A stretch of DNA of 64,000 nucleotides from Bradyrhizobium zhanjiangense (GTDB lineage Bacteria; Pseudomonadota; Alphaproteobacteria; Rhizobiales; Xanthobacteraceae): contig NZ_CP022221.1 in NCBI RefSeq assembly GCF_004114935.1, forward strand, positions 3,493,001-3,557,000. The letters are read 5' to 3'. Positions within the stretch are counted from its first letter, which is position 1. The number at the start of each line of letters is the position of its first letter. Shown here piece by piece: positions 1 to 64,000 of the stretch. Under the pieces are notes generated by a model. The model was not told where the DNA came from. It worked only from the letters and a program-made list of their open reading frames with translations, and searched no databases. Both the position numbers and the translations under genes were made by a program.

Positions 1-1
1 C

Positions 2-268
2 CGGCAGATCGAGCTTCTGAGCCGGGCAACGCCAAAGCGCGACTACTACTGCCAGTCCCGTCGCGGCAACCGGATGTTCGACCTTGGCCTTGGCGAGGTC
101 GCTCTGGCCTTTGCCGCAGCCTCTTCCAAGACAGATCAGGCAGCCGTCTCGCAACTCCTCGCCGAACATGGACCTGATGGCTTCGTAGCGGCCTGGCTTC
201 ATCACCGTGGCGTCGGCTGGGCTCTCGACCTAATCCCCAATCTCATCAATCTGGAGAAATCGCTATGA
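2..268 (+). CDS. trbE: TrbE conjugal transfer ATPase, C-terminal end (partial)
   Basis: This frame enters from the left edge and runs 88 codons to a TGA, so only the C-terminus is present. The visible residues (RQIELLSRATPKRDYY..., then GNRMFDLGLGEVALAFAAAS and WALDLIPNL) fit the C-terminal end of TrbE/VirB4-type ATPases, which energise the mating-pair type IV secretion system at the inner membrane. Its stop overlaps the ATG of trbJ (ATGA), as expected inside a trb operon. The catalytic Walker motifs lie outside the window, so the assignment rests on the tail and on the gene order E-J-K-L-F-G-I. Confidence 0.85.
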   Translation, partial: RQIELLSRATPKRDYYCQSRRGNRMFDLGLGEVALAFAAASSKTDQAAVSQLLAEHGPDGFVAAWLHHRGVGWALDLIPNLINLEKSL

Positions 269-993
269 GGCGTCTTGGTCTATTGGCGGCTGCTGGCACG
301 GTCGCGCTGATCCTGGGCGTCACGATGCCTGCAAGGGCGCTGATCGTCTTCGATCCCAATAACTACGTTCAGAACGTCCTGACGGCGGCACGAGAGCTGC
401 AGCAGATCAACAATCAAATCACCTCGCTACAGAACGAGGCGCAGATGTTGATCAACCAAGCGAAGAACCTGGCAAACCTGCCGTATTCGTCGCTGCAGCA
501 ACTGCAATCCTCGATACAGCGCACCCAGCAATTGCTGGCCCAGGCCCAGCGCATCGCATACGACGTGCAACAGATCGATCGTGCCTTCTCGACCAGCTAT
601 GCACCGGCGACCAGCAGCCAGTCGAATCAATTGCTGATCGCCAACGCCCAATCGCGCTGGCAGAATTCGTATGCCGCAACGCAAGACGCGCTTCGCGTCC
701 AGGCCGGCATCGTTGGCAACCTCGACACCAACCGCGTCCAGACCTCCGCGCTCGTTAGCTCAAGCCAAGGCGCTATCGGTGCCTTGCAGGCAACACAGGC
801 TGGCAACCAGATTCTCGCGCTGAACGCGCAGCAGCTCGCCGACCTCACAGCTGTCGTGACGGCGCAGGGCAGGGCGCAAAGCCTTGAACTCGCGCAACGC
901 GCGGCGGCCCAGGACCAGGGCCGCGAACAGCTCCGGCGGTTTCTTACGCCAGGGCAGGGCTATCAATCATCTAACGTGCAGATGTTCCACTGA
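265..993 (+). CDS. trbJ: P-type conjugative transfer protein TrbJ
   Basis: A 242-residue protein with an N-terminal signal peptide (hydrophobic run about residues 4-25, ending in ARA) followed by a long Gln/Ala-rich helical region with coiled-coil character (about residues 30-210). This is the architecture of TrbJ/VirB5-like proteins, minor periplasmic or pilus-associated components of the mating channel. It overlaps trbE upstream by an ATGA and trbK downstream by one base (TGATG), which implies translational coupling. Length and position between trbE and trbK-trbL match rhizobial trb operons. The identification is firm from synteny and signal peptide, though TrbJ has no catalytic motif to check. 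Confidence 0.9.
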   Translation: MRRLGLLAAAGTVALILGVTMPARALIVFDPNNYVQNVLTAARELQQINNQITSLQNEAQMLINQAKNLANLPYSSLQQLQSSIQRTQQLLAQAQRIAYDVQQIDRAFSTSYAPATSSQSNQLLIANAQSRWQNSYAATQDALRVQAGIVGNLDTNRVQTSALVSSSQGAIGALQATQAGNQILALNAQQLADLTAVVTAQGRAQSLELAQRAAAQDQGREQLRRFLTPGQGYQSSNVQMFH

Positions 994-1361
994 TGACCGA
1001 CATCCGGGCATTCAAGGCGTTGTCGCTGCTTACGACTATTGGCGTGTTGGTCGTCACTGCCTGCACGATTCAGCTTCGCGGCGGAGACGGTCCTCCGCCG
1101 CCGAAAGCGGAGCAGATGACAGACGCAACCAGTTCAGACCTCGCGCGCTGCCGTAGCGTCACTGCGGAGGAAGCAGCGGGTTATGAGCATTGCAAGCAAG
1201 TTTGGGCCGAAAACCGCCGTCGCTTCTTTGGCAAGAAAGACGGTGCCGCGGTTCCAAACCACGACGATTCCGCCCCCGGCGTGGCGCTATTTCCAAAGGA
1301 CCAAAGCCGGATCCCGCTGGGATATCCAAAACTGGTGGCGCCTGAGGTGAGCAAACCATGA
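993..1361 (+). CDS. trbK: TrbK-like putative entry-exclusion lipoprotein
   Basis: A 122-residue protein whose N-terminus carries a hydrophobic segment ending in the lipobox-like VVTAC at about residues 20-24, so it is probably lipidated and inner-membrane or periplasmic. The rest is charged and includes RCRSVTAEEA and YEHCKQVWAENRRRFF, a pattern typical of the alternative TrbK family (TrbK-alt) in alphaproteobacterial trb operons. TrbK is associated with entry exclusion in RP4-type systems; that role is carried over from the family and not shown here. It overlaps both neighbours by a few bases. Confidence 0.8.
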   Translation: MTDIRAFKALSLLTTIGVLVVTACTIQLRGGDGPPPPKAEQMTDATSSDLARCRSVTAEEAAGYEHCKQVWAENRRRFFGKKDGAAVPNHDDSAPGVALFPKDQSRIPLGYPKLVAPEVSKP

Positions 1362-2587
1362 CCGGTACGGGGATCATCGACCAGTTCCTGGAAACGTTCA
1401 CGCGTTACATCGACAACGGCTTCGGGCTGCTGGGGAGCGATGTCGGATATCTCGCAACGACCCTTGCTGCGATCGACATTACGCTCGCAGCGTTGTTCTG
1501 GAGTTGGGGAACTGATGAGGACATCATCGCGCGTCTCGTCAAGAAGACGCTCTTCGTAGGGGTCTTCGCCTACCTCATCGGTAACTGGAACAGTCTGGCG
1601 CGCATCGTCTTCGAGAGCTTTGCCGGTCTTGGCCTGAAAGCATCAGGCGCAAGCCTCTCCGCATCGGATTTCCTGCGGCCCGGAAAGATCGCTCAAGTCG
1701 GCCTTGATGCCGGCCGACCATTGCTTGATTCGATCTCCAACCTGATGGGCTATATCAGTTTCTTCGAGAATTTCGTCCAGATCGTCGTTCTCCTGTTCGC
1801 GTGGGTCGTGGTGCTGCTCGCCTTCTTTATTCTGGCGATCCAGCTCTTTGTCACCCTGATCGAATTCAAGCTCACGACACTGGCCGGCTTCGTGCTCATT
1901 CCCTTCGGGCTATTTGGCAAGACCGCCTTCGCGGCGGAGCGCGTTCTGGGCAACGTCATATCTTCCGGCATCAAGATCCTGGTCCTGGCCGTCATCGTCG
2001 GCATCGGCTCCACCCTGTTCTCGCAGTTCACCGCAGGTTTCGGCGGTGCACAGCCGACCATCGAAGACGCGATGACGCTGGTGCTCGCGGCGCTTTCCTT
2101 GCTCGGCCTCGGCATCTTCGGTCTGGGTATCGCAAACGGCCTAGTGTCGGGCGGACCTCAACTCGGCGCCGGCGCCGCGATTGGAACAGGCCTTGCTGCT
2201 GGCGGCATTGTTGCGGCTGGCGCGGGTCTTGCCGCCGGCGGTGTTGGTCTCGCTGGCGGCGCGATTGCTGGGGCCGCGCGCGGCGGGGGCGCCGTCTTGA
2301 GTGGAGCGTCCGCCGCCTATCGAAGCGGAGGCATTGCTGGTGTTGCCGAGGCTGGCGCCTCGGCTGCCATGAGCCCGTTGCGTCGTGCAGCCGCCGCACT
2401 CGGCGGAGGTGGGGAAACCGGTGCGTCGGCCGCGAGCACTTCGGCCGAAGGGCAACCCGATTGGGCGCGACGCATGAAGCGTGCCGAGACTATTCGGCAC
2501 GGTGCATCAGCAGCCGGCCAAGCGGTCCGCTCAGGCGATCATAGTGGCAGCGGCTCATCCGTCGATTTGTCTGAAGGAGAGCGCTGA
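1358..2587 (+). CDS. trbL: P-type conjugative transfer protein TrbL
   Basis: A 409-residue polytopic membrane protein related to TrbL/VirB6, a core inner-membrane channel subunit of type IV secretion. Several hydrophobic segments occupy about residues 25-290. The C-terminal part (about 270-345) is a low-complexity Gly/Ala-rich tract, which then turns polar and Ser-rich. The start ATG overlaps the trbK stop (ATGA). The Gly/Ala-rich tail is a regular feature of TrbL in this group and gives long spurious reading frames on both strands. A 79-base gap before trbF is the only real break in the run of overlapping trb genes. Confidence 0.9.
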   Translation: MTGTGIIDQFLETFTRYIDNGFGLLGSDVGYLATTLAAIDITLAALFWSWGTDEDIIARLVKKTLFVGVFAYLIGNWNSLARIVFESFAGLGLKASGASLSASDFLRPGKIAQVGLDAGRPLLDSISNLMGYISFFENFVQIVVLLFAWVVVLLAFFILAIQLFVTLIEFKLTTLAGFVLIPFGLFGKTAFAAERVLGNVISSGIKILVLAVIVGIGSTLFSQFTAGFGGAQPTIEDAMTLVLAALSLLGLGIFGLGIANGLVSGGPQLGAGAAIGTGLAAGGIVAAGAGLAAGGVGLAGGAIAGAARGGGAVLSGASAAYRSGGIAGVAEAGASAAMSPLRRAAAALGGGGETGASAASTSAEGQPDWARRMKRAETIRHGASAAGQAVRSGDHSGSGSSVDLSEGER

Positions 2588-2666
2588 CACCTCACCCGGC
2601 AGCGCCTCAAAATCCGAGCCACCGCACGACTTGAAACCGATCACTCGATACCAGGGGCAACCATCG

Positions 2667-3350
2667 ATGTTCAAACGATCATCAGTACACTACGGGCGAA
2701 TGCCCGAGCCGACTACGCCTTATCAAAAGGCAGCTCAGGTTTGGGACGAACGCATCGGATCGGCGCGAGTGCAAGCGAAGAACTGGCGCCTGATGGCATT
2801 CGGTTGCTTGATGCTTTCAGTCGGTCTCGCGGGTGGGCTTGTCTGGCAATCAAATCAAGGCTCGATCACGCCGTGGGTGGTTGAGGTCGATCATCTTGGA
2901 CAGGCCCAAAGGGTTGCGCCAGCTAACATCGACTATCAGCCGACTGATGCGCAGATTGCCTACCATCTGGCGCGCTTTATCGAGGATGTCAGAGGCCTAC
3001 CTGCCGACGGAATCGTTCTGCGCCAAAACTGGCTTCGGGCCTATGATTTTACAACCGATCGCGGCGCGGCTGCGCTCAACGACTTCGCGCGCAACAACGA
3101 CCCGTTCGCAAAGCTGGGTAAGGCGCAAATCTCCGTCGAGGTCTCGAGCGTCATTCGCGCCTCTTCGGAGAGCTTTCGGGTGGCTTGGACCCAGCGCACC
3201 TACGACAACGGTTCGTTGAGCTCGACTGAGCGCTGGACTGCAATTCTCTCGATCGTCATCGAGACGCCCCGCGACGCCGAACGCCTGCGCAAGAATCCGC
3301 TTGGCGTTTACGTCCGCGCGATCAACTGGTCAAAGGAGTTGAGTCAGTGA
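2667..3350 (+). CDS. trbF: Conjugal transfer protein TrbF (VirB8-like)
   Basis: A 227-residue bitopic membrane protein. A short cytoplasmic N-terminus (PTTPYQKAAQVWDERIGSAR) precedes one transmembrane helix (about residues 42-62) and then a periplasmic VirB8/TrbF domain containing QNWLRAYDFTT and a C-terminal VYVRAINWSKEL. VirB8-like proteins are assembly scaffolds of the mating channel. The ATG at 2667 is chosen because it begins the conserved TrbF N-terminus. An in-frame start further upstream would add 62 residues of unlikely sequence overlapping trbL. The stop overlaps the trbG GTG. Confidence 0.92.
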   Translation: MFKRSSVHYGRMPEPTTPYQKAAQVWDERIGSARVQAKNWRLMAFGCLMLSVGLAGGLVWQSNQGSITPWVVEVDHLGQAQRVAPANIDYQPTDAQIAYHLARFIEDVRGLPADGIVLRQNWLRAYDFTTDRGAAALNDFARNNDPFAKLGKAQISVEVSSVIRASSESFRVAWTQRTYDNGSLSSTERWTAILSIVIETPRDAERLRKNPLGVYVRAINWSKELSQ

Positions 3351-4381
3351 CCAAGACGCAATTTGACGTTAATTCGAAGCGTTCCCTCCCGCGCAGCAAG
3401 CTCAATTCGGCTTGGACCGTGTTCGTGAACTCGCAGCGTGCAGTTCTGTCCGCTCTTCTGCTTTGTTCGTCGGCGCTCGGCGGGTGCGCGACCTACATTC
3501 CGCCGGAGATCAGCTATGACGCCGAAGTCCCTCTGTTACCGGCGACGCCGGTGGCTCTCGACGACAGATCGCGGCCGCTTCATGTTCCGCCACTCTGGAC
3601 GCCGGCTCTTGGCGGCAAGCCCGCCGGGAAGGAAGACGCCGAACCCGTGAGCCGGGTTGAAACGGCAAACAGCGCGGCCCGAGTCGAGCCGCGCAAGAGG
3701 GGTTATTTCAACGCGGCGCAAATCTACACCTACAGTCCCGGGGCACTTTATCAGATCTACGCCGCACCGGGGCAGATCACGGATATCGCGCTCGAGGAGG
3801 GAGAACAGTTGACGGGATCCGGGCCGATCGCGGCCGGAGATACCGTACGCTGGGTCGTGGGCGATACCGAAAGCGGGAGCGGCGACTCACGGCGCGTCCA
3901 TATCCTGGTCAAGCCGACCCGAGCTTCGATCGAGACCAACCTGGTCGTCAACACAGACCGGCGCACTTACCTGATCGAGCTCCGCTCCCGCGAGCGGCCA
4001 TACATGCCGTCTGTTGCCTGGTACTATCCCGAAACAGCACGTGATCGTTCCCGTGCAGTCGCTGTGAAACCCGTTCTTCCGGATCCAGCGCAACGTATCT
4101 CCCGCTACGCCATCGAAGGGGACAGTCCTCCTTGGCGACCGATTGCCGCGTATGACGATGGCCGCAAGGTCTATGTCGAATTCCCGCGAGGGATCGTGCA
4201 GGGCGAGATGCCTCCGCTCTTCGTCATCGGTCCAGACGGCAAGACCGAACTCGTCAACTACCGCGCATACGGCAACGCATTGATCGTGGATCGGCTGTTT
4301 GCTGCCGCCGAACTCAGACTAGGCGGTGAGCACCAGTTGAAGGTCAGGATTGTTAGGACCGACGGGAGGCCGTCGTCATGA
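3347..4381 (+). CDS. trbG: P-type conjugative transfer protein TrbG (VirB9-like)
   Basis: A 344-residue secreted protein. The N-terminus is unusually long and basic and leads to a hydrophobic stretch ending in SALGGC at about residues 42-47, a lipobox, so the mature protein is probably an outer-membrane-associated lipoprotein. The body is a VirB9/TrbG/CagX domain with the typical IYTYSPGALYQIYAAPGQIT segment at its start and YVEFPRGI near the end. VirB9 proteins form the outer-membrane core ring together with VirB10/TrbI, encoded next. It starts with GTG overlapping the trbF stop and ends overlapping the trbI ATG. Confidence 0.92.
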   Translation: MTKTQFDVNSKRSLPRSKLNSAWTVFVNSQRAVLSALLLCSSALGGCATYIPPEISYDAEVPLLPATPVALDDRSRPLHVPPLWTPALGGKPAGKEDAEPVSRVETANSAARVEPRKRGYFNAAQIYTYSPGALYQIYAAPGQITDIALEEGEQLTGSGPIAAGDTVRWVVGDTESGSGDSRRVHILVKPTRASIETNLVVNTDRRTYLIELRSRERPYMPSVAWYYPETARDRSRAVAVKPVLPDPAQRISRYAIEGDSPPWRPIAAYDDGRKVYVEFPRGIVQGEMPPLFVIGPDGKTELVNYRAYGNALIVDRLFAAAELRLGGEHQLKVRIVRTDGRPSS

Positions 4382-5583
4382 ACACTCGGAATGTAAACGA
4401 ACACGAGCAACCAGTTCCGCCGGAGACACAAGGGGAGCAGTCCGAGAGCTTCCGCTTGAGGGCAGAGCATCCGCGCGTCACACGATTGTCGCGCAAGGTC
4501 TTGGCGGGCGGGAGCGCAGTTGCCCTCCTTGTCATCGGCGGAGCGGTGCTGTGGTCGCTACAGAACAATCGCGCCCGTAATCAAGAAGCCGAGGAGCTTT
4601 ACAGTACGGATCATCACAATCTTGCCGACGGCATTACGACACTGCCGAAGGACTATGCTGACGTTCCGCGCCAGCCAATTCCGCAACTCGGTCCGCCGCT
4701 TCCTGGGGACCTCGGTCGACCGATCCTTGCCGCTCAAGGCCAGTCGCCGACGATCGGCGCCGATCCGGACCAGCAGCGCCGGGATCAAGAGACCGAGGCA
4801 GCCCGCATCAGCCATTTGTTCGCTGCCACCAATGGCAGTGCGCGTCCGCCCGCTGCGTCGGTTGAAAGCGACCGAATCGCGTCACCGAATGCAACGAACT
4901 CTGGCGACGATGGATCTGCGCAGAACGGCCAGGACCGCAAGCTCGCCTTCGTTAATGCCTCTGTGGACCGCCGCACGGTAAGCCCTGACCGTATCGCCAG
5001 GCCCCCATCACGATACATCGTGCAGGCTGGGACGGTGATTCCAGGGGCGCTTATCACCGGGATCCGATCGGACCTGCCAGGCCAAGTGACCGCGCAGGTC
5101 ACCGAGAATGTTTTTGACACACCGACCGGCCGCTTTCTCCTTGTGCCTCAGGGAGCGCGTCTGATCGGAATTTACGATAGCCAGGTAAGCTTCGGCCAGT
5201 CCCGTGTCCTGCTCGTGTGGACGCGGCTGATCATGCCGAATGGACTTTCCATCGTTCTCGAGCGGCAGCCTGCCGCTGACGCCGCCGGGTATGCAGGCCT
5301 CGAAGACCAAGTCGACAATCACTGGGGTGAGCTGTTCAAAGCTGCGGCACTTTCGACGTTTCTTGCTGTCGGGACTGAGCTGGGTGCCGGCTCCGACACC
5401 AACAGCAACGACAGCGCCATTATCCAGGCATTGCGACACGGCGCCTCGGACTCGCTGAATCAAGCCGGACAACAGGTGGTTCGGCGCAGTCTCAACGTCC
5501 AGCCTACTCTGACCGTGCGACCTGGTTTTCCAGTTCGCGTTCTCGTCAATCGTGACCTCATACTTGTGCCATACGGAGGGTAA
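4378..5583 (+). CDS. trbI: Conjugal transfer protein TrbI (VirB10-like)
   Basis: A 401-residue protein with a cytoplasmic N-terminus, one transmembrane helix (about residues 45-62), a Pro-rich periplasmic linker, and a C-terminal VirB10/TrbI domain. Recognisable segments are IVQAGTVIPGALITGI, FLLVPQGARLIGIYDS, and the end FPVRVLVNRDLILVPY. VirB10 homologues span from inner to outer membrane and gate the channel. It is the last classical trb gene; the stop is followed after four bases by the DUF2274 gene. Together with trbE-G the mating-pair set appears intact in the visible part. Confidence 0.93.
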   Translation: MNTRNVNEHEQPVPPETQGEQSESFRLRAEHPRVTRLSRKVLAGGSAVALLVIGGAVLWSLQNNRARNQEAEELYSTDHHNLADGITTLPKDYADVPRQPIPQLGPPLPGDLGRPILAAQGQSPTIGADPDQQRRDQETEAARISHLFAATNGSARPPAASVESDRIASPNATNSGDDGSAQNGQDRKLAFVNASVDRRTVSPDRIARPPSRYIVQAGTVIPGALITGIRSDLPGQVTAQVTENVFDTPTGRFLLVPQGARLIGIYDSQVSFGQSRVLLVWTRLIMPNGLSIVLERQPAADAAGYAGLEDQVDNHWGELFKAAALSTFLAVGTELGAGSDTNSNDSAIIQALRHGASDSLNQAGQQVVRRSLNVQPTLTVRPGFPVRVLVNRDLILVPYGG

Positions 5584-5587
5584 CGCC

Positions 5588-5833
5588 ATGCCCAAGCTTA
5601 GAATAGGAGCGCTGCCCGACGACAAGCCGGTCAAGGTCGCCACTGAGCTTCCAGCGTCAGTGCATCGAGATCTCGTCGCCTATGCAGAGGCCTTGGCGCG
5701 CGAAAGTGGGCAGCGTATCGACCCGGCAAAGCTGATCGCGCCCATGCTGGCGCGCTTTATGGCCACGGACCGTGGATTTGCAAAAGCGAGACGATCTGGT
5801 CATTCCCCAATGGCCGGCGAGGGTGAGGGATAG
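5588..5833 (+). CDS. DUF2274 small protein of trb operons
   Basis: An 81-residue protein starting MPKLRIGALPDDKPVKV and containing LPASVHRDLVAYAEALARE and LIAPMLARFMATDR. This matches the DUF2274 family, which typically follows trbI in alphaproteobacterial conjugation operons. The first half resembles a ribbon-helix-helix-like fold with a P-x-x-V-H-R-D-L pattern, so a small DNA-binding or accessory role is possible but unproven. It lies four bases behind trbI. Its last 34 bases overlap the end of the convergent LysR gene. Confidence 0.8.
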   Translation: MPKLRIGALPDDKPVKVATELPASVHRDLVAYAEALARESGQRIDPAKLIAPMLARFMATDRGFAKARRSGHSPMAGEGEG

Positions 5834-6765
5834 CGTTCTGCCAACAGATTGAGGAAACGCTTCAGAGCCGGATTCTCATTGTCGTCGCGCCAATGCGCAT
5901 AGAAGTCCACCCGGCTTGGTCCCGCTCCGTCCTGCAACTCCCGGTACACAAGGCCAGCGAAGCTTGCACCAATATCCGATTCCATAGCCAGACTAAGTCC
6001 CATGCCCATACTCGTCAGACTCTTGATAATGCCACGGCTTACGTCATGGCGTTCTACCTTGGGCCGATCGTCGGGCAGTACCAGCTTCGAAATCAAGAGA
6101 TCCTCGAGCTCTCGTCCTGGATCATATTCACTTAGAAGGATCTTTTCGTTACGCAAATCTGTCCAATAGATGATCTCGCGTGCCGCCAGGCAGTGATCCT
6201 GCGGCAACGAGATCAGGATGCGTTCGCTCCAGAGCAATAGTGATCTTGTGTCCTTTGAAGGTAAACGTCCAGGGCTAACGACAACGTCGACGGTTCCGCT
6301 ACGGAGGGCAGTCATCAGACGGAAGCGTGAGCGTTCCATCGTTGCCAGTTCGAGCCCTGGGAGCAGCTTCTTAAACTCACCTATTGTCGCTCGCAAATTG
6401 CCGGTGGACATGGATGTGAAGAAGCCGACGACAAGATGCCCAGTATCGCCGCGACCACCGGACCTTCCGGTGTCAACGAGCATATCGACCTGCTCCAGAA
6501 TCAGTCGTGCAATGCGCAAAACTACGCGGCCGGTCAACGTAGGCTTGATTCCCCCACTTGAGCGCTCAAACAGTGAAGTTCCCACGAGGTGCTCGAGTTG
6601 GACGATAGCACGGCTGAACGCGGTATGTTTGATTGAAAGCGCTTCTGCGGCTCGTCGAAAACTTCCATGGTCAGAAGCGGCAACCGCAAGTCGAAGCTGT
6701 TGCAGGTCAACAGCTCTCGCCGCGTTTCGCTGACCGTTCCTAGTCTCAATTTCCGTCATGTTCAT
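5800..6765 (-). CDS. LysR-family transcriptional regulator
   Basis: A 321-residue LysR-type regulator. The N-terminal winged helix-turn-helix is clear (LQQLRLAVAASDHGSFRRAA, AFSRAIVQLEHLVGTSLFER). It is followed by a periplasmic-binding-protein-like effector domain (about residues 105-310) with VVVSPGRLPSKDTRSLLLW. It converges on the trb operon and overlaps the DUF2274 gene by 34 bases, and lies downstream of luxI on the same strand. A LysR gene at this position recurs beside rhizobial and sphingomonad trb clusters and may control transfer. In some azorhizobial elements a LysR protein responds to plant flavonoids. The ligand here is unknown. Confidence 0.88.
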   Translation of the reverse strand: MNMTEIETRNGQRNAARAVDLQQLRLAVAASDHGSFRRAAEALSIKHTAFSRAIVQLEHLVGTSLFERSSGGIKPTLTGRVVLRIARLILEQVDMLVDTGRSGGRGDTGHLVVGFFTSMSTGNLRATIGEFKKLLPGLELATMERSRFRLMTALRSGTVDVVVSPGRLPSKDTRSLLLWSERILISLPQDHCLAAREIIYWTDLRNEKILLSEYDPGRELEDLLISKLVLPDDRPKVERHDVSRGIIKSLTSMGMGLSLAMESDIGASFAGLVYRELQDGAGPSRVDFYAHWRDDNENPALKRFLNLLAERYPSPSPAIGE

Positions 6766-6843
6766 AGCTCGGTAGCGAATCGCAAGACGCGGCGTCCCCG
6801 TTCTAGGCGGGAACGGGCATATCGTTTACTGGCCTGTATCGTT

Positions 6844-7476
6844 CTACGCGGCCGCGAGGATTACTGGCGTCCAAAGGGCCGGTGCCGAAAGCCCGCCGGC
6901 TCTACGAAGGGTGACCAGAGTATCGCGCGAGATCTCGAGGTAACCCGCCACGGCTAAGGTGTTGCCAATTGCGGAAGGATTGCCAATGCGCCGCAGGGGC
7001 CAACCCGCTCGTCTAAGGATTCGCTCCATACGGACGTCTGTAACGGTAACGATGTCAGTGAGTTGTCTTGAGAGCCCGAACTCTACCATTCCCGCAAATA
7101 GCTCGTAAACAGCACGAGTAAGACCGTGATCCCCCTTCGGGGCATCGGCAGCAACATCGATCGCGAATCTACTACTTTCCCAAACGAGAGGAGTTGACGG
7201 CGCAGGTTGACCTTCGAGAAGCGTAGGGAAGGTGTCGCAAAGCATGGTCGGGCCAAGTGTCGGGAGGAGGCGTACGGAACCTTGCACCTGCCCGTTGTCA
7301 CATAGCTGGACTAGGTAAGCGGGATGCAGTGCATCGAAATCGTCGATCTCCATGTCGCCGCTGGTTTGAACGTCCCATGCCATGCGAAGTTTGAAAACAC
7401 GATACCGTAACCGATGCATTTCAGCGAGGGTTTCGGCGAACTGGCCATACAAGGGCGGTGTGATTAGCTGAATCAT
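6844..7476 (-). CDS. traI: LuxI/TraI-type N-acyl-homoserine lactone synthase
   Basis: A 210-residue autoinducer synthase. The family's invariant residues are present: RYRVF and MAWDV near the N-terminus, acidic MEIDDFD, GSVRLLPT, and WESSRFAID. They fit transfer of an acyl group to S-adenosylmethionine to make a homoserine-lactone signal. The acyl chain cannot be read from sequence, and rhizobial relatives include branched or aryl types. The ATG at 7476 is preferred because a strong GGAGGG lies four to five bases upstream; a start 27 bases earlier lacks this. It follows the LuxR-type gene on the same strand, and the pair sits next to trb genes, as in traI/traR-controlled conjugation. The symbol traI is by context. 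Confidence 0.88.
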   Translation of the reverse strand: MIQLITPPLYGQFAETLAEMHRLRYRVFKLRMAWDVQTSGDMEIDDFDALHPAYLVQLCDNGQVQGSVRLLPTLGPTMLCDTFPTLLEGQPAPSTPLVWESSRFAIDVAADAPKGDHGLTRAVYELFAGMVEFGLSRQLTDIVTVTDVRMERILRRAGWPLRRIGNPSAIGNTLAVAGYLEISRDTLVTLRRAGGLSAPALWTPVILAAA

Positions 7477-7534
7477 AGTCCCTCCAGGGGTGTACATCGT
7501 CACCTTTGGAGCGGATCTCGGATCTCAAGTCATT

Positions 7535-7550
7535 ACCTGTAGTTGTAGGG
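7535..7550. promoter_or_regulatory. Candidate lux/tra-box-like element upstream of the autoinducer synthase gene
   Basis: The 84-base gap between the luxR-type stop and the luxI-type start contains ACCTGTAGTTGTAGGG, with CCT...AGG ends and partial internal dyad symmetry. The position suits a LuxR-type operator for synthase autoinduction. Symmetry is imperfect and there is no independent evidence of binding. Directly beside it, on the minus strand, GGGGC-GGA-GCCCC forms a short hairpin behind the luxR stop that could attenuate read-through. Confidence 0.3.
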
Positions 7551-7560
7551 GGCTCCGCCC

Positions 7561-8289
7561 CTAATTTTGCTGCTTTCTTTTCACAGCGGCTAAGCGTGCT
7601 ACCGCTTGCACAATCGTCCGAACACCAAGTTTTTTCTTCGCTCCTTCTAGGTAGAAGGCAACCGTGTTGCGCGAGATGCCGAGAATGCATCCAATCTCCC
7701 AAGCGCTCTTGCCACGAGCTGCCCACTCCAAGCATTCGAACTCACGCGGAGATAGGCATGCCCCCTCTAAATCGTGTACGTTCGCTAGCTTTCGGCGGGT
7801 ATGAGCATGGAAATACATCGCCATAAGCTGAAGAACGCGTTCATGCGATTCAATGAACCGTTCGAATTGTGGGCGGCTCTGGTCCACGGCAAAGGTCAAT
7901 GCAGCGATGGGGCCGTGGCCATCGTGAATGGGCACCGTAAAGCCAAACCGAATTCCGAATTCCGCTGCCTCTTCGAAAAGCCGATGCTGTGCTTTCGATG
8001 TGAACTTCGAGTTGAAATTAGCCCCCCATCGAAAGGGCTCGGGGTTTCGAAGAGCTTCTTGGATAACGGGATCAAGTATTTGATAATTGTTTCGTAGATA
8101 GTGTTCTACCCACCGCGATGGATACGTAGAGATTAGGCGCGGTTTGCCTCTGTTGGCGCGCTGGAGGGCTAGATAGGCAAAACACGATAAGTCCAAAGCG
8201 GTCGCGGTGTCCGCCATAGCTTTGGAGAAGTCTTGGAGATCTTCCGCCGTCGCGAGGAGATCAATGAAATTTTGAAAAATGCGGTGCAT
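7561..8289 (-). CDS. traR: LuxR/TraR-type quorum-sensing transcriptional regulator
   Basis: A 242-residue regulator with an N-terminal autoinducer-binding domain (signature W, Y, D, P and W residues visible in SRWVEHYLRNNYQILDPV and EPFRW) and a C-terminal LuxR helix-turn-helix (LSPREFECLEWAARGKSAWE, then ISRNTVAFYLEGAKKKLGV). The start at 8289 gives the usual TraR length; an in-frame ATG at 8310 is also possible. A longer frame to 8424 adds an unconvincing 45 residues. The gene for its probable partner synthase lies immediately downstream on the same strand. It most likely activates the synthase and the conjugation genes, but direct targets are inference. Confidence 0.88.
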   Translation of the reverse strand: MHRIFQNFIDLLATAEDLQDFSKAMADTATALDLSCFAYLALQRANRGKPRLISTYPSRWVEHYLRNNYQILDPVIQEALRNPEPFRWGANFNSKFTSKAQHRLFEEAAEFGIRFGFTVPIHDGHGPIAALTFAVDQSRPQFERFIESHERVLQLMAMYFHAHTRRKLANVHDLEGACLSPREFECLEWAARGKSAWEIGCILGISRNTVAFYLEGAKKKLGVRTIVQAVARLAAVKRKQQN

Positions 8290-8619
8290 CGCTGCCAAGC
8301 AACCGTGCATGGTGCGAGAGCAGAGATCTCGCCCAATTCGTTGATTTTGCCCACAACAAATGACCAAAGAGCCGCGCTTCGCGGCTGGTGAAGTGAGGCA
8401 AAACCCTCTTATACCAAACACCACTCGTACAGTTTGTCTTTGCCTATTCTCATAATGCGCCCGGCATTTTGTGCCGAAATCGCGACCGTCACCCCTAAAT
8501 TGCCGAATGTGATGCGGCTATGCAACTGACCAAGGACCTGTCGTGCTGCGGATATTGCGCTGACCGGGCAGCGAGACCAGTTCGCAGTTCAGTGTTGGGC
8601 GTCGAATGCTGCCGCATCT
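8290..8619. other. Intergenic stretch between quorum-sensing and efflux genes
   Basis: About 330 bases lie upstream of the luxR-type gene and downstream of the efflux genes. They must hold the luxR promoter. No open reading frame with protein-like composition, RNA gene or strong inverted repeat was recognised. Confidence 0.4.
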
Positions 8620-9566
8620 TCAAGAGCGCTCCGGTATCGCTGCTGAACGCAAGAGACGCAAGATGCGTGACCCGAGCATTTTCGTAATTGTTGGATTGGG
8701 GCTATTGTCGCTATCGATCCAAACTGTGACGGTCCGCCCAACGATCAGTTCATCCGCATTATTTTTCACATGGAGCTTGATCCGTACTGGAATTCGCTGT
8801 GCGAGCCGAACCCACGAGAAGGTCGGATTGATGTTCGCCAGCATGCTCGCACCGGAACTCCTTTCGCGATCTTCAATTCCGCGGGCGATGCTCTCGACCT
8901 CTCCTCTCAGTGTCGAGCCCCCCATCAGGATGACGTCGGCAGGATCGCCTACATGGATGCGCGCGAGCTTTGTTTCTTCGAAGTAGCCTTCCGCACGCAC
9001 CGTATCGGTTTCGATCAGCGCCATTATGCCTCGTCCGGCCGGCAGATAAGCGCCCGGCCGGAGATCAAGGTTCGTTACGCGACCACTAACCGGCGCGCGG
9101 ATTTCTGATCGGATCAGGTTAAGATGTGCGATTTCCAGATCCGCCAGCGCTTGATTGTAGGTAGCCTTCGCTTGGAGGTCAGCCGCGCGGACCGTCTCGC
9201 GCTGCTGTTGAGAGACAACGCCGTCGCTAAGCTTTTCATAACGGGTACGGTCATTCGAGGTCCGTTCAAGCGCGGCTTCGCGGCTTGCGACCACGGCTTC
9301 TGCCTGCTGGACGGCCAGGCGGAAGCGCTGTGGATCCAGGCGGATGAGTACGTCACCTTTGCGAACCGCCTGATTGTCCTTGATCAGAACCTCTTCGACC
9401 AGCTGGAGACGTCCGAAGCCACGGCGACGACGTCGGCGCGGACGTGGCCGTCACGCGTCCAGGGAGCCTCCTCGTAGTGGTCCCACAAGTTGATGGCAAT
9501 CGGCGCCGCAATTGCGACGACCAGACCAGTAACAACGATGCGTGGGATCGAACGTTCGGTAGTCAT
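8620..9566 (-). pseudogene. HlyD-family membrane fusion protein of an efflux pump, frameshifted
   Basis: The N-terminal part starts at the ATG at 9566 (MTTERSIPRIVVTGLV..., one transmembrane helix, then WTRDGHVRADVVAVASDVS) and is typical of AaeA/EmrA membrane fusion proteins. At about 9402-9410 the frame slips and stops a few codons later. The expected continuation (QLVEEVLIKDNQAVRKGDV, then a hairpin and RSEIRAPVSGRV) is in another frame and runs intact to 8620. Restoring one base after GACGTCTC rejoins the two parts into about 315 residues. The partner genes for the inner-membrane protein and DUF1656 are intact, so this could be a recent mutation or an assembly indel. Confidence 0.85.
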
Positions 9567-9784
9567 GGAAGAAACTTTCCAAGTAGCGTGTAGCAGATGT
9601 CGACGAGAATCACGAAGATTGCGAAATCGAATAGCGCCGGGTGCCATGCGAAGCTCTTGATCTCGAATGAAACAGAGCGGTTGAGTGTTGCGGACAGTGC
9701 CATCCCTAGCCCGAGCGCGAAGATACAGGCGACGACAAAGGTCGGTATGAACACGCCCGCGACGTTGATCTCTTCATTCATCAC
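9563..9784 (-). CDS. DUF1656 small membrane protein (AaeX-like)
   Basis: A 73-residue protein with two predicted transmembrane helices (about residues 10-30 and 50-68), including the WHPALFDFAIFV motif typical of DUF1656. Such proteins are encoded between the FUSC-type pump and the HlyD fusion protein in aromatic-acid efflux operons (aaeX in aaeXAB). It overlaps the downstream hlyD start and the upstream FUSC stop by four bases each, so the three genes form one coupled operon. Its exact role in the pump is not known. Confidence 0.88.
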   Translation of the reverse strand: MMNEEINVAGVFIPTFVVACIFALGLGMALSATLNRSVSFEIKSFAWHPALFDFAIFVILVDICYTLLGKFLP

Positions 9785-11862
9785 GCAACTCTGTTACCAG
9801 TAGGAGCTGGTGCATCTGGAAACAGGGCGCGGCGTAAGCCGACCAGCGCGGTTAGTCTTGCTCGCTGGATTGCGGCGTCCCATTTGCAGTATTCGCGAAG
9901 TTCGGTATCAATGGTTGCGCACAATGCCTGCGCATCCTCGAGAGGGAGCTCGATATTCCCAGATGCAAACCATCGGAAGGCGTGCGACAGTTTGACAACA
10001 AGACCTTCGAGATGCTCGCTCCCGTGGTCGTTCGCGTTCGCCACGCTTGATTTGAGGTCGAGCAGATCCAGTCCCATCTGTAGAGTGGCAAGCGAGCGGC
10101 CAGCTTCGGTTTCTACGTCCGTGCCGGACAGCGCCAATCGCGGAACGATCAGGCCGAGACGGTCGAGCATTACGCCCACCCAGCGTTCTCGGTTCATCGG
10201 TCTGTGGGCACCGGCCAGGATTGCTAGATCGACCCAGCCATGCCGGATCAGGCGTTTGGCCGCATGCTTTGCGGTCACAGAACGAAATGCGCGAACTGCC
10301 AAGAACGCCGCAATAAGACCGATTAGTGACGCTGCATTGACGTTAGCGAACGAAGCGAAGTCCTCCAAGAATCTGTTCTGCAGATCGAGTGCCCCGATTA
10401 GACCGAGCCCGAGAGCCAACGCTTTGACAATGTGACGCGGATTGGCCTGGAGATAGCCGATGACGAGAAACGGCGGACCCAGCGAGGCCGCCAGCATCGG
10501 AAACCCATCGACTGCTGGGAAAATGACAAAGAGGTAGATGGCTGCGATCGGCAGCGACGCCACAGTCCAGAGTGTGTAGGACATCAGCGTGGGTGCAGGA
10601 TCGTCGAGGCTGCTGTAGAGCGCTGCAGCAATAGCGGCGATCTGCGCGGCGATGCCGCCTTCCGGCCATGCCGTGGCGATCCAGACCGCGGCGCAGCCAA
10701 GGACCGCCGCAAAAAAAGCGGCGACGGATAACGCCGCGAGGCCCTGGTCACGATGGAGGGTTCTCTTGGCACGATGGATTTTGGAAGCAGATGCCGTCAC
10801 TAGGCGGGAAGCAGGCTTGGATCCTTGGATGACCTCACTTAGTTCCAGGATAACGGCCAATGTTTCGATCATCGCCCTTGATTTGGCGATCAAGCTGGAT
10901 ACGAGAAACGTATCCCATTCGTTTTGCATGGCAGGAGGTGCGACCTTGAATTCTGCGCAGAAGCGCATCAGGTCGTCTGGGCTGTGCTGCGATTTAGCGG
11001 GGGCCCGCACCCATTCGCCCAGCTTTGAGAGAAGCTGATCCAGTTCCGGTGTACGCCGCTCCCCCAGTGCATCCAGCCTGTCTTCGATCGCTGTCAGCGT
11101 TGGAAGGACGAGCGCGAGCTTGTCCTGCAGGGCCCGAATCGCCCAGATCGGCGGTTTCGCTGCTGCTGTGTCGAAACGGAGGTGGGTCAACTGTATTTCG
11201 AACTGCGTAACGTCCGAAGCTAGCCGCCAGCGTGCCGCGTTGCTCTTGGTCGGAGCGCGCTTGAGGAAGACATCTGCTGTCCAAGCGGAGGCATCACGAA
11301 CCGCTGCATCAATCGACTTGATAAGGGCACTGGTGACGTCGCTTGGAAAGAGCAGAGTATGAACAGCCGTTGCGCAGCAGATGCCGAGCACAATCTCCTC
11401 GACGCGGGCCAGAGCGACGTCGAACACCAAATGTGGAGCAGCTACACTCGAGAACGCGACGGTCGTGGCTGTGTATCCTGCCAGCACAAAGGCGTAACTG
11501 CGAGGAGTGCGATCCTGAAGGGAAGCGTACAGACAGAGCGCGGCCCAGCTCGTGATGGCGAGTGTCATCAAGGATGGCTGATTGACCAGCAGTGGGACAA
11601 ACGCCACGGCTGCGCTGGCGCCGAGCAGAGTGCCAAGCAAGCGGTAAACGGCTCGCGAACGGACGGCGCCGGCGAGCGGTTGGGCGGTAAGATAGACAGT
11701 GAGCATCGCCCAGTAGGGCCTCTGCAGGCCCAGACGAAACGCCAGGTAGATTGCGAGCATCGCCGCGATGAACGAATTGGCCGAAAACAGCGCCCATCTG
11801 GGGTCGAAGCTGCCGGGAAAAATGGCGTCTCCGAAAATGCGCGAGAGGAGCGTTCGGGTCAT
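9781..11862 (-). CDS. FUSC-family aromatic-acid efflux transporter (AaeB-like)
   Basis: A 693-residue protein of the fusaric acid resistance/AaeB family: a first block of transmembrane helices (about residues 20-170, with RPYWAMLTVYL), a cytoplasmic helical region, then a second membrane block (about 370-510, with YLQANPRHIVKALALGLGL). These proteins export aromatic acids or related weak acids together with an HlyD partner. The ATG at 11862 is preferred over a GTG nine codons upstream. First gene of the FUSC-DUF1656-hlyD operon and divergent from an AraC regulator, which probably controls it. Substrate is unknown. Confidence 0.88.
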   Translation of the reverse strand: MTRTLLSRIFGDAIFPGSFDPRWALFSANSFIAAMLAIYLAFRLGLQRPYWAMLTVYLTAQPLAGAVRSRAVYRLLGTLLGASAAVAFVPLLVNQPSLMTLAITSWAALCLYASLQDRTPRSYAFVLAGYTATTVAFSSVAAPHLVFDVALARVEEIVLGICCATAVHTLLFPSDVTSALIKSIDAAVRDASAWTADVFLKRAPTKSNAARWRLASDVTQFEIQLTHLRFDTAAAKPPIWAIRALQDKLALVLPTLTAIEDRLDALGERRTPELDQLLSKLGEWVRAPAKSQHSPDDLMRFCAEFKVAPPAMQNEWDTFLVSSLIAKSRAMIETLAVILELSEVIQGSKPASRLVTASASKIHRAKRTLHRDQGLAALSVAAFFAAVLGCAAVWIATAWPEGGIAAQIAAIAAALYSSLDDPAPTLMSYTLWTVASLPIAAIYLFVIFPAVDGFPMLAASLGPPFLVIGYLQANPRHIVKALALGLGLIGALDLQNRFLEDFASFANVNAASLIGLIAAFLAVRAFRSVTAKHAAKRLIRHGWVDLAILAGAHRPMNRERWVGVMLDRLGLIVPRLALSGTDVETEAGRSLATLQMGLDLLDLKSSVANANDHGSEHLEGLVVKLSHAFRWFASGNIELPLEDAQALCATIDTELREYCKWDAAIQRARLTALVGLRRALFPDAPAPTGNRVA

Positions 11863-11951
11863 CGTTCTAATTCCAGGTCTGACAAGCACCCGAACGATAG
11901 AACTTGCGGCCCTCCAGGAATTTCGTTACTTTACCAAAAAATTGCTAAAAG
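11863..11951. promoter_or_regulatory. Divergent promoter region between efflux operon and AraC regulator
   Basis: An 89-base gap between two divergent starts must hold both promoters. An A/T-rich stretch (TTTCGTTACTTTACC followed by AAAAAATTGC) lies near the AraC start. No clear operator repeat was found, so the call rests on gene orientation. Confidence 0.5.
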
Positions 11952-12782
11952 ATGACAATGCGCGGTTCTCTCCTTCAGTACTTTCGTGAGCTGGATCCGG
12001 ACTCGCTCGAGCGTCCGGTCGTCGCACTCATGGTAAATACGCAGGAGAAAGAGGACGAAGTTCCGATCCACACACATCGGAAAGGGCAGTTGGTTCTTGC
12101 CCAGCGGGGGGGTGTGACTTGCGAGGTCCCTAGTGGGCTTTGGATGGTGCCTCCGCGATGCGGCGTCTGGATTCCTGGAGGCATGCCGCACAGCAACCGC
12201 GCGACCGCCAATGCCAGCATTTACTTCCTGTACGTGGATATGAACGCGGCACCTGTTCCGCACGAGTGTTGCACGCTGTCGATCACTCCTCTGCTGCATG
12301 AGGTCATTCATCGTCTGGCGACACTGGCGCCTCTTTATGATCAGGAAGGTCCGGCGGCTCATATAGTCGCGGTTCTGCTGAACGAACTCATCGAGATGCC
12401 GACGGAGCGATTGCATCTTCCGGTTACGCGTCATTCAAAGCTGCGTGCGATTGCGGATGCGCTGATGGAAAACCCGGCGGATCGCCGTACGGTGGCAGAG
12501 TGGGGCGAGGCGATGGCGCTAGGGGAGCGAACCTTGATGCGCCTCGTCGTCGCCGAGACCGGCATGACGTTCAGTCGTTGGCGCCAACAACTGCACATCA
12601 TCATCGCGCTTCAGCGGCTGTCGGCGGGAGATTCAGTGCAAGCTGTATCCGAGGTTCTCGGCTACGACTCCGTCAGCGCTTTCATAACGATGTTCAAGAA
12701 AGCGCTTGGCAAATCGCCGGCGCGGTATTTTTCCGACCGTGCTAAGCGAGGCGAACAGACGCCCGCGGCTCATCTCAGTTAG
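11952..12782 (+). CDS. AraC-family transcriptional regulator (efflux-linked)
   Basis: A 276-residue regulator with an N-terminal cupin-type sensor domain (THRKGQLVLAQRGGV, WMVPPRCGVWIPGGMPHSN) and a C-terminal AraC double helix-turn-helix (ERTLMRLVVAETGMTFSRW, VSEVLGYDSVSAFITMFKKA). It is divergent from the FUSC efflux operon and probably regulates it. It is clearly paralogous to the AraC gene at 38543-39415: the same GLW-V-PP---VWIP-G--HSN and ETGMTF-RWRQ-LHI--ALQRL-AG-SVQAVS patterns occur. The two regulators may therefore recognise related ligands. Confidence 0.9.
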   Translation: MTMRGSLLQYFRELDPDSLERPVVALMVNTQEKEDEVPIHTHRKGQLVLAQRGGVTCEVPSGLWMVPPRCGVWIPGGMPHSNRATANASIYFLYVDMNAAPVPHECCTLSITPLLHEVIHRLATLAPLYDQEGPAAHIVAVLLNELIEMPTERLHLPVTRHSKLRAIADALMENPADRRTVAEWGEAMALGERTLMRLVVAETGMTFSRWRQQLHIIIALQRLSAGDSVQAVSEVLGYDSVSAFITMFKKALGKSPARYFSDRAKRGEQTPAAHLS

Positions 12783-13043
12783 AGAAGCTGGCCTTTTGAA
12801 AGTGGGACCGGCTGTCGTGGATGCTCGAAGTCCTCCCGCGACAATATTTCCGCTCATGAACAGGACCGGAAATCGGTGATCGCCCGGTTCGTTCTCATGA
12901 CCGCGATCCCGTCCACGGACGTCCGTTGTGACTGACGTCTTTTGCTCTTGCATTGAGAGCGTCGACTTTGCGTGTCCCCTCGTGGTTTGAGCGGAACGGC
13001 GCCGCCGCGAAAGCGCTACCTTATGCGTCCTTCTTCAATTCTA

Positions 13044-14120
13044 TCAGAGTTGCTCGTTTTTGATGATCTCGATGCCGAATCCCGCAAGCCCCTTGAAGTG
13101 ATGGGTGGATGATGTCAGATGGCGGATCGAGGCTATGCCAAGATCTCGCAATATTTGCGCCCCAACGCCGATCTCGCGCCACTGCCGGTCACGGTGCTCT
13201 TCCGAAGAGGACGATGGGAGCAGGGGGGCCGGTGGAACACCAGCCGCACCGTCTCTTAGATAGACGAGCACACCACTTCCGTTATTTTTGAAGCGTTGCA
13301 GCACAACATTCATCTTTGCTTGTGCCTCTCCCGAGAACATGTCCCGGATGATGTTCGGCTTGTAAAATCGGGTCAGTACGTTCTTGCCGTCGCCGATCCC
13401 GCCATACACGTATGCCACGTGATGGATCGGATCAAACGGCGTACGATACGAATATCCCTGCAGCGGACCAATCGGGCTGTCGGCGGTCACACTTGAGACC
13501 CTTTCAACCAACTTCTCACGCGCCTGCCGGAAGCCAATGATCTCGGCAATAGTTACGTATTTGAGAGAGTGCCTGGCGGCGAAATCTCGAACTTGCGAGC
13601 CCTTCATCACGGACCCGTCGTCGTTCATCAGTTCACTGATTACTCCAACTGGAGCCAGTTTGGTCAACCGGCACAGGTCGACCGCAGCTTCAGTATGACC
13701 CGACCGCATCAGGACGCCACCCTCCTTCGATATAAGAGGGAAGATATGGCCAGGACGTGCAAAGTCGCTTGCGCTGACGTTGCAGTTGGCCAGCGCCCGG
13801 CAGCAGGAGGCGCGTTCTTCAGCTGAGATTCCGGTCCCGCCATCAGGCTTGTAATCGATCGAGACAGTGAAAGCGGTGGTGTGGTTGGACTCGTTGTGGA
13901 CGACCATTGGATCTAGTCTCAAACGACGCGCATGCTCTAACGTGATGGGTGCGCAGACGATTCCAGAGGTATGGCGGATAATAAACGCCATCCTTTCAGT
14001 TGAGCAAAGAGACGCCGCGACAACGAGATCTCCTTCACCTTCTCGATCATCATCGTCCGCGACGACGACAATCTCTCCTTCGGAGAATGCTTTCAGGGCG
14101 GCAGAAATCGAGCCCATCAT
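13044..14120 (-). CDS. ribB: RibB (DHBP synthase) fused to a degenerate GTP cyclohydrolase II domain (RibBX-type)
   Basis: A 358-residue two-domain protein. The N-terminal 3,4-dihydroxy-2-butanone 4-phosphate synthase domain keeps its acidic active site (DDDDREGEGDLV) and RSGHTEAAVDLCRLT, so it should convert ribulose 5-phosphate to DHBP for riboflavin synthesis. The C-terminal half aligns in layout with GTP cyclohydrolase II (GVLVYLRDG, AQILRDLGIASIRHLT). The zinc-binding cysteines and surrounding LRCDCG-type motif are gone, replaced by GEAQAKMNVVLQ. It should be inactive as RibA. This matches the described RibBX hybrid class. The ATG at 14120 has GAGAG upstream. It follows an acyl-CoA ligase gene on the same strand. 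Confidence 0.88.
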   Translation of the reverse strand: MMGSISAALKAFSEGEIVVVADDDDREGEGDLVVAASLCSTERMAFIIRHTSGIVCAPITLEHARRLRLDPMVVHNESNHTTAFTVSIDYKPDGGTGISAEERASCCRALANCNVSASDFARPGHIFPLISKEGGVLMRSGHTEAAVDLCRLTKLAPVGVISELMNDDGSVMKGSQVRDFAARHSLKYVTIAEIIGFRQAREKLVERVSSVTADSPIGPLQGYSYRTPFDPIHHVAYVYGGIGDGKNVLTRFYKPNIIRDMFSGEAQAKMNVVLQRFKNNGSGVLVYLRDGAAGVPPAPLLPSSSSEEHRDRQWREIGVGAQILRDLGIASIRHLTSSTHHFKGLAGFGIEIIKNEQL

Positions 14121-14178
14121 GTGTCTCTCGGTCCGTTTGGTGCGCTCAATGACCAAGTTTGTGTTCGACGCCCCAGCT

Positions 14179-15834
14179 TTAGCCCGCTATTGCCTTCGCT
14201 GATCCAGCCGTTTCACGTAACAGGAACTTCTGAATCTTTCCGGTGGAGGTTTTCGGAAGCGGGCCAAAGATTACTGATTTCGGTGCCTTGAACCCTGAAA
14301 GCTGATTCTTGCAAAAAACAATGAGTTCGGGTTCTGTTACAGCGGAATTGTCCTTGAGCTCGACAAAAGCACACGGGACTTCGCCCCATTTCGCGTCCGG
14401 CTTGGCCACCACGGCAGCAAACAACACGGCCGGATGCTTGTAGAGCACGTCTTCCACCTCCACCGATGATATGTTCTCGCCCCCTGAGATGATGATGTCC
14501 TTCGATCGGTCTTTGACGATGACGTAGCCATGTTCATCCAGAACGCCGAGATCGCCGGTGTGGAACCAACCGCTCTCGAAGGCCTGCCGGGTGGCTTTCT
14601 CGTTTTTCAAATAACCTTTCATTACCATGTTGCCGCGGAACATGACTTCGCCGATCGTCTCGCCGTCACGCGGTACTTCCTGCATCGTCTCGGGATTCAT
14701 GACCGTGAGGGCGTCCTGCAGATGGTAAGGCACGCCCTGCCGGCTCTTCATCTTCGCGCGCTCGGCTGCGGGCAACTCGTCCCAACCAGGTTGCTCGGCG
14801 CAGACGGAGGCGGGCCCGTAGACCTCGGTTAGGCCGTAGACGTGCGTGAGCTTTATGCCGATGCTCTCAGCGCCTTCGAGCACTGCAACCGGAGGCGCTG
14901 CGCCGGCGATCAGGCCCACGACGCCGCGGGCCGCATTGCGCTCCAACGCGTCGGGCGCGTTGATCAGCATATTGTAGACAATCGGCGCGCCGCACATGTG
15001 GGTAACGCCGTGCTGCTTGATCAGCTCGAAAATCCTGGTCGGCTCGACCTTGCGCAGGCAGACATTAATGCCGGCAGCTGCTGCCAGGGTCCAGGGGAAG
15101 CACCAGCCGTTGCAGTGAAACATCGGCAACGTCCAGAGGTAGACCGGATGCTGGCCGAGATTGCCGGCGAGGATGGTGCTAACGGCACTCAGATAGGCTC
15201 CGCGATAGTGCGTTACGACCCCCTTTGGATCACCCGTAGTTCCAGAGGTATAACTGAGAGCAATTGCATCCCACTCATCATTCGGATGATGCCACGCGAA
15301 GGCGGGGTCGCCGGATACGAGTGCAGTTTCGTAGTCGATGTCCCCGATTGCAGTGCTCGAGAAGTGATTGTCCCTGACATCGACGATCAGTGGCTTCGGT
15401 CCGGATAGGAGGGCGATCGCCTCCCTAATCAGGTCTGCAAATTCTGGGTCGACCAGCAGGACTTTGGCGCCGCCATGATCGAGCTGAAACGCGATGCTGG
15501 CGGCGTCAAGCCGAATATTTATGGCGTGAATGATCGCTCCGATCATCGGTATTGAAAAGTGCGATTCCACCATGGCCGGCACGTTTGGCAGCATCACGGC
15601 GACAGTATCGCCGCGACGGATGCCGTACTGATCCAGAAAGGAGGCAAACCGCCTGCAACGCTCGAAAGTCTCCTTCCACGTGAAGCACCGTTCCTCGTAG
15701 ATGACACTAGTGAGATTCGGATAGACGTGGGCGCTGCGCTGTAGGAAGCTCACCGGGGTCAACGGTACATAATTCGCTTTCACTTTATCCAAGTTCTTGT
15801 CGAATGGACTGATCGTCATCTTTTCTGGAGCCAT
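14179..15834 (-). CDS. AMP-dependent acyl-CoA synthetase/ligase
   Basis: A 551-residue adenylate-forming ligase. The P-loop motif YTSGTTGDPKGVV, YGLTEVYGP, GWFHTGDLGVLDEHGY, and the C-terminal KTSTGKIQK with its catalytic lysine are all present, so it should activate a carboxylic acid to its CoA thioester. Overall it resembles the medium-chain/DmdB-like ligase group, but the substrate cannot be read. Start at the ATG at 15834 gives the usual length; a second ATG lies five codons inside. It is downstream of an Lrp regulator and upstream of ribBX on one strand, a plausible three-gene unit. Confidence 0.9.
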   Translation of the reverse strand: MAPEKMTISPFDKNLDKVKANYVPLTPVSFLQRSAHVYPNLTSVIYEERCFTWKETFERCRRFASFLDQYGIRRGDTVAVMLPNVPAMVESHFSIPMIGAIIHAINIRLDAASIAFQLDHGGAKVLLVDPEFADLIREAIALLSGPKPLIVDVRDNHFSSTAIGDIDYETALVSGDPAFAWHHPNDEWDAIALSYTSGTTGDPKGVVTHYRGAYLSAVSTILAGNLGQHPVYLWTLPMFHCNGWCFPWTLAAAAGINVCLRKVEPTRIFELIKQHGVTHMCGAPIVYNMLINAPDALERNAARGVVGLIAGAAPPVAVLEGAESIGIKLTHVYGLTEVYGPASVCAEQPGWDELPAAERAKMKSRQGVPYHLQDALTVMNPETMQEVPRDGETIGEVMFRGNMVMKGYLKNEKATRQAFESGWFHTGDLGVLDEHGYVIVKDRSKDIIISGGENISSVEVEDVLYKHPAVLFAAVVAKPDAKWGEVPCAFVELKDNSAVTEPELIVFCKNQLSGFKAPKSVIFGPLPKTSTGKIQKFLLRETAGSAKAIAG

Positions 15835-15927
15835 TGGGTTACATCGTGAATCAGAATGAGTGTCGATGGCCACCGTGATTGGAGTCGCTCTCAACGGTCG
15901 CTTCTGACATCGCATATTTTTTGGCGG

Positions 15928-16554
15928 CTAAAGGCCGGCCGTGCCGTGATCAAAGATCCGCGAAGTCTCCAAGTTCATTCCGCCGTCGGGCCGAGCCTGA
16001 GGCGAAGCATCATATTGGGATTTGGTGGGTCTCTCGATGCGCCTAGAAGCAGGGTTGCCCGACTTGATCTGAACGGGACGGTTTGTGTCGATAGGAAGCA
16101 CAGTCTTATGGGAAATCCGCTTCAGCGCCAGGCTTGAGCGAATGCTGGAAACACCTGCGATCCGTGAGAGCTTGTTCACGATGAGGTCTTCAAGAGCCTC
16201 GATGTCTGATACCATGACGCGAAGGAGATAATCGCTATCTCCCGTCATGAGATAGCATTCCATCACCTCACCCAGGCGATCTATTGAGCGCGTGAAACTG
16301 TCGAGGGACAATTGAATCTGCTTTTCAAGTTTGATCTGTATGAAGGCAGTGACGCCGATGCCGAGAACTGCTGGATCCAGCACAGCGATTCTTCGGTCAA
16401 TGACTCCCAGCTTTTCGAGGGTGCGAACTCGGGCGAGGCAGGGGGATGGTGAGAGATTGACGCGAGAAGCGAGCTCAACGTTCGTCAAGTTCGCGTTCTG
16501 CTGCAGTTCATTCAAGATCTTGATATCGATCCGATCTAAAGCTGTCGTCGTCAT
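15928..16554 (-). CDS. Lrp/AsnC-family transcriptional regulator
   Basis: A 208-residue protein. An N-terminal winged helix-turn-helix (LDRIDIKILNELQQNANLTN, VNLSPSPCLARVRTLEKLG) is followed by an RAM/Lrp effector domain (about residues 65-145, ending SIRSSLALKRI) and an unusual 50-residue tail rich in Arg, Pro and Ser. Typical Lrp proteins are about 150-160 residues, so the tail is odd. The ATG at 16554 has GGGAG ten bases upstream. It probably regulates itself and perhaps the ligase-ribBX genes behind it. Confidence 0.88.
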   Translation of the reverse strand: MTTTALDRIDIKILNELQQNANLTNVELASRVNLSPSPCLARVRTLEKLGVIDRRIAVLDPAVLGIGVTAFIQIKLEKQIQLSLDSFTRSIDRLGEVMECYLMTGDSDYLLRVMVSDIEALEDLIVNKLSRIAGVSSIRSSLALKRISHKTVLPIDTNRPVQIKSGNPASRRIERPTKSQYDASPQARPDGGMNLETSRIFDHGTAGL

Positions 16555-16670
16555 GTCGGTTTCTCCCGTGGGCAAGCGTTCGTTATGGCATCGAGGCCCG
16601 GCCCCCCGCGTTATCTCGCGTGATGACATCTCGATGAAACGAATGCTAACCGCTGCCTGGGCTTGTAGAA

Positions 16671-16699
16671 TTTCGATAATATGACGACTTATATCGAAA
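16671..16699. promoter_or_regulatory. Inverted repeat upstream of the Lrp gene, candidate operator
   Basis: TTTCGATA and TATCGAAA are a perfect 8-base inverted repeat separated by 13 bases of A/T-rich sequence, about 117 bases upstream of the Lrp start. Lrp-family regulators commonly bind such dyads for autoregulation. It is the only clear structure found in the 363-base gap 16555-16917 between the Lrp gene and the pccR stop. Confidence 0.45.
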
Positions 16700-16917
16700 A
16701 ACGGACAATCTATGCGGCGCTGCCAAATCTATTCTGCATTGCCGAAAAGGCTCGTTTGGCTGTTGCCACGGCTGTGTGCACAATGATTGCAGAATGAGCA
16801 ACCGCCTCTGGCTGCAATTGCGCAGCCTCTGCTAACCTCTCGTGGCGAACGCATTTAGTGGAGCTGGATCCCTAGCAAGAGCAGAGATCTTAGGAGCCTC
16901 GCGTCACCATTCCCCAA

Positions 16918-18324
16918 CTAGCTTGAAATCCGGTAGGGCAGTATGTCCCTGCAGTCTCGATCGATGTTCAGTCTGCTCTTGAGCGGAGGGATCGCGCGCT
17001 GGGGACAGCTGGTGCGCTCGCAGATTCGACAGGAGATTCCGATCGGCTCGTAGGTGCCTTTGTTGGTGAGGTCGAGCCCGTCCGCATAGACGAAATCCTT
17101 GGCGTAGGAGACCTCGCATCCGAGCGCGATGGCGTAGCGCGGGCGCGGCGAGCCGAAGCCGCCGCGGCCTTTCGAAAGTTCGGTCGCAATGCAGAGAAAC
17201 CTGACGCCGTCCGGCGTCTCGGCGAGTTGCCGAATGATCTGGCTGGGTGCCTCGAACGCCTGATGAGCGTTCCAGAGCGGGCAAGCCGCCCCGTAACGTG
17301 CGAATTGCAGCTTTGCCGCGCTATGTCGCTTGGTGATGTTTCCGGCGCGGTCCAGCCGCGCGAAGAACACGGGCACGCCCTTGGAGCCCGGTCGTTGCAA
17401 GGTGGACAAGCGATGGGCCACCTGCTCCAGGCTCGCGCCGAACCTCGTGGCAATCAGCTCCAAATCGTGGCGCAAGTCTCGCGCGGATTGCAGGAATCTT
17501 TGATAGGGCAGAATGAGAGCGCCGGCGAAATAGTTGCGCAATCCCGCCGCGCAGACGTTCCGCGCATCGGCGGATCGAAAAGCCGTTTGGTCGGCAATCT
17601 GGCCAATGCGCTCCTCCTCCTCGAGGGCGGCGATTTGCAGTGCGATCTGGAAGTTTCGGGTTGGCGTGGGAAGGTAGGGGCTCAGCCACAAGGTGCGGGA
17701 TGCACGATCGAATTGCCGTAACGAATTTTCGTGCGGTCCGCTCTGGCGGATCTGCACGCCATGTCGGGCCTCCAGGTGGTTGACCAGCGCCGTGGTCGTA
17801 TTGTTGTCGGGAATGCCGAGGCGCTCGGCGAGCGCCTCGGCGGCGGTATCGAGCTCGTGGACGTAATTGTCGACCAGATGAAAGAAGTCGCGGACTTCTT
17901 CGTAAGCGGTCGGCTCGCCGGCCCAGTTGACGATCTGGCCGTCCAGACTGGCGAGCTGCTCGCTGTTGCGCCGGTACGCCTGGTGCGCGTTGAGGAGCGC
18001 TTGCGCGAAACCCGGCGCGTTCTGAACGACGAGTTTCAGCTCCTGCATGTTCGGCGCGTAGGGCGCAAAGATCGGATCGGCCAGCGCTTCCGTCAGCATC
18101 GACATGACCCTGTCGTTGTCATTGACCGACAGCGAACTGAGGTCGATCTGAAAGCGCTCGGCGAGAAGCACCAGGACAGAGGCCGAAACCGGCCTCTGGT
18201 TGTTCTCGATCTGGTTCAAATAGCTAAGTGAAATTCCGAGCCGTTCGGCGAACGCCTTTTGAGTGAGCTTCTTGCTCTCCCTCACCTCGCGGAACCGTCG
18301 CCCAATAAATAGCTTTCCAGTCAT
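16918..18324 (-). CDS. pccR: Short-chain fatty-acyl regulator PccR (ScfR family, XRE type)
   Basis: A 468-residue regulator. An N-terminal XRE helix-turn-helix (RRFREVRESKKLTQKAFAER, LSYLNQIENNQRPVSAS) is followed by a long effector region and a C-terminal domain with the cysteine-rich CRICERTSCPQRAIPPL. This layout fits the ScfR family, of which PccR controls propionyl-CoA carboxylase in Rhodobacter. It is divergent from pccB, as expected. The ATG at 18324 starts the conserved MTGKLFIGRRFRE. The frame stays open far upstream across pccB, but that part is an antisense artefact of high GC. TTYGCAA repeats directly at its start support autoregulation. Confidence 0.9.
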   Translation of the reverse strand: MTGKLFIGRRFREVRESKKLTQKAFAERLGISLSYLNQIENNQRPVSASVLVLLAERFQIDLSSLSVNDNDRVMSMLTEALADPIFAPYAPNMQELKLVVQNAPGFAQALLNAHQAYRRNSEQLASLDGQIVNWAGEPTAYEEVRDFFHLVDNYVHELDTAAEALAERLGIPDNNTTTALVNHLEARHGVQIRQSGPHENSLRQFDRASRTLWLSPYLPTPTRNFQIALQIAALEEEERIGQIADQTAFRSADARNVCAAGLRNYFAGALILPYQRFLQSARDLRHDLELIATRFGASLEQVAHRLSTLQRPGSKGVPVFFARLDRAGNITKRHSAAKLQFARYGAACPLWNAHQAFEAPSQIIRQLAETPDGVRFLCIATELSKGRGGFGSPRPRYAIALGCEVSYAKDFVYADGLDLTNKGTYEPIGISCRICERTSCPQRAIPPLKSRLNIDRDCRDILPYRISS

Positions 18325-18352
18325 TTGCAACTTCGCAATTTGCAATTCGCAA
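18324..18352. promoter_or_regulatory. Tandem TTYGCAA repeats, candidate PccR operator
   Basis: Four copies of TTTGCAA/TTCGCAA follow one another with starts at 18324, 18332, 18339 and 18346, a 7-8 base period. They begin at the pccR start codon and lie about 115 bases before pccB. The reported PccR motif in Rhodobacter contains spaced TTTGCAAA elements, so these are good candidate sites for control of both divergent genes. An imperfect dyad ATGCGCA-GT-TGTGCAT follows at 18362-18377. Confidence 0.6.
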
Positions 18353-18465
18353 GAATGTAACATGCGCAGTTGTGCATGTTCAAGCCTTCTCAAGGTAGGT
18401 TTTGCGGTTGTATCGCGGGAGAAGGGCCGGCGTAGCGTAACGGCGGGGCCATCGAGGAGAATTCC

Positions 18466-19998
18466 GTGATCTCGACCATTGAAGCCCTTGAAGACCGTCG
18501 TGCCGGCGCAACGCTCGGCGGCGGGGAGAAGCGCATCGAGGCGCAGCATGCTCGCGGCAAGCTGACCGCACGCGAGCGCATCGAACTCCTGCTCGACAAG
18601 GGATCGTTCGAAGAGCTCGACATGTTCGTCGAGCACCGCTCCACCGAGTTCGGCATGGAGAAGACCAAGGTGCCCGGCGACGGCGTCGTCACCGGCTGGG
18701 GCACCGTCAACGGCCGCAAGACGTTTGTCTTTGCCAAGGACTTCACGGTGTTCGGCGGCTCGCTCTCGGAAACGCACGCGCTGAAAATCACCAAGCTCCA
18801 GGACATGGCGATGAAGGCGCGGGCGCCCGTCATCGGGCTCTATGACGCGGGCGGCGCCCGCATCCAGGAGGGCGTCGCCGCGCTCGCAGGCTATTCCTAC
18901 GTGTTCCGCCGCAACGTGCTCGCCTCCGGCGTGATCCCGCAGATCTCCGTCATCATGGGCCCCTGCGCCGGCGGCGACGTCTATTCGCCTGCCATGACCG
19001 ACTTCATCTTCATGGTGAAGAACACCAGCTACATGTTCGTCACCGGCCCCGACGTCGTGAAGACCGTCACCAACGAGGTCGTCACGGCCGAAGAGCTCGG
19101 CGGCGCCTCGGTGCACGCCACGCGCTCCTCGATCGCGGACGGCGCCTTCGAGAACGACGTCGAGACGCTCCTGCAGATGCGGCGCCTGATCGATTTCCTG
19201 CCCTCCAACAACACCGACGGCGTGCCGGAGTGGCCGAGCTTCGACGACACCGCCCGTATCGATATGTCGCTCGATACCCTGATCCCCGACAATCCGAACA
19301 AGCCCTACGACATGAAGGAGCTGATCCTGAAGGTCGTGGACGAGGGCGATTTCTTCGAGATCGCGGAAGCCTTCGCCAAGAACATCGTCACTGGCTTTGG
19401 CCGCATCGCAGGCCGTACCGTCGGCTTCGTCGCCAACCAGCCGATGGTGCTGGCCGGCGTGCTCGACAGCGATGCTTCGCGGAAAGCGGCGCGCTTCGTT
19501 CGTTTTTGTGATGCCTTCAACATCCCGATCGTCACCTTCGTCGACGTGCCGGGCTTCCTGCCGGGAACCGCGCAGGAATATGGCGGCCTGATCAAGCATG
19601 GCGCGAAGCTCTTGTTCGCGTACTCGCAATGCACGGTGCCGCTGGTGACCATCATCACCCGCAAGGCCTATGGCGGCGCCTTCGACGTCATGGCCTCCAA
19701 GGAGATTGGCGCCGACATGAACTACGCCTGGCCGACCGCCCAGATCGCGGTGATGGGCGCCAAGGGCGCTGTCGAGATCATCTTCCGCTCCGACATCGGC
19801 GACCCCGACAAGATCGCGGCGCGAACCAAGGAATACGAAGACCGTTTCCTGTCCCCCTTCATCGCCGCCGAGCGCGGCTACATCGACGACGTCATCATGC
19901 CGCACTCGACAAGGAAGCGGATCGCGCGGGCGCTCGCGATGCTGAAGGACAAGAAGGTGGAAGCGCCGGCCAAGAAGCACGACAATTTGCCGTTGTGA
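18466..19998 (+). CDS. pccB: Propionyl-CoA carboxylase beta subunit (carboxyltransferase)
   Basis: A 510-residue carboxyltransferase of the PccB/methylmalonyl-CoA decarboxylase-type family. N- and C-terminal crotonase-like halves include [38 protein letters not shown] and [14 protein letters not shown], which bind acyl-CoA and carboxybiotin. It should transfer the carboxyl group from the biotin of PccA to propionyl-CoA, giving methylmalonyl-CoA. Very high GC3 matches a chromosomal-core-like block. It starts divergently from pccR and is followed after seven bases by pccA. Confidence 0.95.
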
Positions 19999-20005
19999 GA
20001 TCGCA

Positions 20006-22020
20006 GTGTTCAAAAAGATTCTGATCGCCAATCGCGGCGAAATCGCCTGCCGGGTCATCAAGACTGCCCGCCGGATGGGCGTTCAGACGGTTGCGGTCTA
20101 TTCCGAGGCCGACCGCGATGCCCTCCATGTCGAGATGGCCGACGAGGCCGTGCTGATCGGCCCGCCGGCTGCGGCCGAGAGTTACCTGGTGATCGAGAAG
20201 ATCGTGGACGCCTGCCGCAAGACCGGCGCCGAGGCCGTGCATCCCGGCTACGGCTTCCTGTCCGAGCGCGAGGCGTTTCCGCGCGCGCTGGAGGCGGCCG
20301 GCCTCGTCTTCATCGGCCCCAACCCCGGCGCGATCGCCGCGATGGGCGACAAGATTGAATCCAAGAAGGCGGCCGCCAAGGCCAAGGTCTCGACCGTGCC
20401 GGGCTATCTCGGCGTCATCGAGGACGACAAGCACGCGGTCCGCATCGCCGACGAGATCGGTTATCCCGTGATGATCAAGGCCTCCGCCGGCGGCGGCGGC
20501 AAGGGCATGCGTATCGCGAACTCCAAGGCCGAGGTCGCCGAAGGCTTCAACCTCGCCAAGGCCGAGGCCAAGGCCTCGTTCGGCGACGACCGCGTCTTCG
20601 TCGAGAAGTTCATCGTCGATCCCCGCCACATCGAGATTCAGGTGCTGGGCGACAAGCACGGCAACGTGATCCATCTCGGCGAGCGTGAATGCTCGATCCA
20701 GCGTCGCAACCAGAAGGTCATCGAGGAGGCGCCGTCGCCGCTGCTCGACGAGGAAACCCGCCGCAAGATGGGCGAGCAGGCCGTCGCGCTGGCCAAGGCC
20801 GTGCACTACGATTCCGCCGGCACCGTCGAGTTCGTCGCAGGCCAGGACAAGAGCTTCTACTTCCTGGAGATGAACACGCGTCTCCAGGTCGAGCATCCCG
20901 TCACCGAGCTCGTCACCGGCATCGATCTCGTCGAGCAGATGATCCGCGTTGCCGCCGGCGAGAAGCTCGCCATCGCGCAGAGGGACGTCACGCTCACCGG
21001 CTGGGCGGTGGAATCGCGCCTCTATGCCGAAGATCCGTTCCGCAACTTCCTCCTTCGATCGGGCGCCTGGTGAAATACCGCCCGCCGGCGGAAGCCAGCA
21101 AGGATGGCATCACCGTGCGGAACGACACCGGCGTGCAGGAGGGCGGCGAGATCTCGATCCATTATGATCCGATGATCGCCAAGCTGGTCACGCATGCACC
21201 CTCGCGCGCCGCCGCGATCGAAGCGCAGGCGACCGCGCTGGACGCGTTCTATGTCGACGGCATCCGTCACAACATCCCGTTCCTGTCCGCGCTGATGCAT
21301 CATCCGCGCTGGCGCGAAGGCCGGCTCTCGACCGGCTTCATCGCCGAGGAATTCCCGAAGGGCTTTGCGGTGCGCGTGCCGGAAGGCGAGGTCGCGCGGC
21401 GGATCGCTGCGGTCGGCGCCGCCATCGATCATGTGCTTGGCGAGCGCAAGCGGCAGATCTCGGGGCAGCTGGGAGGCCGCATCGTGCAGCGCGAGCGTCG
21501 TCGCGCGGTCTGGCTCGATCACCAGGAGATCCTGCTCGAGGTCGGACGCGAGAGCGAGGCGATCGCGGTGCGCTTCATCGATGCCGAGGGCAAGGCCGGC
21601 AATGCGCATCTGTTGCAGTCACCGTGGAAGCCCGGCGATCCGGTCTGGCAGGGCACCATCGACGGCCAGTTCATCGCGGTGCAGACGCGGCCGATTGCCA
21701 ACGGCATCCGCCTCGCGCATCAGGGCGTCGAGGTGCCGGTCTATGTCTGGACCGAGGCGGAAGCGGCCTCGGCACGCTTGATGCCGGTGACGACGGCCTC
21801 CGATACCGGCAAGAAGCTGCTCTGTCCGATGCCGGGCCTCGTGGTCTCGATCGCCGTGAACGAAGGGCAGGAGGTCAAGGCCGGCGAGACGCTCGCGGTG
21901 GTCGAAGCCATGAAGATGCAGAACGTGCTGCGCGCCGAGCAGGACGGTACCGTGAAGAAGATCCACGCCAGCGCCGGCGCGACGCTCGCGGTGGACGCGC
22001 TGATTTTGGAGTTTTCCTGA
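20006..22020 (+). pseudogene. pccA: Propionyl-CoA carboxylase alpha subunit, frameshifted
   Basis: The biotin carboxylase half is intact ([23 protein letters not shown]-grasp [28 protein letters not shown]). At about 21048-21055 the frame slips: the expected [20 protein letters not shown] becomes [11 protein letters not shown] and stops at 21073. The rest continues in another frame with all C-terminal features, including the biotinyl site VVEAMKMQNVLRAEQDG, to a stop at 22020. One missing base in CTTCCTCCTTCGATC explains everything. As read, the product would lack the carboxyltransferase-binding and biotin domains. Either the gene is newly broken or the base was lost in assembly; no other damage is visible. 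Confidence 0.9.
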
Positions 22021-22132
22021 CTACTGCAAAGATCGCGGCCTGAGATGGGCAGCCCGTCTACAGGACTTCCGTTTACCTCCGGGCAGAAGTGATGTTGGGC
22101 AGCTCGGCGTCACTTGGGATTGAGTGGCGTTG

Positions 22133-24013
22133 ATGAATACCGCACAATTCGCATTGGCATCGGCCTTTTCGCCTGCTTCACGCGAGGACTGGCGCAAGCT
22201 GGTTGATGGCGTGCTAAAGGGAGCACCCTTCGAAAAGCTGATTGGCAAGACGTACGACGGCTTGAGAATCGAGCCGATTTACCGCCGAGCGAAAGACATT
22301 ACGCCGATCGAGGGGCGTGCACCCGCGGCGCCTTGGCAGATCATGCAGCGTATCGATCATCCAGACGCGGCAGCAGCAAACAGGCAAGCCCTCCAAGATC
22401 TCGAGAATGGAGCGACGGGCCTGGCGCTCGTCTTTGCCGGGGCCAACTGCAGCCGCGGGTTCGGCTTGGACCCAACGGCGGGCGCCGTCGCCAAAGCTCT
22501 AGAGGACGTTCACCTTGATGCCGGCATTGGGATTGAACTTCGGATCGGTACACATGGGCGTAAGTCCGCGATCCACGTCGCGAAATACGTGAAGTCGGTC
22601 GGTCTCGATCCTGCCCTCTGCGACATTAGATTTGGGCTGGATCCGCTGGGCGCGTGCGCCCTCCGCGGACGCAGTCGATACACCTGGAAGGAAATCGCGC
22701 GGACGGTTGCCAGCACGATCAAAGGGCTCGTAACGCTGGGGTTCAAAGGGCCGTTCGCTGTGAGCGATGGCCGTATCGTTCATGATGCCGGCGGCTCAGA
22801 AGCGCAGGAGCTTGCCTTCGTGCTTGCCTGCGCGGTGGCATATCTGCACGCTATGGAAGCGGCGCGCATTCCGCTGGATCAAGCACGAACTATGATTTAT
22901 GCGCGACTCGCTGCTGACGCAGACCAGTTTTTGACTATGGCCAAATTCCGCGCGTTACGACTACTCTGGGCGCGCATCGAATCGGCGTGTGGACTTGCGC
23001 CAAAGCCGCTGTTTATTGCGGCCGATAGCTCCTGGCGCATGTTGACCAGGCGCGATCCCTACGTGAACATGTTGCGCGCTACCTTGGCGACATTCTCTGC
23101 GGGAATCGCCGGTGCCAATGCGATCACCGTTCTCCCGCACACGTTGGCGCTAGGCCTTCCGGACGCGTTTGCGCGGCGCGTGGCGCGCAACACGCAGCTC
23201 CTGCTGCTGGAGGAAAGCAATCTAGCCAAGGTTAGCGATCCTGCCGCAGGTGCTGGCGGCATTGAGGCGCTAACAATGGAGCTATGCGAGGCGGCCTGGA
23301 GGAGCTTTCAGGAGACTGAAAATGCCGGAGGCATTTTTGCCACTCTCCAACAGGGAACGTTTCAGGCGAAGATCACAGCTACGCGCAGGGCGCGTGAAGC
23401 CAATCTCGCGAAGCGCCGCGACCCGCTGACCGGGGTGAGCGAGTTCGCAAACCTTGGCGAAGGCGCAGCGGCGGTACTGAACGTAACACCGATGGCTCTT
23501 CCGCCAAACGTTGACCAGAAATACGTATTCGATGCACTGCCACCGATCCGGCTTGCGGAACCATTCGAATCGCTCCGCGACAAGTCCGATGCGATATTGA
23601 AGCTACGCGGCATGCGGCCGCGAGTGTTTCTTGCTAGTCTGGGCACACCGACCGACTTTACGGCCCGCGCGACCTTCGCGAAGAGCTTCTTCGAAGCCGG
23701 AGGAATTGAGGCTATCGACGGCGCAGGCGTTGCCGACCCAGCCGAGCTTGCCCTCGCATTCACAGGCTCAGGCGCCGAACTCGCCTGCCTTTGCTCCAGC
23801 GACAAGATCTATGCGGAGCGCGCCGAAATCTCCGCCCAAGCGCTTCAGCAAGTCGGTGCTAGGCACATCTATTTGGCGGGACTTCTCTCTCAATCCGAGG
23901 CCGCGTTTCGGCGGGCTGGCATCGGCAGCTTCATTCACGTCAGTTGCGACGCCTTGGCAACGCTAAATGCCGCTTACGAGTGGATCCAAAACCCGAAGAT
24001 TTCCTTCGGATAA
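22133..24013 (+). CDS. mutA: Methylmalonyl-CoA mutase small (beta) subunit
   Basis: A 626-residue protein of the methylmalonyl-CoA mutase family, beta-subunit type. It has the barrel domain (ARNTQLLLLEESNLAKVSDPAA) and a C-terminal Rossmann-like domain that lacks the DxHxxG cobalamin motif (CSSDKIYAERA in its place). It therefore supports MutB and does not itself bind B12. GTG at 22124 is an alternative start three codons upstream. Its codon use is clearly less GC-rich than pccB/pccA before it and most of mutB after it, which suggests separate acquisition. It precedes mutB by 25 bases. Confidence 0.9.
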   Translation: MNTAQFALASAFSPASREDWRKLVDGVLKGAPFEKLIGKTYDGLRIEPIYRRAKDITPIEGRAPAAPWQIMQRIDHPDAAAANRQALQDLENGATGLALVFAGANCSRGFGLDPTAGAVAKALEDVHLDAGIGIELRIGTHGRKSAIHVAKYVKSVGLDPALCDIRFGLDPLGACALRGRSRYTWKEIARTVASTIKGLVTLGFKGPFAVSDGRIVHDAGGSEAQELAFVLACAVAYLHAMEAARIPLDQARTMIYARLAADADQFLTMAKFRALRLLWARIESACGLAPKPLFIAADSSWRMLTRRDPYVNMLRATLATFSAGIAGANAITVLPHTLALGLPDAFARRVARNTQLLLLEESNLAKVSDPAAGAGGIEALTMELCEAAWRSFQETENAGGIFATLQQGTFQAKITATRRAREANLAKRRDPLTGVSEFANLGEGAAAVLNVTPMALPPNVDQKYVFDALPPIRLAEPFESLRDKSDAILKLRGMRPRVFLASLGTPTDFTARATFAKSFFEAGGIEAIDGAGVADPAELALAFTGSGAELACLCSSDKIYAERAEISAQALQQVGARHIYLAGLLSQSEAAFRRAGIGSFIHVSCDALATLNAAYEWIQNPKISFG

Positions 24014-24038
24014 ATGACAATCGAACGCGAGCACTCAA

Positions 24039-26201
<2,163 letters not shown>

Positions 26202-26256
26202 CCTGAATACAAACTCACCCGAGTGCTCGTCCGAATATGACTAGCAGGCAGCAATC

Positions 26257-26487
26257 ATGTCGATGTTAGATCGAATTCGTAATGAGATAGATCACCTCCG
26301 CGTTCAGGTCGGACGTCACCGCAGGGAAGTGTCTCGACTGCGACATTCAGGAATAGACGTGGGCGCAACGGAAGCGCTCATCGGCAAGATACAGGCGAAA
26401 ATTCAAGAATTATGCTCGGAGAGAGATGCGCTGAGGAAGATGCAGCCGAGTCCGACAAAGGGTAGGGTCGGTCGTCGGAAATGGTGA
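26257..26487 (+). CDS. Small basic coiled-coil protein of unknown function
   Basis: A 76-residue protein dominated by one amphipathic helix with heptad-like spacing (LDRIRNEIDHLRVQVGRHRR, IGKIQAKIQELCSERDALRK) and a basic tail. No family was recognised. It lies 55 bases behind mutB on the same strand. Composition is protein-like and the reading frame is unshared with any better gene, but expression is unproven. Confidence 0.5.
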   Translation: MSMLDRIRNEIDHLRVQVGRHRREVSRLRHSGIDVGATEALIGKIQAKIQELCSERDALRKMQPSPTKGRVGRRKW

Positions 26488-26804
26488 ATCTTAGAGCTCG
26501 CGCAGTAGATATGCAGCGCCAGCTCTTTGTCCGTAGCTGCCGAAATATGCGGCAGAGTTGCCTCAGGCCTCCGCGTTTCGATCAGAGCAGTTCGAGCCCA
26601 ACCGCAACGAGCATTTCTATCGCCGAACCGTTGGCGAAGAGAAAGTCTTGCGTCCGTGGGCAACAGCATAAAATGCTGATTGGTCATGTGGGGCATGACG
26701 ACTTTGAACATTAATGCCGAAGGGACAGCGCAACTATGATCACGCAATTGTAGTCCTCGGCGGAGGCATGAATAAACGGTCCTCGCCAAACAGGGAGTGA
26801 GAAG
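26488..26804. other. Intergenic stretch before the catabolic cluster
   Basis: About 317 bases with short reading frames on both strands, none with recognisable protein features. A promoter for the following VOC gene is expected here. GGGAGTGAGAAG just before 26805 provides a ribosome binding site. Confidence 0.4.
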
Positions 26805-27164
26805 ATGAAGCTTAAGCACGTCTATCTTACCGCTCCGGAACCTGAAGCACTGGCCCGCTTTTACGAAGCACTTGGATTGACGATCCGCTTTGCTGACCGC
26901 GGCAAGTGGATTCAGTTCGTAGGAGACAAGGCCGCCTTTTGCTTAGCAAGCCCTGCGGAATCCGTGTCCGAGCAGTTTCGGAATGCTGTGGTTGTATTCG
27001 AGGTGGAGGATATGGACGCTGCGCTTGAGCAAGCGCGGGCGGAGGGCGCTGAGCTCGTCGGTGAAGTTCGGGAGATGGGGGCGCATGGCCGGGTGGCCCA
27101 TTTGAAAGATCCGCAACGCAACACAATTCAGTTCTTTCAGGCTGTGGTCAAGAAGGGCGTCTAA
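26805..27164 (+). CDS. VOC-superfamily (glyoxalase/bleomycin-resistance type) protein
   Basis: A 119-residue single-module protein of the vicinal oxygen chelate fold (HVYLTAPEPEALARFYEALG, VVVFEVEDMDAALEQAR, HLKDPQRNTIQFFQ). Metal-ligand positions are suggested by the first His and the last Glu/Gln region, but the usual C-terminal Glu is a Gln here (TIQFF), so metal binding is uncertain. VOC proteins act as lyases, isomerases, dioxygenases or binding proteins. It opens the cluster that continues with a flavin reductase and ABC importer. Substrate unknown. Confidence 0.85.
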   Translation: MKLKHVYLTAPEPEALARFYEALGLTIRFADRGKWIQFVGDKAAFCLASPAESVSEQFRNAVVVFEVEDMDAALEQARAEGAELVGEVREMGAHGRVAHLKDPQRNTIQFFQAVVKKGV

Positions 27165-27214
27165 CCCGCTTTATGAACTAGATTCGGTTCGATTTATCGG
27201 GGAAACCTATCACC

Positions 27215-27742
27215 ATGAACTTCCGAGTGTCGCCCATGCCTAGTCAAGAAATCCCTGCGTTCAGTAGCAAGGAATTCCGGAGCGCAATGCGCAACGTGCC
27301 GGGTGCAGTGTCTATCGTAACTACGGGGGTGCATCCTAGCAGGCACGGTTTGACGCTGACGGCCGGCTGCTCATTGTCGACCGAGCCATCGAGCGTGCTG
27401 GTCTGCGTGAACAAGTCGGCTGGCGGTCACGATACGATAAAGCAGAGTGGATCATTCTGCTGGAATATTCTCGCGGCGGATCACGCCGAGCTGGCAAGAA
27501 AGTTCTCCGGGCAGGACGGCAGCAAGGGTGACATACGCTTTACCGACGGTTTGTGGCGCGAACTGATTACGGGAGCGCCAAGTTTGATCGATGCGATTTG
27601 TAGCTTCGATTGCCGACTGACTGACTCTCACGATGCTGGCAGTCATACGATCTTCGTCGGTGAGGTGGTCGCACAAGCGATAAACGCCGATCGCGACCCC
27701 CTTGTCTATGTGAATGGCGAATTCACAGTACCGAAGCGTTAG
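27215..27742 (+). CDS. Flavin reductase family protein
   Basis: A 175-residue protein of the flavin reductase-like FMN-binding split barrel family (FRSAMRNVPGAVSIVTTG, LTLTAGCSLSTEPSSVLVCVN, SGSFCWNILAADHAELARKFSG, GEVVAQAINADRDPLVYVNG). These enzymes reduce free FMN or FAD with NAD(P)H and supply reduced flavin to a separate monooxygenase. The luciferase-like monooxygenase at 33306-34436 in the same cluster is the obvious partner. The first ATG and one nine residues inside are both possible starts. Confidence 0.9.
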   Translation: MNFRVSPMPSQEIPAFSSKEFRSAMRNVPGAVSIVTTGVHPSRHGLTLTAGCSLSTEPSSVLVCVNKSAGGHDTIKQSGSFCWNILAADHAELARKFSGQDGSKGDIRFTDGLWRELITGAPSLIDAICSFDCRLTDSHDAGSHTIFVGEVVAQAINADRDPLVYVNGEFTVPKR

Positions 27743-27854
27743 AACTCCGACTGGTTCGGGGAACGTGCTTGAGTCATGGAGCGGATACTAACGCCGCTTC
27801 TATGAACCGATGTTTGTAGCCAATAAAGGTCAATTCTGGAGCAAGGGTGCGGCG

Positions 27855-27995
27855 ATGAGCGTTGAGGAGACCAGGCGGAAAGCGATTAGCGAAGTCATCT
27901 CGATTTGGAGCGATGGACGCGAGGCGCCAGCCGCGCCTTCGGACATCCCAATGTCCTGGCTGCGGTGTCCACTCGTACCGCTCGTTGCTCACTAA
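27855..27995 (+). CDS. Short leader-like reading frame coupled to livH
   Basis: A 46-codon frame (MSVEETRRKAISEVISIWSD...) whose TAA overlaps the ATG of livH as TAATG, the arrangement used for translational coupling. An in-frame ATG at 27810 would make it 61 residues. The composition of the first half is protein-like and acidic/basic balanced; no family is recognised. Since livH itself has only a weak ribosome binding site, read-through of this frame could drive livH translation. It may equally be a chance frame. Confidence 0.35.
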   Translation: MSVEETRRKAISEVISIWSDGREAPAAPSDIPMSWLRCPLVPLVAH

Positions 27996-28864
27996 TGTTG
28001 TCACTTTGGCTCAACGTTCTTGCGAGCGGCATTCTGCTTGGTCTCGTTTATGGCTTGGTGGCGCTGGGGTTGACCATCATATTCGGCGTGATGCGGGTAG
28101 TAAACTTCGCTCACGGTGAGATGGTCGTCTTCGGCGTCTATATCGGATACTGGGCGGTCCGTCTTTGGGACGCCCCGATCATCGTAGCGGCGGCAATAGC
28201 TGCGGTCGTCATGTTCCTTTTCGGGTACCTCCTGGAAGCCCTGATAGTGAAGCGGTTCGTCAACCGGCCCCATCATTACCAATTCATTGTATTCATCGGT
28301 CTATCGCTGCTCTTTAGCGGCGTCCTTCTGGTCGGCTTCGGGCCTGACCCGCGTCCGAGCGCTTCTATACTATCGTTTCGCACTGTATCACTCGGCTTCG
28401 TGACGCTCGATCTGGCGAGATTGCAGGCGGCGATAACCGCGGGTGTGCTTATCGCTCTGCTGGGAGTATACCTCCGGTTTTCCTCGCTTGGCCGGGCGTT
28501 GCGAGCGGCCGCAGACAACCGGTTGGGAGGGCTTGTCGTTGGATTGAACATTCCACGGGTCTACGCGGTGACGTTCGGAATTGGTGCTGCCTGCGCCGGT
28601 GTAGCCGGGGCGCTGATATCTCCTCTGTTTGATGCCCAACCCTATCTCGCCGTTGACTTCACGCTTCTTGCTTTCGTGACGGTCATTGTCGGTGGTCTCG
28701 GCAGCTTCAGCGGAGCGCTGCTGGGAGGCCTTGTTATCGGCGTTGCCGAGGCAATTGCGGCTCTGATGTTCACACCGTCGATGAAGACGGCGCTTCCCTA
28801 CGCGCTCCTCATCATCATCCTGATTTTCCGTCCGAGAGGGTTCTTCGGTGCAAAAGAGATTTGA
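27995..28864 (+). CDS. livH: Branched-chain-amino-acid-type ABC transporter permease (LivH family)
   Basis: A 289-residue polytopic permease with about eight hydrophobic segments and the LivH signatures GLVYGLVALGLTIIFGVMRV, VNFAHGEMVVFGVY and FVTVIVGGLGSFSGALLGG. It forms the membrane channel of a HAAT-family importer with LivM. The ATG at 27995 is chosen because it starts the first membrane helix and fits the family length; an in-frame upstream start would add 30 unlikely residues. It overlaps livM by 17 bases. In catabolic clusters such importers often carry aromatic or other organic acids, not amino acids. Confidence 0.92.
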   Translation: MLSLWLNVLASGILLGLVYGLVALGLTIIFGVMRVVNFAHGEMVVFGVYIGYWAVRLWDAPIIVAAAIAAVVMFLFGYLLEALIVKRFVNRPHHYQFIVFIGLSLLFSGVLLVGFGPDPRPSASILSFRTVSLGFVTLDLARLQAAITAGVLIALLGVYLRFSSLGRALRAAADNRLGGLVVGLNIPRVYAVTFGIGAACAGVAGALISPLFDAQPYLAVDFTLLAFVTVIVGGLGSFSGALLGGLVIGVAEAIAALMFTPSMKTALPYALLIIILIFRPRGFFGAKEI

Positions 28865-29879
28865 CGGCGGGCCTGAAGTAAAGCGGTGGCTCGCGGGAGC
28901 GATGGTCTTCATCGTTCTTGCGTTCGTGGGCTCTTCTGCAGATCCGTACTTTATCTCACTGATGACGATCGTGTTGCTATTCACTTTCCTGGGGCAGTCC
29001 TGGAACTTGATGCTTGGCATCGGCGGCCAACTATCGATTGGCCATGCGCTTTTTGTCGGGCTAGGTGCCTATTCGGTTGGCGTCCTCTACGTCAAGTACG
29101 GAATCTCGCCGTGGATTGGCCTCTTCCTTGGAATGATCATTGCCGGGTCAGTCGGTGCGGCATTGGCCTGGTTGAGCTTCCGCTTCGAAGTGCGCGGAAT
29201 CTATTTCGCGCTGCTGACGATTGCGGCTGCGGAGTTTGCCAGGATCATGTTCAGTGGATGGGAATTCGTTGGCGCAATGCAGGGGCTGTTCTTTCCGGCG
29301 CCAACTGGCGCGATCGAATTCTCAATGCTCCGGGGAGGAGCCCGCTTCTATTACTTTGTCGCGCTCGCACTGGCCGCGCTGGGAATTATAGGAACCGAAC
29401 TGATTTCACGATCCTACCTCGGATACGTGTGGCGAGCGATGCGAGACGATGAACCGGCCGCACGAGCGCTGGGGGTCCGCACTTTCCGGCACAAGATTCT
29501 TGTGATCTCTGTATCCGCCGCAGCGGCCGCGGCCGGCGGTGGGGTTCTGGGACTCGTGCAAGGGTCGATATTCCCGGACTCAATCATGGGTATGGGGCTC
29601 TCTGTTGATGTGCTGATCGGACCTGTGGTCGGTGGGCTGGGGACGACGTTCGGTCCTCTGATTGGCTCGCTTGCCGCGATCCCTCTGAACCATTTGATGA
29701 GTGCCATCGGCGACAATCTTCGGATTCCGGGGCTGAACAATATCGCTTACGGAATTGTCCTCATTTTGGTCGTCTGGTTTCTGCCAGATGGCATCTGGCC
29801 GGCGATCGTGCGTCTCTGCAAAGCAATTCAGGCGCCATCCCGACTGTGGTTGCCGCATCTGAGGAAGGCCGAGGAATGA
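28848..29879 (+). CDS. livM: Branched-chain-amino-acid-type ABC transporter permease (LivM family)
   Basis: A 343-residue permease, starting with GTG, with nine or so hydrophobic segments. The LivM pattern is clear (NLMLGIGGQLSIGHALFVGL, YFALLTIAAAEFARIM, MRDDEPAARALGVRTFRHKI, GLGTTFGPLIGS). It pairs with LivH in the membrane. It overlaps both livH and livG, consistent with a coupled livHMGF operon. The substrate-binding protein is encoded separately at 37257-38489. Confidence 0.92.
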   Translation: MQKRFDGGPEVKRWLAGAMVFIVLAFVGSSADPYFISLMTIVLLFTFLGQSWNLMLGIGGQLSIGHALFVGLGAYSVGVLYVKYGISPWIGLFLGMIIAGSVGAALAWLSFRFEVRGIYFALLTIAAAEFARIMFSGWEFVGAMQGLFFPAPTGAIEFSMLRGGARFYYFVALALAALGIIGTELISRSYLGYVWRAMRDDEPAARALGVRTFRHKILVISVSAAAAAAGGGVLGLVQGSIFPDSIMGMGLSVDVLIGPVVGGLGTTFGPLIGSLAAIPLNHLMSAIGDNLRIPGLNNIAYGIVLILVVWFLPDGIWPAIVRLCKAIQAPSRLWLPHLRKAEE

Positions 29880-30601
29880 CGGCTCTATTGGAAGTAAAGA
29901 ACCTCTCTCGATCGTTTGGGGGATTGGTTGCGGTCAAGGACGTCAACTTCACGCTAGAGGCCGGACGTATTACTGCGCTCATTGGGCCGAATGGTGCGGG
30001 AAAGACGACCTGTTTCAACCTTGTCGCCGGCTCCCTGAGCCCGACCAGCGGGCAGGTGTTCTTCGAAGGACGCCAGATCGACAGTACCCCTCCGGAAATT
30101 GTCTGCAGGATGGGTATCGCAAGAACATTTCAAATCGTTCGACCAATGCGTGATATGTCCGTGCTCGAGAACGCAATGGTGGGCGCCTTCAGCTGGACCA
30201 AAAGCGTAAAGGAAGCCAAATCGAAAGCCTACGAATCCCTTGAAAGCGTCGGACTCGCCGGCAAGGCCAATGCGCGGACGGACCAGCTAACGCTTCCGGA
30301 TCGGAAAATGCTGGAGACGGCGAAGGCGTTATCCACTCGGCCAAAACTGCTGTTGCTGGATGAAGTAATGGCGGGCCTTCGACCGACAGAAGCGGCGGGT
30401 GTCGTCCGAGTGCTGCAGACACTTGCCGAAGGCGGCCTGACGATCCTCCTGGTCGAACACGTCATGCGGATCGTGATGGAAGTCGCGTCGAACGTCATCG
30501 TACTTCATCACGGTGCCAAGATCGCGGAGGGAAGTCCCGCAGAAGTGGTTGCCGATCAGAAGGTTCTTGATAGCTATCTAGGGGCAGGCTTCCATGCTTG
30601 A
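29876..30601 (+). CDS. livG: ABC transporter ATP-binding protein (LivG family)
   Basis: A 241-residue ATPase. Walker A is GPNGAGKTT, Walker B is LLLLDEV, and the switch His lies in LVEHVMRIV. The signature loop reads LTLPDRK where most ABC ATPases have LSGGQ or LSYGQ, and Walker B ends in DEV in place of DEP. These changes occur in a known LivG subgroup, so the protein is not necessarily inactive. It should energise import with LivF. The start overlaps the livM stop (ATGA); the end overlaps livF. Confidence 0.92.
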   Translation: MTALLEVKNLSRSFGGLVAVKDVNFTLEAGRITALIGPNGAGKTTCFNLVAGSLSPTSGQVFFEGRQIDSTPPEIVCRMGIARTFQIVRPMRDMSVLENAMVGAFSWTKSVKEAKSKAYESLESVGLAGKANARTDQLTLPDRKMLETAKALSTRPKLLLLDEVMAGLRPTEAAGVVRVLQTLAEGGLTILLVEHVMRIVMEVASNVIVLHHGAKIAEGSPAEVVADQKVLDSYLGAGFHA

Positions 30602-31313
30602 CGCGGCGCTCTTATCGATTGACGGGCTCTCTGTTGCCTACGACGGATCGAGCGCATTAAACGGCGTCTCGCTGCAGATCCGCAAAGGAGAGTTGATCTG
30701 CGTCGTTGGGGCGAATGGTGCAGGGAAAACGTCGCTCATCAGATCGATCTCGGGTATAGTACGATCTTCAAGTGGCACCGTAAAAATGAACGGCGTCAAT
30801 ATTGCTGGGCTGCCGCCATGGGAGATATGCGAACGCGGTATAGCGCAGGTCGCCGAGGGTCGACAGATTTTCGGCAGCCTCTCTGTCGAGGAAAATCTTC
30901 TGCTAGGCGGATCACTGAAGCGCGCGAAGGCCTATCAGCTCGAGACGCTTGAGTTCGTCTACCAACTGTTTGAGAGACTACGGGAGCGTAGACGGCAACT
31001 GGCAGGGACCCTATCCGGGGGCGAACAGCAGATGTTGGCGATCGGACGTGCGATCATGTCGAAGCCCGAAATGGTTATGTTCGACGAGCCGTCGATTGGG
31101 TTATCGCCTGCACTGACAGATGTGATGTTTGGCGTAGTGAAATCGCTCCACGAGCAAGGGATTACAGTGCTGCTGGTCGAACAGAACGTGGCGAAATCGC
31201 TTGCCTTGAGCAATCGCGGCTATGTCCTGGAGAATGGTTCAATCGTACTGCACGGATCGAGTCAAGAATTGCTCAACAATTCCGAGATTCAACGCGCATA
31301 TCTCGGAATGTAG
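30594..31313 (+). CDS. livF: ABC transporter ATP-binding protein (LivF family)
   Basis: A 239-residue ATPase with canonical motifs: Walker A GANGAGKTS, signature LSGGEQQ, Walker B MVMFDEPSIGLSP, and the switch His replaced by Gln in LLVEQNV, which is usual for LivF. It completes the HMGF importer. It is followed by two back-to-back hairpins and a pyrimidine tract that probably end the transcript. Confidence 0.93.
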   Translation: MLDAALLSIDGLSVAYDGSSALNGVSLQIRKGELICVVGANGAGKTSLIRSISGIVRSSSGTVKMNGVNIAGLPPWEICERGIAQVAEGRQIFGSLSVEENLLLGGSLKRAKAYQLETLEFVYQLFERLRERRRQLAGTLSGGEQQMLAIGRAIMSKPEMVMFDEPSIGLSPALTDVMFGVVKSLHEQGITVLLVEQNVAKSLALSNRGYVLENGSIVLHGSSQELLNNSEIQRAYLGM

Positions 31314-31322
31314 CGGAGCTGT

Positions 31323-31397
<75 letters not shown>

Positions 31398-31549
31398 TAC
31401 TTAACGGTCCTTCGGACCAGCGGAATTGCAAGCCGTCTAAGCAGATAATGCCGTGATGTGCCGCCGGGGCAACCTTTTGTGTTGATGCCTGCCGACGATG
31501 AAGCGGTGTACAGCAATCAATTCCGAGGTGCGTCACCTAGGCTCTACTC

Positions 31550-32311
31550 ATGATACAGGATGATGCCCTCTTAATCGATCGCCACCTTGACCTGGTCACA
31601 ATGACTATGAATAGGCCACCGGCAAACGCGTTGAACAACGAACTAGTTGAGCGCTTGCTGGATGCCTTTCGGGCGCTTGCCAGCCAGGCGATGCCGCCAG
31701 GTATTGTTCTGACTGGTCAGGGTACCCGGTTCTTCAGTGCAGGCGGCGACATAAAGGAAGTGACGGGCATCGAGATATCCCGGCCTCGTATGAGGTCGTT
31801 CCATGCGCTCCTTTGCGAGATGGAGCGATATCCGGCGCCGCTTGTGTGTGCCGTCCGAGGTTACGCTGTCGGCGGCGCGTTGGAATTTCTTCTGCACGCC
31901 GATTACGTGATCGCGAATGGCGAGTGTAAGATCGGTTTCCCGGAAATCAACCATGGTCTCTTGCCCGCGGCCAAAGGCATGCGGAAGGCAGTGCAGAAAC
32001 TGGGACTTCGTGATGCGCGAGCGCTGCTATATTGTGGCGAGCTGGTCGATGCAAGGAAAGCACTCGAGATCGGAGCAATCGACGAGATTGCAGCGACTTC
32101 GGACGTGACGTCGCGAGCGTTAGAAGAGTGTAAGTACCTTCGCGGAAAGGATCAAAGGCTATTTGCGGCCATCAAGCGCTCGCTGAACCTGACGGACCAG
32201 ATGGACGACGCCTCCCTTGAGGCGATGACAATTGAGGATCTTGGGGCCTACCTGACGGGAGACAGTTCGGCAGATGCGCGGGCCCGATTTCTGTCGAAAA
32301 ACGCAAAGTAG
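31550..32311 (+). CDS. Enoyl-CoA hydratase/isomerase family protein (crotonase 1)
   Basis: A 253-residue crotonase-fold protein. Both catalytic glutamates of enoyl-CoA hydratase have counterparts (GGALEF and GFPEINHG), and the oxyanion-hole pattern FSAGGDIKE is present, so hydratase or related chemistry on a CoA ester is plausible. PAAKGMRKAVQKLG replaces the usual PGAGGTQRL. It begins the second gene group of the cluster and is followed after six bases by the creatininase-family gene. Confidence 0.88.
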   Translation: MIQDDALLIDRHLDLVTMTMNRPPANALNNELVERLLDAFRALASQAMPPGIVLTGQGTRFFSAGGDIKEVTGIEISRPRMRSFHALLCEMERYPAPLVCAVRGYAVGGALEFLLHADYVIANGECKIGFPEINHGLLPAAKGMRKAVQKLGLRDARALLYCGELVDARKALEIGAIDEIAATSDVTSRALEECKYLRGKDQRLFAAIKRSLNLTDQMDDASLEAMTIEDLGAYLTGDSSADARARFLSKNAK

Positions 32312-32317
32312 GCATCG

Positions 32318-33085
32318 ATGACCGAATTTGCTTCTTCTGATGAAGTTCGACTGGAGTTGATGAATTTCGAGCAGGTGTCGGCGGCCCTGGCGCAGGGGAC
32401 GTCGACGATCCTGGTACCGTGCGGGGCCGTCGAGCAACATGGACCGCATCTTCCTCTTTGCATGGATGCCGACCACGCTGATGCGCTCGCATATAAGGTG
32501 GCGCGGCATCTTGGAAATGCTTTGATCGCACCGACAATCAAGGTCGGCTGCTCAGCTCACCATCTCGTATTTCCCGGCACCATCTCCCTTCGTCCTGAAA
32601 CGTTCGAAGCGATCTGCCTCGACTACTGCACAAGTCTCGCTCGGCACGGCTTCAAGCGGATCCTGCTGTTCTCGGGACACATCGGTAATTTTCCAATCCT
32701 GCGCGACATGCTTCCTCGATTGAAGCAGGCTATTCCCGAAGACGTCGAGATCGACGTATTCTCCGATTCGATCGCATGGATCGACAGGTGGCGAAGCGCC
32801 GTCAAAGAGGCCGGCGCAAACCCAGATGCGGTCGGCGGTCATGCCGACATAGCGGAGACGTCTCTCATGCTGTATCTGCGTCCCGACAGCGTGCGGCCGG
32901 ATCGGTTCGAGGCGGGGCACCTTGGCGCGCTGTCTGAAGAGCAACTTCGGTCCATGTGGAGAAACGGCGTCAAATCGGTCACTGCCAACGGCATCATTGG
33001 CGATCCGCATGGGTCGACTGCGGCAATTGGCGAGCGATGTCTTGAGGCGATAACCGAGCTCCTCGTCGCGTCCTTTGACAAATAG
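32318..33085 (+). CDS. Creatininase-family amidohydrolase
   Basis: A 255-residue protein of the creatininase family. The metal site is recognisable: GAVEQHGPHLPLCMDADHA supplies Glu, His and Asp, LLFSGHIGNFPIL matches the usual NGHGGN loop, and GGHADIAETSLML gives a further His and Glu. Family members hydrolyse cyclic amides such as creatinine or act as formamide hydrolases (MftE, FAPy hydrolases). In this cluster it could open a lactam or cleave an amide after oxygenation; that is inference. It is encoded just behind crotonase 1, so the two are probably co-translated. Confidence 0.88.
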   Translation: MTEFASSDEVRLELMNFEQVSAALAQGTSTILVPCGAVEQHGPHLPLCMDADHADALAYKVARHLGNALIAPTIKVGCSAHHLVFPGTISLRPETFEAICLDYCTSLARHGFKRILLFSGHIGNFPILRDMLPRLKQAIPEDVEIDVFSDSIAWIDRWRSAVKEAGANPDAVGGHADIAETSLMLYLRPDSVRPDRFEAGHLGALSEEQLRSMWRNGVKSVTANGIIGDPHGSTAAIGERCLEAITELLVASFDK

Positions 33086-33305
33086 ACGGGGTCGTATCGA
33101 GCGCATCCCGCTCTTCGAGCACTGTCCCCAAGTAAATCGCCACGTCGTTGCGACGAAGGACGGCGATGTCCTGAGACATGACGCGGTTCGGCTGCGTACA
33201 GCACAAAATTTGGAAAGTTGTGTAGCGAGACCCTGCATTCGGACGAAAATATTGCTGTGGTTATGAAATGTTAGGCCATCTCGAAACTCCCTGAGGATTA
33301 AGAAG

Positions 33306-34436
33306 ATGGCACTTACGTTCGGGTTTTGGTCGGAGCAGGAAACCCAGGTCGGGCAGAGTTATGCGCGCCGACTCCATGAGCTGGTGGACGAGGTGCGCCT
33401 CGCAGAAAAAATGGGGTTCGATTGCGCCTCGCTCTCCGAACAACACGTCGCATTGGGCGGCATTTCGAGCTCGGCGCCAGAGGTGGTCTATGGCTATCTC
33501 GCTGCCGTCACCTCGCGCATCAAGCTGAGGCCGGCGGTCACTTTGATGCCGCAGAAGATCAATCACGCCTTGCGGACCGCGGAGCGCTTGGCGGTGACGG
33601 ACATTCTCTCGAACGGTCGCATGGAGTTCTACGCCGGTCGAGCCAATACCACCATCGCGATGCGCGCGTTCAACGTCGATCCGGGTGAGACGCTCGCTCA
33701 AATGGAGGAGGGGATCGCGCTTCTGAAGAAATCGATGCGCGAAGACATCTTCACCTTCGAGGGCAAGTACTACCAGGTTCCGCCGCGAATGCTTGTCCCG
33801 AAGCCCCTGCAGAAGCCCCATCCGGTCATCGGCATCGCTGCCACGAGCGAACGCAGTCACAGCTGGGCTGGCGCCGAAGGCCTCGCTGTAATGAGCAATT
33901 CGATCTACCAGGGATGGGAGGTCCAGGAAAAGCTGCTCAACTCCTATCGTCGATCCTGGAAGCGTGACGAGCTTGGGCCGCTCGAGCGCCCACGCATCGG
34001 CATTCCGCTCTTTTTTGGGATTGGTCCTACGGATCAGAAGGCGAAGGAAGACTACGCCGAGCCGTTGATGAACTATGCGAAGATCTCGACCGACGCTTAT
34101 CCGCGCTTGGCAAAGATTGCCGATGATTACGCGTACATGAGCGAGAGCGTACCCGCCATGGAGCGCGCCGCCAAGGACTGGGATTATCTGCTCAATCACT
34201 CGGCAACTACGGTTTGCGGGAGCCCCGATACCGTCATTCGACAGATCGAAAAGTTCCAGGCATTGGGCATTGATGAGGTCCTTCTGCATCTGGACTCCGT
34301 AAATCACGAGAAGATCATGGAAGCGATCGAAATGGTCGGGCGCTACGTCATCCCGCACTTCAATGACAGAAACAATGTCGTGCGGCCGACGGAGGAGATC
34401 CTCGGTCAGATTCGCGCCATGCGGCCGCAAAAGTAA
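33306..34436 (+). CDS. Luciferase-like (LLM) flavin-dependent monooxygenase
   Basis: A 376-residue TIM-barrel enzyme of the bacterial luciferase-like family (AEKMGFDCASLSEQHVALGG, ERLAVTDILSNGRMEFYAGR, VCGSPDTVIRQIEKFQALGI near the end). These enzymes use reduced flavin from a separate reductase to oxygenate a substrate; the flavin reductase at 27215-27742 fits. TGAGGATTAAGAAG precedes the ATG. A gap of 220 bases from the creatininase gene may hold a promoter. Substrate unknown. Confidence 0.9.
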   Translation: MALTFGFWSEQETQVGQSYARRLHELVDEVRLAEKMGFDCASLSEQHVALGGISSSAPEVVYGYLAAVTSRIKLRPAVTLMPQKINHALRTAERLAVTDILSNGRMEFYAGRANTTIAMRAFNVDPGETLAQMEEGIALLKKSMREDIFTFEGKYYQVPPRMLVPKPLQKPHPVIGIAATSERSHSWAGAEGLAVMSNSIYQGWEVQEKLLNSYRRSWKRDELGPLERPRIGIPLFFGIGPTDQKAKEDYAEPLMNYAKISTDAYPRLAKIADDYAYMSESVPAMERAAKDWDYLLNHSATTVCGSPDTVIRQIEKFQALGIDEVLLHLDSVNHEKIMEAIEMVGRYVIPHFNDRNNVVRPTEEILGQIRAMRPQK

Positions 34437-34465
34437 AGTGTCCAGGAAAACACGGGAGCAGACCA

Positions 34466-35245
34466 ATGTCGAAGCAGGGCTACAAATATCTGATTGTCGA
34501 GCGGCGTCCGAGCGGTGTTGCCGTCGTAACCATGAACCGCCCGGAAATCCTGAATGCGATCAACTGGGATATGCACCACGAGCTGGAGCGCGTCTTCGTC
34601 GAGCTGGACGACGACAAGGCGACACGCGCAATCGTGCTGACGGGCGCCGGGCGCGGCTTCTGTTCCGGTGGCGATCAGAAGACGCTCGACAAGAGCCCGA
34701 TTCCTTCGCCGACCCGAGGTGGGCGTCATCTCATTCGGAATATGCTGGAAGTCGAAGTCCCTATCGTTGCTGCAGTCAACGGCGTTGCCGTTGGTCTCGG
34801 CGCGACGCTCGCTCTCTTCTGCGATGTCATCTTCGCAAATCCAACAGCACGGTTCGCCGATACGCATGTCACGGCGGGTGTCGTCGCAGGTGACGGAGGG
34901 GCTGTGATCTGGCCTCTCCTGATGGGGCCTGCCCGTGCGAAACACTATCTCATGACCGGCGAATTCATTTCCGCGGAAAAGGCGGCTTCCATCGGAATGA
35001 TCAACGACGTCATTTCCGACAGAGACGTCAAGGAGGCCGCGATCGAATACGCTGAGATGCTCGCGAGCGGTCCGAGGGAAGCGATCATTTGGACCAAATA
35101 CAGCGTCAACAAGATCATCAAGCAATATTCGCACCTATTGCTGGATACGTCGACTGCTCTGGAGACTATCACTTTCGCATCGCCTGATCGGAGGGATGCG
35201 GTCGCCGCGTTCGCCGAAAAGCGCAAGCGTTTCGCGGAGCGGTGA
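34466..35245 (+). CDS. Enoyl-CoA hydratase/isomerase family protein (crotonase 2, atypical active site)
   Basis: A 259-residue crotonase-fold protein with the oxyanion-hole motif FCSGGDQKT. The positions of the two hydratase glutamates are not Glu here: the first falls in GLGATLAL and the second in ADTHVTAG. An acidic residue is offered by VAGDGGAVIWPLL. It is thus unlikely to be a simple hydratase and may be an isomerase, hydrolase or ring-cleaving member. It lies 29 bases behind the monooxygenase and one base before the ligase gene. Confidence 0.88.
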   Translation: MSKQGYKYLIVERRPSGVAVVTMNRPEILNAINWDMHHELERVFVELDDDKATRAIVLTGAGRGFCSGGDQKTLDKSPIPSPTRGGRHLIRNMLEVEVPIVAAVNGVAVGLGATLALFCDVIFANPTARFADTHVTAGVVAGDGGAVIWPLLMGPARAKHYLMTGEFISAEKAASIGMINDVISDRDVKEAAIEYAEMLASGPREAIIWTKYSVNKIIKQYSHLLLDTSTALETITFASPDRRDAVAAFAEKRKRFAER

Positions 35246-35246
35246 A

Positions 35247-37118
35247 ATGGACGTCGAACACTTCACGTCGGGGGCTCAGTTCGCGGATGTAACCATTCCG
35301 CAGCTTCTGAGTTCTCGACGAGCAGCGCGGCCGGACGAGATAGCATTCAAGCAGAAGCGCCGGGGCGAATGGACTGCGACAACCTGGAGGCAGTATTCAG
35401 ATCTGGTCGCTAATTTGGCCGCGGCTCTGCAGAGAGCCGGATTCAAACACGGTGACCGTGCGGCCATCATGGGAGACGTGTCCCAAGAGTGGCTGCTTGC
35501 GGACATGGCGACGATCTGCGCCGGCGGAGTGATGGTCGGCGTCTATTTTACGTCATCGCCAGAAGAAGTTGGCTACTACCTCAGCGATTCCGGAGCATCC
35601 TTCGTCTTTGTCGGGAGCGAACTTCAACTCAATATTGTCCTGGCGTCAGGCCTGGCCGACAAGTTGAGTAAAATCATAGTGCTCGACCCGGAGTGGAAGG
35701 GAGCGGGCGGCTCCGCAAATGTTGTCCCGCTCCAGGAGTTCTTGAGAGGAATCGCGGTCGACGCTGATTTGTTCCTTAGGGAGCAGATTGCGAAATCAAA
35801 GGCAAGCGATCTCGCGAGCATTGGGTACACATCCGGTACGACGGGGTTTCCGAAAGGTGCGATGCTAACCCACCTTTCGCTACTCGCTGGCGCGCACTCA
35901 GTAACAACCTTCAATTCGAGTTTGCCTTCCGATGCGCATCGCGTCGTGGTGCATCTTCCGATGTCCCACACGGTTGCGCGCGCGCAGGCAACGACGTTGC
36001 CGTTGCTAATCCGGCTTGTGCCGTACTTTGGGGAATCGAGCGCTGATTTCGCTCAAACGATCAAGGAAGTGAAGCCAACCTACTTCATGGCTCCGCCGAG
36101 GTTCTATCAGAGGTTTGCCACCCAGATCCTCAGTAAGGTTCATTCGGGGTCTGAGAAGCAGAAGCAAGACTACCAATTCGCAATGACGATCGCTCGCAAG
36201 GCGCTCGACGACCGTCAGGCCGGCGGTGTGCCCAACCCGTTCATATCCGCCCTGTTCGCCGTCTGCCGGGAACGGATTTTCCGTCCCTTGCTTGCCGAGG
36301 TCGGGTTTGAACATCTCACCGTCACCTATACGTCGTCGGCCGCGATGCCTTCCGAACTCATGTCTCTGTGGCAGCTGTGGGGACTGCAGCTAAAGGAATG
36401 CTACGGGCAGACCGAGCTGGTTGGAGCGAACCTGGTCCAGATGGCTGAATGGCCGGAAGCGGGAACCGTAGGCGTCCCCGTACATGATGCGGCGTGGGAA
36501 ACTGCCGTTCTTGAAGACGGAGAAATGATCGTCAAAGGTCCTGGGCTCTTTGTCGGATACTGGAATAAGCCAGAGGAAACGAGGTCGGCCCTCCGCGATG
36601 GCTGGCTTTATACCGGCGATATCGTGGAGATTGGGCCGACAGGCCTGTTCAAGCTGGTCGATCGAAAGAAGGAGATCATCAACACATCCAACGGCAAATC
36701 GATCAGCCCCACGCAGATCGAGAATGAAATCCGGCACAGTCCCTTCATCTCTGAAGCGGCGGTGATCGGAGAAGGAAAGAAGTATCTGACCGCGTTGATC
36801 GAAGTAGATGCAACCGCGACAATGGAGTGGGCCAAATCGCGTGATCTTCGCATTGCGCACTATTCGGATCTGGCGGAGTCAGAGATCGTCGTCCGGATGG
36901 TTGAAGGCGAGATTGCCAAAGCGAACGGTCGGCTAGCGAGGGCCGAGCAGATCAAGGCCTTTCGAATACTTCCGGAGGAGCTCTCTCCGGAGAATGGCGT
37001 GATGACGCCAACGCGGAAAAAACGCCGCAAGCAAATAATGGAGCGGTACCGGTCACTGATCGATTCGCTCTATGACGATAGTGAGGAAAATCTGATCAAG
37101 ACCGAGGTAGGAATATAA
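35247..37118 (+). CDS. Long-chain-type AMP-dependent acyl-CoA synthetase
   Basis: A 623-residue ligase of the long-chain acyl-CoA synthetase type. Motifs include IGYTSGTTGFPKGAMLTHLS, ECYGQTELVG, GWLYTGDIVEIGPTGLFKLV and DRKKEIINTSNGKSISP, followed by an extended C-terminus. It should form the CoA thioester on which the two crotonases act. The ATG at 35247 is taken because it lies one base after the preceding stop; a longer frame would overlap crotonase 2. Family membership does not fix the substrate; such enzymes in ABC-linked catabolic clusters also take aromatic or alicyclic acids. Confidence 0.9.
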   Translation: MDVEHFTSGAQFADVTIPQLLSSRRAARPDEIAFKQKRRGEWTATTWRQYSDLVANLAAALQRAGFKHGDRAAIMGDVSQEWLLADMATICAGGVMVGVYFTSSPEEVGYYLSDSGASFVFVGSELQLNIVLASGLADKLSKIIVLDPEWKGAGGSANVVPLQEFLRGIAVDADLFLREQIAKSKASDLASIGYTSGTTGFPKGAMLTHLSLLAGAHSVTTFNSSLPSDAHRVVVHLPMSHTVARAQATTLPLLIRLVPYFGESSADFAQTIKEVKPTYFMAPPRFYQRFATQILSKVHSGSEKQKQDYQFAMTIARKALDDRQAGGVPNPFISALFAVCRERIFRPLLAEVGFEHLTVTYTSSAAMPSELMSLWQLWGLQLKECYGQTELVGANLVQMAEWPEAGTVGVPVHDAAWETAVLEDGEMIVKGPGLFVGYWNKPEETRSALRDGWLYTGDIVEIGPTGLFKLVDRKKEIINTSNGKSISPTQIENEIRHSPFISEAAVIGEGKKYLTALIEVDATATMEWAKSRDLRIAHYSDLAESEIVVRMVEGEIAKANGRLARAEQIKAFRILPEELSPENGVMTPTRKKRRKQIMERYRSLIDSLYDDSEENLIKTEVGI

Positions 37119-37256
37119 TCTGATGCGTTTCCGCTTACTGCGATCATCAAGCGTGCTCGTGTTGCAGCTGTGTTCGCGCTGCAGCGCGCTGTCATTCTTA
37201 AAGCTTCCCACCAAATCGCCGCAATTTCCATTGTAGTCAACTGAAAGAGACTTCAC

Positions 37257-38489
37257 ATGAAGAATCGCATCGGAAAAAGGTTTACTCGCCGGGCCGTACT
37301 CGGCAGCGGTGCTGGCATCGCCGCCGGGCTTGTATCGTGGCCGGTCAGGGCGGTAGGCCAAGTCAAGGTTAAGATCGGCGCGATCATGCCCAGCAGCGGC
37401 GTGTTGGCGTTCCCCGGACAGGCTTGCGTGCGGGGCATTGATCTCGGCGCGAAGTTCGCCAGACAGAAGTACGGTGATGACATTGAGGTCAGTCACGCCG
37501 ATACGCAGAGCCGGCCGGAAAATGGCCGCATCGCTGCGGAGAACCTGATCCGCCAGGGTTGTACGGTCCTCATAGGCGCCTGGGACTCAGGCGCGACCAT
37601 CTCGGCGCTTCAGGCCTGCGAAGCAGCGAAGGTCCCGATGGTCGTGCATATCGCCAGCGCGACCCAAGTGACCTCGCAGGGGTTCACTCAGGTCTTCCGC
37701 TACTATCCGACGTCGCTGATGATCATTCGTCAGTCGCTTGTCGATTTGAAAGCTCTGTTGCCGACCCTCAACGGTGCGCCAGCCAGCGCGGTCGTCCTCC
37801 ACCTCAACAACGTGATGGGGCAGTCCAGCGCAACGAGCATAGCACAGGCCTGGAAAGAGGTCGATCTCCCGATCAAGCTCACCGAGTTCATTCCATACGA
37901 TGAGAAGGCCAAGGATCTCTCGGTCGAAGTTGCAAAGGCAAAAGCGACCGGCGCTGACATGCTTTTCCCGATCACCCGGGTCAACGACGCCATCATGATC
38001 ACACGTGAGTGTGTAAAGCAGGGATGGAGCCCGAAAATGATCTACTCGGCGAATTCGAACGGCGTTATCGACAAGGCATATTACGACGCGCTCGGCAAAT
38101 ACGCTGACGGCGCGATGGCGTCGGCGCTCTACTACAATCCGAAGGCGCCCGACGCGCACAAAATTCTCGAGATGTTCGCGGCCGACTACCCCAATGAATG
38201 GCTCGACGCAAATGCGGCATGCGCTTTCGAGGCCGTGCAGATCGTCAGGGATGCGGTAAAGCGTGCGGGCTCGTCGGAATCGGGGGCAATTCACGACGCG
38301 CTCAAGCTGACGGAAATGCAGCCAGTCTTGATGTCGTCTGGGACGATCAAATTTGACTCAAGCGGCCAAAACGTGAATTCCGCCGTGGCTCTGCTTCAGG
38401 CGCAAAAAGGCAAGCCGCGCGTCGTTTCACCGAGGGCAATTGCCGAAGCAGACCTGGAATATCCGCTGGTGCCCTTCAGCTCTCGATAA
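37257..38489 (+). CDS. ABC transporter substrate-binding protein (LivJ-like)
   Basis: A 410-residue periplasmic binding protein of the branched-chain amino-acid type. The N-terminus FTRRAVLGSGAGIAAGLVSW with twin arginine and a cleavage region near VRAVG indicates Tat-dependent export. The mature part begins VKVKIGAIMPSSGVLAFPGQ and has LIGAWDSGATISALQACEAA. It should capture the ligand for the LivHMGF importer encoded 6 kb upstream. It ends the cluster and is followed by a strong terminator. Confidence 0.92.
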   Translation: MKNRIGKRFTRRAVLGSGAGIAAGLVSWPVRAVGQVKVKIGAIMPSSGVLAFPGQACVRGIDLGAKFARQKYGDDIEVSHADTQSRPENGRIAAENLIRQGCTVLIGAWDSGATISALQACEAAKVPMVVHIASATQVTSQGFTQVFRYYPTSLMIIRQSLVDLKALLPTLNGAPASAVVLHLNNVMGQSSATSIAQAWKEVDLPIKLTEFIPYDEKAKDLSVEVAKAKATGADMLFPITRVNDAIMITRECVKQGWSPKMIYSANSNGVIDKAYYDALGKYADGAMASALYYNPKAPDAHKILEMFAADYPNEWLDANAACAFEAVQIVRDAVKRAGSSESGAIHDALKLTEMQPVLMSSGTIKFDSSGQNVNSAVALLQAQKGKPRVVSPRAIAEADLEYPLVPFSSR

Positions 38490-38497
38490 GGCGTCAC

Positions 38498-38534
38498 GAA
38501 CCACAGCCCCGGTTCAATGCCGGGGCTGTGGTTC
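38498..38534. terminator. Bidirectional rho-independent-type terminator
   Basis: A perfect 15-base inverted repeat, GAACCACAGCCCCGG and its complement, with a 7-base loop, lies nine bases behind the binding-protein stop and nine bases from the end of the convergent AraC gene. The stem is GC-rich with A/T at its base, so it can serve both directions. Confidence 0.85.
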
Positions 38535-38542
38535 TATACGTG

Positions 38543-39415
38543 CTATGTGAAGGGCTGGTGGTTGCTGAAGCTCGACCGTTCGGCGAGGAAGCGGCGGGGG
38601 CTCTTTCCCATTGTCTTCTTGAACATAGTGATGAACGCGCTCGGGGTCTCATAGCCCAGATCGAGCGAAACGGCCTGCACCGACGATCCAGCCGTCAAGC
38701 GTTGCAATGCGACCAAGATATGAAGCCGCTGCCGCCAGCGTCCGAATGTCATTCCGGTTTCCTTCAAGACCAGGCGGGCGAAGGTCCGCACACTCATTGC
38801 ATACCGGGCGGCGAGTTCATCGATGGTGCTTCGGTCGCCGGGATCATTGAGCAGTGATGCCGCGAGATGTTGAAGTCGGCTGTCCGTGGAAATTGGCAAG
38901 TACATCTGTTCCGTGGACATCTGCACCAATTCGTCGAGCAGCACTCGACCGAGTCGGCTCGTCGGTCCTTCAACGGGATAAAGTGGCGGAAATACGGATA
39001 GCCGGTGTATCAACTCGCGAACGAGCGACGATATCGTGAATGTGCAGCAAGTGTTTGGAAGCATACTTGCCAGCGGATCGATGAAGACGAGGTAGACCTT
39101 TCCATTGTCTGATACGCAATTGCTATGCATGACCCCAGGAGGTATCCACACGGCTCCTTGCGGAGGAACGATCCATAACCCACCAGGGGCACGACACATG
39201 ACTGATCCATGTGAGGCGACGACCAATTGTCCCTTCTTATGCGAGTGCAGCGGGAGCTCGTCACCATGTTCACCAGTCTCAATGCACATCGAGACGATTG
39301 GGCGATCGAACTGATCCGGATCTATCGGGTCGTAATTGAGCCTAAGATCCGGCAAATTCATTCTGGCCAGGCTATGATCCATTTCAGATGCGGGTGACGT
39401 GCTCATTGAGTTCAC
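38543..39415 (-). CDS. AraC-family transcriptional regulator (catabolic-cluster-linked)
   Basis: A 290-residue regulator with a cupin-like sensor (SHKKGQLVVASHGSVMC, LWIVPPQGAVWIPPGVMHSN) and AraC-type DNA-binding domain (VRTFARLVLKETGMTFGRWR, VSLDLGYETPSAFITMFKKT). It is the close paralogue of the AraC protein at 11952-12782. It converges on the substrate-binding protein gene and its own upstream side faces the pyruvate dehydrogenase operon. Likely targets are the catabolic cluster, the aceE operon, or both. Confidence 0.9.
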   Translation of the reverse strand: MNSMSTSPASEMDHSLARMNLPDLRLNYDPIDPDQFDRPIVSMCIETGEHGDELPLHSHKKGQLVVASHGSVMCRAPGGLWIVPPQGAVWIPPGVMHSNCVSDNGKVYLVFIDPLASMLPNTCCTFTISSLVRELIHRLSVFPPLYPVEGPTSRLGRVLLDELVQMSTEQMYLPISTDSRLQHLAASLLNDPGDRSTIDELAARYAMSVRTFARLVLKETGMTFGRWRQRLHILVALQRLTAGSSVQAVSLDLGYETPSAFITMFKKTMGKSPRRFLAERSSFSNHQPFT

Positions 39416-39799
39416 TCGTTAATGGATACGGTTCCATCCGTCAGGTGCCGCGAGTGGAGTTCGCTTCGAGGGCCTGCGGGCGACAATAGCCCTTTGGAAA
39501 ATGATCGTCACGAAAAAGTAACGTGGTCGAAACGGGTCTAACCCGTCGGCTATGCCTTTTCCAAGCGCGACATGAGTCGGCTGGGCGGGCAGCCGTGCGG
39601 CGCGATCCAGCCAGCCGCGACAAAGTGTGCTTTCCGGGTACCTCATTGCCCTCTCGCGCGCGACACGGCAGAGAATGCCAAAATCCGCAACAGCTGGCTC
39701 GTCCGATCGCGTGTTCAGCCCGAAATGCCGGAGTTTTCGGCGAGATATGCCACGACATCCAATGCTACCAAGGAGGGAGTTCGAAGGAGCCTGACGACA
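39416..39799. other. Divergent intergenic region between AraC gene and aceE
   Basis: About 384 bases separate the AraC start from the chosen aceE start. Both promoters must be here. The aceE frame is open through most of this stretch, so the exact aceE start is uncertain. AAGGAG at 39784-39789 is the best ribosome binding site. No other gene is evident. Confidence 0.45.
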
Positions 39800-42487
39800 G
39801 TGACTATTCGCATCGACGCGCCGATCAAGTCAGCCAGTGGACAATCGCTTGACCAAGACGAAAACGAAACGGCCGATTGGCTTGCATCCCTCGGCTCTCT
39901 CCATCGAAGCGCGGGTGCTGAACGTGTACGCTTTATTCTCTCGGCACTGGATCAGCGAGCCAAGGAGCTCCGCGTACTTTCAGATGTGCCTCCCTACTCT
40001 CCTTATCGAAATTCGATACCTCTCGAGTCGCAGCCGCCCTATCCGGGTGACATCCAGATGGAGACCCGGATCACTGCGATTATCAGGTGGAACGCCCTCG
40101 CCATGGTTGTTCGGGCCAATAGGGCCTACGGGGAACTCGGGGGCCATGTCGCTAGCTATGCGTCGGCGGCAGAAATATTTGAGGTCGGTTTCAACCATTT
40201 CTTCCGCGCGTCAAGTCCGGAGGCGGAAGGCGACATTGTGTACTTCCAGCCGCATTCCTCGCCGGGCGTGTATGCGCGCGCGTATCTCGAAGGGCGCCTG
40301 TCAGAAGAGAACTTGAGATACTATCGTCAAGAGCTCACCGGGGTGGGCCTGTCCTCATATCCGCATCCTTGGCTCATGCCGGACTTCTGGCAGATGCCAA
40401 CAGGCTCGATGGGCATCGGACCAATCAGCGCCATCTACCAGGCGCGTTTCATGAAATATCTCGACAACAGAGGTTTGGCGCGTACCCAAGACCGCCACGT
40501 GTGGGGCGTATTCGGTGACGGAGAAATGGATGAGCCGGAGTCGATCGCCGGCCTGTCTTTGGCGGCGCGTGAGAACCTCGACAATCTGACGTTTATCGTC
40601 AATTGCAATCTTCAACGGCTCGACGGTCCAGTGCGCGGGAACGGACAGGTCATCCAAGAACTGGAGATGATCTTCCGAGGGGCAGGCTGGAATGTGATTA
40701 AGGTGCTGTGGGGATCGGAGTGGGATCAGATCTTCTCGCGCGACACAGAGCACGCATTGTTGCGCAAATTCGCTGCGACGGTTGATGGGAAGTATCAGAC
40801 GCTCGGTGCCAAGGACGGAGCGTACAATCTCGCAAACTTCTTCGGTGAAGATCCGGAGGTGCGGGCTCTCGTCTCGCATATGTCCGATACTGACATCGAT
40901 GCGCTGAAGCGAGGCGGCCATGATCTTCGGAAGCTATTTGCCGCCTTCGCTGCAGCAAAGGCGACCAAGGGGCGGCCGACTGTTATCCTGGCGAAGACCA
41001 AGAAAGGGTATGGAATGGGAGGCGCCGGGGAGTCGCGCATGACGTCTCATCAGGCGAAAAAGCTCGACATCGATGCGCTCTATGCGTTCCGCGATCGCTT
41101 CTCTCTTCCACTGACCAACGAGCAGGTTGAACGTCTCGAGTTCTTCCGTCCCGCGAACGACAGCGCCGAGCTTCAGTATCTACGGTCGAAGCGTGAGGCA
41201 CTTGGCGGCTACATGCCGACCAGAAGGCGGACGGCGGCGGCCGTTGCCGTCCCCGCCCTACAGTCCTATGCCGAGTTCGCGCTCAAGGGCGAGGGCAAAG
41301 AGACGTCGACGACGATGGCGGTGGTTCGGCTGTTCTCGAATCTGCTTAAGGACAAAGTGCTCGGTCCCAGAATTGTGCCAATCGTTGCCGACGAGGCGCG
41401 GACGTTCGGTATGGCTAACCTGTTCAGGCAGGTGGGGATCTACTCACCGGTCGGGCAGCTCTATGAGCCGGAAGACGCGGGCTCGATGCTCTACTACAAG
41501 GAGGCGGCGGACGGTCAACTTCTCGAGGAAGGCATTACAGAGGCAGGCGCGATTTCTTCCTGGACGGCCGCGGCGACGTCTTACAGCGTCCATAACTTCG
41601 CATTGCTACCGTTCTATATCTACTATTCGATGTTCGGATTTCAGCGGATCGGCGATCTTATCTGGGCGGCCGCGGATCAGCGCGCGCGGGGCTTCCTGAT
41701 CGGCGCGACCGCCGGCCGCACGACTCTCGGCGGCGAAGGACTGCAGCATCAAGACGGCTCTAGCCATGTCATCGCGGCGACGATCCCGAACTGCCGAGCA
41801 TACGACCCGGCGTTTTCCTACGAAGTCGCCGTCATCGTGGACCATGGAATGCACGCCATGCTCGAAGAGGGGCGTGATGAATTCTACTATCTTACGGTGA
41901 TGAACGAGAACTACGCGCAGCCAACCATGCCTGTGGATGTTCGCGACGACATAATAAAAGGTCTCTATCGCGTCGTTTCGAGCGAAAATGGACCTGCGAA
42001 GGTGCGCCTCGTCGGTTCCGGCGCAATCCTTCCAGAGGCATTGGAGGCTGCAAAGATGCTGGAGAGGGATTGGCAGATCTCCTGCGAAGTATGGTCGGCC
42101 ACCAGCTTCGCAGAGCTGGCGCGGGAGGCTCGAGAAATTGAGCGCAAGAACCGTCTAAACCCGCTCTCCAAGCAAAAGGAGAGCCACGTTTCAAAGTGTC
42201 TCTCAGGAAGCGTGCCGGTCGTGGCGGCCTCCGACTACGTGCGTGCCTATCCGCAGCTCATAGCGTCGTATTTCGAGGCGCCGTACACCGTTCTCGGTAC
42301 TGACGGCTTCGGACGGAGCGACAAGCGTTCCGCGCTAAGGTCGTTCTTTGAAGTCGATCGCGCGCAGATCGCTATCGCTGCACTGACATCTCTGGCGCGG
42401 TCGGGGGCGATCGATCGCAGCCGGGTGGCCGAGGCCATCGCGCGCTATGACGTCCCGGCGGACGCAAATTCCCCCTGGTCAAGGTAA
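39800..42487 (+). CDS. aceE: Pyruvate dehydrogenase E1 component, homodimeric type
   Basis: An 895-residue E1 of the single-chain (AceE) class. The thiamine diphosphate motif is VFGDGEMDEPES through NLTFIVNCN, and AceE hallmarks include YSPYRNSIPLESQPPYPGD, YFQPHSSPGVYARAYLEGRL, EGITEAGAISSW and LLPFYIYYSMFGFQRIGDL. It decarboxylates pyruvate and acetylates the lipoyl groups of AceF. The GTG at 39800 gives the normal family length of just under 900 residues and has AAGGAG upstream; the frame is open for 76 more codons with non-conserved sequence. Most alphaproteobacteria use a two-subunit E1 for their housekeeping complex, so this is probably an extra complex. Confidence 0.93.
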   Translation: MTIRIDAPIKSASGQSLDQDENETADWLASLGSLHRSAGAERVRFILSALDQRAKELRVLSDVPPYSPYRNSIPLESQPPYPGDIQMETRITAIIRWNALAMVVRANRAYGELGGHVASYASAAEIFEVGFNHFFRASSPEAEGDIVYFQPHSSPGVYARAYLEGRLSEENLRYYRQELTGVGLSSYPHPWLMPDFWQMPTGSMGIGPISAIYQARFMKYLDNRGLARTQDRHVWGVFGDGEMDEPESIAGLSLAARENLDNLTFIVNCNLQRLDGPVRGNGQVIQELEMIFRGAGWNVIKVLWGSEWDQIFSRDTEHALLRKFAATVDGKYQTLGAKDGAYNLANFFGEDPEVRALVSHMSDTDIDALKRGGHDLRKLFAAFAAAKATKGRPTVILAKTKKGYGMGGAGESRMTSHQAKKLDIDALYAFRDRFSLPLTNEQVERLEFFRPANDSAELQYLRSKREALGGYMPTRRRTAAAVAVPALQSYAEFALKGEGKETSTTMAVVRLFSNLLKDKVLGPRIVPIVADEARTFGMANLFRQVGIYSPVGQLYEPEDAGSMLYYKEAADGQLLEEGITEAGAISSWTAAATSYSVHNFALLPFYIYYSMFGFQRIGDLIWAAADQRARGFLIGATAGRTTLGGEGLQHQDGSSHVIAATIPNCRAYDPAFSYEVAVIVDHGMHAMLEEGRDEFYYLTVMNENYAQPTMPVDVRDDIIKGLYRVVSSENGPAKVRLVGSGAILPEALEAAKMLERDWQISCEVWSATSFAELAREAREIERKNRLNPLSKQKESHVSKCLSGSVPVVAASDYVRAYPQLIASYFEAPYTVLGTDGFGRSDKRSALRSFFEVDRAQIAIAALTSLARSGAIDRSRVAEAIARYDVPADANSPWSR

Positions 42488-42506
42488 CGCAGGTCAAAGC
42501 GAAATC

Positions 42507-43796
42507 ATGGTTGATTCAATAGAAATCGTCCTGCCGGACATCGGGGACTACAAGGACGTGCCGATCGTTGAAATCAACGTCGCGGTTGGCGATGATGTCG
42601 TAATCGATACGCCATTGCTCTCGATCGAATCTGACAAAGCAACGATGGAGGTGCCGTCTCCCGCGGCAGGAAAAGTCAAGCAGTTGATGATCGAGGTCGG
42701 TAGCTTGGTATCTCAAGGATCAATCTTGATGATTCTAGAGGCAGGATCGGCATCAGGTGACTCACCTGCTCAAGAGATGAGTGCGAAAGCGGCTTCATCA
42801 GCGAAGGATGCCGGTGCTGTGGCGCAGGGAGGGTCTGCGTCAATCAAGGTACGAGAAAGGCCTGAGCCAAGTGGATTAGAGGACCGGGGCGGACGGCCCG
42901 AGGTCAGTCAGGCGCATGCATCACCGTCGGTTCGCGCATTGGCGCGGGAACTCGGCGTGCCGTTGGCCCTCGTCGTGCCAAGCGGAGCCAAGGGCAGGGT
43001 GCTGCACGATGATGTTACGAGCCACGTGAAACAGGTGATGGGGTCGACCCAGTTGCCGCCATCTGCAATCGCTCCAGCGCTGCCAAGGGCAGATTATGAA
43101 AAGTTCGGCGCGATCGAAAGAGTGCCTCTCTCGAGAATTCAGCAGATAACCGGGGCAAATCTTTCACGAAACTGGAACACGATCCCGCACGTCACAAACT
43201 TCGACAAAGCTGATGTGACCGAAGCGGAGGCGTTCCGAAAGAATATCAATGGAGAGGCGGGGGAGGCCTCAGCGAAGCTGACGATGGTGTCGATCTTGAT
43301 TAAGGCAGCAGCCCTTGCGCTGAAGAAATATCCCCGCTTCAATTCGTCCTTTGATCAAGATGCCCTAATTCTCAAGAAGTACATTCACATCGGATTTGCA
43401 GTCGACACTCCCAAGGGTTTGGTGGTTCCGGTCATCAGAGATTGCGATAAGAAGGGACTGATAGAGATCGCCTCCGAAATGCGTGCGCTCGCGGACAAGG
43501 CCCTTGGAGGTCAGTTATCCCCGGGGGACATGCAAGGAGGCTGCATCTCTGTCTCGTCGCTGGGAGGCGTCGGCGGTCATGGGTTCACGCCGATCATCAA
43601 CGCTCCCGAAGTGGCGATCCTGGGAGCGGGGCGCGCTGTCACCGAGGCAGTCTGGGACGGAAGTGGATTTCAGCCGCGTCAAATGCTTCCGATAACGCTC
43701 TCGTGGGATCACCGGGTGGTCGACGGTGTCGCTGCCGCGCGGTTCTTGAGCTTCGTCGCGACTCTGCTGAACGATCTGCGGCGATACGCGTTGTGA
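42507..43796 (+). CDS. aceF: Pyruvate dehydrogenase E2, dihydrolipoamide acetyltransferase
   Basis: A 429-residue E2 with one N-terminal lipoyl domain (ESDKATMEVPSPAAG, lysine at about residue 43), an Ala/Ser-rich linker, a peripheral subunit-binding domain (ASPSVRALARELGVPLALV), and a C-terminal catalytic domain ending with LSWDHRVVDGVAAARFLSF, which holds the catalytic His and Asp. It transfers acetyl groups to CoA. The ATG at 42507 is used because the conserved lipoyl domain starts there. Only one lipoyl domain is present, where enterobacterial AceF has three. It lies between aceE and lpd. Confidence 0.93.
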   Translation: MVDSIEIVLPDIGDYKDVPIVEINVAVGDDVVIDTPLLSIESDKATMEVPSPAAGKVKQLMIEVGSLVSQGSILMILEAGSASGDSPAQEMSAKAASSAKDAGAVAQGGSASIKVRERPEPSGLEDRGGRPEVSQAHASPSVRALARELGVPLALVVPSGAKGRVLHDDVTSHVKQVMGSTQLPPSAIAPALPRADYEKFGAIERVPLSRIQQITGANLSRNWNTIPHVTNFDKADVTEAEAFRKNINGEAGEASAKLTMVSILIKAAALALKKYPRFNSSFDQDALILKKYIHIGFAVDTPKGLVVPVIRDCDKKGLIEIASEMRALADKALGGQLSPGDMQGGCISVSSLGGVGGHGFTPIINAPEVAILGAGRAVTEAVWDGSGFQPRQMLPITLSWDHRVVDGVAAARFLSFVATLLNDLRRYAL

Positions 43797-43803
43797 GGCC
43801 CCC

Positions 43804-45534
43804 ATGGAGCGCGTGATCGATATATTGGTCCCCGACATTGGAGACTTTAAGGACGTTCAGATTGTGGAGGTGCTCGTCAAAGACGGTGACATCGTTGACA
43901 AGGAGCAGGGGCTTATTGTTGTTGAATCTGACAAGGCCACGATGGAAATTCCTTCGCCGATCGCGGGTCCTATCAAGGAGGTGCTTCTGAAGGTTGGCGA
44001 TAAAGTGTCGCAAGGCACCGTCATTGCCAAGGCGCAACCGATTGCGCCGGATCGGGCGCCATCCAAGGCTGTAGTCCAGAATGGCTCGGCCGCATCTGGC
44101 GGAGGCGAGGAACGCTTCGATCTCGCCGTGATCGGTGGTGGACCAGGTGGATATTCTGCTGCATATCGCGCCGCGGATCTGGGTCTCAGGGTCGCGATGA
44201 TCGAGCGATACCAATCGTTGGGTGGCGTATGCCTGAACGTCGGGTGTATTCCATCCAAAGCGTTGCTTCACATCGCGGCGGCCAAGGAAGAGGCCGAAAG
44301 GATCGCTGACAAGGGAGTGCGATTCGGCGCGCTGGAATTGGATCTGAATGCACTCAGATCATTCAGGGACGGAACGATAAAGAAGCTGAGTGACGGGCTC
44401 GGTCAGATGGCGCGGGCGCGGGACGTTAGAATCATCAACGGATTTGCCAGATTTGTCGCGTCGAATTGCTTGGCAATTGATCTCGATACTGGTGCGTCTC
44501 AATATGTTGAGTTCGAGAAGTGCATCATCGCCACGGGTTCCTCGGCGAATAAGTTAAGTGTGTTTCCGAAAGACGAGCGGATCGTCACGTCGACCGGAGC
44601 TCTGCAGCTAAAGACGATTCCGAAGCAAATGCTTGTCGTCGGGGCGGGCATTATCGGACTCGAGATGGCCACGATTTATAGCTCGCTTGGCGCTCAAATC
44701 GATCTCGTTGAACGATTGCCAAGTATGCTCGCCGGCGTTGATCCGGATGCTGTGAAGATATGGCGAAGCAGGAACGCTCATCGGTTCCAACATATTGATC
44801 TCAATGCGGGTGTAGTGAGCGCCACGGCAGATAGTAAGGGCGTATCGGTCGAGATTGAAGGCGCAAAGCCGGGGCGTCGAACTTACGATCTTGTCCTGCA
44901 GTCCGCAGGCAGAGTGCCGAACAGCGCAAGTATTGGCTTGGAGAAGATTGGTGTAAGACGCGACGCAAAAGGTTTCGTTGCAGTCGACAGACAAATGCGG
45001 ACGAATTTGCCTCATATTTTCGCGATCGGCGATGTCGCGGGCAACCCCATGCTCGCCCATAAGGCGGTTCACGAGGGGCATGTCGCGGCCGAAGCGGCTG
45101 CCGGGCTCAAGAGCTTCTTTGACGCGAAGATCGTCCCGAACGTTGCTTACACTGATCCCGAGGTGGCCTGGGTTGGCGTCATGGAGCATGAGGCTGCCTC
45201 TTCAGGCAGGCGCGTTAGATCCGCGAAGTTTCCGTGGGCCGCCTCGGGCAGAGCGGTCGCCTCGGGCGCGTCTTATGGCATGACCAAGCTGATCATCGAC
45301 CAAGAGACGCACCGCATCATCGGCGGTGTGATCGTTGGCCCGCACGCTGGCGACATGATCGGAGAAATCTGTCTGGCGATCGAGATGGGCGCCGATGCAA
45401 TTGATATCAGCAAGACCATTCATCCGCATCCGACGTTCGGAGAAACAATAGGCCTGGCTGCCGAAGTTTATGAAGGCGTTTGCACGGATGTGTTGCCGGG
45501 TGCGAAGAGGTCGACCAAGCGCGCGAGCTACTAG
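43804..45534 (+). CDS. lpd: Dihydrolipoyl dehydrogenase with N-terminal lipoyl domain
   Basis: A 576-residue E3. An N-terminal lipoyl domain (ESDKATMEIPSPIAG) is joined by a short Ala/Ser/Gly linker to the flavoprotein: FAD motif GGGPGGYSAAYRAADLG, redox disulfide GGVCLNVGCIPSK, NAD motif VVGAGIIGLEMATIYSSLG, second FAD motif IFAIGDVAGNPMLAHKAV, and catalytic HPHPTFGETIG. It reoxidises the lipoyl groups of the complex. The extra lipoyl domain resembles that in the aceF product and in some proteobacterial Lpd proteins. It follows aceF by seven bases. Confidence 0.94.
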   Translation: MERVIDILVPDIGDFKDVQIVEVLVKDGDIVDKEQGLIVVESDKATMEIPSPIAGPIKEVLLKVGDKVSQGTVIAKAQPIAPDRAPSKAVVQNGSAASGGGEERFDLAVIGGGPGGYSAAYRAADLGLRVAMIERYQSLGGVCLNVGCIPSKALLHIAAAKEEAERIADKGVRFGALELDLNALRSFRDGTIKKLSDGLGQMARARDVRIINGFARFVASNCLAIDLDTGASQYVEFEKCIIATGSSANKLSVFPKDERIVTSTGALQLKTIPKQMLVVGAGIIGLEMATIYSSLGAQIDLVERLPSMLAGVDPDAVKIWRSRNAHRFQHIDLNAGVVSATADSKGVSVEIEGAKPGRRTYDLVLQSAGRVPNSASIGLEKIGVRRDAKGFVAVDRQMRTNLPHIFAIGDVAGNPMLAHKAVHEGHVAAEAAAGLKSFFDAKIVPNVAYTDPEVAWVGVMEHEAASSGRRVRSAKFPWAASGRAVASGASYGMTKLIIDQETHRIIGGVIVGPHAGDMIGEICLAIEMGADAIDISKTIHPHPTFGETIGLAAEVYEGVCTDVLPGAKRSTKRASY

Positions 45535-45596
45535 AAATTCAAAACCTGCGCCGGCACCAGGTCTCTCGCTGCCGGTCGTTCATATGGGACCCGAAT

Positions 45597-45938
45597 ATGG
45601 CGGGAGATTCTCGGACGGGCGTCAAGGTACCTTTGAGCGTTCAAGAGGAGGAATTTGCCGCGGCATGTCGAGACTTCGTCCTGGAGAGAAGACCTGATCT
45701 GGCGGCGTCCATCATCATTGTAGACAACCAGCTCAGGATTGCGAATGATCCGCATGTTCGGGTCTCATTTGTAGAACTCGGTCTTGCCAGATTGGTGCGA
45801 GTTCTACATCTCGCAATCGAAGGCAAGGCGATTACGCTGAAAAGAGTGCCAAGGCTCCTGTTCGACCTGTCGAGATTCAGAAGAAAGATTCTCCGCGCGC
45901 TAGGTAGAGATGATCGAGGACAGCGCGTCGGAAAATAG
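45597..45938 (+). CDS. Hypothetical protein behind the pyruvate dehydrogenase operon
   Basis: A 113-residue frame (MAGDSRTGVKVPLSVQEEEF...) with a predominantly helical, mixed-charge composition and a basic C-terminus (KRVPRLLFDLSRFRRKILRA). No family was recognised. It lies 62 bases behind lpd on the same strand. The frame continues upstream into lpd, so the start is uncertain. It may be the tail of the operon or a chance frame. Confidence 0.4.
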   Translation: MAGDSRTGVKVPLSVQEEEFAAACRDFVLERRPDLAASIIIVDNQLRIANDPHVRVSFVELGLARLVRVLHLAIEGKAITLKRVPRLLFDLSRFRRKILRALGRDDRGQRVGK

Positions 45939-46411
45939 GCGCGATTTCTTCAGCGCGCAGTTTCAAGGAATGGACATTCATCAACGCGAGCGGACCCGGC
46001 AGTCATCCTTGGCAGGACCGTCGGCGATTGGAACCTCTGAATTGCAAATGCGGGTACGGCGGTGCGGGCATTGCGAGATCTGAGCCGGGCGATGAAATGA
46101 GCTGTTCCGGACGTGCGGAGCCAGTGCCTTCCAGGTCACGCGCCCGTTCTTTGTGTGCTGTCGAAATCATACGACGCGTCAAATGCCGGAAATAGCACTG
46201 AGAGGTGCCGACTTCAGCACAAAATGCGGTCTGATGTGTACGATCGTATTGCTGCTGGAAGTCGTTCGCTGAGTTTCTGCGATCGAATTCCGCATTCGGC
46301 GTTTGCGAAAGGTTTCCGATCTTTCGCTTCCTCCCTCTACTTGGCCCGGCGCGATCGCCGGGCCCTTTTCTCGACACTTGGCTACATCTTGTGTCGCTCG
46401 AAGCCGGTTGA
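45939..46411. other. Gene-poor stretch with a terminator
   Basis: About 470 bases without a convincing gene. Reading frames on both strands lack protein-like patterns. The only clear structure is the strong hairpin at 46343-46369. Confidence 0.45.
46343..46369 (+). terminator. Orphan rho-independent terminator
   Basis: GGCCCGGC-GCGATC-GCCGGGCC forms a perfect 8-base GC stem followed directly by CTTTT, the classical intrinsic terminator on the + strand. The nearest upstream + strand gene ends 400 bases earlier, so it may serve an unrecognised short transcript or be a remnant. Confidence 0.75.
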
Positions 46412-46733
46412 TCAGCGTTGTATGATCTTCTTCAAGATTTCGGTAGCGTTCGAAATTCATCCCGGGTCAGGGGGCGAAGGTCTCGCCAGAAATCTCAGTT
46501 TCAATCGCTGCGCCCGCTATCCGTCTTCCCTTCTCGGTCAAATCGATCTCGCGTCGCCGCGGATCCAGAGGGTCTTTTGAGCTCTTGATGAGGCCGCGTG
46601 ATTTCAGACGATTGATTACGACGCCTTCGATGGTCGTGATCTCATGCTGGTCGATATCGACTGCGAGCGTGGTGCAGCTCGAAATCGGCTCGCCGTCGAG
46701 CAGAACTGTACAGGCGCCGCAAACCTCCATGCC
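46412..46733 (-). pseudogene. Chimeric remnant: 2Fe-2S (XdhC/CoxS-like) fragment joined to MarR-family C-terminus
   Basis: One frame reads first GMEVCGACTVLLDGEPISSC and LAVDIDQHEITTIEG, the ferredoxin-like part of molybdenum hydroxylase small subunits. It continues without a break into VVINRLKSRGLIKSSKDPLD and REIDLTEKGRRIAG, the winged-helix end of a MarR regulator. Behind ETFAP the MarR sequence continues only after two frame changes (LTRDEFRTL, then TEILKKIIQR and stop). Neither partner is complete. This is a fused and decayed remnant of two unrelated genes, a sign of past rearrangement. Confidence 0.8.
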
Positions 46734-47066
46734 CGGCGATCTATACGGGCTTCTAAATGGCTGTCTACTCTGAATGTCCGATGGCCGGCATAGATCAGAC
46801 AAGATCTGGAGTCTTCGGCTGACCATGTATGACTCTTAATGCACTCGAAACGTCGGCAACCAGCTTGCGTCGTCTCCAACTTCCATGACGATTGGGTGGG
46901 AAGTTCTTAAACGATGATCGCGCGACCATTGGAGGTTCTTACGCGTCCAGCTACTGTTTTTGAGAGATATTTTTCTTTTTGTCTCTCTGAGTTGACAGTT
47001 TTATCTCGTGCTCCATAGGAGAGCGTCGGCTTTAGGGACGCGAGCCAGGCTCAACGGAACTTTCAG
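46734..47066. other. Upstream region of the pan-bio operon
   Basis: About 333 bases. The part after about 46890 is A/T-rich (for example TTTTTGAGAGATATTTTTC near 46960) and precedes panD, so it is the likely promoter region of the operon. The first part is continuous with the decayed gene remnant on the minus strand. No further gene is seen. Confidence 0.45.
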
Positions 47067-47522
47067 ATGAGAAAAGTGCTGGCCGCAAAGCTGCATGGCA
47101 TCCACGTTACAGAGGCCAATCTTCATTATCACGGCTCGATCACGCTCGATCCGGATCAGTGCCATGAGGCGGGGATTCTGCCGATGGAGTTCGTGGAGAT
47201 CTGGAATAAGAACTCCGGGGCGCGAATTTCGACGTACGTGATTTTTGGCGAGCCCGGCTCGCGTTGTTGTGTTCTTAACGGCGCCGCCGCGCGCACTTGC
47301 CAAGTCGGCGACCAGATCATCGTCTGCAGTTCGATGTACGTGGATGAGACCCAAATCGCTGGGTTGAGACCAAAAATTCTCGCCTTTGATCGCAACAACC
47401 ACATTATCGATCGCCTGACTTATTCGGTCACTCGGGATGGTGCGGAGCGCTATGGCTTCGAGATACTAGGTGAGGCAGGTGACGCGAAACCAATACCACT
47501 TCGATCCGCGGAATCGAACTAA
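47067..47522 (+). CDS. panD: Aspartate 1-decarboxylase
   Basis: A 151-residue PanD proenzyme. The self-cleavage site is clear: Gly-Ser in LHYHGSITLD at about residues 24-25 yields the pyruvoyl cofactor. The catalytic region EFVEIWNKNSGARISTYVI and LNGAAARTCQVGDQIIV match the family. It makes beta-alanine from aspartate for pantothenate. The C-terminal 30 residues extend a little past the usual 125-residue length. It begins a run of nine closely spaced + strand genes. Confidence 0.94.
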   Translation: MRKVLAAKLHGIHVTEANLHYHGSITLDPDQCHEAGILPMEFVEIWNKNSGARISTYVIFGEPGSRCCVLNGAAARTCQVGDQIIVCSSMYVDETQIAGLRPKILAFDRNNHIIDRLTYSVTRDGAERYGFEILGEAGDAKPIPLRSAESN

Positions 47523-47549
47523 GGCCGGCTCACGGGATAGGGGGCGAGA

Positions 47550-48434
47550 ATGAGTTACACCTCAGAAGCCACGGGCGAGCGAGTCACGCTTCCAAAGCTG
47601 CAACGGTGGAAGGAGGAGGGGCGGCGCCTCGTGATGACGACCGCCTATGATGCGGTTACGGCGCGCATTGCGGATCCCGTCGTGGATATGATCCTTGTCG
47701 GAGACAGCGTCGGTAACGTCTGCCTCGGATTCGACAATACACTGCCGGTCAGCCTCGCGATGATGAATCACCATCTCGAGGCGGTTGCGCGTGTGAGACC
47801 TCGCGCCTTGCTCGTGGCCGACATGCCATTTCTAAGCTTTCACCTCAGTCCAGAGGACACGATCCGCAACGCCGGAGGCTTCTTGCAGCGTGGCGCCGAC
47901 GCCGTAAAGCTCGAGGGCGGATCCAAACGCGTCGAAATGATACGCGCCCTGGTCGATTGCGAGATTCCGGTGATGGGCCATCTCGGTCTCACCCCGCAGA
48001 GCGTCAACGTCCTGGGTGGATTCAAGGTGCAGGCCCGGAAAGTTGATGACGCCTTGCGCCTGCTCGACGACGCCCATCGCCTGCAGGAGGCCGGCTGCTT
48101 CGCTCTGGTCATGGAAGGCATCCCGGCCGAACTCGCTGCGCGGGCGACGGAAACGCTGACCATACCTACCATCGGGATTGGCGCAGGTCCTGGTTGTTCG
48201 GGGCAGGTATTGGTGTTTCACGACGTGCTTGGCTTGATTGAAGGCCACGTCCCAAAATTCGTTCGTACTTACGCCGACGGCTTTCGGGTGTTGCAGGAGG
48301 CGCTGTCGCGTTGGGTTGCCGATGTCCGGGACGGTACCTTTCCGGCACCGCAGGAGTGCTATCGGCTTCCCGAAGCCATAGGTGAGACGATCGCAAACTG
48401 GGCGCCTTCCAACCGAACTCGATGTGAAGCGTAA
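47550..48434 (+). CDS. panB: 3-methyl-2-oxobutanoate hydroxymethyltransferase
   Basis: A 294-residue PanB. Motifs VMTTAYDAVTARIAD, ILVGDSVGNVCLGFDNTLPV, GADAVKLEGGS, VMGHLGLTPQSV and TIGIGAGPGCSGQVLVFHD are intact. It transfers a hydroxymethyl group from methylene-tetrahydrofolate to ketoisovalerate to give ketopantoate. Located 27 bases after panD with a G-rich ribosome binding site and two bases before panC. Ketopantoate reductase (panE) is not in the window. Confidence 0.95.
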   Translation: MSYTSEATGERVTLPKLQRWKEEGRRLVMTTAYDAVTARIADPVVDMILVGDSVGNVCLGFDNTLPVSLAMMNHHLEAVARVRPRALLVADMPFLSFHLSPEDTIRNAGGFLQRGADAVKLEGGSKRVEMIRALVDCEIPVMGHLGLTPQSVNVLGGFKVQARKVDDALRLLDDAHRLQEAGCFALVMEGIPAELAARATETLTIPTIGIGAGPGCSGQVLVFHDVLGLIEGHVPKFVRTYADGFRVLQEALSRWVADVRDGTFPAPQECYRLPEAIGETIANWAPSNRTRCEA

Positions 48435-48436
48435 AA

Positions 48437-49285
48437 ATGCAGACAATCACGACGGTCGCCGAGCTTCGCCGCGCTCTCGCAGAGGATCGCAGAGCCGACA
48501 AATGTGTCGGATCTGTACCGACAATGGGCTATCTGCACGACGGCCACTTGGCGCTGATCGAGGCCAGCCGGGCGCAATGCGACGTCACGGTGGTTAGCAT
48601 CTTCGTCAATCCCACTCATTTCGGGCCAAACGAGGATCTCAGCACCTATCCACGCGACTTCGAGCGCGACGGGAAGCTATGCCGCGATGCTGGTGTTGCA
48701 ATCGTCTTCGCGCCCGCTGCGCAGGAAGTCTATCCGGCTCAATTCGAGACCTTCGTGGAACCAGGCGAGCTCGCGAAGCCGCTCTGCGGCGCTTTCAGGC
48801 CCGGACATTTTCGTGGGGTCGCGACGGTCGTATGCAAGCTGTTCAATTTGGTACAGCCGGACGTTGCGTTCTTCGGGCAAAAGGATTTTCAGCAGTGTGC
48901 GGTCGTGCGTCGGATGGCCAACGATCTCGATCTTCCGATCGAGATCGTGACCGTTCCGACCGTTCGGGAAGCGGATCGTCTCGCAATGAGCAGCCGCAAC
49001 CGGTATCTCAGCGAGGAAGACCGAGGGCGGGCCCTCGCCATCAGTCGTGCGCTATTTGCCGCGGCGGAGGAGTTCGGCTTGGGAGAGCGGAACGTGGACA
49101 GGCTGATTGCAACTGCCAAGGGGCATTTGGAAACGGTCGATCGGCTGCAGTACCTTGAGCTCGTCGACGGCGACACGCTCAAGCCCGCCGTAAGTCCGCT
49201 GGACCGCCCCGCGGCACTGTGCGTGGCGGCCTATGTCGGCTCGACGAGGTTGATCGACAACGTGATACTTCAGCCAACTCCGTAG
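48437..49285 (+). CDS. panC: Pantothenate synthetase
   Basis: A 282-residue PanC with the nucleotidyl-transferase HxGH motif in VPTMGYLHDGHLALIE, VSIFVNPTHFGPNEDLSTYP, FFGQKDFQQCAVVRRM, and MSSRNRYLSEEDR. It joins pantoate and the beta-alanine made by PanD. With panD and panB it gives a near-complete pantothenate branch in a row. The next gene, bioM, starts 24 bases downstream. Confidence 0.95.
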   Translation: MQTITTVAELRRALAEDRRADKCVGSVPTMGYLHDGHLALIEASRAQCDVTVVSIFVNPTHFGPNEDLSTYPRDFERDGKLCRDAGVAIVFAPAAQEVYPAQFETFVEPGELAKPLCGAFRPGHFRGVATVVCKLFNLVQPDVAFFGQKDFQQCAVVRRMANDLDLPIEIVTVPTVREADRLAMSSRNRYLSEEDRGRALAISRALFAAAEEFGLGERNVDRLIATAKGHLETVDRLQYLELVDGDTLKPAVSPLDRPAALCVAAYVGSTRLIDNVILQPTP

Positions 49286-49309
49286 CGCGACAGAGGCGAA
49301 AGAATCGTC

Positions 49310-50080
49310 TTGATTGAAGCTGCCCGACGCGAAGCGCCTCCCGCAAGCCGTCCTCACCTTCGTGGGGTGGCCGAGGGGATTATTTTCGAAGACGTGCAGT
49401 TTCGGCGCGCAGACCGTCAGGTTCTTGCCATTTCCGAGCTTCGCCTGGCTGAGCGCCGGGTCGGCCTGATTGGTGACAATGGTTCAGGCAAGAGCACTAT
49501 GCTGCGGCTGATGAACGGGTTGCTTCTGCCAACTCGCGGGTGCGTCGAGGTGGAGGGGCTCGATACGGTACGGCATCGCAAAGACCTTCCGGCAAAGGTC
49601 GGCTTTCTGTTTCAGAATCCTGATCACCAGCTCATTTTCCCGACCGTTGCCGAGGAGGTCGCTTTCGGACCGGCGGAGCGCGGAAAATCGGCGCGGCAGG
49701 CCAGGCAGCAGGCGATAGCGTTGCTGGAGCGGCACCGCTGCGGCGAGTGGGCGGACCGCAACGTCAACGAGCTGTCCGGCGGCCAGAAGCAACTCGTCTG
49801 CATCCTGGCGCTGCTCGCGACGGAGCCGTCTATCCTGCTGATGGACGAGCCGTTCTCCAGTCTCGATTTGCCAACACGATTGTTGTTGTACCGAAGGATC
49901 ATGGCGCTTCCGGAGCAGGTGGTGATGGCGACTCATGATTTTGAGCTGCTCCCCGCGTTCGATCGCGTGATCTGGCTGGATGAGGGCCGCATCCGTCTCG
50001 ACGGCCGACCGGCCGAGGTCCTGCCTGCCTACCGGGCGCATGCAACGATCGTCGGGGCAGGGGACGCCCTAACGTCATGA
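49310..50080 (+). CDS. bioM: Biotin ECF transporter ATPase BioM
   Basis: A 256-residue ECF-type ATP-binding protein: Walker A GDNGSGKST, Q-loop FLFQNPDHQLIFPTVAEEVA (the FPTVxxEVAFGP pattern is typical of ECF ATPases), signature LSGGQKQ, Walker B ILLMDEPFSSLD. Together with BioN it energises BioY. The frame starts at TTG 49310. The stop overlaps the bioN start (ATGATG). Confidence 0.93.
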   Translation: MIEAARREAPPASRPHLRGVAEGIIFEDVQFRRADRQVLAISELRLAERRVGLIGDNGSGKSTMLRLMNGLLLPTRGCVEVEGLDTVRHRKDLPAKVGFLFQNPDHQLIFPTVAEEVAFGPAERGKSARQARQQAIALLERHRCGEWADRNVNELSGGQKQLVCILALLATEPSILLMDEPFSSLDLPTRLLLYRRIMALPEQVVMATHDFELLPAFDRVIWLDEGRIRLDGRPAEVLPAYRAHATIVGAGDALTS

Positions 50081-50703
50081 TGACCGACGGCCTCGCGCCA
50101 CAGACCTGGCTGCACCGCGTACCGGCCGGCGTCAAATTTGTGGGCCTCGCCCTCCTCAGTGTGCTTTTGCTGCCGGTCGGCGACTGGCGAATTCTGGCGG
50201 GCGCATTGGCCGTGATTGCCATCGTCTATGCCGGCTTCGGCCGCGCCGGCATGGCGCGCCTCAGCTTGCTGCGGCCGTTGGTGCCGCTGCTTGTGGTCGT
50301 CGGCGGCGTGCAGGCCGCATCGGGTGGTTGGAATGCCGGCGCCGTCGTCACCATGCGGCTCCTGGCGATGCTCTTGCTCGCCGATCTCGTCAGCATGACC
50401 ACCACGATGAGCGCTCTGATGGAGGTGCTGGCACCAGTGCTCCGCTTGCTCCGCCCGCTTGGGGTCAATCCGCGCAAGATGGCGCTTGCCGTGGCACTTG
50501 TTCTGCGTTTCGTGCCCGTCCTGATGACGCGGTGGCGCGCACGCGAGGAGGCCTGGAAGGCACGCACGCACCGCCGCATTCCGCCGCGACTGGTGGCCGC
50601 TTTCCTCGCCGACATTCTGCAACTGGCCGACCGCGTCGCCGAAACGCTCGATGCACGCGGCTTCGACCGCTCCGCCGCCGATCATCACTCACCCCCGTTG
50701 TAG
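50077..50703 (+). CDS. bioN: Biotin ECF transporter transmembrane protein BioN (EcfT)
   Basis: A 208-residue EcfT protein with an N-terminal block of membrane helices (about residues 18-115) and the two coupling motifs of the family: RAREEAWKAR and ETLDARGF, with the Ala-Arg-Gly of the second at about residues 192-194. It links the BioM ATPases to the substrate-binding BioY. It overlaps bioM by four bases and is followed by bioY after eleven bases. Confidence 0.92.
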   Translation: MMTDGLAPQTWLHRVPAGVKFVGLALLSVLLLPVGDWRILAGALAVIAIVYAGFGRAGMARLSLLRPLVPLLVVVGGVQAASGGWNAGAVVTMRLLAMLLLADLVSMTTTMSALMEVLAPVLRLLRPLGVNPRKMALAVALVLRFVPVLMTRWRAREEAWKARTHRRIPPRLVAAFLADILQLADRVAETLDARGFDRSAADHHSPPL

Positions 50704-50714
50704 GAGAAAATCCC

Positions 50715-51269
50715 GTGGAGTCCCGCGCCATCGTTCGTATCGCCCTGCTTGCCGCCGTCATCGCAGCGCTTGGCATGGTGCCCAGCATCGTCTTGCCGAT
50801 CGCCATGGGTGTGCCGATCACGGCCCAGACTCTCGGCGTCATGCTCGCCGGGATCGTCCTCGGCCCTCGCCATGGCGCGCTGGCGGTGCTGCTATTCCTG
50901 TTCGTGGTCCTGCTCGGAGCGCCGCTGCTATCGGGTGGACGCGGCGGGCTCGGCGTGCTTTTCGGGCCGTCGGTTGGCTTCCTGCTAGGCTGGGCTCCCG
51001 CTGCCTTTGTGTCGGGTCTTGTGATGGCGCGGCTGAGGACCTTGCCGGTATTCGCGGCGGCGCTCGTTGCCGCGATCGCGGGCGGCATTGTGGTGGAGTA
51101 TACCTGCGGTATTCTCGGCCTGATGGCGATGGCAAGGATGAGCTTGCCGCAGGCTTTAGCCGCAACCGCCGTGTTCGTGCCGGGTGATCTTTTGAAGGCG
51201 CTGGCCACTGCCTTTGTCGCGGAGGCATCCCACCGGAGCTATCCGGCCACAATTGTCAGCCGTTCATGA
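50715..51269 (+). CDS. bioY: Biotin transporter S-component BioY
   Basis: A 184-residue polytopic protein. BioY features are IALLAAVIAALGMVPSIVLP, VPITAQTLGVMLAGIVLGPR and GGRGGLGVLFGPSVGFLLGW. It binds biotin with high affinity. Start is the GTG at 50715 with AGGAGA eight bases upstream; the frame is open across bioN but only in an artefact reading. It completes the bioMNY uptake set, which would supply biotin for propionyl-CoA carboxylase and other carboxylases. The stop overlaps the following ligase start. Confidence 0.94.
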   Translation: MESRAIVRIALLAAVIAALGMVPSIVLPIAMGVPITAQTLGVMLAGIVLGPRHGALAVLLFLFVVLLGAPLLSGGRGGLGVLFGPSVGFLLGWAPAAFVSGLVMARLRTLPVFAAALVAAIAGGIVVEYTCGILGLMAMARMSLPQALAATAVFVPGDLLKALATAFVAEASHRSYPATIVSRS

Positions 51270-52774
51270 TCATGGCCTCCACGATCACCGCAATGCTGTC
51301 GCGGCATGCCCGCGAAACGCCGAGCCGACCGGCTGTCGTTTGCGAGAACCATGTGGTGAGTTGGAAAGACCTCGATCAGGCCGTGAATCGTCTTGCCGGA
51401 CATTTGGCGAAGGTGGTGCCGGCGGGCCGCGGCGTCGCCTTGCATCTGCCGAACGGGCCGGCGCTCGTTCTGCTGTTTCTCGCCGCCTGCCGCTCGGGGC
51501 GCGAAGCTCAAATTCTCGATCCGTCCTGGCCGACGGAGACGGTGCGGCTCGCGCTCACGGCGCTGGCGCCGGGGATCGTCGTGAGTGGAGATGTAACATT
51601 GGCCGGCGAGACGGAAGTGCTGGCGGTTGTCGATCCTCACGGCCCGTTCGTGGCCGTCGCAGATGCCATCGGCGCCAGTCCATTGTCCGCGGCGATAGCC
51701 GAGCCAGATCCGCTGACGCCGTTCTATGTCGGGTTCACCTCGGGATCGACCGGAACACCGAAAGGATATCGCCGCCATCATCAATCGTGGATCGAGAGTT
51801 TTCGGGCGGGGGACCGCGAGTTCGATATCGGCGCCGGCGACATCGTTCTCGCACCGGGCGCGCTGACACATTCCCTATTCCTCTACGGCCTTGCGCATGG
51901 GCTCTATGTCGGGGCAACCGTCATTCTGTGCCGCCTGTTCCGGCCGAATCTCGTCAACCGCCTGATCGCGGTCCACCAGGTAAGCGTGATTTACGGCGTG
52001 CCGACCCAGCTCGAAATGATGATCGAGGCCGCCATGCGCGATGGCCTGCCGCCGTTCCTGAACGTGCGGTGGATGCTGTCGTCAGGTGCCAAATGGCAAG
52101 GTCGCGCACTGGCCGAATTGCGGCAGCAATTTCCGGCAGCGCGCTTTGCCGAATTCTACGGCGCCTCCGAGTTGAGCTTCGTGACCGTGGCGAAGGACGA
52201 CGAGGATGTCCCATCGGACTCCGTCGGGCGTCCGTTCGCAGCCGTCAGTCTCACCATCCGCGACCATCTCGGGCGTTGCCTTCCACCTGGAGAGACCGGT
52301 CAAGTGTTCGTGGCAAGTCCTTTCCTCTTCATAGAGTATGCCTGCGGAAGCGAAACGGTGCTGCCACGTCATGGTGACGCGGTGTCGGTCGGTGATATCG
52401 GCATGCTCGACGCGCGCGGCTTCCTGAGGCTCGCCGGCCGTGCCAGCCGCATGATCATCACGGCCGGCAAGAACGTGCATCCGGAGGAGATCGAGCGTGT
52501 GCTCGAGGGGCATCCCGCCGTGGCCGCAGCTGGGGTTCTCGGCGCCGTCGACGAACGTCGGGGCGAGCGGCTGGTGGCTTTGCTCAGGCTGGGTCCGGAT
52601 GGGCGCATAGCGTCTTCCGATCTGATCAGCCACGCCCGCCTGAGCCTGCCGCTCTACAAGATCCCGCGCCGGTTTGCTGTGCCACCGCACTGGCCGATGA
52701 CCTCGTCCGGCAAGACCGATTTCCATGCGCTGCGCCGACTCTGGGAATCCGGCGACTGCGCGGTGCTGCGGTGA
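51266..52774 (+). CDS. AMP-dependent acyl-CoA ligase of the pan-bio operon
   Basis: A 502-residue adenylate-forming ligase: VGFTSGSTGTPKGYRRHHQS, EFYGASELSFVT, SVGDIGMLDARGFLRLAGR, and a C-terminal SSGKTDFHALRR carrying the catalytic lysine. It overlaps bioY and the thiolase gene by four bases each. Position behind bioMNY suggests a substrate tied to biotin, such as pimelate or another precursor or breakdown acid. Sequence does not prove this, and no other biotin synthesis gene is present. Confidence 0.9.
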   Translation: MIMASTITAMLSRHARETPSRPAVVCENHVVSWKDLDQAVNRLAGHLAKVVPAGRGVALHLPNGPALVLLFLAACRSGREAQILDPSWPTETVRLALTALAPGIVVSGDVTLAGETEVLAVVDPHGPFVAVADAIGASPLSAAIAEPDPLTPFYVGFTSGSTGTPKGYRRHHQSWIESFRAGDREFDIGAGDIVLAPGALTHSLFLYGLAHGLYVGATVILCRLFRPNLVNRLIAVHQVSVIYGVPTQLEMMIEAAMRDGLPPFLNVRWMLSSGAKWQGRALAELRQQFPAARFAEFYGASELSFVTVAKDDEDVPSDSVGRPFAAVSLTIRDHLGRCLPPGETGQVFVASPFLFIEYACGSETVLPRHGDAVSVGDIGMLDARGFLRLAGRASRMIITAGKNVHPEEIERVLEGHPAVAAAGVLGAVDERRGERLVALLRLGPDGRIASSDLISHARLSLPLYKIPRRFAVPPHWPMTSSGKTDFHALRRLWESGDCAVLR

Positions 52775-53898
52775 GCGCCGCATATCTCGTCGCTGCACGC
52801 CGGACGGCGGTCGCCCCTCGCGGGGGCGCGTTCAAGGCGGTGGAGGCCGACGAACTCGGCGCGGCGCCAATTCGGGCCGTGCTGGCCGACACCGGTGTCG
52901 CGGCAGAGGCGATCGACGACGTCATTTTCGGCAACGCGCTGTATGGCGGTGGCAACCCGGCGCGGCTCGCCGCGCTGCGGGCGGGTCTTCCGGATCACGT
53001 CCCAGCCTTGACCATCGATAGCCAATGCTGCGGCGGCCTCGACGCGATCATGCTCGCCGCCGAGCGCATCGTGAGCGGAGGAGCGGATGCCGTTATCGCC
53101 GGCGGTATCGAGAGTTTCAGCCGCGCGCCATTGCGCGCGCGGCGGCCACGCCACGCCGGTGAGGCGCCGCAACCCTATGACCGTCCTCCGTTCGCGCCAT
53201 GGCCGGAGCGGGATCCTGACATGATCGCTGCCGCCGCGACGCTGGCTGAAAGGTTCGGCATTTCGCGTGCACGACAGGATGAATTTGCGATCGGAAGCCA
53301 TCGGAAGGCGCTGCAAAATCCGCCCGGCGCGGCGGAGATCGTGCCGCTCGCCGACCTGTCGCATGATGCCTTTCCCCGCGCCCTGACGGGGGCGACCTGC
53401 GCACGCCTTGCGCCGCTCGCGGGTGATGCTGCATTCGGCGTGACGCGCGCGACGGTGGCGGTTGAAGCCGATGCCTCGGCCGCGGTCCTCGTGGTTTCCG
53501 AGGCGATGGCCCGACGACTCAACGCGAGGCAGCCCTTGCGGATCGTGTCGGCGACCCGTCGCGGTGGCGACCCTGCTATGCCCGGCACGGCACCGATCGC
53601 GGCGGCTGAGAGCGTCCTTGCGGCGGAGCGGATTGCGCCGGCGCGGATTGCCGTGGCGGAGGTCATGGAGGCCTTCGCCGCTCAGGCGATTGCCTGCGGC
53701 GACGGCATCGGGGTGCCGGCGTCGTCGCTCAATCGTGGCGGCGGCGGACTCGCGCGCGGGCATCCGATCGGTGCATCGGGCGCGATCCTGGCAGTGCGCC
53801 TCTGGCACGAAATGCAGTCGGAACCATCTGGTGCGATCGGGCTTGCGGCGATCGCGGCTGCGGGCGGACTTGGCAGCGCGCTGCTTGCGACGGTCTAA
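52771..53898 (+). CDS. Thiolase-family protein with altered active site
   Basis: A 375-residue thiolase-fold protein. The nucleophilic Cys is kept in DSQCCGGLDAIMLAAERI and the His in RGHPIGASGAIL. The NEAFA motif reads MEAFAAQ, with Met for the Asn that helps form an oxyanion hole. The C-terminal CxGGG motif reads AAAGGLGSA, so the second catalytic Cys is absent. Standard thiolysis or Claisen condensation is therefore doubtful; a thiolase-like transferase or another acyl-CoA step is possible. The GTG start overlaps the ligase stop. Confidence 0.87.
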   Translation: MSAAYLVAARRTAVAPRGGAFKAVEADELGAAPIRAVLADTGVAAEAIDDVIFGNALYGGGNPARLAALRAGLPDHVPALTIDSQCCGGLDAIMLAAERIVSGGADAVIAGGIESFSRAPLRARRPRHAGEAPQPYDRPPFAPWPERDPDMIAAAATLAERFGISRARQDEFAIGSHRKALQNPPGAAEIVPLADLSHDAFPRALTGATCARLAPLAGDAAFGVTRATVAVEADASAAVLVVSEAMARRLNARQPLRIVSATRRGGDPAMPGTAPIAAAESVLAAERIAPARIAVAEVMEAFAAQAIACGDGIGVPASSLNRGGGGLARGHPIGASGAILAVRLWHEMQSEPSGAIGLAAIAAAGGLGSALLATV

Positions 53899-53917
53899 AG
53901 AGACGGGAACTGTTGCG

Positions 53918-54412
53918 ATGAATCAGATGCAACCGGACGCAGAATCTCCAACAAAGGCGACCGCACTTCGCGTCGCACGGGCGATCGATCTTGCAGCCTT
54001 CGTGGGCACCGAACTTGCTCCGGGCCGCTGGCGATCGGTAACGCAGGATGAGGTCGACCAGTTCGTCGCACTGACGGGCGATCGGAACTGGGTTCACACC
54101 GATGTGGAGCGCGCCAGGCGCGAACTCGACGGAGCGACGATCGTGCCGGGCCAATTGCTCCTGGCGCTCGTTCCTGCTCTTTTGCAGGAGGCCTATGTGG
54201 TCAGCGGTGCCGCGCAAAGCCGAGCTGCGGCTCTCCGCTCGGTTCGGTTTCGTTGCCCGGTGCGTCCGGGCGATAACTTCCGGCTAAGGGCGCGATTGAC
54301 CCTCGTGGAGCAGCGGCCGCGATTCGTGCAGGTAGACGTATCGTGTGATCTCGAACTGAACTCGGGACAGTGTGCGTTGACGTCCCAACGCACGGATGTC
54401 TTTTTCGACTGA
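53918..54412 (+). CDS. MaoC-like dehydratase/hydratase
   Basis: A 164-residue hot-dog-fold protein. The R-hydratase motif is recognisable as VTQDEVDQFVALTGDRNWVH with catalytic Asp and His, followed by GATIVPGQLLLALVPALL. MaoC proteins hydrate enoyl-CoA to the R-3-hydroxyacyl-CoA or the reverse. It lies 19 bases behind the thiolase and ends the nine-gene run. Together with the ligase and thiolase it outlines a small beta-oxidation-like or chain-building module; no acyl-CoA dehydrogenase is included. Confidence 0.88.
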   Translation: MNQMQPDAESPTKATALRVARAIDLAAFVGTELAPGRWRSVTQDEVDQFVALTGDRNWVHTDVERARRELDGATIVPGQLLLALVPALLQEAYVVSGAAQSRAAALRSVRFRCPVRPGDNFRLRARLTLVEQRPRFVQVDVSCDLELNSGQCALTSQRTDVFFD

Positions 54413-54622
54413 GCCCAAGGGATCGCGATCTCGGCCTCGTCGTTGAGTTCATACCTCGCGCGGCACAGGGCGACATAGAGTACCTTGCGCAGCCCTTCAT
54501 TGGGCGAGCATTCGCGCTTCGCTCGCAAGAACCCGCTTCGGTCCTTGTTCTGCGCGCCTCAAGTCGGCGCTGGGAGATGGCCGAACTCCGCTTGCTCGTC
54601 GTGCACCTGACGAAACGCGCCC

Positions 54623-54877
54623 TCAGAACTGGGCGGGTTGAGCAGGCGGACCGGGCCAATCGCCTCGCAGGTTGTTCATGTCGTTTCGATCGAACAAATC
54701 CTGCCGGTAGGCAAAGACGTACCTACAGCCGCATGCCACCGGTGCCATCTGTGGGGCGGTGGCAATCGCCTTTTGTGGGGGTACGTAAGGGCGATGAGCC
54801 TTTTGTGCGGATGCCGTGCCCGTCACCGCGAAAGCGGCCGCCGCAATGATGAGGACACGCGATGCATTCAAGAACAT
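54623..54877 (-). CDS. Small secreted protein of unknown function
   Basis: An 84-residue protein with a clear signal peptide (MFLNASRVLIIAAAAFAVTG, cleavage near ASA-QK) and a short mature part rich in Pro and Ala with a CGC motif. GGAGAG lies about ten bases before the ATG. No family recognised. It is convergent with the MaoC gene; the 210 bases between hold no supported gene. Confidence 0.6.
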   Translation of the reverse strand: MFLNASRVLIIAAAAFAVTGTASAQKAHRPYVPPQKAIATAPQMAPVACGCRYVFAYRQDLFDRNDMNNLRGDWPGPPAQPAQF

Positions 54878-55076
54878 GTGAGCTCTCCTGCATTCGGTAG
54901 TCGTTCAGGTATGGAGCCACGGTGCCCGGGACAAGTTTTGATTCAGGTCAAGCTGGCCCGCGGGCTCGCCCCGTCATCGGGCGTTACGCCAGGTAGACTT
55001 GACCACCGGTTGCGTATCGGAACCCCGTGAATGAGTGGCGATCAAGGTGGTCAATTCCGCGCGAACTTGATTGTTT

Positions 55077-55483
55077 TTATTGATCTTTTCGTTCGCTTCT
55101 TGCATTCGAAACAGGGAGGCAGCCGCGCTCAGATCGCAACTTGAACGGAATGTCGGTATCGGTGGTTGCGCCTCCCCGCTTTGAACTTACTTGCCGACCA
55201 TTTTCGCCGGTGACGGATCGCGCACGAACGGCGGTCCGGCGGCTGGTATCCAACACCGTGTCGCGCATCAGATCAGTCCACACAGCGGCCAATCGTGAGG
55301 AGTTCGGCAGCGCCAGAGTTCCTTCATGCGGTCCATTGTCGTCTCGATGTGCTGTCGAACGAAATCGAAGTACTCGCGTGACACGCCATTCATTCCTTCG
55401 TCTGCGGTCGTAGAGTACATGATTGTTTCGGCGGAGGAGACCGAGCGTTCCGTTGCCCGCTCCGCTTCATTGCCCGGGGCCAT
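55077..55483 (-). pseudogene. Phasin-family protein, frameshifted
   Basis: The first part (MAPGNEAERATERSVSSAET... ending in SREYFDFVRQHIETTMDRMK and ELWRCRTPHDW) and the second, in another frame (AAVWTDLMRDTVLDTSRR), join into the pattern of rhizobial phasins (FxFxxxxIxxxxDxMxxLxxCRTPxDxxAVQTDLMRD). One missing base at GATTGGCCGCTGTGTGG, near 55283-55290, explains the break. Phasins coat polyhydroxyalkanoate granules. The C-terminal tail also departs from the family, so the gene may be decaying; an assembly indel is possible. Confidence 0.65.
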
Positions 55484-55522
55484 AATCCAGCTTTCGGTTG
55501 CAAGCCAGCAATCAGGCAGCTG

Positions 55523-56536
55523 TCAAAACGTCTCGGTAATCTTGCTCAGGCGAGGGGGACGATCCGGGTCAAACCCGCAGGCGCGCGCCGTCTGCTCGAT
55601 CATCCGATAGGCCGGAACCAGCATGGTGATCGGGTCAGTCGCAGGGTCATCCTCCGCCAACCAGGGCAGCGACCCATATGGTCCGCCGCAGAGATGCAGC
55701 GCGATCTTTTGCTCGCGCATTTCTGCTGCCAGTGCGTCCACCGTGGCCGCCGTTTCATCCATGAGGCGCATCATGACAACCGGCGTGCGCGACGATAGCG
55801 CGGCGCGCGGCCCATGCTGCAGCTCTGCGGCGCTTAGACCAATCGAAGGCAGGCGCAGGATTTCCGAAAGTTTGAGCGCGATCTCCTTCGCCGAGCCTAG
55901 GCCAAGGCCCCTCGCCGCCACAAACACGGCTGCCGCCTTGGCGAGATCAGCGGAAATCTCAGACCAGTCGAGCGCCAGCGCGCGATGCAGGCGCTCGGGT
56001 AGCCTCTCGAGAGCCGACCGCAGCGCCTGATCTTCGGCCAGCTCGGCAACGAGTCCGGCACTGGCAGCCATCGAGCCGATCACGGTCTTGGTCGCAGCTA
56101 CGGAATGCTCCTGGCCGGCTTCGATCGGAACGACGAACTCCGCTTCGTCAGCCACCGGCGACGACGCCGCATTGACGATGGCGATGGTGCGGGCGCCCGC
56201 GGCGCGCGCCGACCTGGTCGCTGCGACGAGATCCGGGCTGCGCCCGGATTGCGAGATCACGATGAACAGCGCATGGCGCAGCATCAAGGGCGTGCGAAAT
56301 GCCGTGATCACCGAAGGAGCGCTGGCTGAAACAGGAAGGCGCAGCCGCGTCTCGACAAGGTATCTCAAGAAAACCCCGGCATGCCCAGAGCTTCCCCGGC
56401 CGCACACGACGCACAGGGGGGCGGAGCCGATCCCAATTCGCTGTGTGATGTCGCGCGCGGCGGGGCGACTGCGAACGATGTTGGCGACAACATCCGCGCT
56501 TTCTCCGATTTCGCTCGCCATCGCGGATGTCGTCAC
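55523..56536 (-). CDS. SIS-domain sugar isomerase/deaminase (NagB-II-like)
   Basis: A 337-residue protein with two SIS domains (VVCGRGSSGHAGVFLRYLVE, VISQSGRSPDLVAATR, ATKTVIGSMAA; then GLGLGSAKEIALKLSEIL and SAAELQHGPRAALSS). This is the layout of the isomerase half of GlmS and of NagB-II glucosamine-6-phosphate deaminases. With MurQ, a hexosamine kinase and NagA nearby, conversion of glucosamine 6-phosphate to fructose 6-phosphate is the likely role. Its ATG overlaps the murQ stop. Confidence 0.88.
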   Translation of the reverse strand: MTTSAMASEIGESADVVANIVRSRPAARDITQRIGIGSAPLCVVCGRGSSGHAGVFLRYLVETRLRLPVSASAPSVITAFRTPLMLRHALFIVISQSGRSPDLVAATRSARAAGARTIAIVNAASSPVADEAEFVVPIEAGQEHSVAATKTVIGSMAASAGLVAELAEDQALRSALERLPERLHRALALDWSEISADLAKAAAVFVAARGLGLGSAKEIALKLSEILRLPSIGLSAAELQHGPRAALSSRTPVVMMRLMDETAATVDALAAEMREQKIALHLCGGPYGSLPWLAEDDPATDPITMLVPAYRMIEQTARACGFDPDRPPRLSKITETF

Positions 56537-57522
56537 GGGTCAACCGCTCCGCCTCGATTGCGCGCCGCTCGGGTGGGATGCTGGTCACGATTCCTGGCGA
56601 GCTCGGCAAATACGCGCCGAAGATTGCCGTCACAGTTTTTGAGAACGGTCTCAGCATCAACCCTATCGACACCCAACGCCAGAAGGACAGCCGTCTTGAT
56701 GTCTCCCTCGGCCTGCTCAAGCGATCGCGCGGCGCGCAACGGATCGCAGTGCGCGATTTGTGCGACCATGGCTTCCGCGCGCCGCTTCAGCTTGGCATTG
56801 GTCGGCGGCATGTTCACCATCATGCCGCGATACACCCGGCCAAGGCGCAGCATGATTCCCGAGGAGATCAGGTTGAGAACGACCTTCTGTGCGGTGCCGG
56901 CCTTCATCCGCGTGGAACCGGCGATCAGCTCGCGGCCGGTCTCGATCAAGATCGGAAACTTTGCCGACTCCAGCAGTGCGGTGCCGCGATTGTTGGCGAC
57001 ACCGATCGTCACTGCACCGAAGGAGCCTGCCTGCTGCAGTGCCGCGACTGTGAATGGCGTTGTCCCGCTGGCGGCTACCGCAATCACCACGTCGCGCGGC
57101 GTGAGCCGGGCGGCATTGATCTGCGTGACCGCATCATCGACAGCATCCTCAGCGCCCTCGATGCTGGTGATGAACGCGCTGTCTCCGCCGGCGACGATGA
57201 AGCGGACGCGCTCGCGGGGCCAGGCGAAGGTCGGCGTCAGCTCGGCGCCGTCCTGCACCGCTACGCGGCCTGAGGTGCCGGCGCCGACATACACGATGCG
57301 ACCGTGATCGCCCAGCGCCACCTTGGCCGCTTCGGTCGCCGCGGTGATCGCCGGAAGGGCATGGCCGATCGCGGCGACTGCCGCAAGCTGGCCCTCCCAC
57401 ATCGCTTCCATCGCTGACATCAGCGGCCAAGCATCAAGGTCGGCAAAACGGGGATCGACTTCTTCCGTAGCCATATTGTTGATCCAAGCGCCATCAAACG
57501 CGGAACTTCGAAGCCTGTTCAT
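56533..57522 (-). CDS. murQ: N-acetylmuramic acid 6-phosphate etherase
   Basis: A 329-residue MurQ. The SIS-type core shows VYVGAGTSGRVAVQDGAELT, with the catalytic Glu in DGAEL, and TRMKAGTAQKVVLNLISSGI. It cleaves the lactyl ether of MurNAc 6-phosphate to GlcNAc 6-phosphate and D-lactate. The ATG at 57522 has AAGAGAG upstream. It overlaps the kinase gene by 29 bases and the SIS gene by four, one operon. Confidence 0.93.
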   Translation of the reverse strand: MNRLRSSAFDGAWINNMATEEVDPRFADLDAWPLMSAMEAMWEGQLAAVAAIGHALPAITAATEAAKVALGDHGRIVYVGAGTSGRVAVQDGAELTPTFAWPRERVRFIVAGGDSAFITSIEGAEDAVDDAVTQINAARLTPRDVVIAVAASGTTPFTVAALQQAGSFGAVTIGVANNRGTALLESAKFPILIETGRELIAGSTRMKAGTAQKVVLNLISSGIMLRLGRVYRGMMVNMPPTNAKLKRRAEAMVAQIAHCDPLRAARSLEQAEGDIKTAVLLALGVDRVDAETVLKNCDGNLRRVFAELARNRDQHPTRAARNRGGAVDP

Positions 57523-58417
57523 GCTCAGTTTCTCTCTTGGGCAGGTCAAGCCGTCCTCGCGCCACCAGCAAGGCGCCAGCCGCGGCGTCGGCGTCAGGAC
57601 GCCTCAGGCGGGCGCGCAGATCAGGCGTCAGCCATGGCGTAATGGGATCCGCGAGCCCGCCCACCAGCGAGAGCCGGTCAATTCCTCTCGCCAGGAACAG
57701 ATCGAGCAGATCGCCAATGGCATCGGCCGCGCGTTCGACGATGCGACGGCCGACCGGATCGCCCTGATTGGCGTGCCGCATCACGATTGGCGCGAACGCA
57801 GCGTAGTCCGTGGCCTTGGCTTCTTCAGACCAGGCCACCGCTTGATAAGGATCATGATCGAATGCCCCCAGCACCTCTGAAAGCAATGGGGTCAGCTCGC
57901 CGCGGCGATCCGCGGCCCGCAGCGCCAGTCGAACAACCTGCAAGCCCATGTCGGCGCCGCTACCTTCGTCCGAGACGGGAAAGCCGTAGCCGGCGAGACG
58001 GATTTCGCGGCCGTCGAGGAGGCCGACACCCACTGAGCCTGTGCCGGCGACCACGATGGCCCCATCCGCGCCGCCGTGGGCGCCGAGACAGGCCGCGAAG
58101 CCGTCGCTGATGAAGATGAGGGACGCAAAGGGATGCGCGATGTTCTTGAGCGCCGCTTCCGCGCCCCGGCGGCCAAGTCCGGCAAGGCCAATTCCGGCGT
58201 GCATCCGCGCGAAATCCTCTTGCGTCAGGCCGGACTGTGCGGCCGCCGCTTCGGTCGCTTCAATGATGGAACGCCAGGCCTTTTCGACGCCAATCCGCGT
58301 CGTCGCAGATCCCGAGCTGGCTTCGCCGAGCAGCCTGCCGTTTTCGTCCTCGATCCGGGCACGGCAACGGGTTCCACCGCCATCAATGCCGAGATACGTG
58401 GTACCCTTTGTTCCCAT
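57494..58417 (-). CDS. N-acetylhexosamine kinase (BadF/BadG/BcrA ATPase family)
   Basis: A 307-residue ASKHA kinase: phosphate-1 motif YLGIDGGGTRCRARI, SDGFAACLGAHGGADGAIVV with VAGTGSVGVGL, YGFPVSDEGSGADMG, and SLVGGLADPI as adenosine motif. The family includes GlcNAc/MurNAc kinases (NagK/MurK type). First gene of the kinase-murQ-SIS operon. Divergent from nagA across 92-119 bases depending on the nagA start. Confidence 0.88.
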   Translation of the reverse strand: MGTKGTTYLGIDGGGTRCRARIEDENGRLLGEASSGSATTRIGVEKAWRSIIEATEAAAAQSGLTQEDFARMHAGIGLAGLGRRGAEAALKNIAHPFASLIFISDGFAACLGAHGGADGAIVVAGTGSVGVGLLDGREIRLAGYGFPVSDEGSGADMGLQVVRLALRAADRRGELTPLLSEVLGAFDHDPYQAVAWSEEAKATDYAAFAPIVMRHANQGDPVGRRIVERAADAIGDLLDLFLARGIDRLSLVGGLADPITPWLTPDLRARLRRPDADAAAGALLVARGRLDLPKRETEHEQASKFRV

Positions 58418-58536
58418 GGAAATTTAACGCAAGGGGGGCAGCTCCGGGTCCTCCGAGGCTCCTGGTACATATAAGGTCCTGAAGGGGACGGGACTCACCT
58501 CACGAGCCCGTGACTACTATTCTTGGATCAATTCTG

Positions 58537-59718
58537 ATGGGCCACGCTGGGTCTTCTGTCTCTCTCTCGATTGCCGCGCAGCACATCTTTGATGGTGCCG
58601 AGATGCGCGGGCCGGGGTCGGTCAGGATCACGCAGGGGAGGATTGAAAACATCGCCTTCGGCGAGGCGGACGGGCGCGCCTCAATCCACCTTCCGGCAGA
58701 AGCGATCCTTGCGCCTGGATTCATCGACATCCAGGTGAATGGAGGAGGGGGTGTTCTTCTCAACGACCAGCCAACGGAGGCGGGCGTTCGACGCATCGTC
58801 GCAGCGCACCGGAAGGCAGGAACCACAGGCTGCTTGCCGACCCTCATTACCGACCATATCGAGGTCCTCGAGCGGTTGGCCGCCGTCGCCGAGGCTTGTC
58901 TGATGATTCCCGGTGTACTCGGTTTTCATCTGGAGGGGCCGGCCCTCAACAGGTCTCGCAAGGGTATTCATCCGGAAGCCGAGATACGCGTGCCCGATCG
59001 GCGCGATCTCGCCGCGATCAAAAGTTTCGGGGACCGCGGCCGCTCTATTGTGACCTTGGCCCCGGAATGCGTGCCCGCGTCCATGATCGATGAATTGATC
59101 GGCGCCGGATTGCGTATCGCGGCCGGCCACAGCGACGCCACCGCAGCCGACATCGGGTCGGCGGTCGATCGCGGTATCTTGGGGGTGACTCATCTGTTCA
59201 ACGCCATGTCGCAGTTGAACGCCCGAGAGCCAGGCTTGGTGGGCGCCGCGCTAGCGGATGATCGGCTCTTTGCGGGGATTATCTGCGATGGCATCCATGT
59301 TGACCGCGCCGGTTTGCGTGTTGCCTCCCGCTGCAAGGGACGCGATCGATTGATGCTGGTCACCGATGCCATGCCATTGGTGGGCACGAACGATCGGCAA
59401 TTCTTGCTGCAAGGAAGGCAGATCGCGTTGCACGAAAATCGCCTGACCGGCCCCGATGGCACACTCGCGGGCGCTCATCTCACCATGATCGAGGCGGTTC
59501 GCAACGCCGTTGCGCTGGTCGGAATCCCCCTGGTCGACGCCCTCATCATGGCTTCCCGGACGCCTGCGGCATTTCTAGGCCTTGAGTCCGAGCTTGGACG
59601 GATCGCGCCCGGCTACCGCGCGGACTTTGTCGCCTTTAATCCGAACTTCGAAGTCGTCGGAACATGGATAGCTGGTGCCGGCTCGGGCGAGGCGAGCGAG
59701 GTTTCTCACCGAGGTTAG
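58537..59718 (+). CDS. nagA: N-acetylglucosamine-6-phosphate deacetylase
   Basis: A 393-residue NagA. Metal and active-site residues are in place: APGFIDIQVNGGGG, GFHLEGPALN, GHSDATAAD, VTHLFNAMSQL and LVTDAMPLVG with the catalytic Asp. It removes acetate from GlcNAc 6-phosphate made by the kinase or MurQ. A GTG at 58510 is an alternative start nine codons upstream. Divergent from the kinase-murQ-SIS operon; the four proteins give a full route from GlcNAc or MurNAc to fructose 6-phosphate. Confidence 0.93.
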   Translation: MGHAGSSVSLSIAAQHIFDGAEMRGPGSVRITQGRIENIAFGEADGRASIHLPAEAILAPGFIDIQVNGGGGVLLNDQPTEAGVRRIVAAHRKAGTTGCLPTLITDHIEVLERLAAVAEACLMIPGVLGFHLEGPALNRSRKGIHPEAEIRVPDRRDLAAIKSFGDRGRSIVTLAPECVPASMIDELIGAGLRIAAGHSDATAADIGSAVDRGILGVTHLFNAMSQLNAREPGLVGAALADDRLFAGIICDGIHVDRAGLRVASRCKGRDRLMLVTDAMPLVGTNDRQFLLQGRQIALHENRLTGPDGTLAGAHLTMIEAVRNAVALVGIPLVDALIMASRTPAAFLGLESELGRIAPGYRADFVAFNPNFEVVGTWIAGAGSGEASEVSHRG

Positions 59719-60327
59719 ATGCGCAACCATCCCATCATCGTGCAGAAATATGGCGGTGTCTGTCTTGAAACGCCGGCGAAGATTCGCGCGGTTGCGCGCA
59801 GTCTCGCCGACCTGCACGGCCGTGGTCATCGTGTCGTGGCGATCGTCTCCGCGATGGGCACGACCACCGACCAATTGATGCAGATGGCTTATCAGGTGAG
59901 CCCTGCTCCCAATCGCCGTGAACTCGACATGCCGCTGACGACTGGTGAGCGCATCAGCATGTCCCTGATGAGCATGGCGCTTTCCGATCTCGGAGTGCCC
60001 GCGATCAGCTTCACCGGCAGCCAGGCCGGTGTGTTAACCGATGACTCTCATTCCTCGGCGCGCATTCTGGATGTACGCCCAATTCGCGTGCGTGAGGAAC
60101 TCGATCGCGGGCGCGTTGTGGTGCTGGCAGGATTTCAGGGCGTGAACCCGCCGACCAGGGAAATCACAACGCTCGGCCGATCGGCGGATGCTGGCGAGCA
60201 ATCTCGAAAGCGCTATCACGAGCGCGCGGATCAGTGCGATCCCCGCATCCAACCGTGCTCTTCGCATTCGCAGATGGCGCCAGCTTCCAACAACACCGAC
60301 CGAGCCCAGCCTTCCAGGGTACGGTAA
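59719..60327 (+). pseudogene. Aspartate kinase, truncated after the N-terminal quarter to third
   Basis: The first 154 residues are a normal aspartokinase start (HPIIVQKYGGVCLETPAKIR, IVSAMGTTTDQLMQMAYQV, LTTGERISMSLMSMALSDLG, VVVLAGFQGVNPPTREITTL). At about 60180, directly before the expected GRGGSDTTA motif, the sequence changes to unrelated DNA. The remaining 48 codons have no family likeness. Catalytic completion and the regulatory ACT domains are missing. It starts immediately after the nagA stop, so the original gene was coupled to nagA. The break is a rearrangement, not a point mutation. Confidence 0.85.
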
Positions 60328-60350
60328 GTAGGGCGTCGCCCCCGGAACAT
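60164..60350 (-). pseudogene. Small rhizobial-type protein remnant, frameshifted
   Basis: On the minus strand FRGRRPTYRTLEGWARSVLL, then EAGAICECEEHGWMR, then, after a one-base frame change, DRTDPRARDSAFEIARQHPP form a pattern that resembles a conserved short protein of rhizobia with unknown function (recalled likeness, not searched). The extra base lies in GGATGCGGGGATCGC near 60238-60244. The end runs across the aspartokinase junction, so the C-terminus is also lost. Confidence 0.55.
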
Positions 60351-60561
60351 CAACATCGCACACTCCACTGACGCGGAAAGAATCGCCATCCAAGCCCGTC
60401 GTTCCGGTGCTCGGCGGCCGAGATGAAGTGCGAACTCGAGCCATCGGGCCAAGCCACGAACCGAGAGCAAGCGAAAGTACCGACTGGTAAACCTGAAGCC
60501 AGCAAAAGGAACTAGAGCCAATTGGCACAGTTATGTTGGGGGGCGATGGAGGTCCATCACC

Positions 60562-60879
60562 ATGAGGACCGAATATCTTGTCGCGATTGCAGTAACCGCT
60601 GCTGCCGGAATGGTCGGCTCGACGGTGTATTCTGTCACAACCTCGGACAACTGCCCTAAACCCTCCGCTGCCTCGGTGACTACGCTGTTTGCGCCGTGCC
60701 AAGCGTTCGCCGCTGCTACGGGCCCAGGGATCACAATCGAGGAGGTCATGGATGTGGGCCCACTCCCGCCGAGTCCTGGGCCGACGTCAGCCCCGGCTCG
60801 AGCACCGACGCCGACCCCGGCACAACTGGCGGAGGAACACGCAACGGTTGGCGTCGCGACGTCCAAGCGGCAGCATTAG
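60562..60879 (+). CDS. Small exported or membrane-anchored Pro-rich protein
   Basis: A 105-residue protein with an N-terminal hydrophobic segment (YLVAIAVTAAAGMVGSTVYS) and a Pro/Ala/Thr-rich tail (PSPGPTSAPARAPTPTPAQL). Two cysteines in the mature part (NCPK, FAPCQ) could pair in the periplasm. GGAGG lies twelve bases before the ATG. Unrecognised family. Confidence 0.55.
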   Translation: MRTEYLVAIAVTAAAGMVGSTVYSVTTSDNCPKPSAASVTTLFAPCQAFAAATGPGITIEEVMDVGPLPPSPGPTSAPARAPTPTPAQLAEEHATVGVATSKRQH

Positions 60880-60988
60880 GGGACAGTCTGCTAGGTATTG
60901 ACAGTCGTGGTATGGAAAAGCCGATCGCACAGAAAGCGCAATCGGAAGGCTGGCTGCGCGAGCCGGCGGACGAATGACGGCTTGAGGG

Positions 60989-61910
60989 TCAAGGCCCTGC
61001 GCTGATCTCTTTGAGGAACTCTCCGAATAGTTCGCGGGCCTTTTGTTCGTCTAGGTGATGGTTGAGGTAATCTGCAGTTTCGGCGGTGTAGTTTCCGCTG
61101 GTCTCACACTTTCGATACAGATCCGTCAGGTCGTCTGCGAACCGGCGTGCGATGCGCAAATTCGCGTTCGTTCAGCCATTCGCCCGGTCGAGGCAACGCT
61201 TGATCTGAATCTTCTTTGAGGTTGTACAAGTTAAGTCTCAGAATGCGGCGCTGCCCTTGCACACGCTTTTCATACGCGCTAATGACCGTTGAATGACTGT
61301 CCCTTGCGTCTTCAACGTCCTCCTGCTTGGTCGATCTGGCCCGCTCAACCAAAGCCGAATAGCGCAACTCCGAGTATTTCCGGAGCGTGCTCGTGGAGAT
61401 GTTGAAAAGATCGATTCCGATCACTAACAACTGGCTGAGTTATCAGAGCGCGCTCTTCAGCAGCTACTTGGAGGTCTGATAACTTGCGATCGATTTCGTC
61501 TAGAACGGCTTTCTTCTCCTTTGCCGGCGGCGTACTCATCCTGTTGCCTCACGCAATGGTCAGTAGTAGCTCTGGCGTTTATCTCGGCGAGCCGCTGCAA
61601 GCGCTTCATGATCTCGTCGGCCCGATCGAACGTTCTTACGAGGCGAGCCTCGATGCCCCCGGGCCTTCAGAATTTCGATCTGAGGAAGGAACACAATGAG
61701 TGTGCAGACCAGAAAAATTGCAGCCAGGAGGCTCGCGGAGGCAATCTCTTTTTGAGCCGCTTGATAGACAGCCAAGATCAACGAAAATATCGCAAAAGCT
61801 CCAGCTAGCAGGAGCACAGCCTCTCTCAACTTATTTTCCAGTGTCCTGCTTCGCTTGCGGTAGCATGACGCGCTGAGTGCGCGTTGCCGGCTGAGTTCGC
61901 GCTTATCCAC
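60989..61910 (-). pseudogene. Decayed two-helix membrane protein gene with several frameshifts
   Basis: Pieces in different frames join in order into one protein. They are an N-terminal basic helix and two hydrophobic segments (AVLLLAGAFAIFSLILAVYQ, SLLAAIFLVCTLIVFLPQIE), then ARLVRTFDRADEIMKRLQRL, then KAVLDEIDRKLSDLQVAAEE, then TSTLRKYSELRYSALVERAR and RRILRLNLYNLKEDSDQALP, and finally RIARRFADDLTDLYRKCETS to the stop at 60989. At least four frame changes are needed (about 61655, 61570, 61435 and 61165). The two-helix plus long cytoplasmic tail layout recalls SLATT-like proteins, but no family is claimed. Confidence 0.65.
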
Positions 61911-61967
61911 CTATTCACAGGGCGGCAAACATGGGCGCCGCGCGAACGCAAGGGGTAAGCTTCAGGC

Positions 61968-62234
61968 CTAGTGGGCGGTGTCCGGCTTAGGATTGCCGCT
62001 CTTTGGTCTCGCTGCTTCTTTTGCCCTGGCCGCCATCCACGCATCGTATTCGGGCGTGCCTGCACGCGGCGGCGCATCGGCAGGCAAGCCACCCATCCAA
62101 TGCGGTAGGTCCGCCAGCCGCTGCCCGATAGTGGCGTTCACGCCATTGGGATCAGGCACAGTGTAGAAATTGCTCGCGGTGGTGCAGCCAGCTAGCGATA
62201 GGCAGGCAAGGAATACGAATAAAGCACGCTTCAT
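61968..62234 (-). CDS. Small lipoprotein
   Basis: An 88-residue protein with a typical lipoprotein signal (MKRALFVFLACLSLAGC, lipobox LAGC with Cys 17) and a Pro-rich mature part ending in charged repeats (MAARAKEAARPKSGNPKPD). No family recognised. It should be anchored to the cell envelope. Composition and signal make it a credible gene. Confidence 0.7.
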   Translation of the reverse strand: MKRALFVFLACLSLAGCTTASNFYTVPDPNGVNATIGQRLADLPHWMGGLPADAPPRAGTPEYDAWMAARAKEAARPKSGNPKPDTAH

Positions 62235-62299
62235 GCCGATCTATTTGGCTGCTGATTGTGGCCTAGGCAGGGTGAGGAGGGCGAGCGCAAGGGATGAGG

Positions 62300-62479
62300 C
62301 TAGAAGGTGGGCAAGATTATTTTTTTTAGAGTAAGGCCCATTGCGCGCGCCATTCGCCTCACCGATCCGGTGTGCCGACCGAGCGCCGCCGCTACCTCCG
62401 ACACGACACGACGGCGCGCCAGCCACGCAAGCCGCTTCCGCTCAGCCTCAGTCCATTCCTTCGGTTTCGACGATCTCAT
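62300..62479 (-). CDS. 59-residue helix-turn-helix-like protein
   Basis: A frame of 59 codons (MRSSKPKEWTEAERKRLAWL..., ending LKKIILPTF). The pattern W-T-x-A-E-x-x-R-L-x-x-L-A, followed by VVSEVAAALGRHTGSVRRMA, fits a small SANT/Myb- or GcrA-like three-helix DNA-binding fold found in short rhizobial proteins. No strong ribosome binding site is visible. The overlapping + strand frames have only low-complexity shadow sequence. It is credible by composition and motif; function unknown. Confidence 0.5.
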   Translation of the reverse strand: MRSSKPKEWTEAERKRLAWLARRRVVSEVAAALGRHTGSVRRMARAMGLTLKKIILPTF

Positions 62480-62576
62480 GTCGAAATGATCGAATGAGCA
62501 CGATGCGAGCGATATTGGGAAATTTACGGGTGGCGGCGAGCGACTAAAGCGACCCGAAGTGCCGCTGGGATGGATT

Positions 62577-62762
62577 TCAACTGATGGCGATCACTGCCGC
62601 TGCCGCCGCCCATGCGTTCACCCGTCCGATCCTTTGAAGCTCCCCGATCATTGTGTCGATGTTATCGAGAATATTGATCCGAGATGCCCAAAGCCACAGC
62701 CCAGCGGCAAGCAATGAAACCGCCACGCCGAGGAACGCCGCTATTTTCCATTTCAGCCCCAA
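62577..62762 (-). CDS. Small single-helix membrane protein
   Basis: From a TTG at 62762 the frame reads LKWKIAAFLGVAVSLLAAGL, a transmembrane helix of about 20 residues, then RINILDNIDTMIGELQRIGR and a second hydrophobic stretch (VNAWAAAAAVIAI) to the stop. No ATG is available and the frame is open upstream across the acyltransferase in an antisense sense. The pattern looks like short two-helix rhizobial membrane proteins, but the weak start and abrupt end suggest it may be truncated. Confidence 0.4.
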   Translation of the reverse strand: MGLKWKIAAFLGVAVSLLAAGLWLWASRINILDNIDTMIGELQRIGRVNAWAAAAAVIAIS

Positions 62763-62854
62763 TGTCGACTTGTATGTTTTTTTGCGACCGGAAAGCGAGC
62801 GCAAGAGGAGACGGCCCCAATAATCGGTGGATCGACAATGCCGCCATGCCGCGA

Positions 62855-64000
62855 TCAAAAGTGCTTCATGATTAGCGGTGCGAGATGCTCGCGGGCGTGC
62901 CAAAGGGATGCATGCGGTCTGAGGTGCACGGTGTCTGCCGTAATGAGCCCTTCGCGCCGGTTGTCGCCTAAAAAGGCGAGGCATCCTTGCGCGTTGCAGA
63001 AGGCCTGCATCTCGTCGATGAACTCGAATGGCTCGTCTTCTCGCAGCTGCGATTGGAATTTCCAGGTCAGCGACATCGCTGGAATGTCCAGATGTCCCGG
63101 GATGTAGCGCGGAGTCGATGCCCAGAAGTGGTCGAGGACAGTGCGTGGAAGCGCAAATTTCCAATGCGGACGCATGCCGAGCACAAGCACATGCTTGACG
63201 CCGTAGCCTTTCACGCGCGTGGCGAACTGGCGGATGTAATCGATGTCGTAGGAGTTGTTGGAGGAGAGCAGGAGCACGTCCGGTGGATCAATCTTAATCC
63301 GCTCCAGGGCGAAATGGTTCGCCATGTTGCAGTGATGTGTGTTGATGATGTGCTCGACCACGACGCTGACCTGACAGCCCGAACTGTAGATCATTAAGAT
63401 CGAGATCTCCTTCGGAAGCGTGGCTTTGAGGCCGTAGTAGAGGTCAGCGGCGTTTGAATCCCCAAGAATCATGAGGCTCTTGTCCGAATGCCTGATGTAG
63501 CAACTTGGGTCGATGGCGTCGCGCGGAACAAGAGTGGGGATCGGGCTATCTACGTTATAAAAGTTACACTGATCCTGCCCGACGTCTCTATGTTCGGTCT
63601 GCATAATCGGAGAGGCATTGCCGAAGTACGTGACGTAATCGCGCTTGTCGGCAGACAGTCGCCCGGGAAGTCCGTCGCCCACGAGGGTGATAATTCCAAT
63701 CGAGCCGATGAGGACGACTGCGGATGCGAGTGCCGGCGCGATCCAGCCCTGACGGCATCCGAACCTGATCGGCTTCTCCACGTAGTGATAGGTGAGCCAG
63801 GCGAGGCCGATTGCGGCGACGATCAACGTCGCACGAAGGATCGGCGGTGCGGCCTCGCCATCGAAAAACAAACGCGCAAATGCCAGCAAGGGCCAGTGCC
63901 AGAGATAAAGCGGATAGCTGATCAGGCCGGACCAAACCAGGAGCCTGTTCGAGAGCGCGTACCGGTTGAGCCAGGCGTGAGGGCCCGCGGCGATCGTGAG
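62855..64000 (-). CDS. OafA-type acyltransferase with C-terminal SGNH domain (partial)
   Basis: The frame enters from the right edge and runs 381 codons to the stop at 62855. The first visible part is the end of the acyltransferase-3 membrane domain (LISYPLYLWHWPLLAFARLF, WLTYHYVEKPIRF). One more helix leads to a periplasmic SGNH-hydrolase-like domain with LMILGDSNAADLYYGL (GDS block) and LLLSSNNSYDIDYIRQF. Close to the end DTVHLRPHASLWHAR supplies the Asp-x-x-His pair. Such proteins O-acylate lipopolysaccharide, exopolysaccharide or similar surface glycans. The N-terminus lies outside the window. Confidence 0.88.
   Translation of the reverse strand, partial: LTIAAGPHAWLNRYALSNRLLVWSGLISYPLYLWHWPLLAFARLFFDGEAAPPILRATLIVAAIGLAWLTYHYVEKPIRFGCRQGWIAPALASAVVLIGSIGIITLVGDGLPGRLSADKRDYVTYFGNASPIMQTEHRDVGQDQCNFYNVDSPIPTLVPRDAIDPSCYIRHSDKSLMILGDSNAADLYYGLKATLPKEISILMIYSSGCQVSVVVEHIINTHHCNMANHFALERIKIDPPDVLLLSSNNSYDIDYIRQFATRVKGYGVKHVLVLGMRPHWKFALPRTVLDHFWASTPRYIPGHLDIPAMSLTWKFQSQLREDEPFEFIDEMQAFCNAQGCLAFLGDNRREGLITADTVHLRPHASLWHAREHLAPLIMKHF

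Follow-up and report, generated by a model that had tools for sequence, protein, structure and literature searches.

What does a gene cluster of Bradyrhizobium zhanjiangense that combines an importer, a two-component flavin monooxygenase, two crotonases, a creatininase-family hydrolase and a CoA ligase degrade, and where does this cluster end? We analyzed a window of 64,000 nt (assembly GCF_004114935.1, NZ_CP022221.1, forward-strand positions 3,493,001-3,557,000), in which the original prediction had placed the cluster at 26805-38489 (window coordinates are used throughout). Our main reading, with a probability of roughly 0.6, is that this span is the core of a larger island whose predicted role is to convert a pyridine-2-carboxylic acid into propionyl-CoA and succinyl-CoA, fusaric acid being the most likely candidate.

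Gene content of the core

All genes claimed for this span are present; counts refer to the 52 core loci defined in the next section.

26805-27164, forward strand: VOC protein (PF00903; in 34 of 52 core loci)
27215-27742, forward strand: flavin reductase of a two-component monooxygenase (PF01613; in 50 of 52)
27905-31313, forward strand: HAAT importer, two permeases and two ATPases of the LivHMGF type (from ORFs; first permease by family scan)
31348-31397, no strand: (CT)n tract in the interval between livF and crotonase 1 (from the sequence; of other length in loci L003 and L004)
31550-32311, forward strand: crotonase 1, classical two-glutamate site (PF00378; E112 and E132 conserved)
32318-33085, forward strand: creatininase-family metal hydrolase, proposed amidase/deformylase (PF02633, 230 bits)
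33306-34436, forward strand: LLM flavin-dependent monooxygenase, proposed pyridine ring-opening enzyme (PF00296; in a tree with N-heterocycle LLMs)
34466-35245, forward strand: crotonase 2, EchA15-like, without the two glutamates (PF00378; H134 and D143 conserved)
35196-37118, forward strand: acyl-CoA ligase 1, FadD-like, AMP-binding (PF00501, PF23562)
37257-38489, forward strand: substrate-binding protein of the HAAT importer, Tat-type (PF13458; RRAVLG start; in 35 of 52)

The importer is complete, as had been predicted, with two permeases, two ATPases and a binding protein, the three membrane and ATPase genes other than the first permease being assigned from sequence reading and from the annotation of their counterparts on plasmid p195_1. 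The predicted Tat export of the binding protein agrees with its twin-arginine start, read directly. A LivH homologue occurs in 34 of the 52 core loci, and no HAAT-type importer was found in the other 18, one of which (L030) is a short contig. The two crotonases do have different active sites: E112 and E132, which we take to be the catalytic pair, are at least 97% conserved, whereas crotonase 2 has T114 and H134 at the aligned places, with H134 and D143 conserved.

The creatininase scores 230 bits against a PF02633 cut-off of 31, and in an alignment of 65 rows E39, H41, D50, H121, H175 and E180 are each unchanged in at least 97%; the metal ligands are presumably among them. Neither creatininase proper (TIGR04448; 111.6 bits, curated cut-off 235) nor the mycofactocin peptidase MftE (TIGR03964; 155.1 bits, curated cut-off 172) was accepted for this protein, and the VOC protein, at 23.8 of 115 bits, was rejected as a methylmalonyl-CoA epimerase. 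No substrate was suggested by the solved structures among relatives of the LLM and of the creatininase. The PDB relatives of the CoA ligase were of too general a kind to give a clue, and those of the binding protein are listed as binding branched-chain amino acids or unspecified ligands.

Conservation of the core across genomes

Loci were sampled through the creatininase alone, as the best-scoring 80 of its 161 relatives. The series crotonase 1-creatininase-LLM-crotonase 2-CoA ligase is complete in 52 of these 80 loci, with the same order and strand in all 52, so the grouping is not due to chance; the presence of the creatininase in all 52 follows from its use as the query. The co-occurrence in other genomes by which the original prediction was to be checked is thus borne out. 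A diverged version, with an LLM of 40-43% identity, was found in 12 further loci, all actinobacterial, 11 of which also show both crotonases and a ligase; the twelfth, L072 on an 8.5 kb contig, shows one crotonase only. At the other 16 loci the creatininase alone was found, several of them lying on short contigs such as L036 (6.2 kb).

Extent of the island

The conserved gene set runs past both flanks of 26805-38489, and the catabolic island occupies about 8.6-45.5 kb of the window. The original limits therefore missed half of the cluster, namely ribB, an Lrp regulator, AraC regulators (two in all, including a second AraC), a FUSC-type pump, a second CoA ligase, an MdeB-type 2-oxoacid dehydrogenase and the propionyl-CoA carboxylase (PCC) and methylmalonyl-CoA mutase (MCM) genes. 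Genes of the trb type and for an autoinducer synthase lie at the left end of the window.

8620-9647, reverse strand: HlyD-type membrane fusion protein of an efflux pump (HlyD_3 on 8620-9294; two ORFs, 8620-9294 and 9384-9647)
9781-11889, reverse strand: FUSC family efflux protein (PF04632, 'Fusaric acid resistance protein family', 544 bits)
11952-12782, forward strand: AraC-type regulator 2, divergent to FUSC (49% identity to AraC 1 over 261 aa; kept beside FUSC elsewhere)
13044-14156, reverse strand: ribB, DHBP synthase with GTP cyclohydrolase II domain, flavin supply (PF00926, PF00925; close to the module in 26 of the 52 loci)
14179-15915, reverse strand: second acyl-CoA ligase, ACS2 (PF00501; counterpart adjoins the module in Burkholderia, about 51% identity)
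15928-16629, reverse strand: Lrp/AsnC regulator (PF01037; close to the module in 35 of the 52)
16918-18303, reverse strand: short-chain fatty acyl-CoA regulator, ScfR type (PF09856; upper limit estimated from the match)
18466-19998, forward strand: acyl-/propionyl-CoA carboxylase beta (PF01039, 646 bits)
20006-22020, forward strand: propionyl-CoA carboxylase alpha, split over two reading frames (ORFs 20006-21073 and 20689-22020)
22124-24013, forward strand: methylmalonyl-CoA mutase small subunit (PF01642)
24039-26201, forward strand: methylmalonyl-CoA mutase large subunit (PF01642, B12-binding)
38543-39415, reverse strand: AraC-type regulator 1 (PF12833; in 48 of 52 core loci)
39572-42487, forward strand: MdeB-type 2-oxoacid dehydrogenase E1 (TIGR03186, 1528.7 bits, cut-off 1408.3)
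42447-43796, forward strand: dihydrolipoyl acyltransferase E2 (TIGR01348, 515 of 552 bits, just under the cut-off)
43804-45534, forward strand: dihydrolipoyl dehydrogenase E3 (TIGR01350, above the cut-off)

The ScfR-type regulator is the C-terminal part of a longer ORF, the remainder of which is antisense to PCC beta. The mutase large subunit has a second copy, 96% identical, elsewhere in the genome, which makes that of the island an extra copy. The MdeB-type E1 has a single other match in the genome, a weak one (29%).

Within flanks of about 10 kb, PCC alpha was found near the core in 5 of the 52 loci, MCM in 4-5, FUSC in 9 and aceE in 16. Linkage of the 2-oxoacid dehydrogenase to the core recurs in Alpha- and in Betaproteobacteria, with differing gene orders. 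PCC/MCM is linked to it in two arrangements or more, that of the window and that of p195_1, a conjugative plasmid of Bradyrhizobium strain 195 that carries a compact form ending in mdeB-E2-lpdA-PCC-PCC-MCM. The catabolic island is thus mobile in at least one relative.

Relatives of the HlyD protein adjoin the module in Azospirillum. A FUSC homologue of at least 60% identity is present in 8 of the 30 LLM-bearing Bradyrhizobium genomes, always within 22 kb of the LLM (8/8), and absent from the other 22; it occurs in one of 80 genomes that lack the LLM (Fisher p 1e-4, with genomes counted as independent and without correction for descent). The Pfam name 'fusaric acid resistance' is a family label, not a functional test, and FUSC pumps also export other aromatic acids.

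Kinship of the LLM monooxygenase

The LLM and the N-heterocycle LLMs share a branch of 31 of the 40 rows of the tree (SH-aLRT 97), outside which all eight own-genome paralogues fall; the tree is a quick one with long branches, and 15 of the 23 chosen own-paralogue loci were too distant to enter it. Among eight related LLM clusters that were fetched, an amidase or amidohydrolase adjoins the LLM in six, and one (L088) has no annotated amide hydrolase. The LLM of the island shares traits with TpdA and PyrA in its clade, its flavin reductase and the amide hydrolase alongside it (here the creatininase). We propose that it is a two-component, TpdA/PyrA-like enzyme that would open an N-heterocyclic ring.

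Fusaric acid as the predicted substrate

Fusarium fungi make fusaric acid, or 5-butylpicolinic acid, a plant toxin that causes wilt and also acts against bacteria. Its butyl chain would be expected to give an odd-chain acid and hence propionyl-CoA. Degradation of fusaric acid by B. ambifaria T16 was reportedly described by Vinacour et al. in 2023, and a flavin-dependent monooxygenase and the methylcitrate cycle are said to be implicated in that strain. The LLM studied here is encoded in four of 65 Burkholderia genomes, and the run mdeB-aceF-lpdA-Lrp-ribB-ACS2-AraC-core-flavin reductase is complete in three of the four. The fourth is that of strain IMCC1007, where the run stops at lpdA, at the end of the contig. 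IMCC1007 was isolated on fusaric acid and grows on it (PMC10293998); its authors credit nicABCDFXT and fusC, and the consulted portion of their paper does not mention this locus (PMC10293998). The core genes of IMCC1007 (L051/L129) have the same order as in the window. The same locus is present in a fusaric-acid degrader, as a putative cause of its growth on the toxin.

We consider it fairly unlikely that the same chemistry serves a different acid of plant or microbial origin, N-heteroaromatic or alkyl-heteroaromatic, instead of fusaric acid. Such a substrate would fit the span of the LLM kin over pyridine and pyrazine clusters and the variety of hosts, which include Tistrella, Pararhodobacter and Sphingomonas and, for the diverged version, Mycolicibacterium. 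However, one of only four LLM-bearing Burkholderia strains was isolated on fusaric acid, the FUSC pump is linked to the locus, and a butyl side chain suits the propionyl-CoA genes.

It is improbable that the substrate is a lactam or alicyclic acid degraded without opening of an aromatic ring, with the LLM acting as a Baeyer-Villiger-type or desulfurising enzyme, both of which are found among LLMs, and the creatininase opening a lactam or lactone. The creatininase family does include lactam and ketone hydrolases, and TIGR04448 and NF041098 match below their cut-offs; but the LLM is placed among N-heterocycle LLMs, apart from the own-genome paralogues, and the sulfonate, dimethylsulfone and nitrilotriacetate LLM types, which we rejected, score far under their cut-offs. 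Where the original prediction spoke of lactam or amide opening, amide-bond hydrolysis by the creatininase is the part that we retain, the lactam form being kept as this rival. Least likely of all, core and flanks (2-oxoacid dehydrogenase, PCC/MCM, FUSC) would be separate functions co-travelling on mobile DNA, as the trb-type and autoinducer synthase genes and the many loci in which flanking genes were not seen within about 10 kb might suggest, but against which the repeated linkage of the 2-oxoacid dehydrogenase and of PCC/MCM in different arrangements argues.

Proposed pathway

Opening of the ring of an N-heterocyclic acid is likely to be the function of the island, and, with less certainty, fusaric acid itself is its probable substrate. 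The acid would be taken up by the HAAT importer, with the FUSC/HlyD pump guarding against excess, and converted to its CoA thioester by CoA ligase 1. The LLM, for which the reductase would provide reduced flavin and ribB the flavin itself, may then open the pyridine ring oxidatively to an N-acyl (N-formyl) product, whose amide would be hydrolysed by the creatininase. Both crotonases are predicted to process the ring-opened, unsaturated acyl-CoA. From the alkyl end, a 2-oxoacid or odd-chain acid would be converted to an acyl-CoA by the MdeB-type complex and ligase 2, ending in propionyl-CoA, which propionyl-CoA carboxylase and methylmalonyl-CoA mutase would turn into succinyl-CoA. The AraC and Lrp regulators may sense the acid or an intermediate. 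More tentatively, we envisage a self-contained mobile island of nodule and root bacteria that would unite CoA-dependent opening of pyridine-2-carboxylate by an LLM, a creatininase as deformylase, an MdeB/propionyl-CoA outlet and an efflux pump on the same element.

The outline of the chemistry in the original prediction (a nitrogen-containing cyclic acid, CoA activation, flavin-dependent oxygenation, a short acyl-CoA product) agrees with this wider evidence. Its extent for the cluster does not hold, and it is doubtful that no described pathway is close to this one, since the LLM clusters with N-heterocycle LLMs and a fusaric-acid-growing strain has the same locus.

If the pathway is correct, Bradyrhizobium, Azospirillum, Paraburkholderia and others can detoxify fusaric acid and feed on it by means of an island able to travel on a plasmid. 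Root bacteria that fix nitrogen would then be tied to the detoxification of a fungal product, with a bearing on biocontrol and on the survival of inoculants beside Fusarium. For rhizobia, every step now has candidate genes, and a function can be proposed for a creatininase subfamily and for the EchA15-like crotonase.

Comparison with known systems

A search of open-licence papers gave no match to this gene combination, and among the matches listed for Bradyrhizobium or Azospirillum with fusaric acid, likewise open-licence, no title concerned degradation by these genera; the consulted portions of PMC10728271, PMC11943191, PMC13106412 and PMC7356986 contain nothing on these genes. Nor was a hybrid of phenylacetyl-CoA-style activation and pyridine-type ring opening found in the open-licence literature, a scope to which the B. 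ambifaria T16 paper does not belong. The indole-3-acetate, mimosine, camphor and biotin pathways were set aside, since their gene sets are not known to include this combination.

MdeB is the E1 of 2-oxobutyrate dehydrogenase, which acts with an Lrp-type regulator in methionine degradation. The E1 of the island belongs to the same family and has an Lrp regulator near it, but no methionine gamma-lyase is annotated in the fetched flanks, whose gene tables are incomplete, and a role in methionine degradation was rejected. A B. cepacia plasmid encodes a C-S lyase of the PatB family some 4 kb beyond the flavin reductase, on the far side of transposition genes.

TpdA reportedly opens the ring of its substrate. 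In Rhodococcus, tpdABC acts in the degradation of tetramethylpyrazine, according to the consulted portion of PMC6099782. The tpd cluster (LLM, TpdB, amidase and flavin reductase) resembles the island in that an N-heterocycle LLM is adjoined by an amidase and a flavin reductase; in contrast, its LLM is 31% identical, its amidase is not of the creatininase family, and neither a CoA ligase nor a crotonase lies in the fetched stretch. Plasmid p2MP of Arthrobacter sp. 68b, which we take to serve the use of pyridine and 2-methylpyridine and whose LLM is presumably the one named PyrA, likewise joins an LLM and a flavin reductase to a hydrolase, here an amidohydrolase, with RidA, riboflavin kinase and succinate-semialdehyde dehydrogenase as further neighbours of the LLM; it differs in an LLM of 31% identity and a fetched stretch without CoA ligase.

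The actinobacterial clusters of Pseudonocardia pFRP1-1 and Arthrobacter sulfonylureivorans p1 (LLM-ECH-ACS-amidase-ALDH-RidA) share with the island an LLM (43-45% identical), a crotonase and a CoA ligase, whereas an amidase replaces the creatininase and the crotonase is single; a 2-oxoacid dehydrogenase is absent from the pFRP1-1 stretch and present in that of p1, about 11 kb away. IMCC1007 has the core with AraC, ACS2, ribB, Lrp, flavin reductase and lpdA, its core proteins being 54-76% identical to those of Bradyrhizobium; the Bradyrhizobium version has the HAAT importer, VOC and PCC/MCM, whereas an MFS transporter and a porin are found near the annotated loci of Burkholderia and Paraburkholderia.

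Conservation of the catabolic core

The original prediction described 26805-38489 as an uncharacterised catabolic cluster, and open reading frames together with Pfam/NCBIfam scans upheld the identity and place of its genes. Importer permease 2 and both ATPases were identified outside the family scans, by sequence reading and from their annotated counterparts on plasmid p195_1, and the twin-arginine start of the binding protein was read directly from the sequence. The window spans bases 3493001-3557000 of one 9.34 Mb contig, and the cluster proteins are 95-100% identical to those of Bradyrhizobium genosp. SA-3 strain Rp7b (locus L003). A (CT)n tract of ~25 units, some imperfect, lies at 31348-31397 between livF and the gene of crotonase 1; the run measures 30 bases in L003 and 10 in L004, with none in 15 other loci checked, and its length may vary among strains.

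A creatininase scan of genome contigs gave 161 relatives, of which the 80 best were taken as loci. At the set thresholds, 52 of these 80 contain all five core genes (crotonase 1, creatininase, the flavin-dependent monooxygenase LLM, crotonase 2 and CoA ligase), invariably in that order and on one strand. The genes thus do co-occur, a lack of which the original prediction had named as counting against it. The hosts are Bradyrhizobium, Rhodopseudomonas, Afipia, Mesorhizobium, Tardiphaga, Azospirillum, Tistrella, Sphingomonas, Paraburkholderia, Burkholderia, Pararhodobacter and two MAGs. At L054 and L058 the core run also encloses an AraC gene and the flavin reductase. Another 12 of the 80 loci, all actinobacterial, have an LLM at 40-43% identity, accompanied by both crotonases and the ligase in 11 cases and by one crotonase only on a short contig (L072). 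Creatininase alone was detected in 16 of the 80.

A larger island, plasmid-borne in one relative

On the recorded Burkholderia and Paraburkholderia plasmids, aceF-lpdA, an Lrp gene, ribB, the gene of a second acyl-CoA synthetase and AraC stand ahead of the core, with mdeB before aceF-lpdA wherever the stretch extends that far; a flavin reductase gene comes after the core. On an Azospirillum plasmid, genes for an AraC-type regulator, FUSC, HlyD and a CoA ligase come before the core. These extra genes are also present in the window, outside 26805-38489:

8620-11889, HlyD and FUSC proteins
11952-12782 (+), AraC 2
13044-14156, ribB
14179-15915, second ligase
15928-16629, Lrp regulator
18466-22020, propionyl-CoA carboxylase (PCC) beta and alpha
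22124-26201, methylmalonyl-CoA mutase (MCM)
38543-45534, AraC 1 and 2-oxoacid dehydrogenase complex, after the cluster

In this assembly HlyD (8620-9647) and PCC alpha (20006-22020) are each divided between two ORFs, which may reflect decay or sequencing error. Behind the island, at 47067-49285, lie panD, panB and panC (pantothenate, a CoA precursor), tied perhaps to CoA demand or placed there by chance.

Neighbours were counted in all 52 core loci, where the flanks extend to roughly 10 kb at the most, and the values depend on the thresholds and short flanks: flavin reductase 50, AraC 1 48, Lrp 35, binding protein 35, LivH 34, VOC 34, ribB 26, aceE 16, aceF 16, FUSC 9, HlyD 5, PCC alpha 5, MCM 4 and 5 (two subunits), second ligase 4 and lpdA 3. 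No HAAT importer was detected at 18 of the 52.

The island is plasmid-borne in one relative. The conjugative plasmid p195_1 of Bradyrhizobium sp. 195 (stated source, root nodule) holds a compact complete form, in the order AraC, ribB, Lrp, VOC, flavin reductase, two permeases, two ATPases, crotonase 1, creatininase, LLM, crotonase 2, ligase, binding protein, AraC, mdeB, E2, lpdA, PCC beta, PCC alpha, MCM; neither FUSC nor the second ligase is annotated in this stretch. The PCC/MCM genes stand directly behind the 2-oxoacid dehydrogenase on p195_1 and ahead of the core in the window, so that one link is seen in two different arrangements. Since a second MCM, 96% identical, lies elsewhere in the window's genome, the island MCM is an extra copy. 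The E1 meets the curated cut-off for the MdeB type, and no close second copy was found in that genome (next match, 29%). TrbL, VirB8, CagX and TrbI-type conjugation genes and an autoinducer synthase at the window's left end (together 1358-5583 and 6844-7503), next to the island, suggest an integrative conjugative element. LLM, found in 30 of the 195 Bradyrhizobium genomes screened, is therefore an accessory trait.

Active sites and kinship of the monooxygenase

Active sites were aligned over 52 core and 13 actinobacterial loci, crotonase 1 being entered from 51 and 12 of these, respectively. Creatininase keeps E39, H41, D50, H121, H175 and E180, each in at least 97% of the 65 rows. Crotonase 1 retains E112 and E132 (97% or more), whereas the corresponding residues of crotonase 2 are T114 and H134. 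On these grounds crotonase 1 resembles a plain hydratase, while crotonase 2 probably has another function, perhaps isomerisation or hydrolysis. Crotonase 2 keeps H134 and D143, and its nearest solved relatives, mycobacterial EchA15-type proteins, share this H and D.

After the module's own, the closest LLMs in the plasmid collection (43-45% identity) belong to actinobacterial clusters holding crotonase, CoA ligase, amidase, aldehyde dehydrogenase and a Rid-type protein; a Streptomyces LLM (41%) has a creatininase in its cluster. Those at 31-35% include one from R. opacus 1CP, adjoining an amidase and a gene annotated tpdB (tetramethylpyrazine oxygenase), and one on Arthrobacter sp. 68b plasmid p2MP, beside amidohydrolase, RidA, flavin reductase and succinate-semialdehyde dehydrogenase. 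We take p2MP to be a plasmid for pyridine or 2-methylpyridine degradation, and its LLM to be PyrA. In a quick tree of 40 rows with several long branches, the module, actinobacterial and p2MP/tpdB-linked LLMs form one branch (31 rows, SH-aLRT 97) that excludes all 8 own-genome paralogues in the tree; 15 of the 23 chosen paralogue loci proved too distant for inclusion, and another 5 were dropped because they were fragments or the window's own gene.

Eight related plasmid LLM clusters without creatininase were compared, L095, outside the branch, being uncounted. Six contain an amidase or amidohydrolase (L085, L086, L090, L091, L092, L094) and L093 has deformylases; no amide hydrolase is annotated beside the LLM of L088. 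It is mainly because the LLM groups with N-heterocycle LLMs, most of them beside an amide hydrolase, that we propose ring opening by LLM followed by amide hydrolysis, in which creatininase would fill the role of the amidase or amidohydrolase. L093 (Aminobacter sp. MSH1 plasmid pAM01), with its LLM amid peptide deformylase, N-formylglutamate deformylase, aldehyde dehydrogenase and flavin reductase, may represent another N-heterocycle cluster. L088 (plasmid pYKAM101, uncultured bacterium), where LLM, flavin reductase, aldehyde dehydrogenase, Lrp and a ribB/A-type gene are flanked by two IS21-like copies, looks like a mobile N-heterocycle unit.

Fusaric acid as the likely substrate

The contig of locus L051 comes from Burkholderia sp. 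IMCC1007, which was enriched on and grows with fusaric acid; the description of the strain credits nicABCDFXT and fusC instead (PMC10293998). This link comes from one strain. Few Burkholderia genomes carry LLM: with a cut-off of E 1e-120 it was found in 4 of 65, one of which is IMCC1007. The run from mdeB to flavin reductase is complete in three of the four, the IMCC1007 contig stopping at lpdA, and AraC 2 is seen in both stretches that reach it.

FUSC at 60% identity or more occurs in 8 of the 30 LLM-bearing Bradyrhizobium genomes, always on the LLM contig and at most 22 kb away by match coordinates; one of the eight, in genome G046, contains stops. Among 80 LLM-less genomes, part of 165 LLM-negative ones, it occurs in one (a 408-residue match, 76%), a difference with Fisher p 1e-4 when genomes are counted as independent despite shared descent. 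Search cut-offs were 1e-100 for LLM-bearing and 1e-180 for LLM-less genomes, and the eight pass both. The 30 LLM-bearing genomes hold a further 17 FUSC copies of lower identity (36-38%), and no such copy shares a contig with LLM at a distance of 90 kb or less. AraC 1 and AraC 2 are 49% identical, a likeness that would suit shared control of catabolism and efflux. We infer that a butyl side chain would yield an odd-chain acid and then propionyl-CoA, a product not expected from unsubstituted picolinic or nicotinic acid.

The original prediction of a pathway for a cyclic or nitrogen-containing organic acid was thus right in outline and is revised to a larger island acting on an N-heteroaromatic acid, most likely fusaric acid, by enzymatic steps each of which we infer. 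Vinacour et al. have reportedly implicated a flavin-dependent monooxygenase and the methylcitrate cycle in fusaric acid degradation by B. ambifaria T16. Should their genes prove to be those of this locus, the pathway would already be a described one, and the island would be a rhizobial form of it that has an importer and a propionyl-CoA branch of its own.
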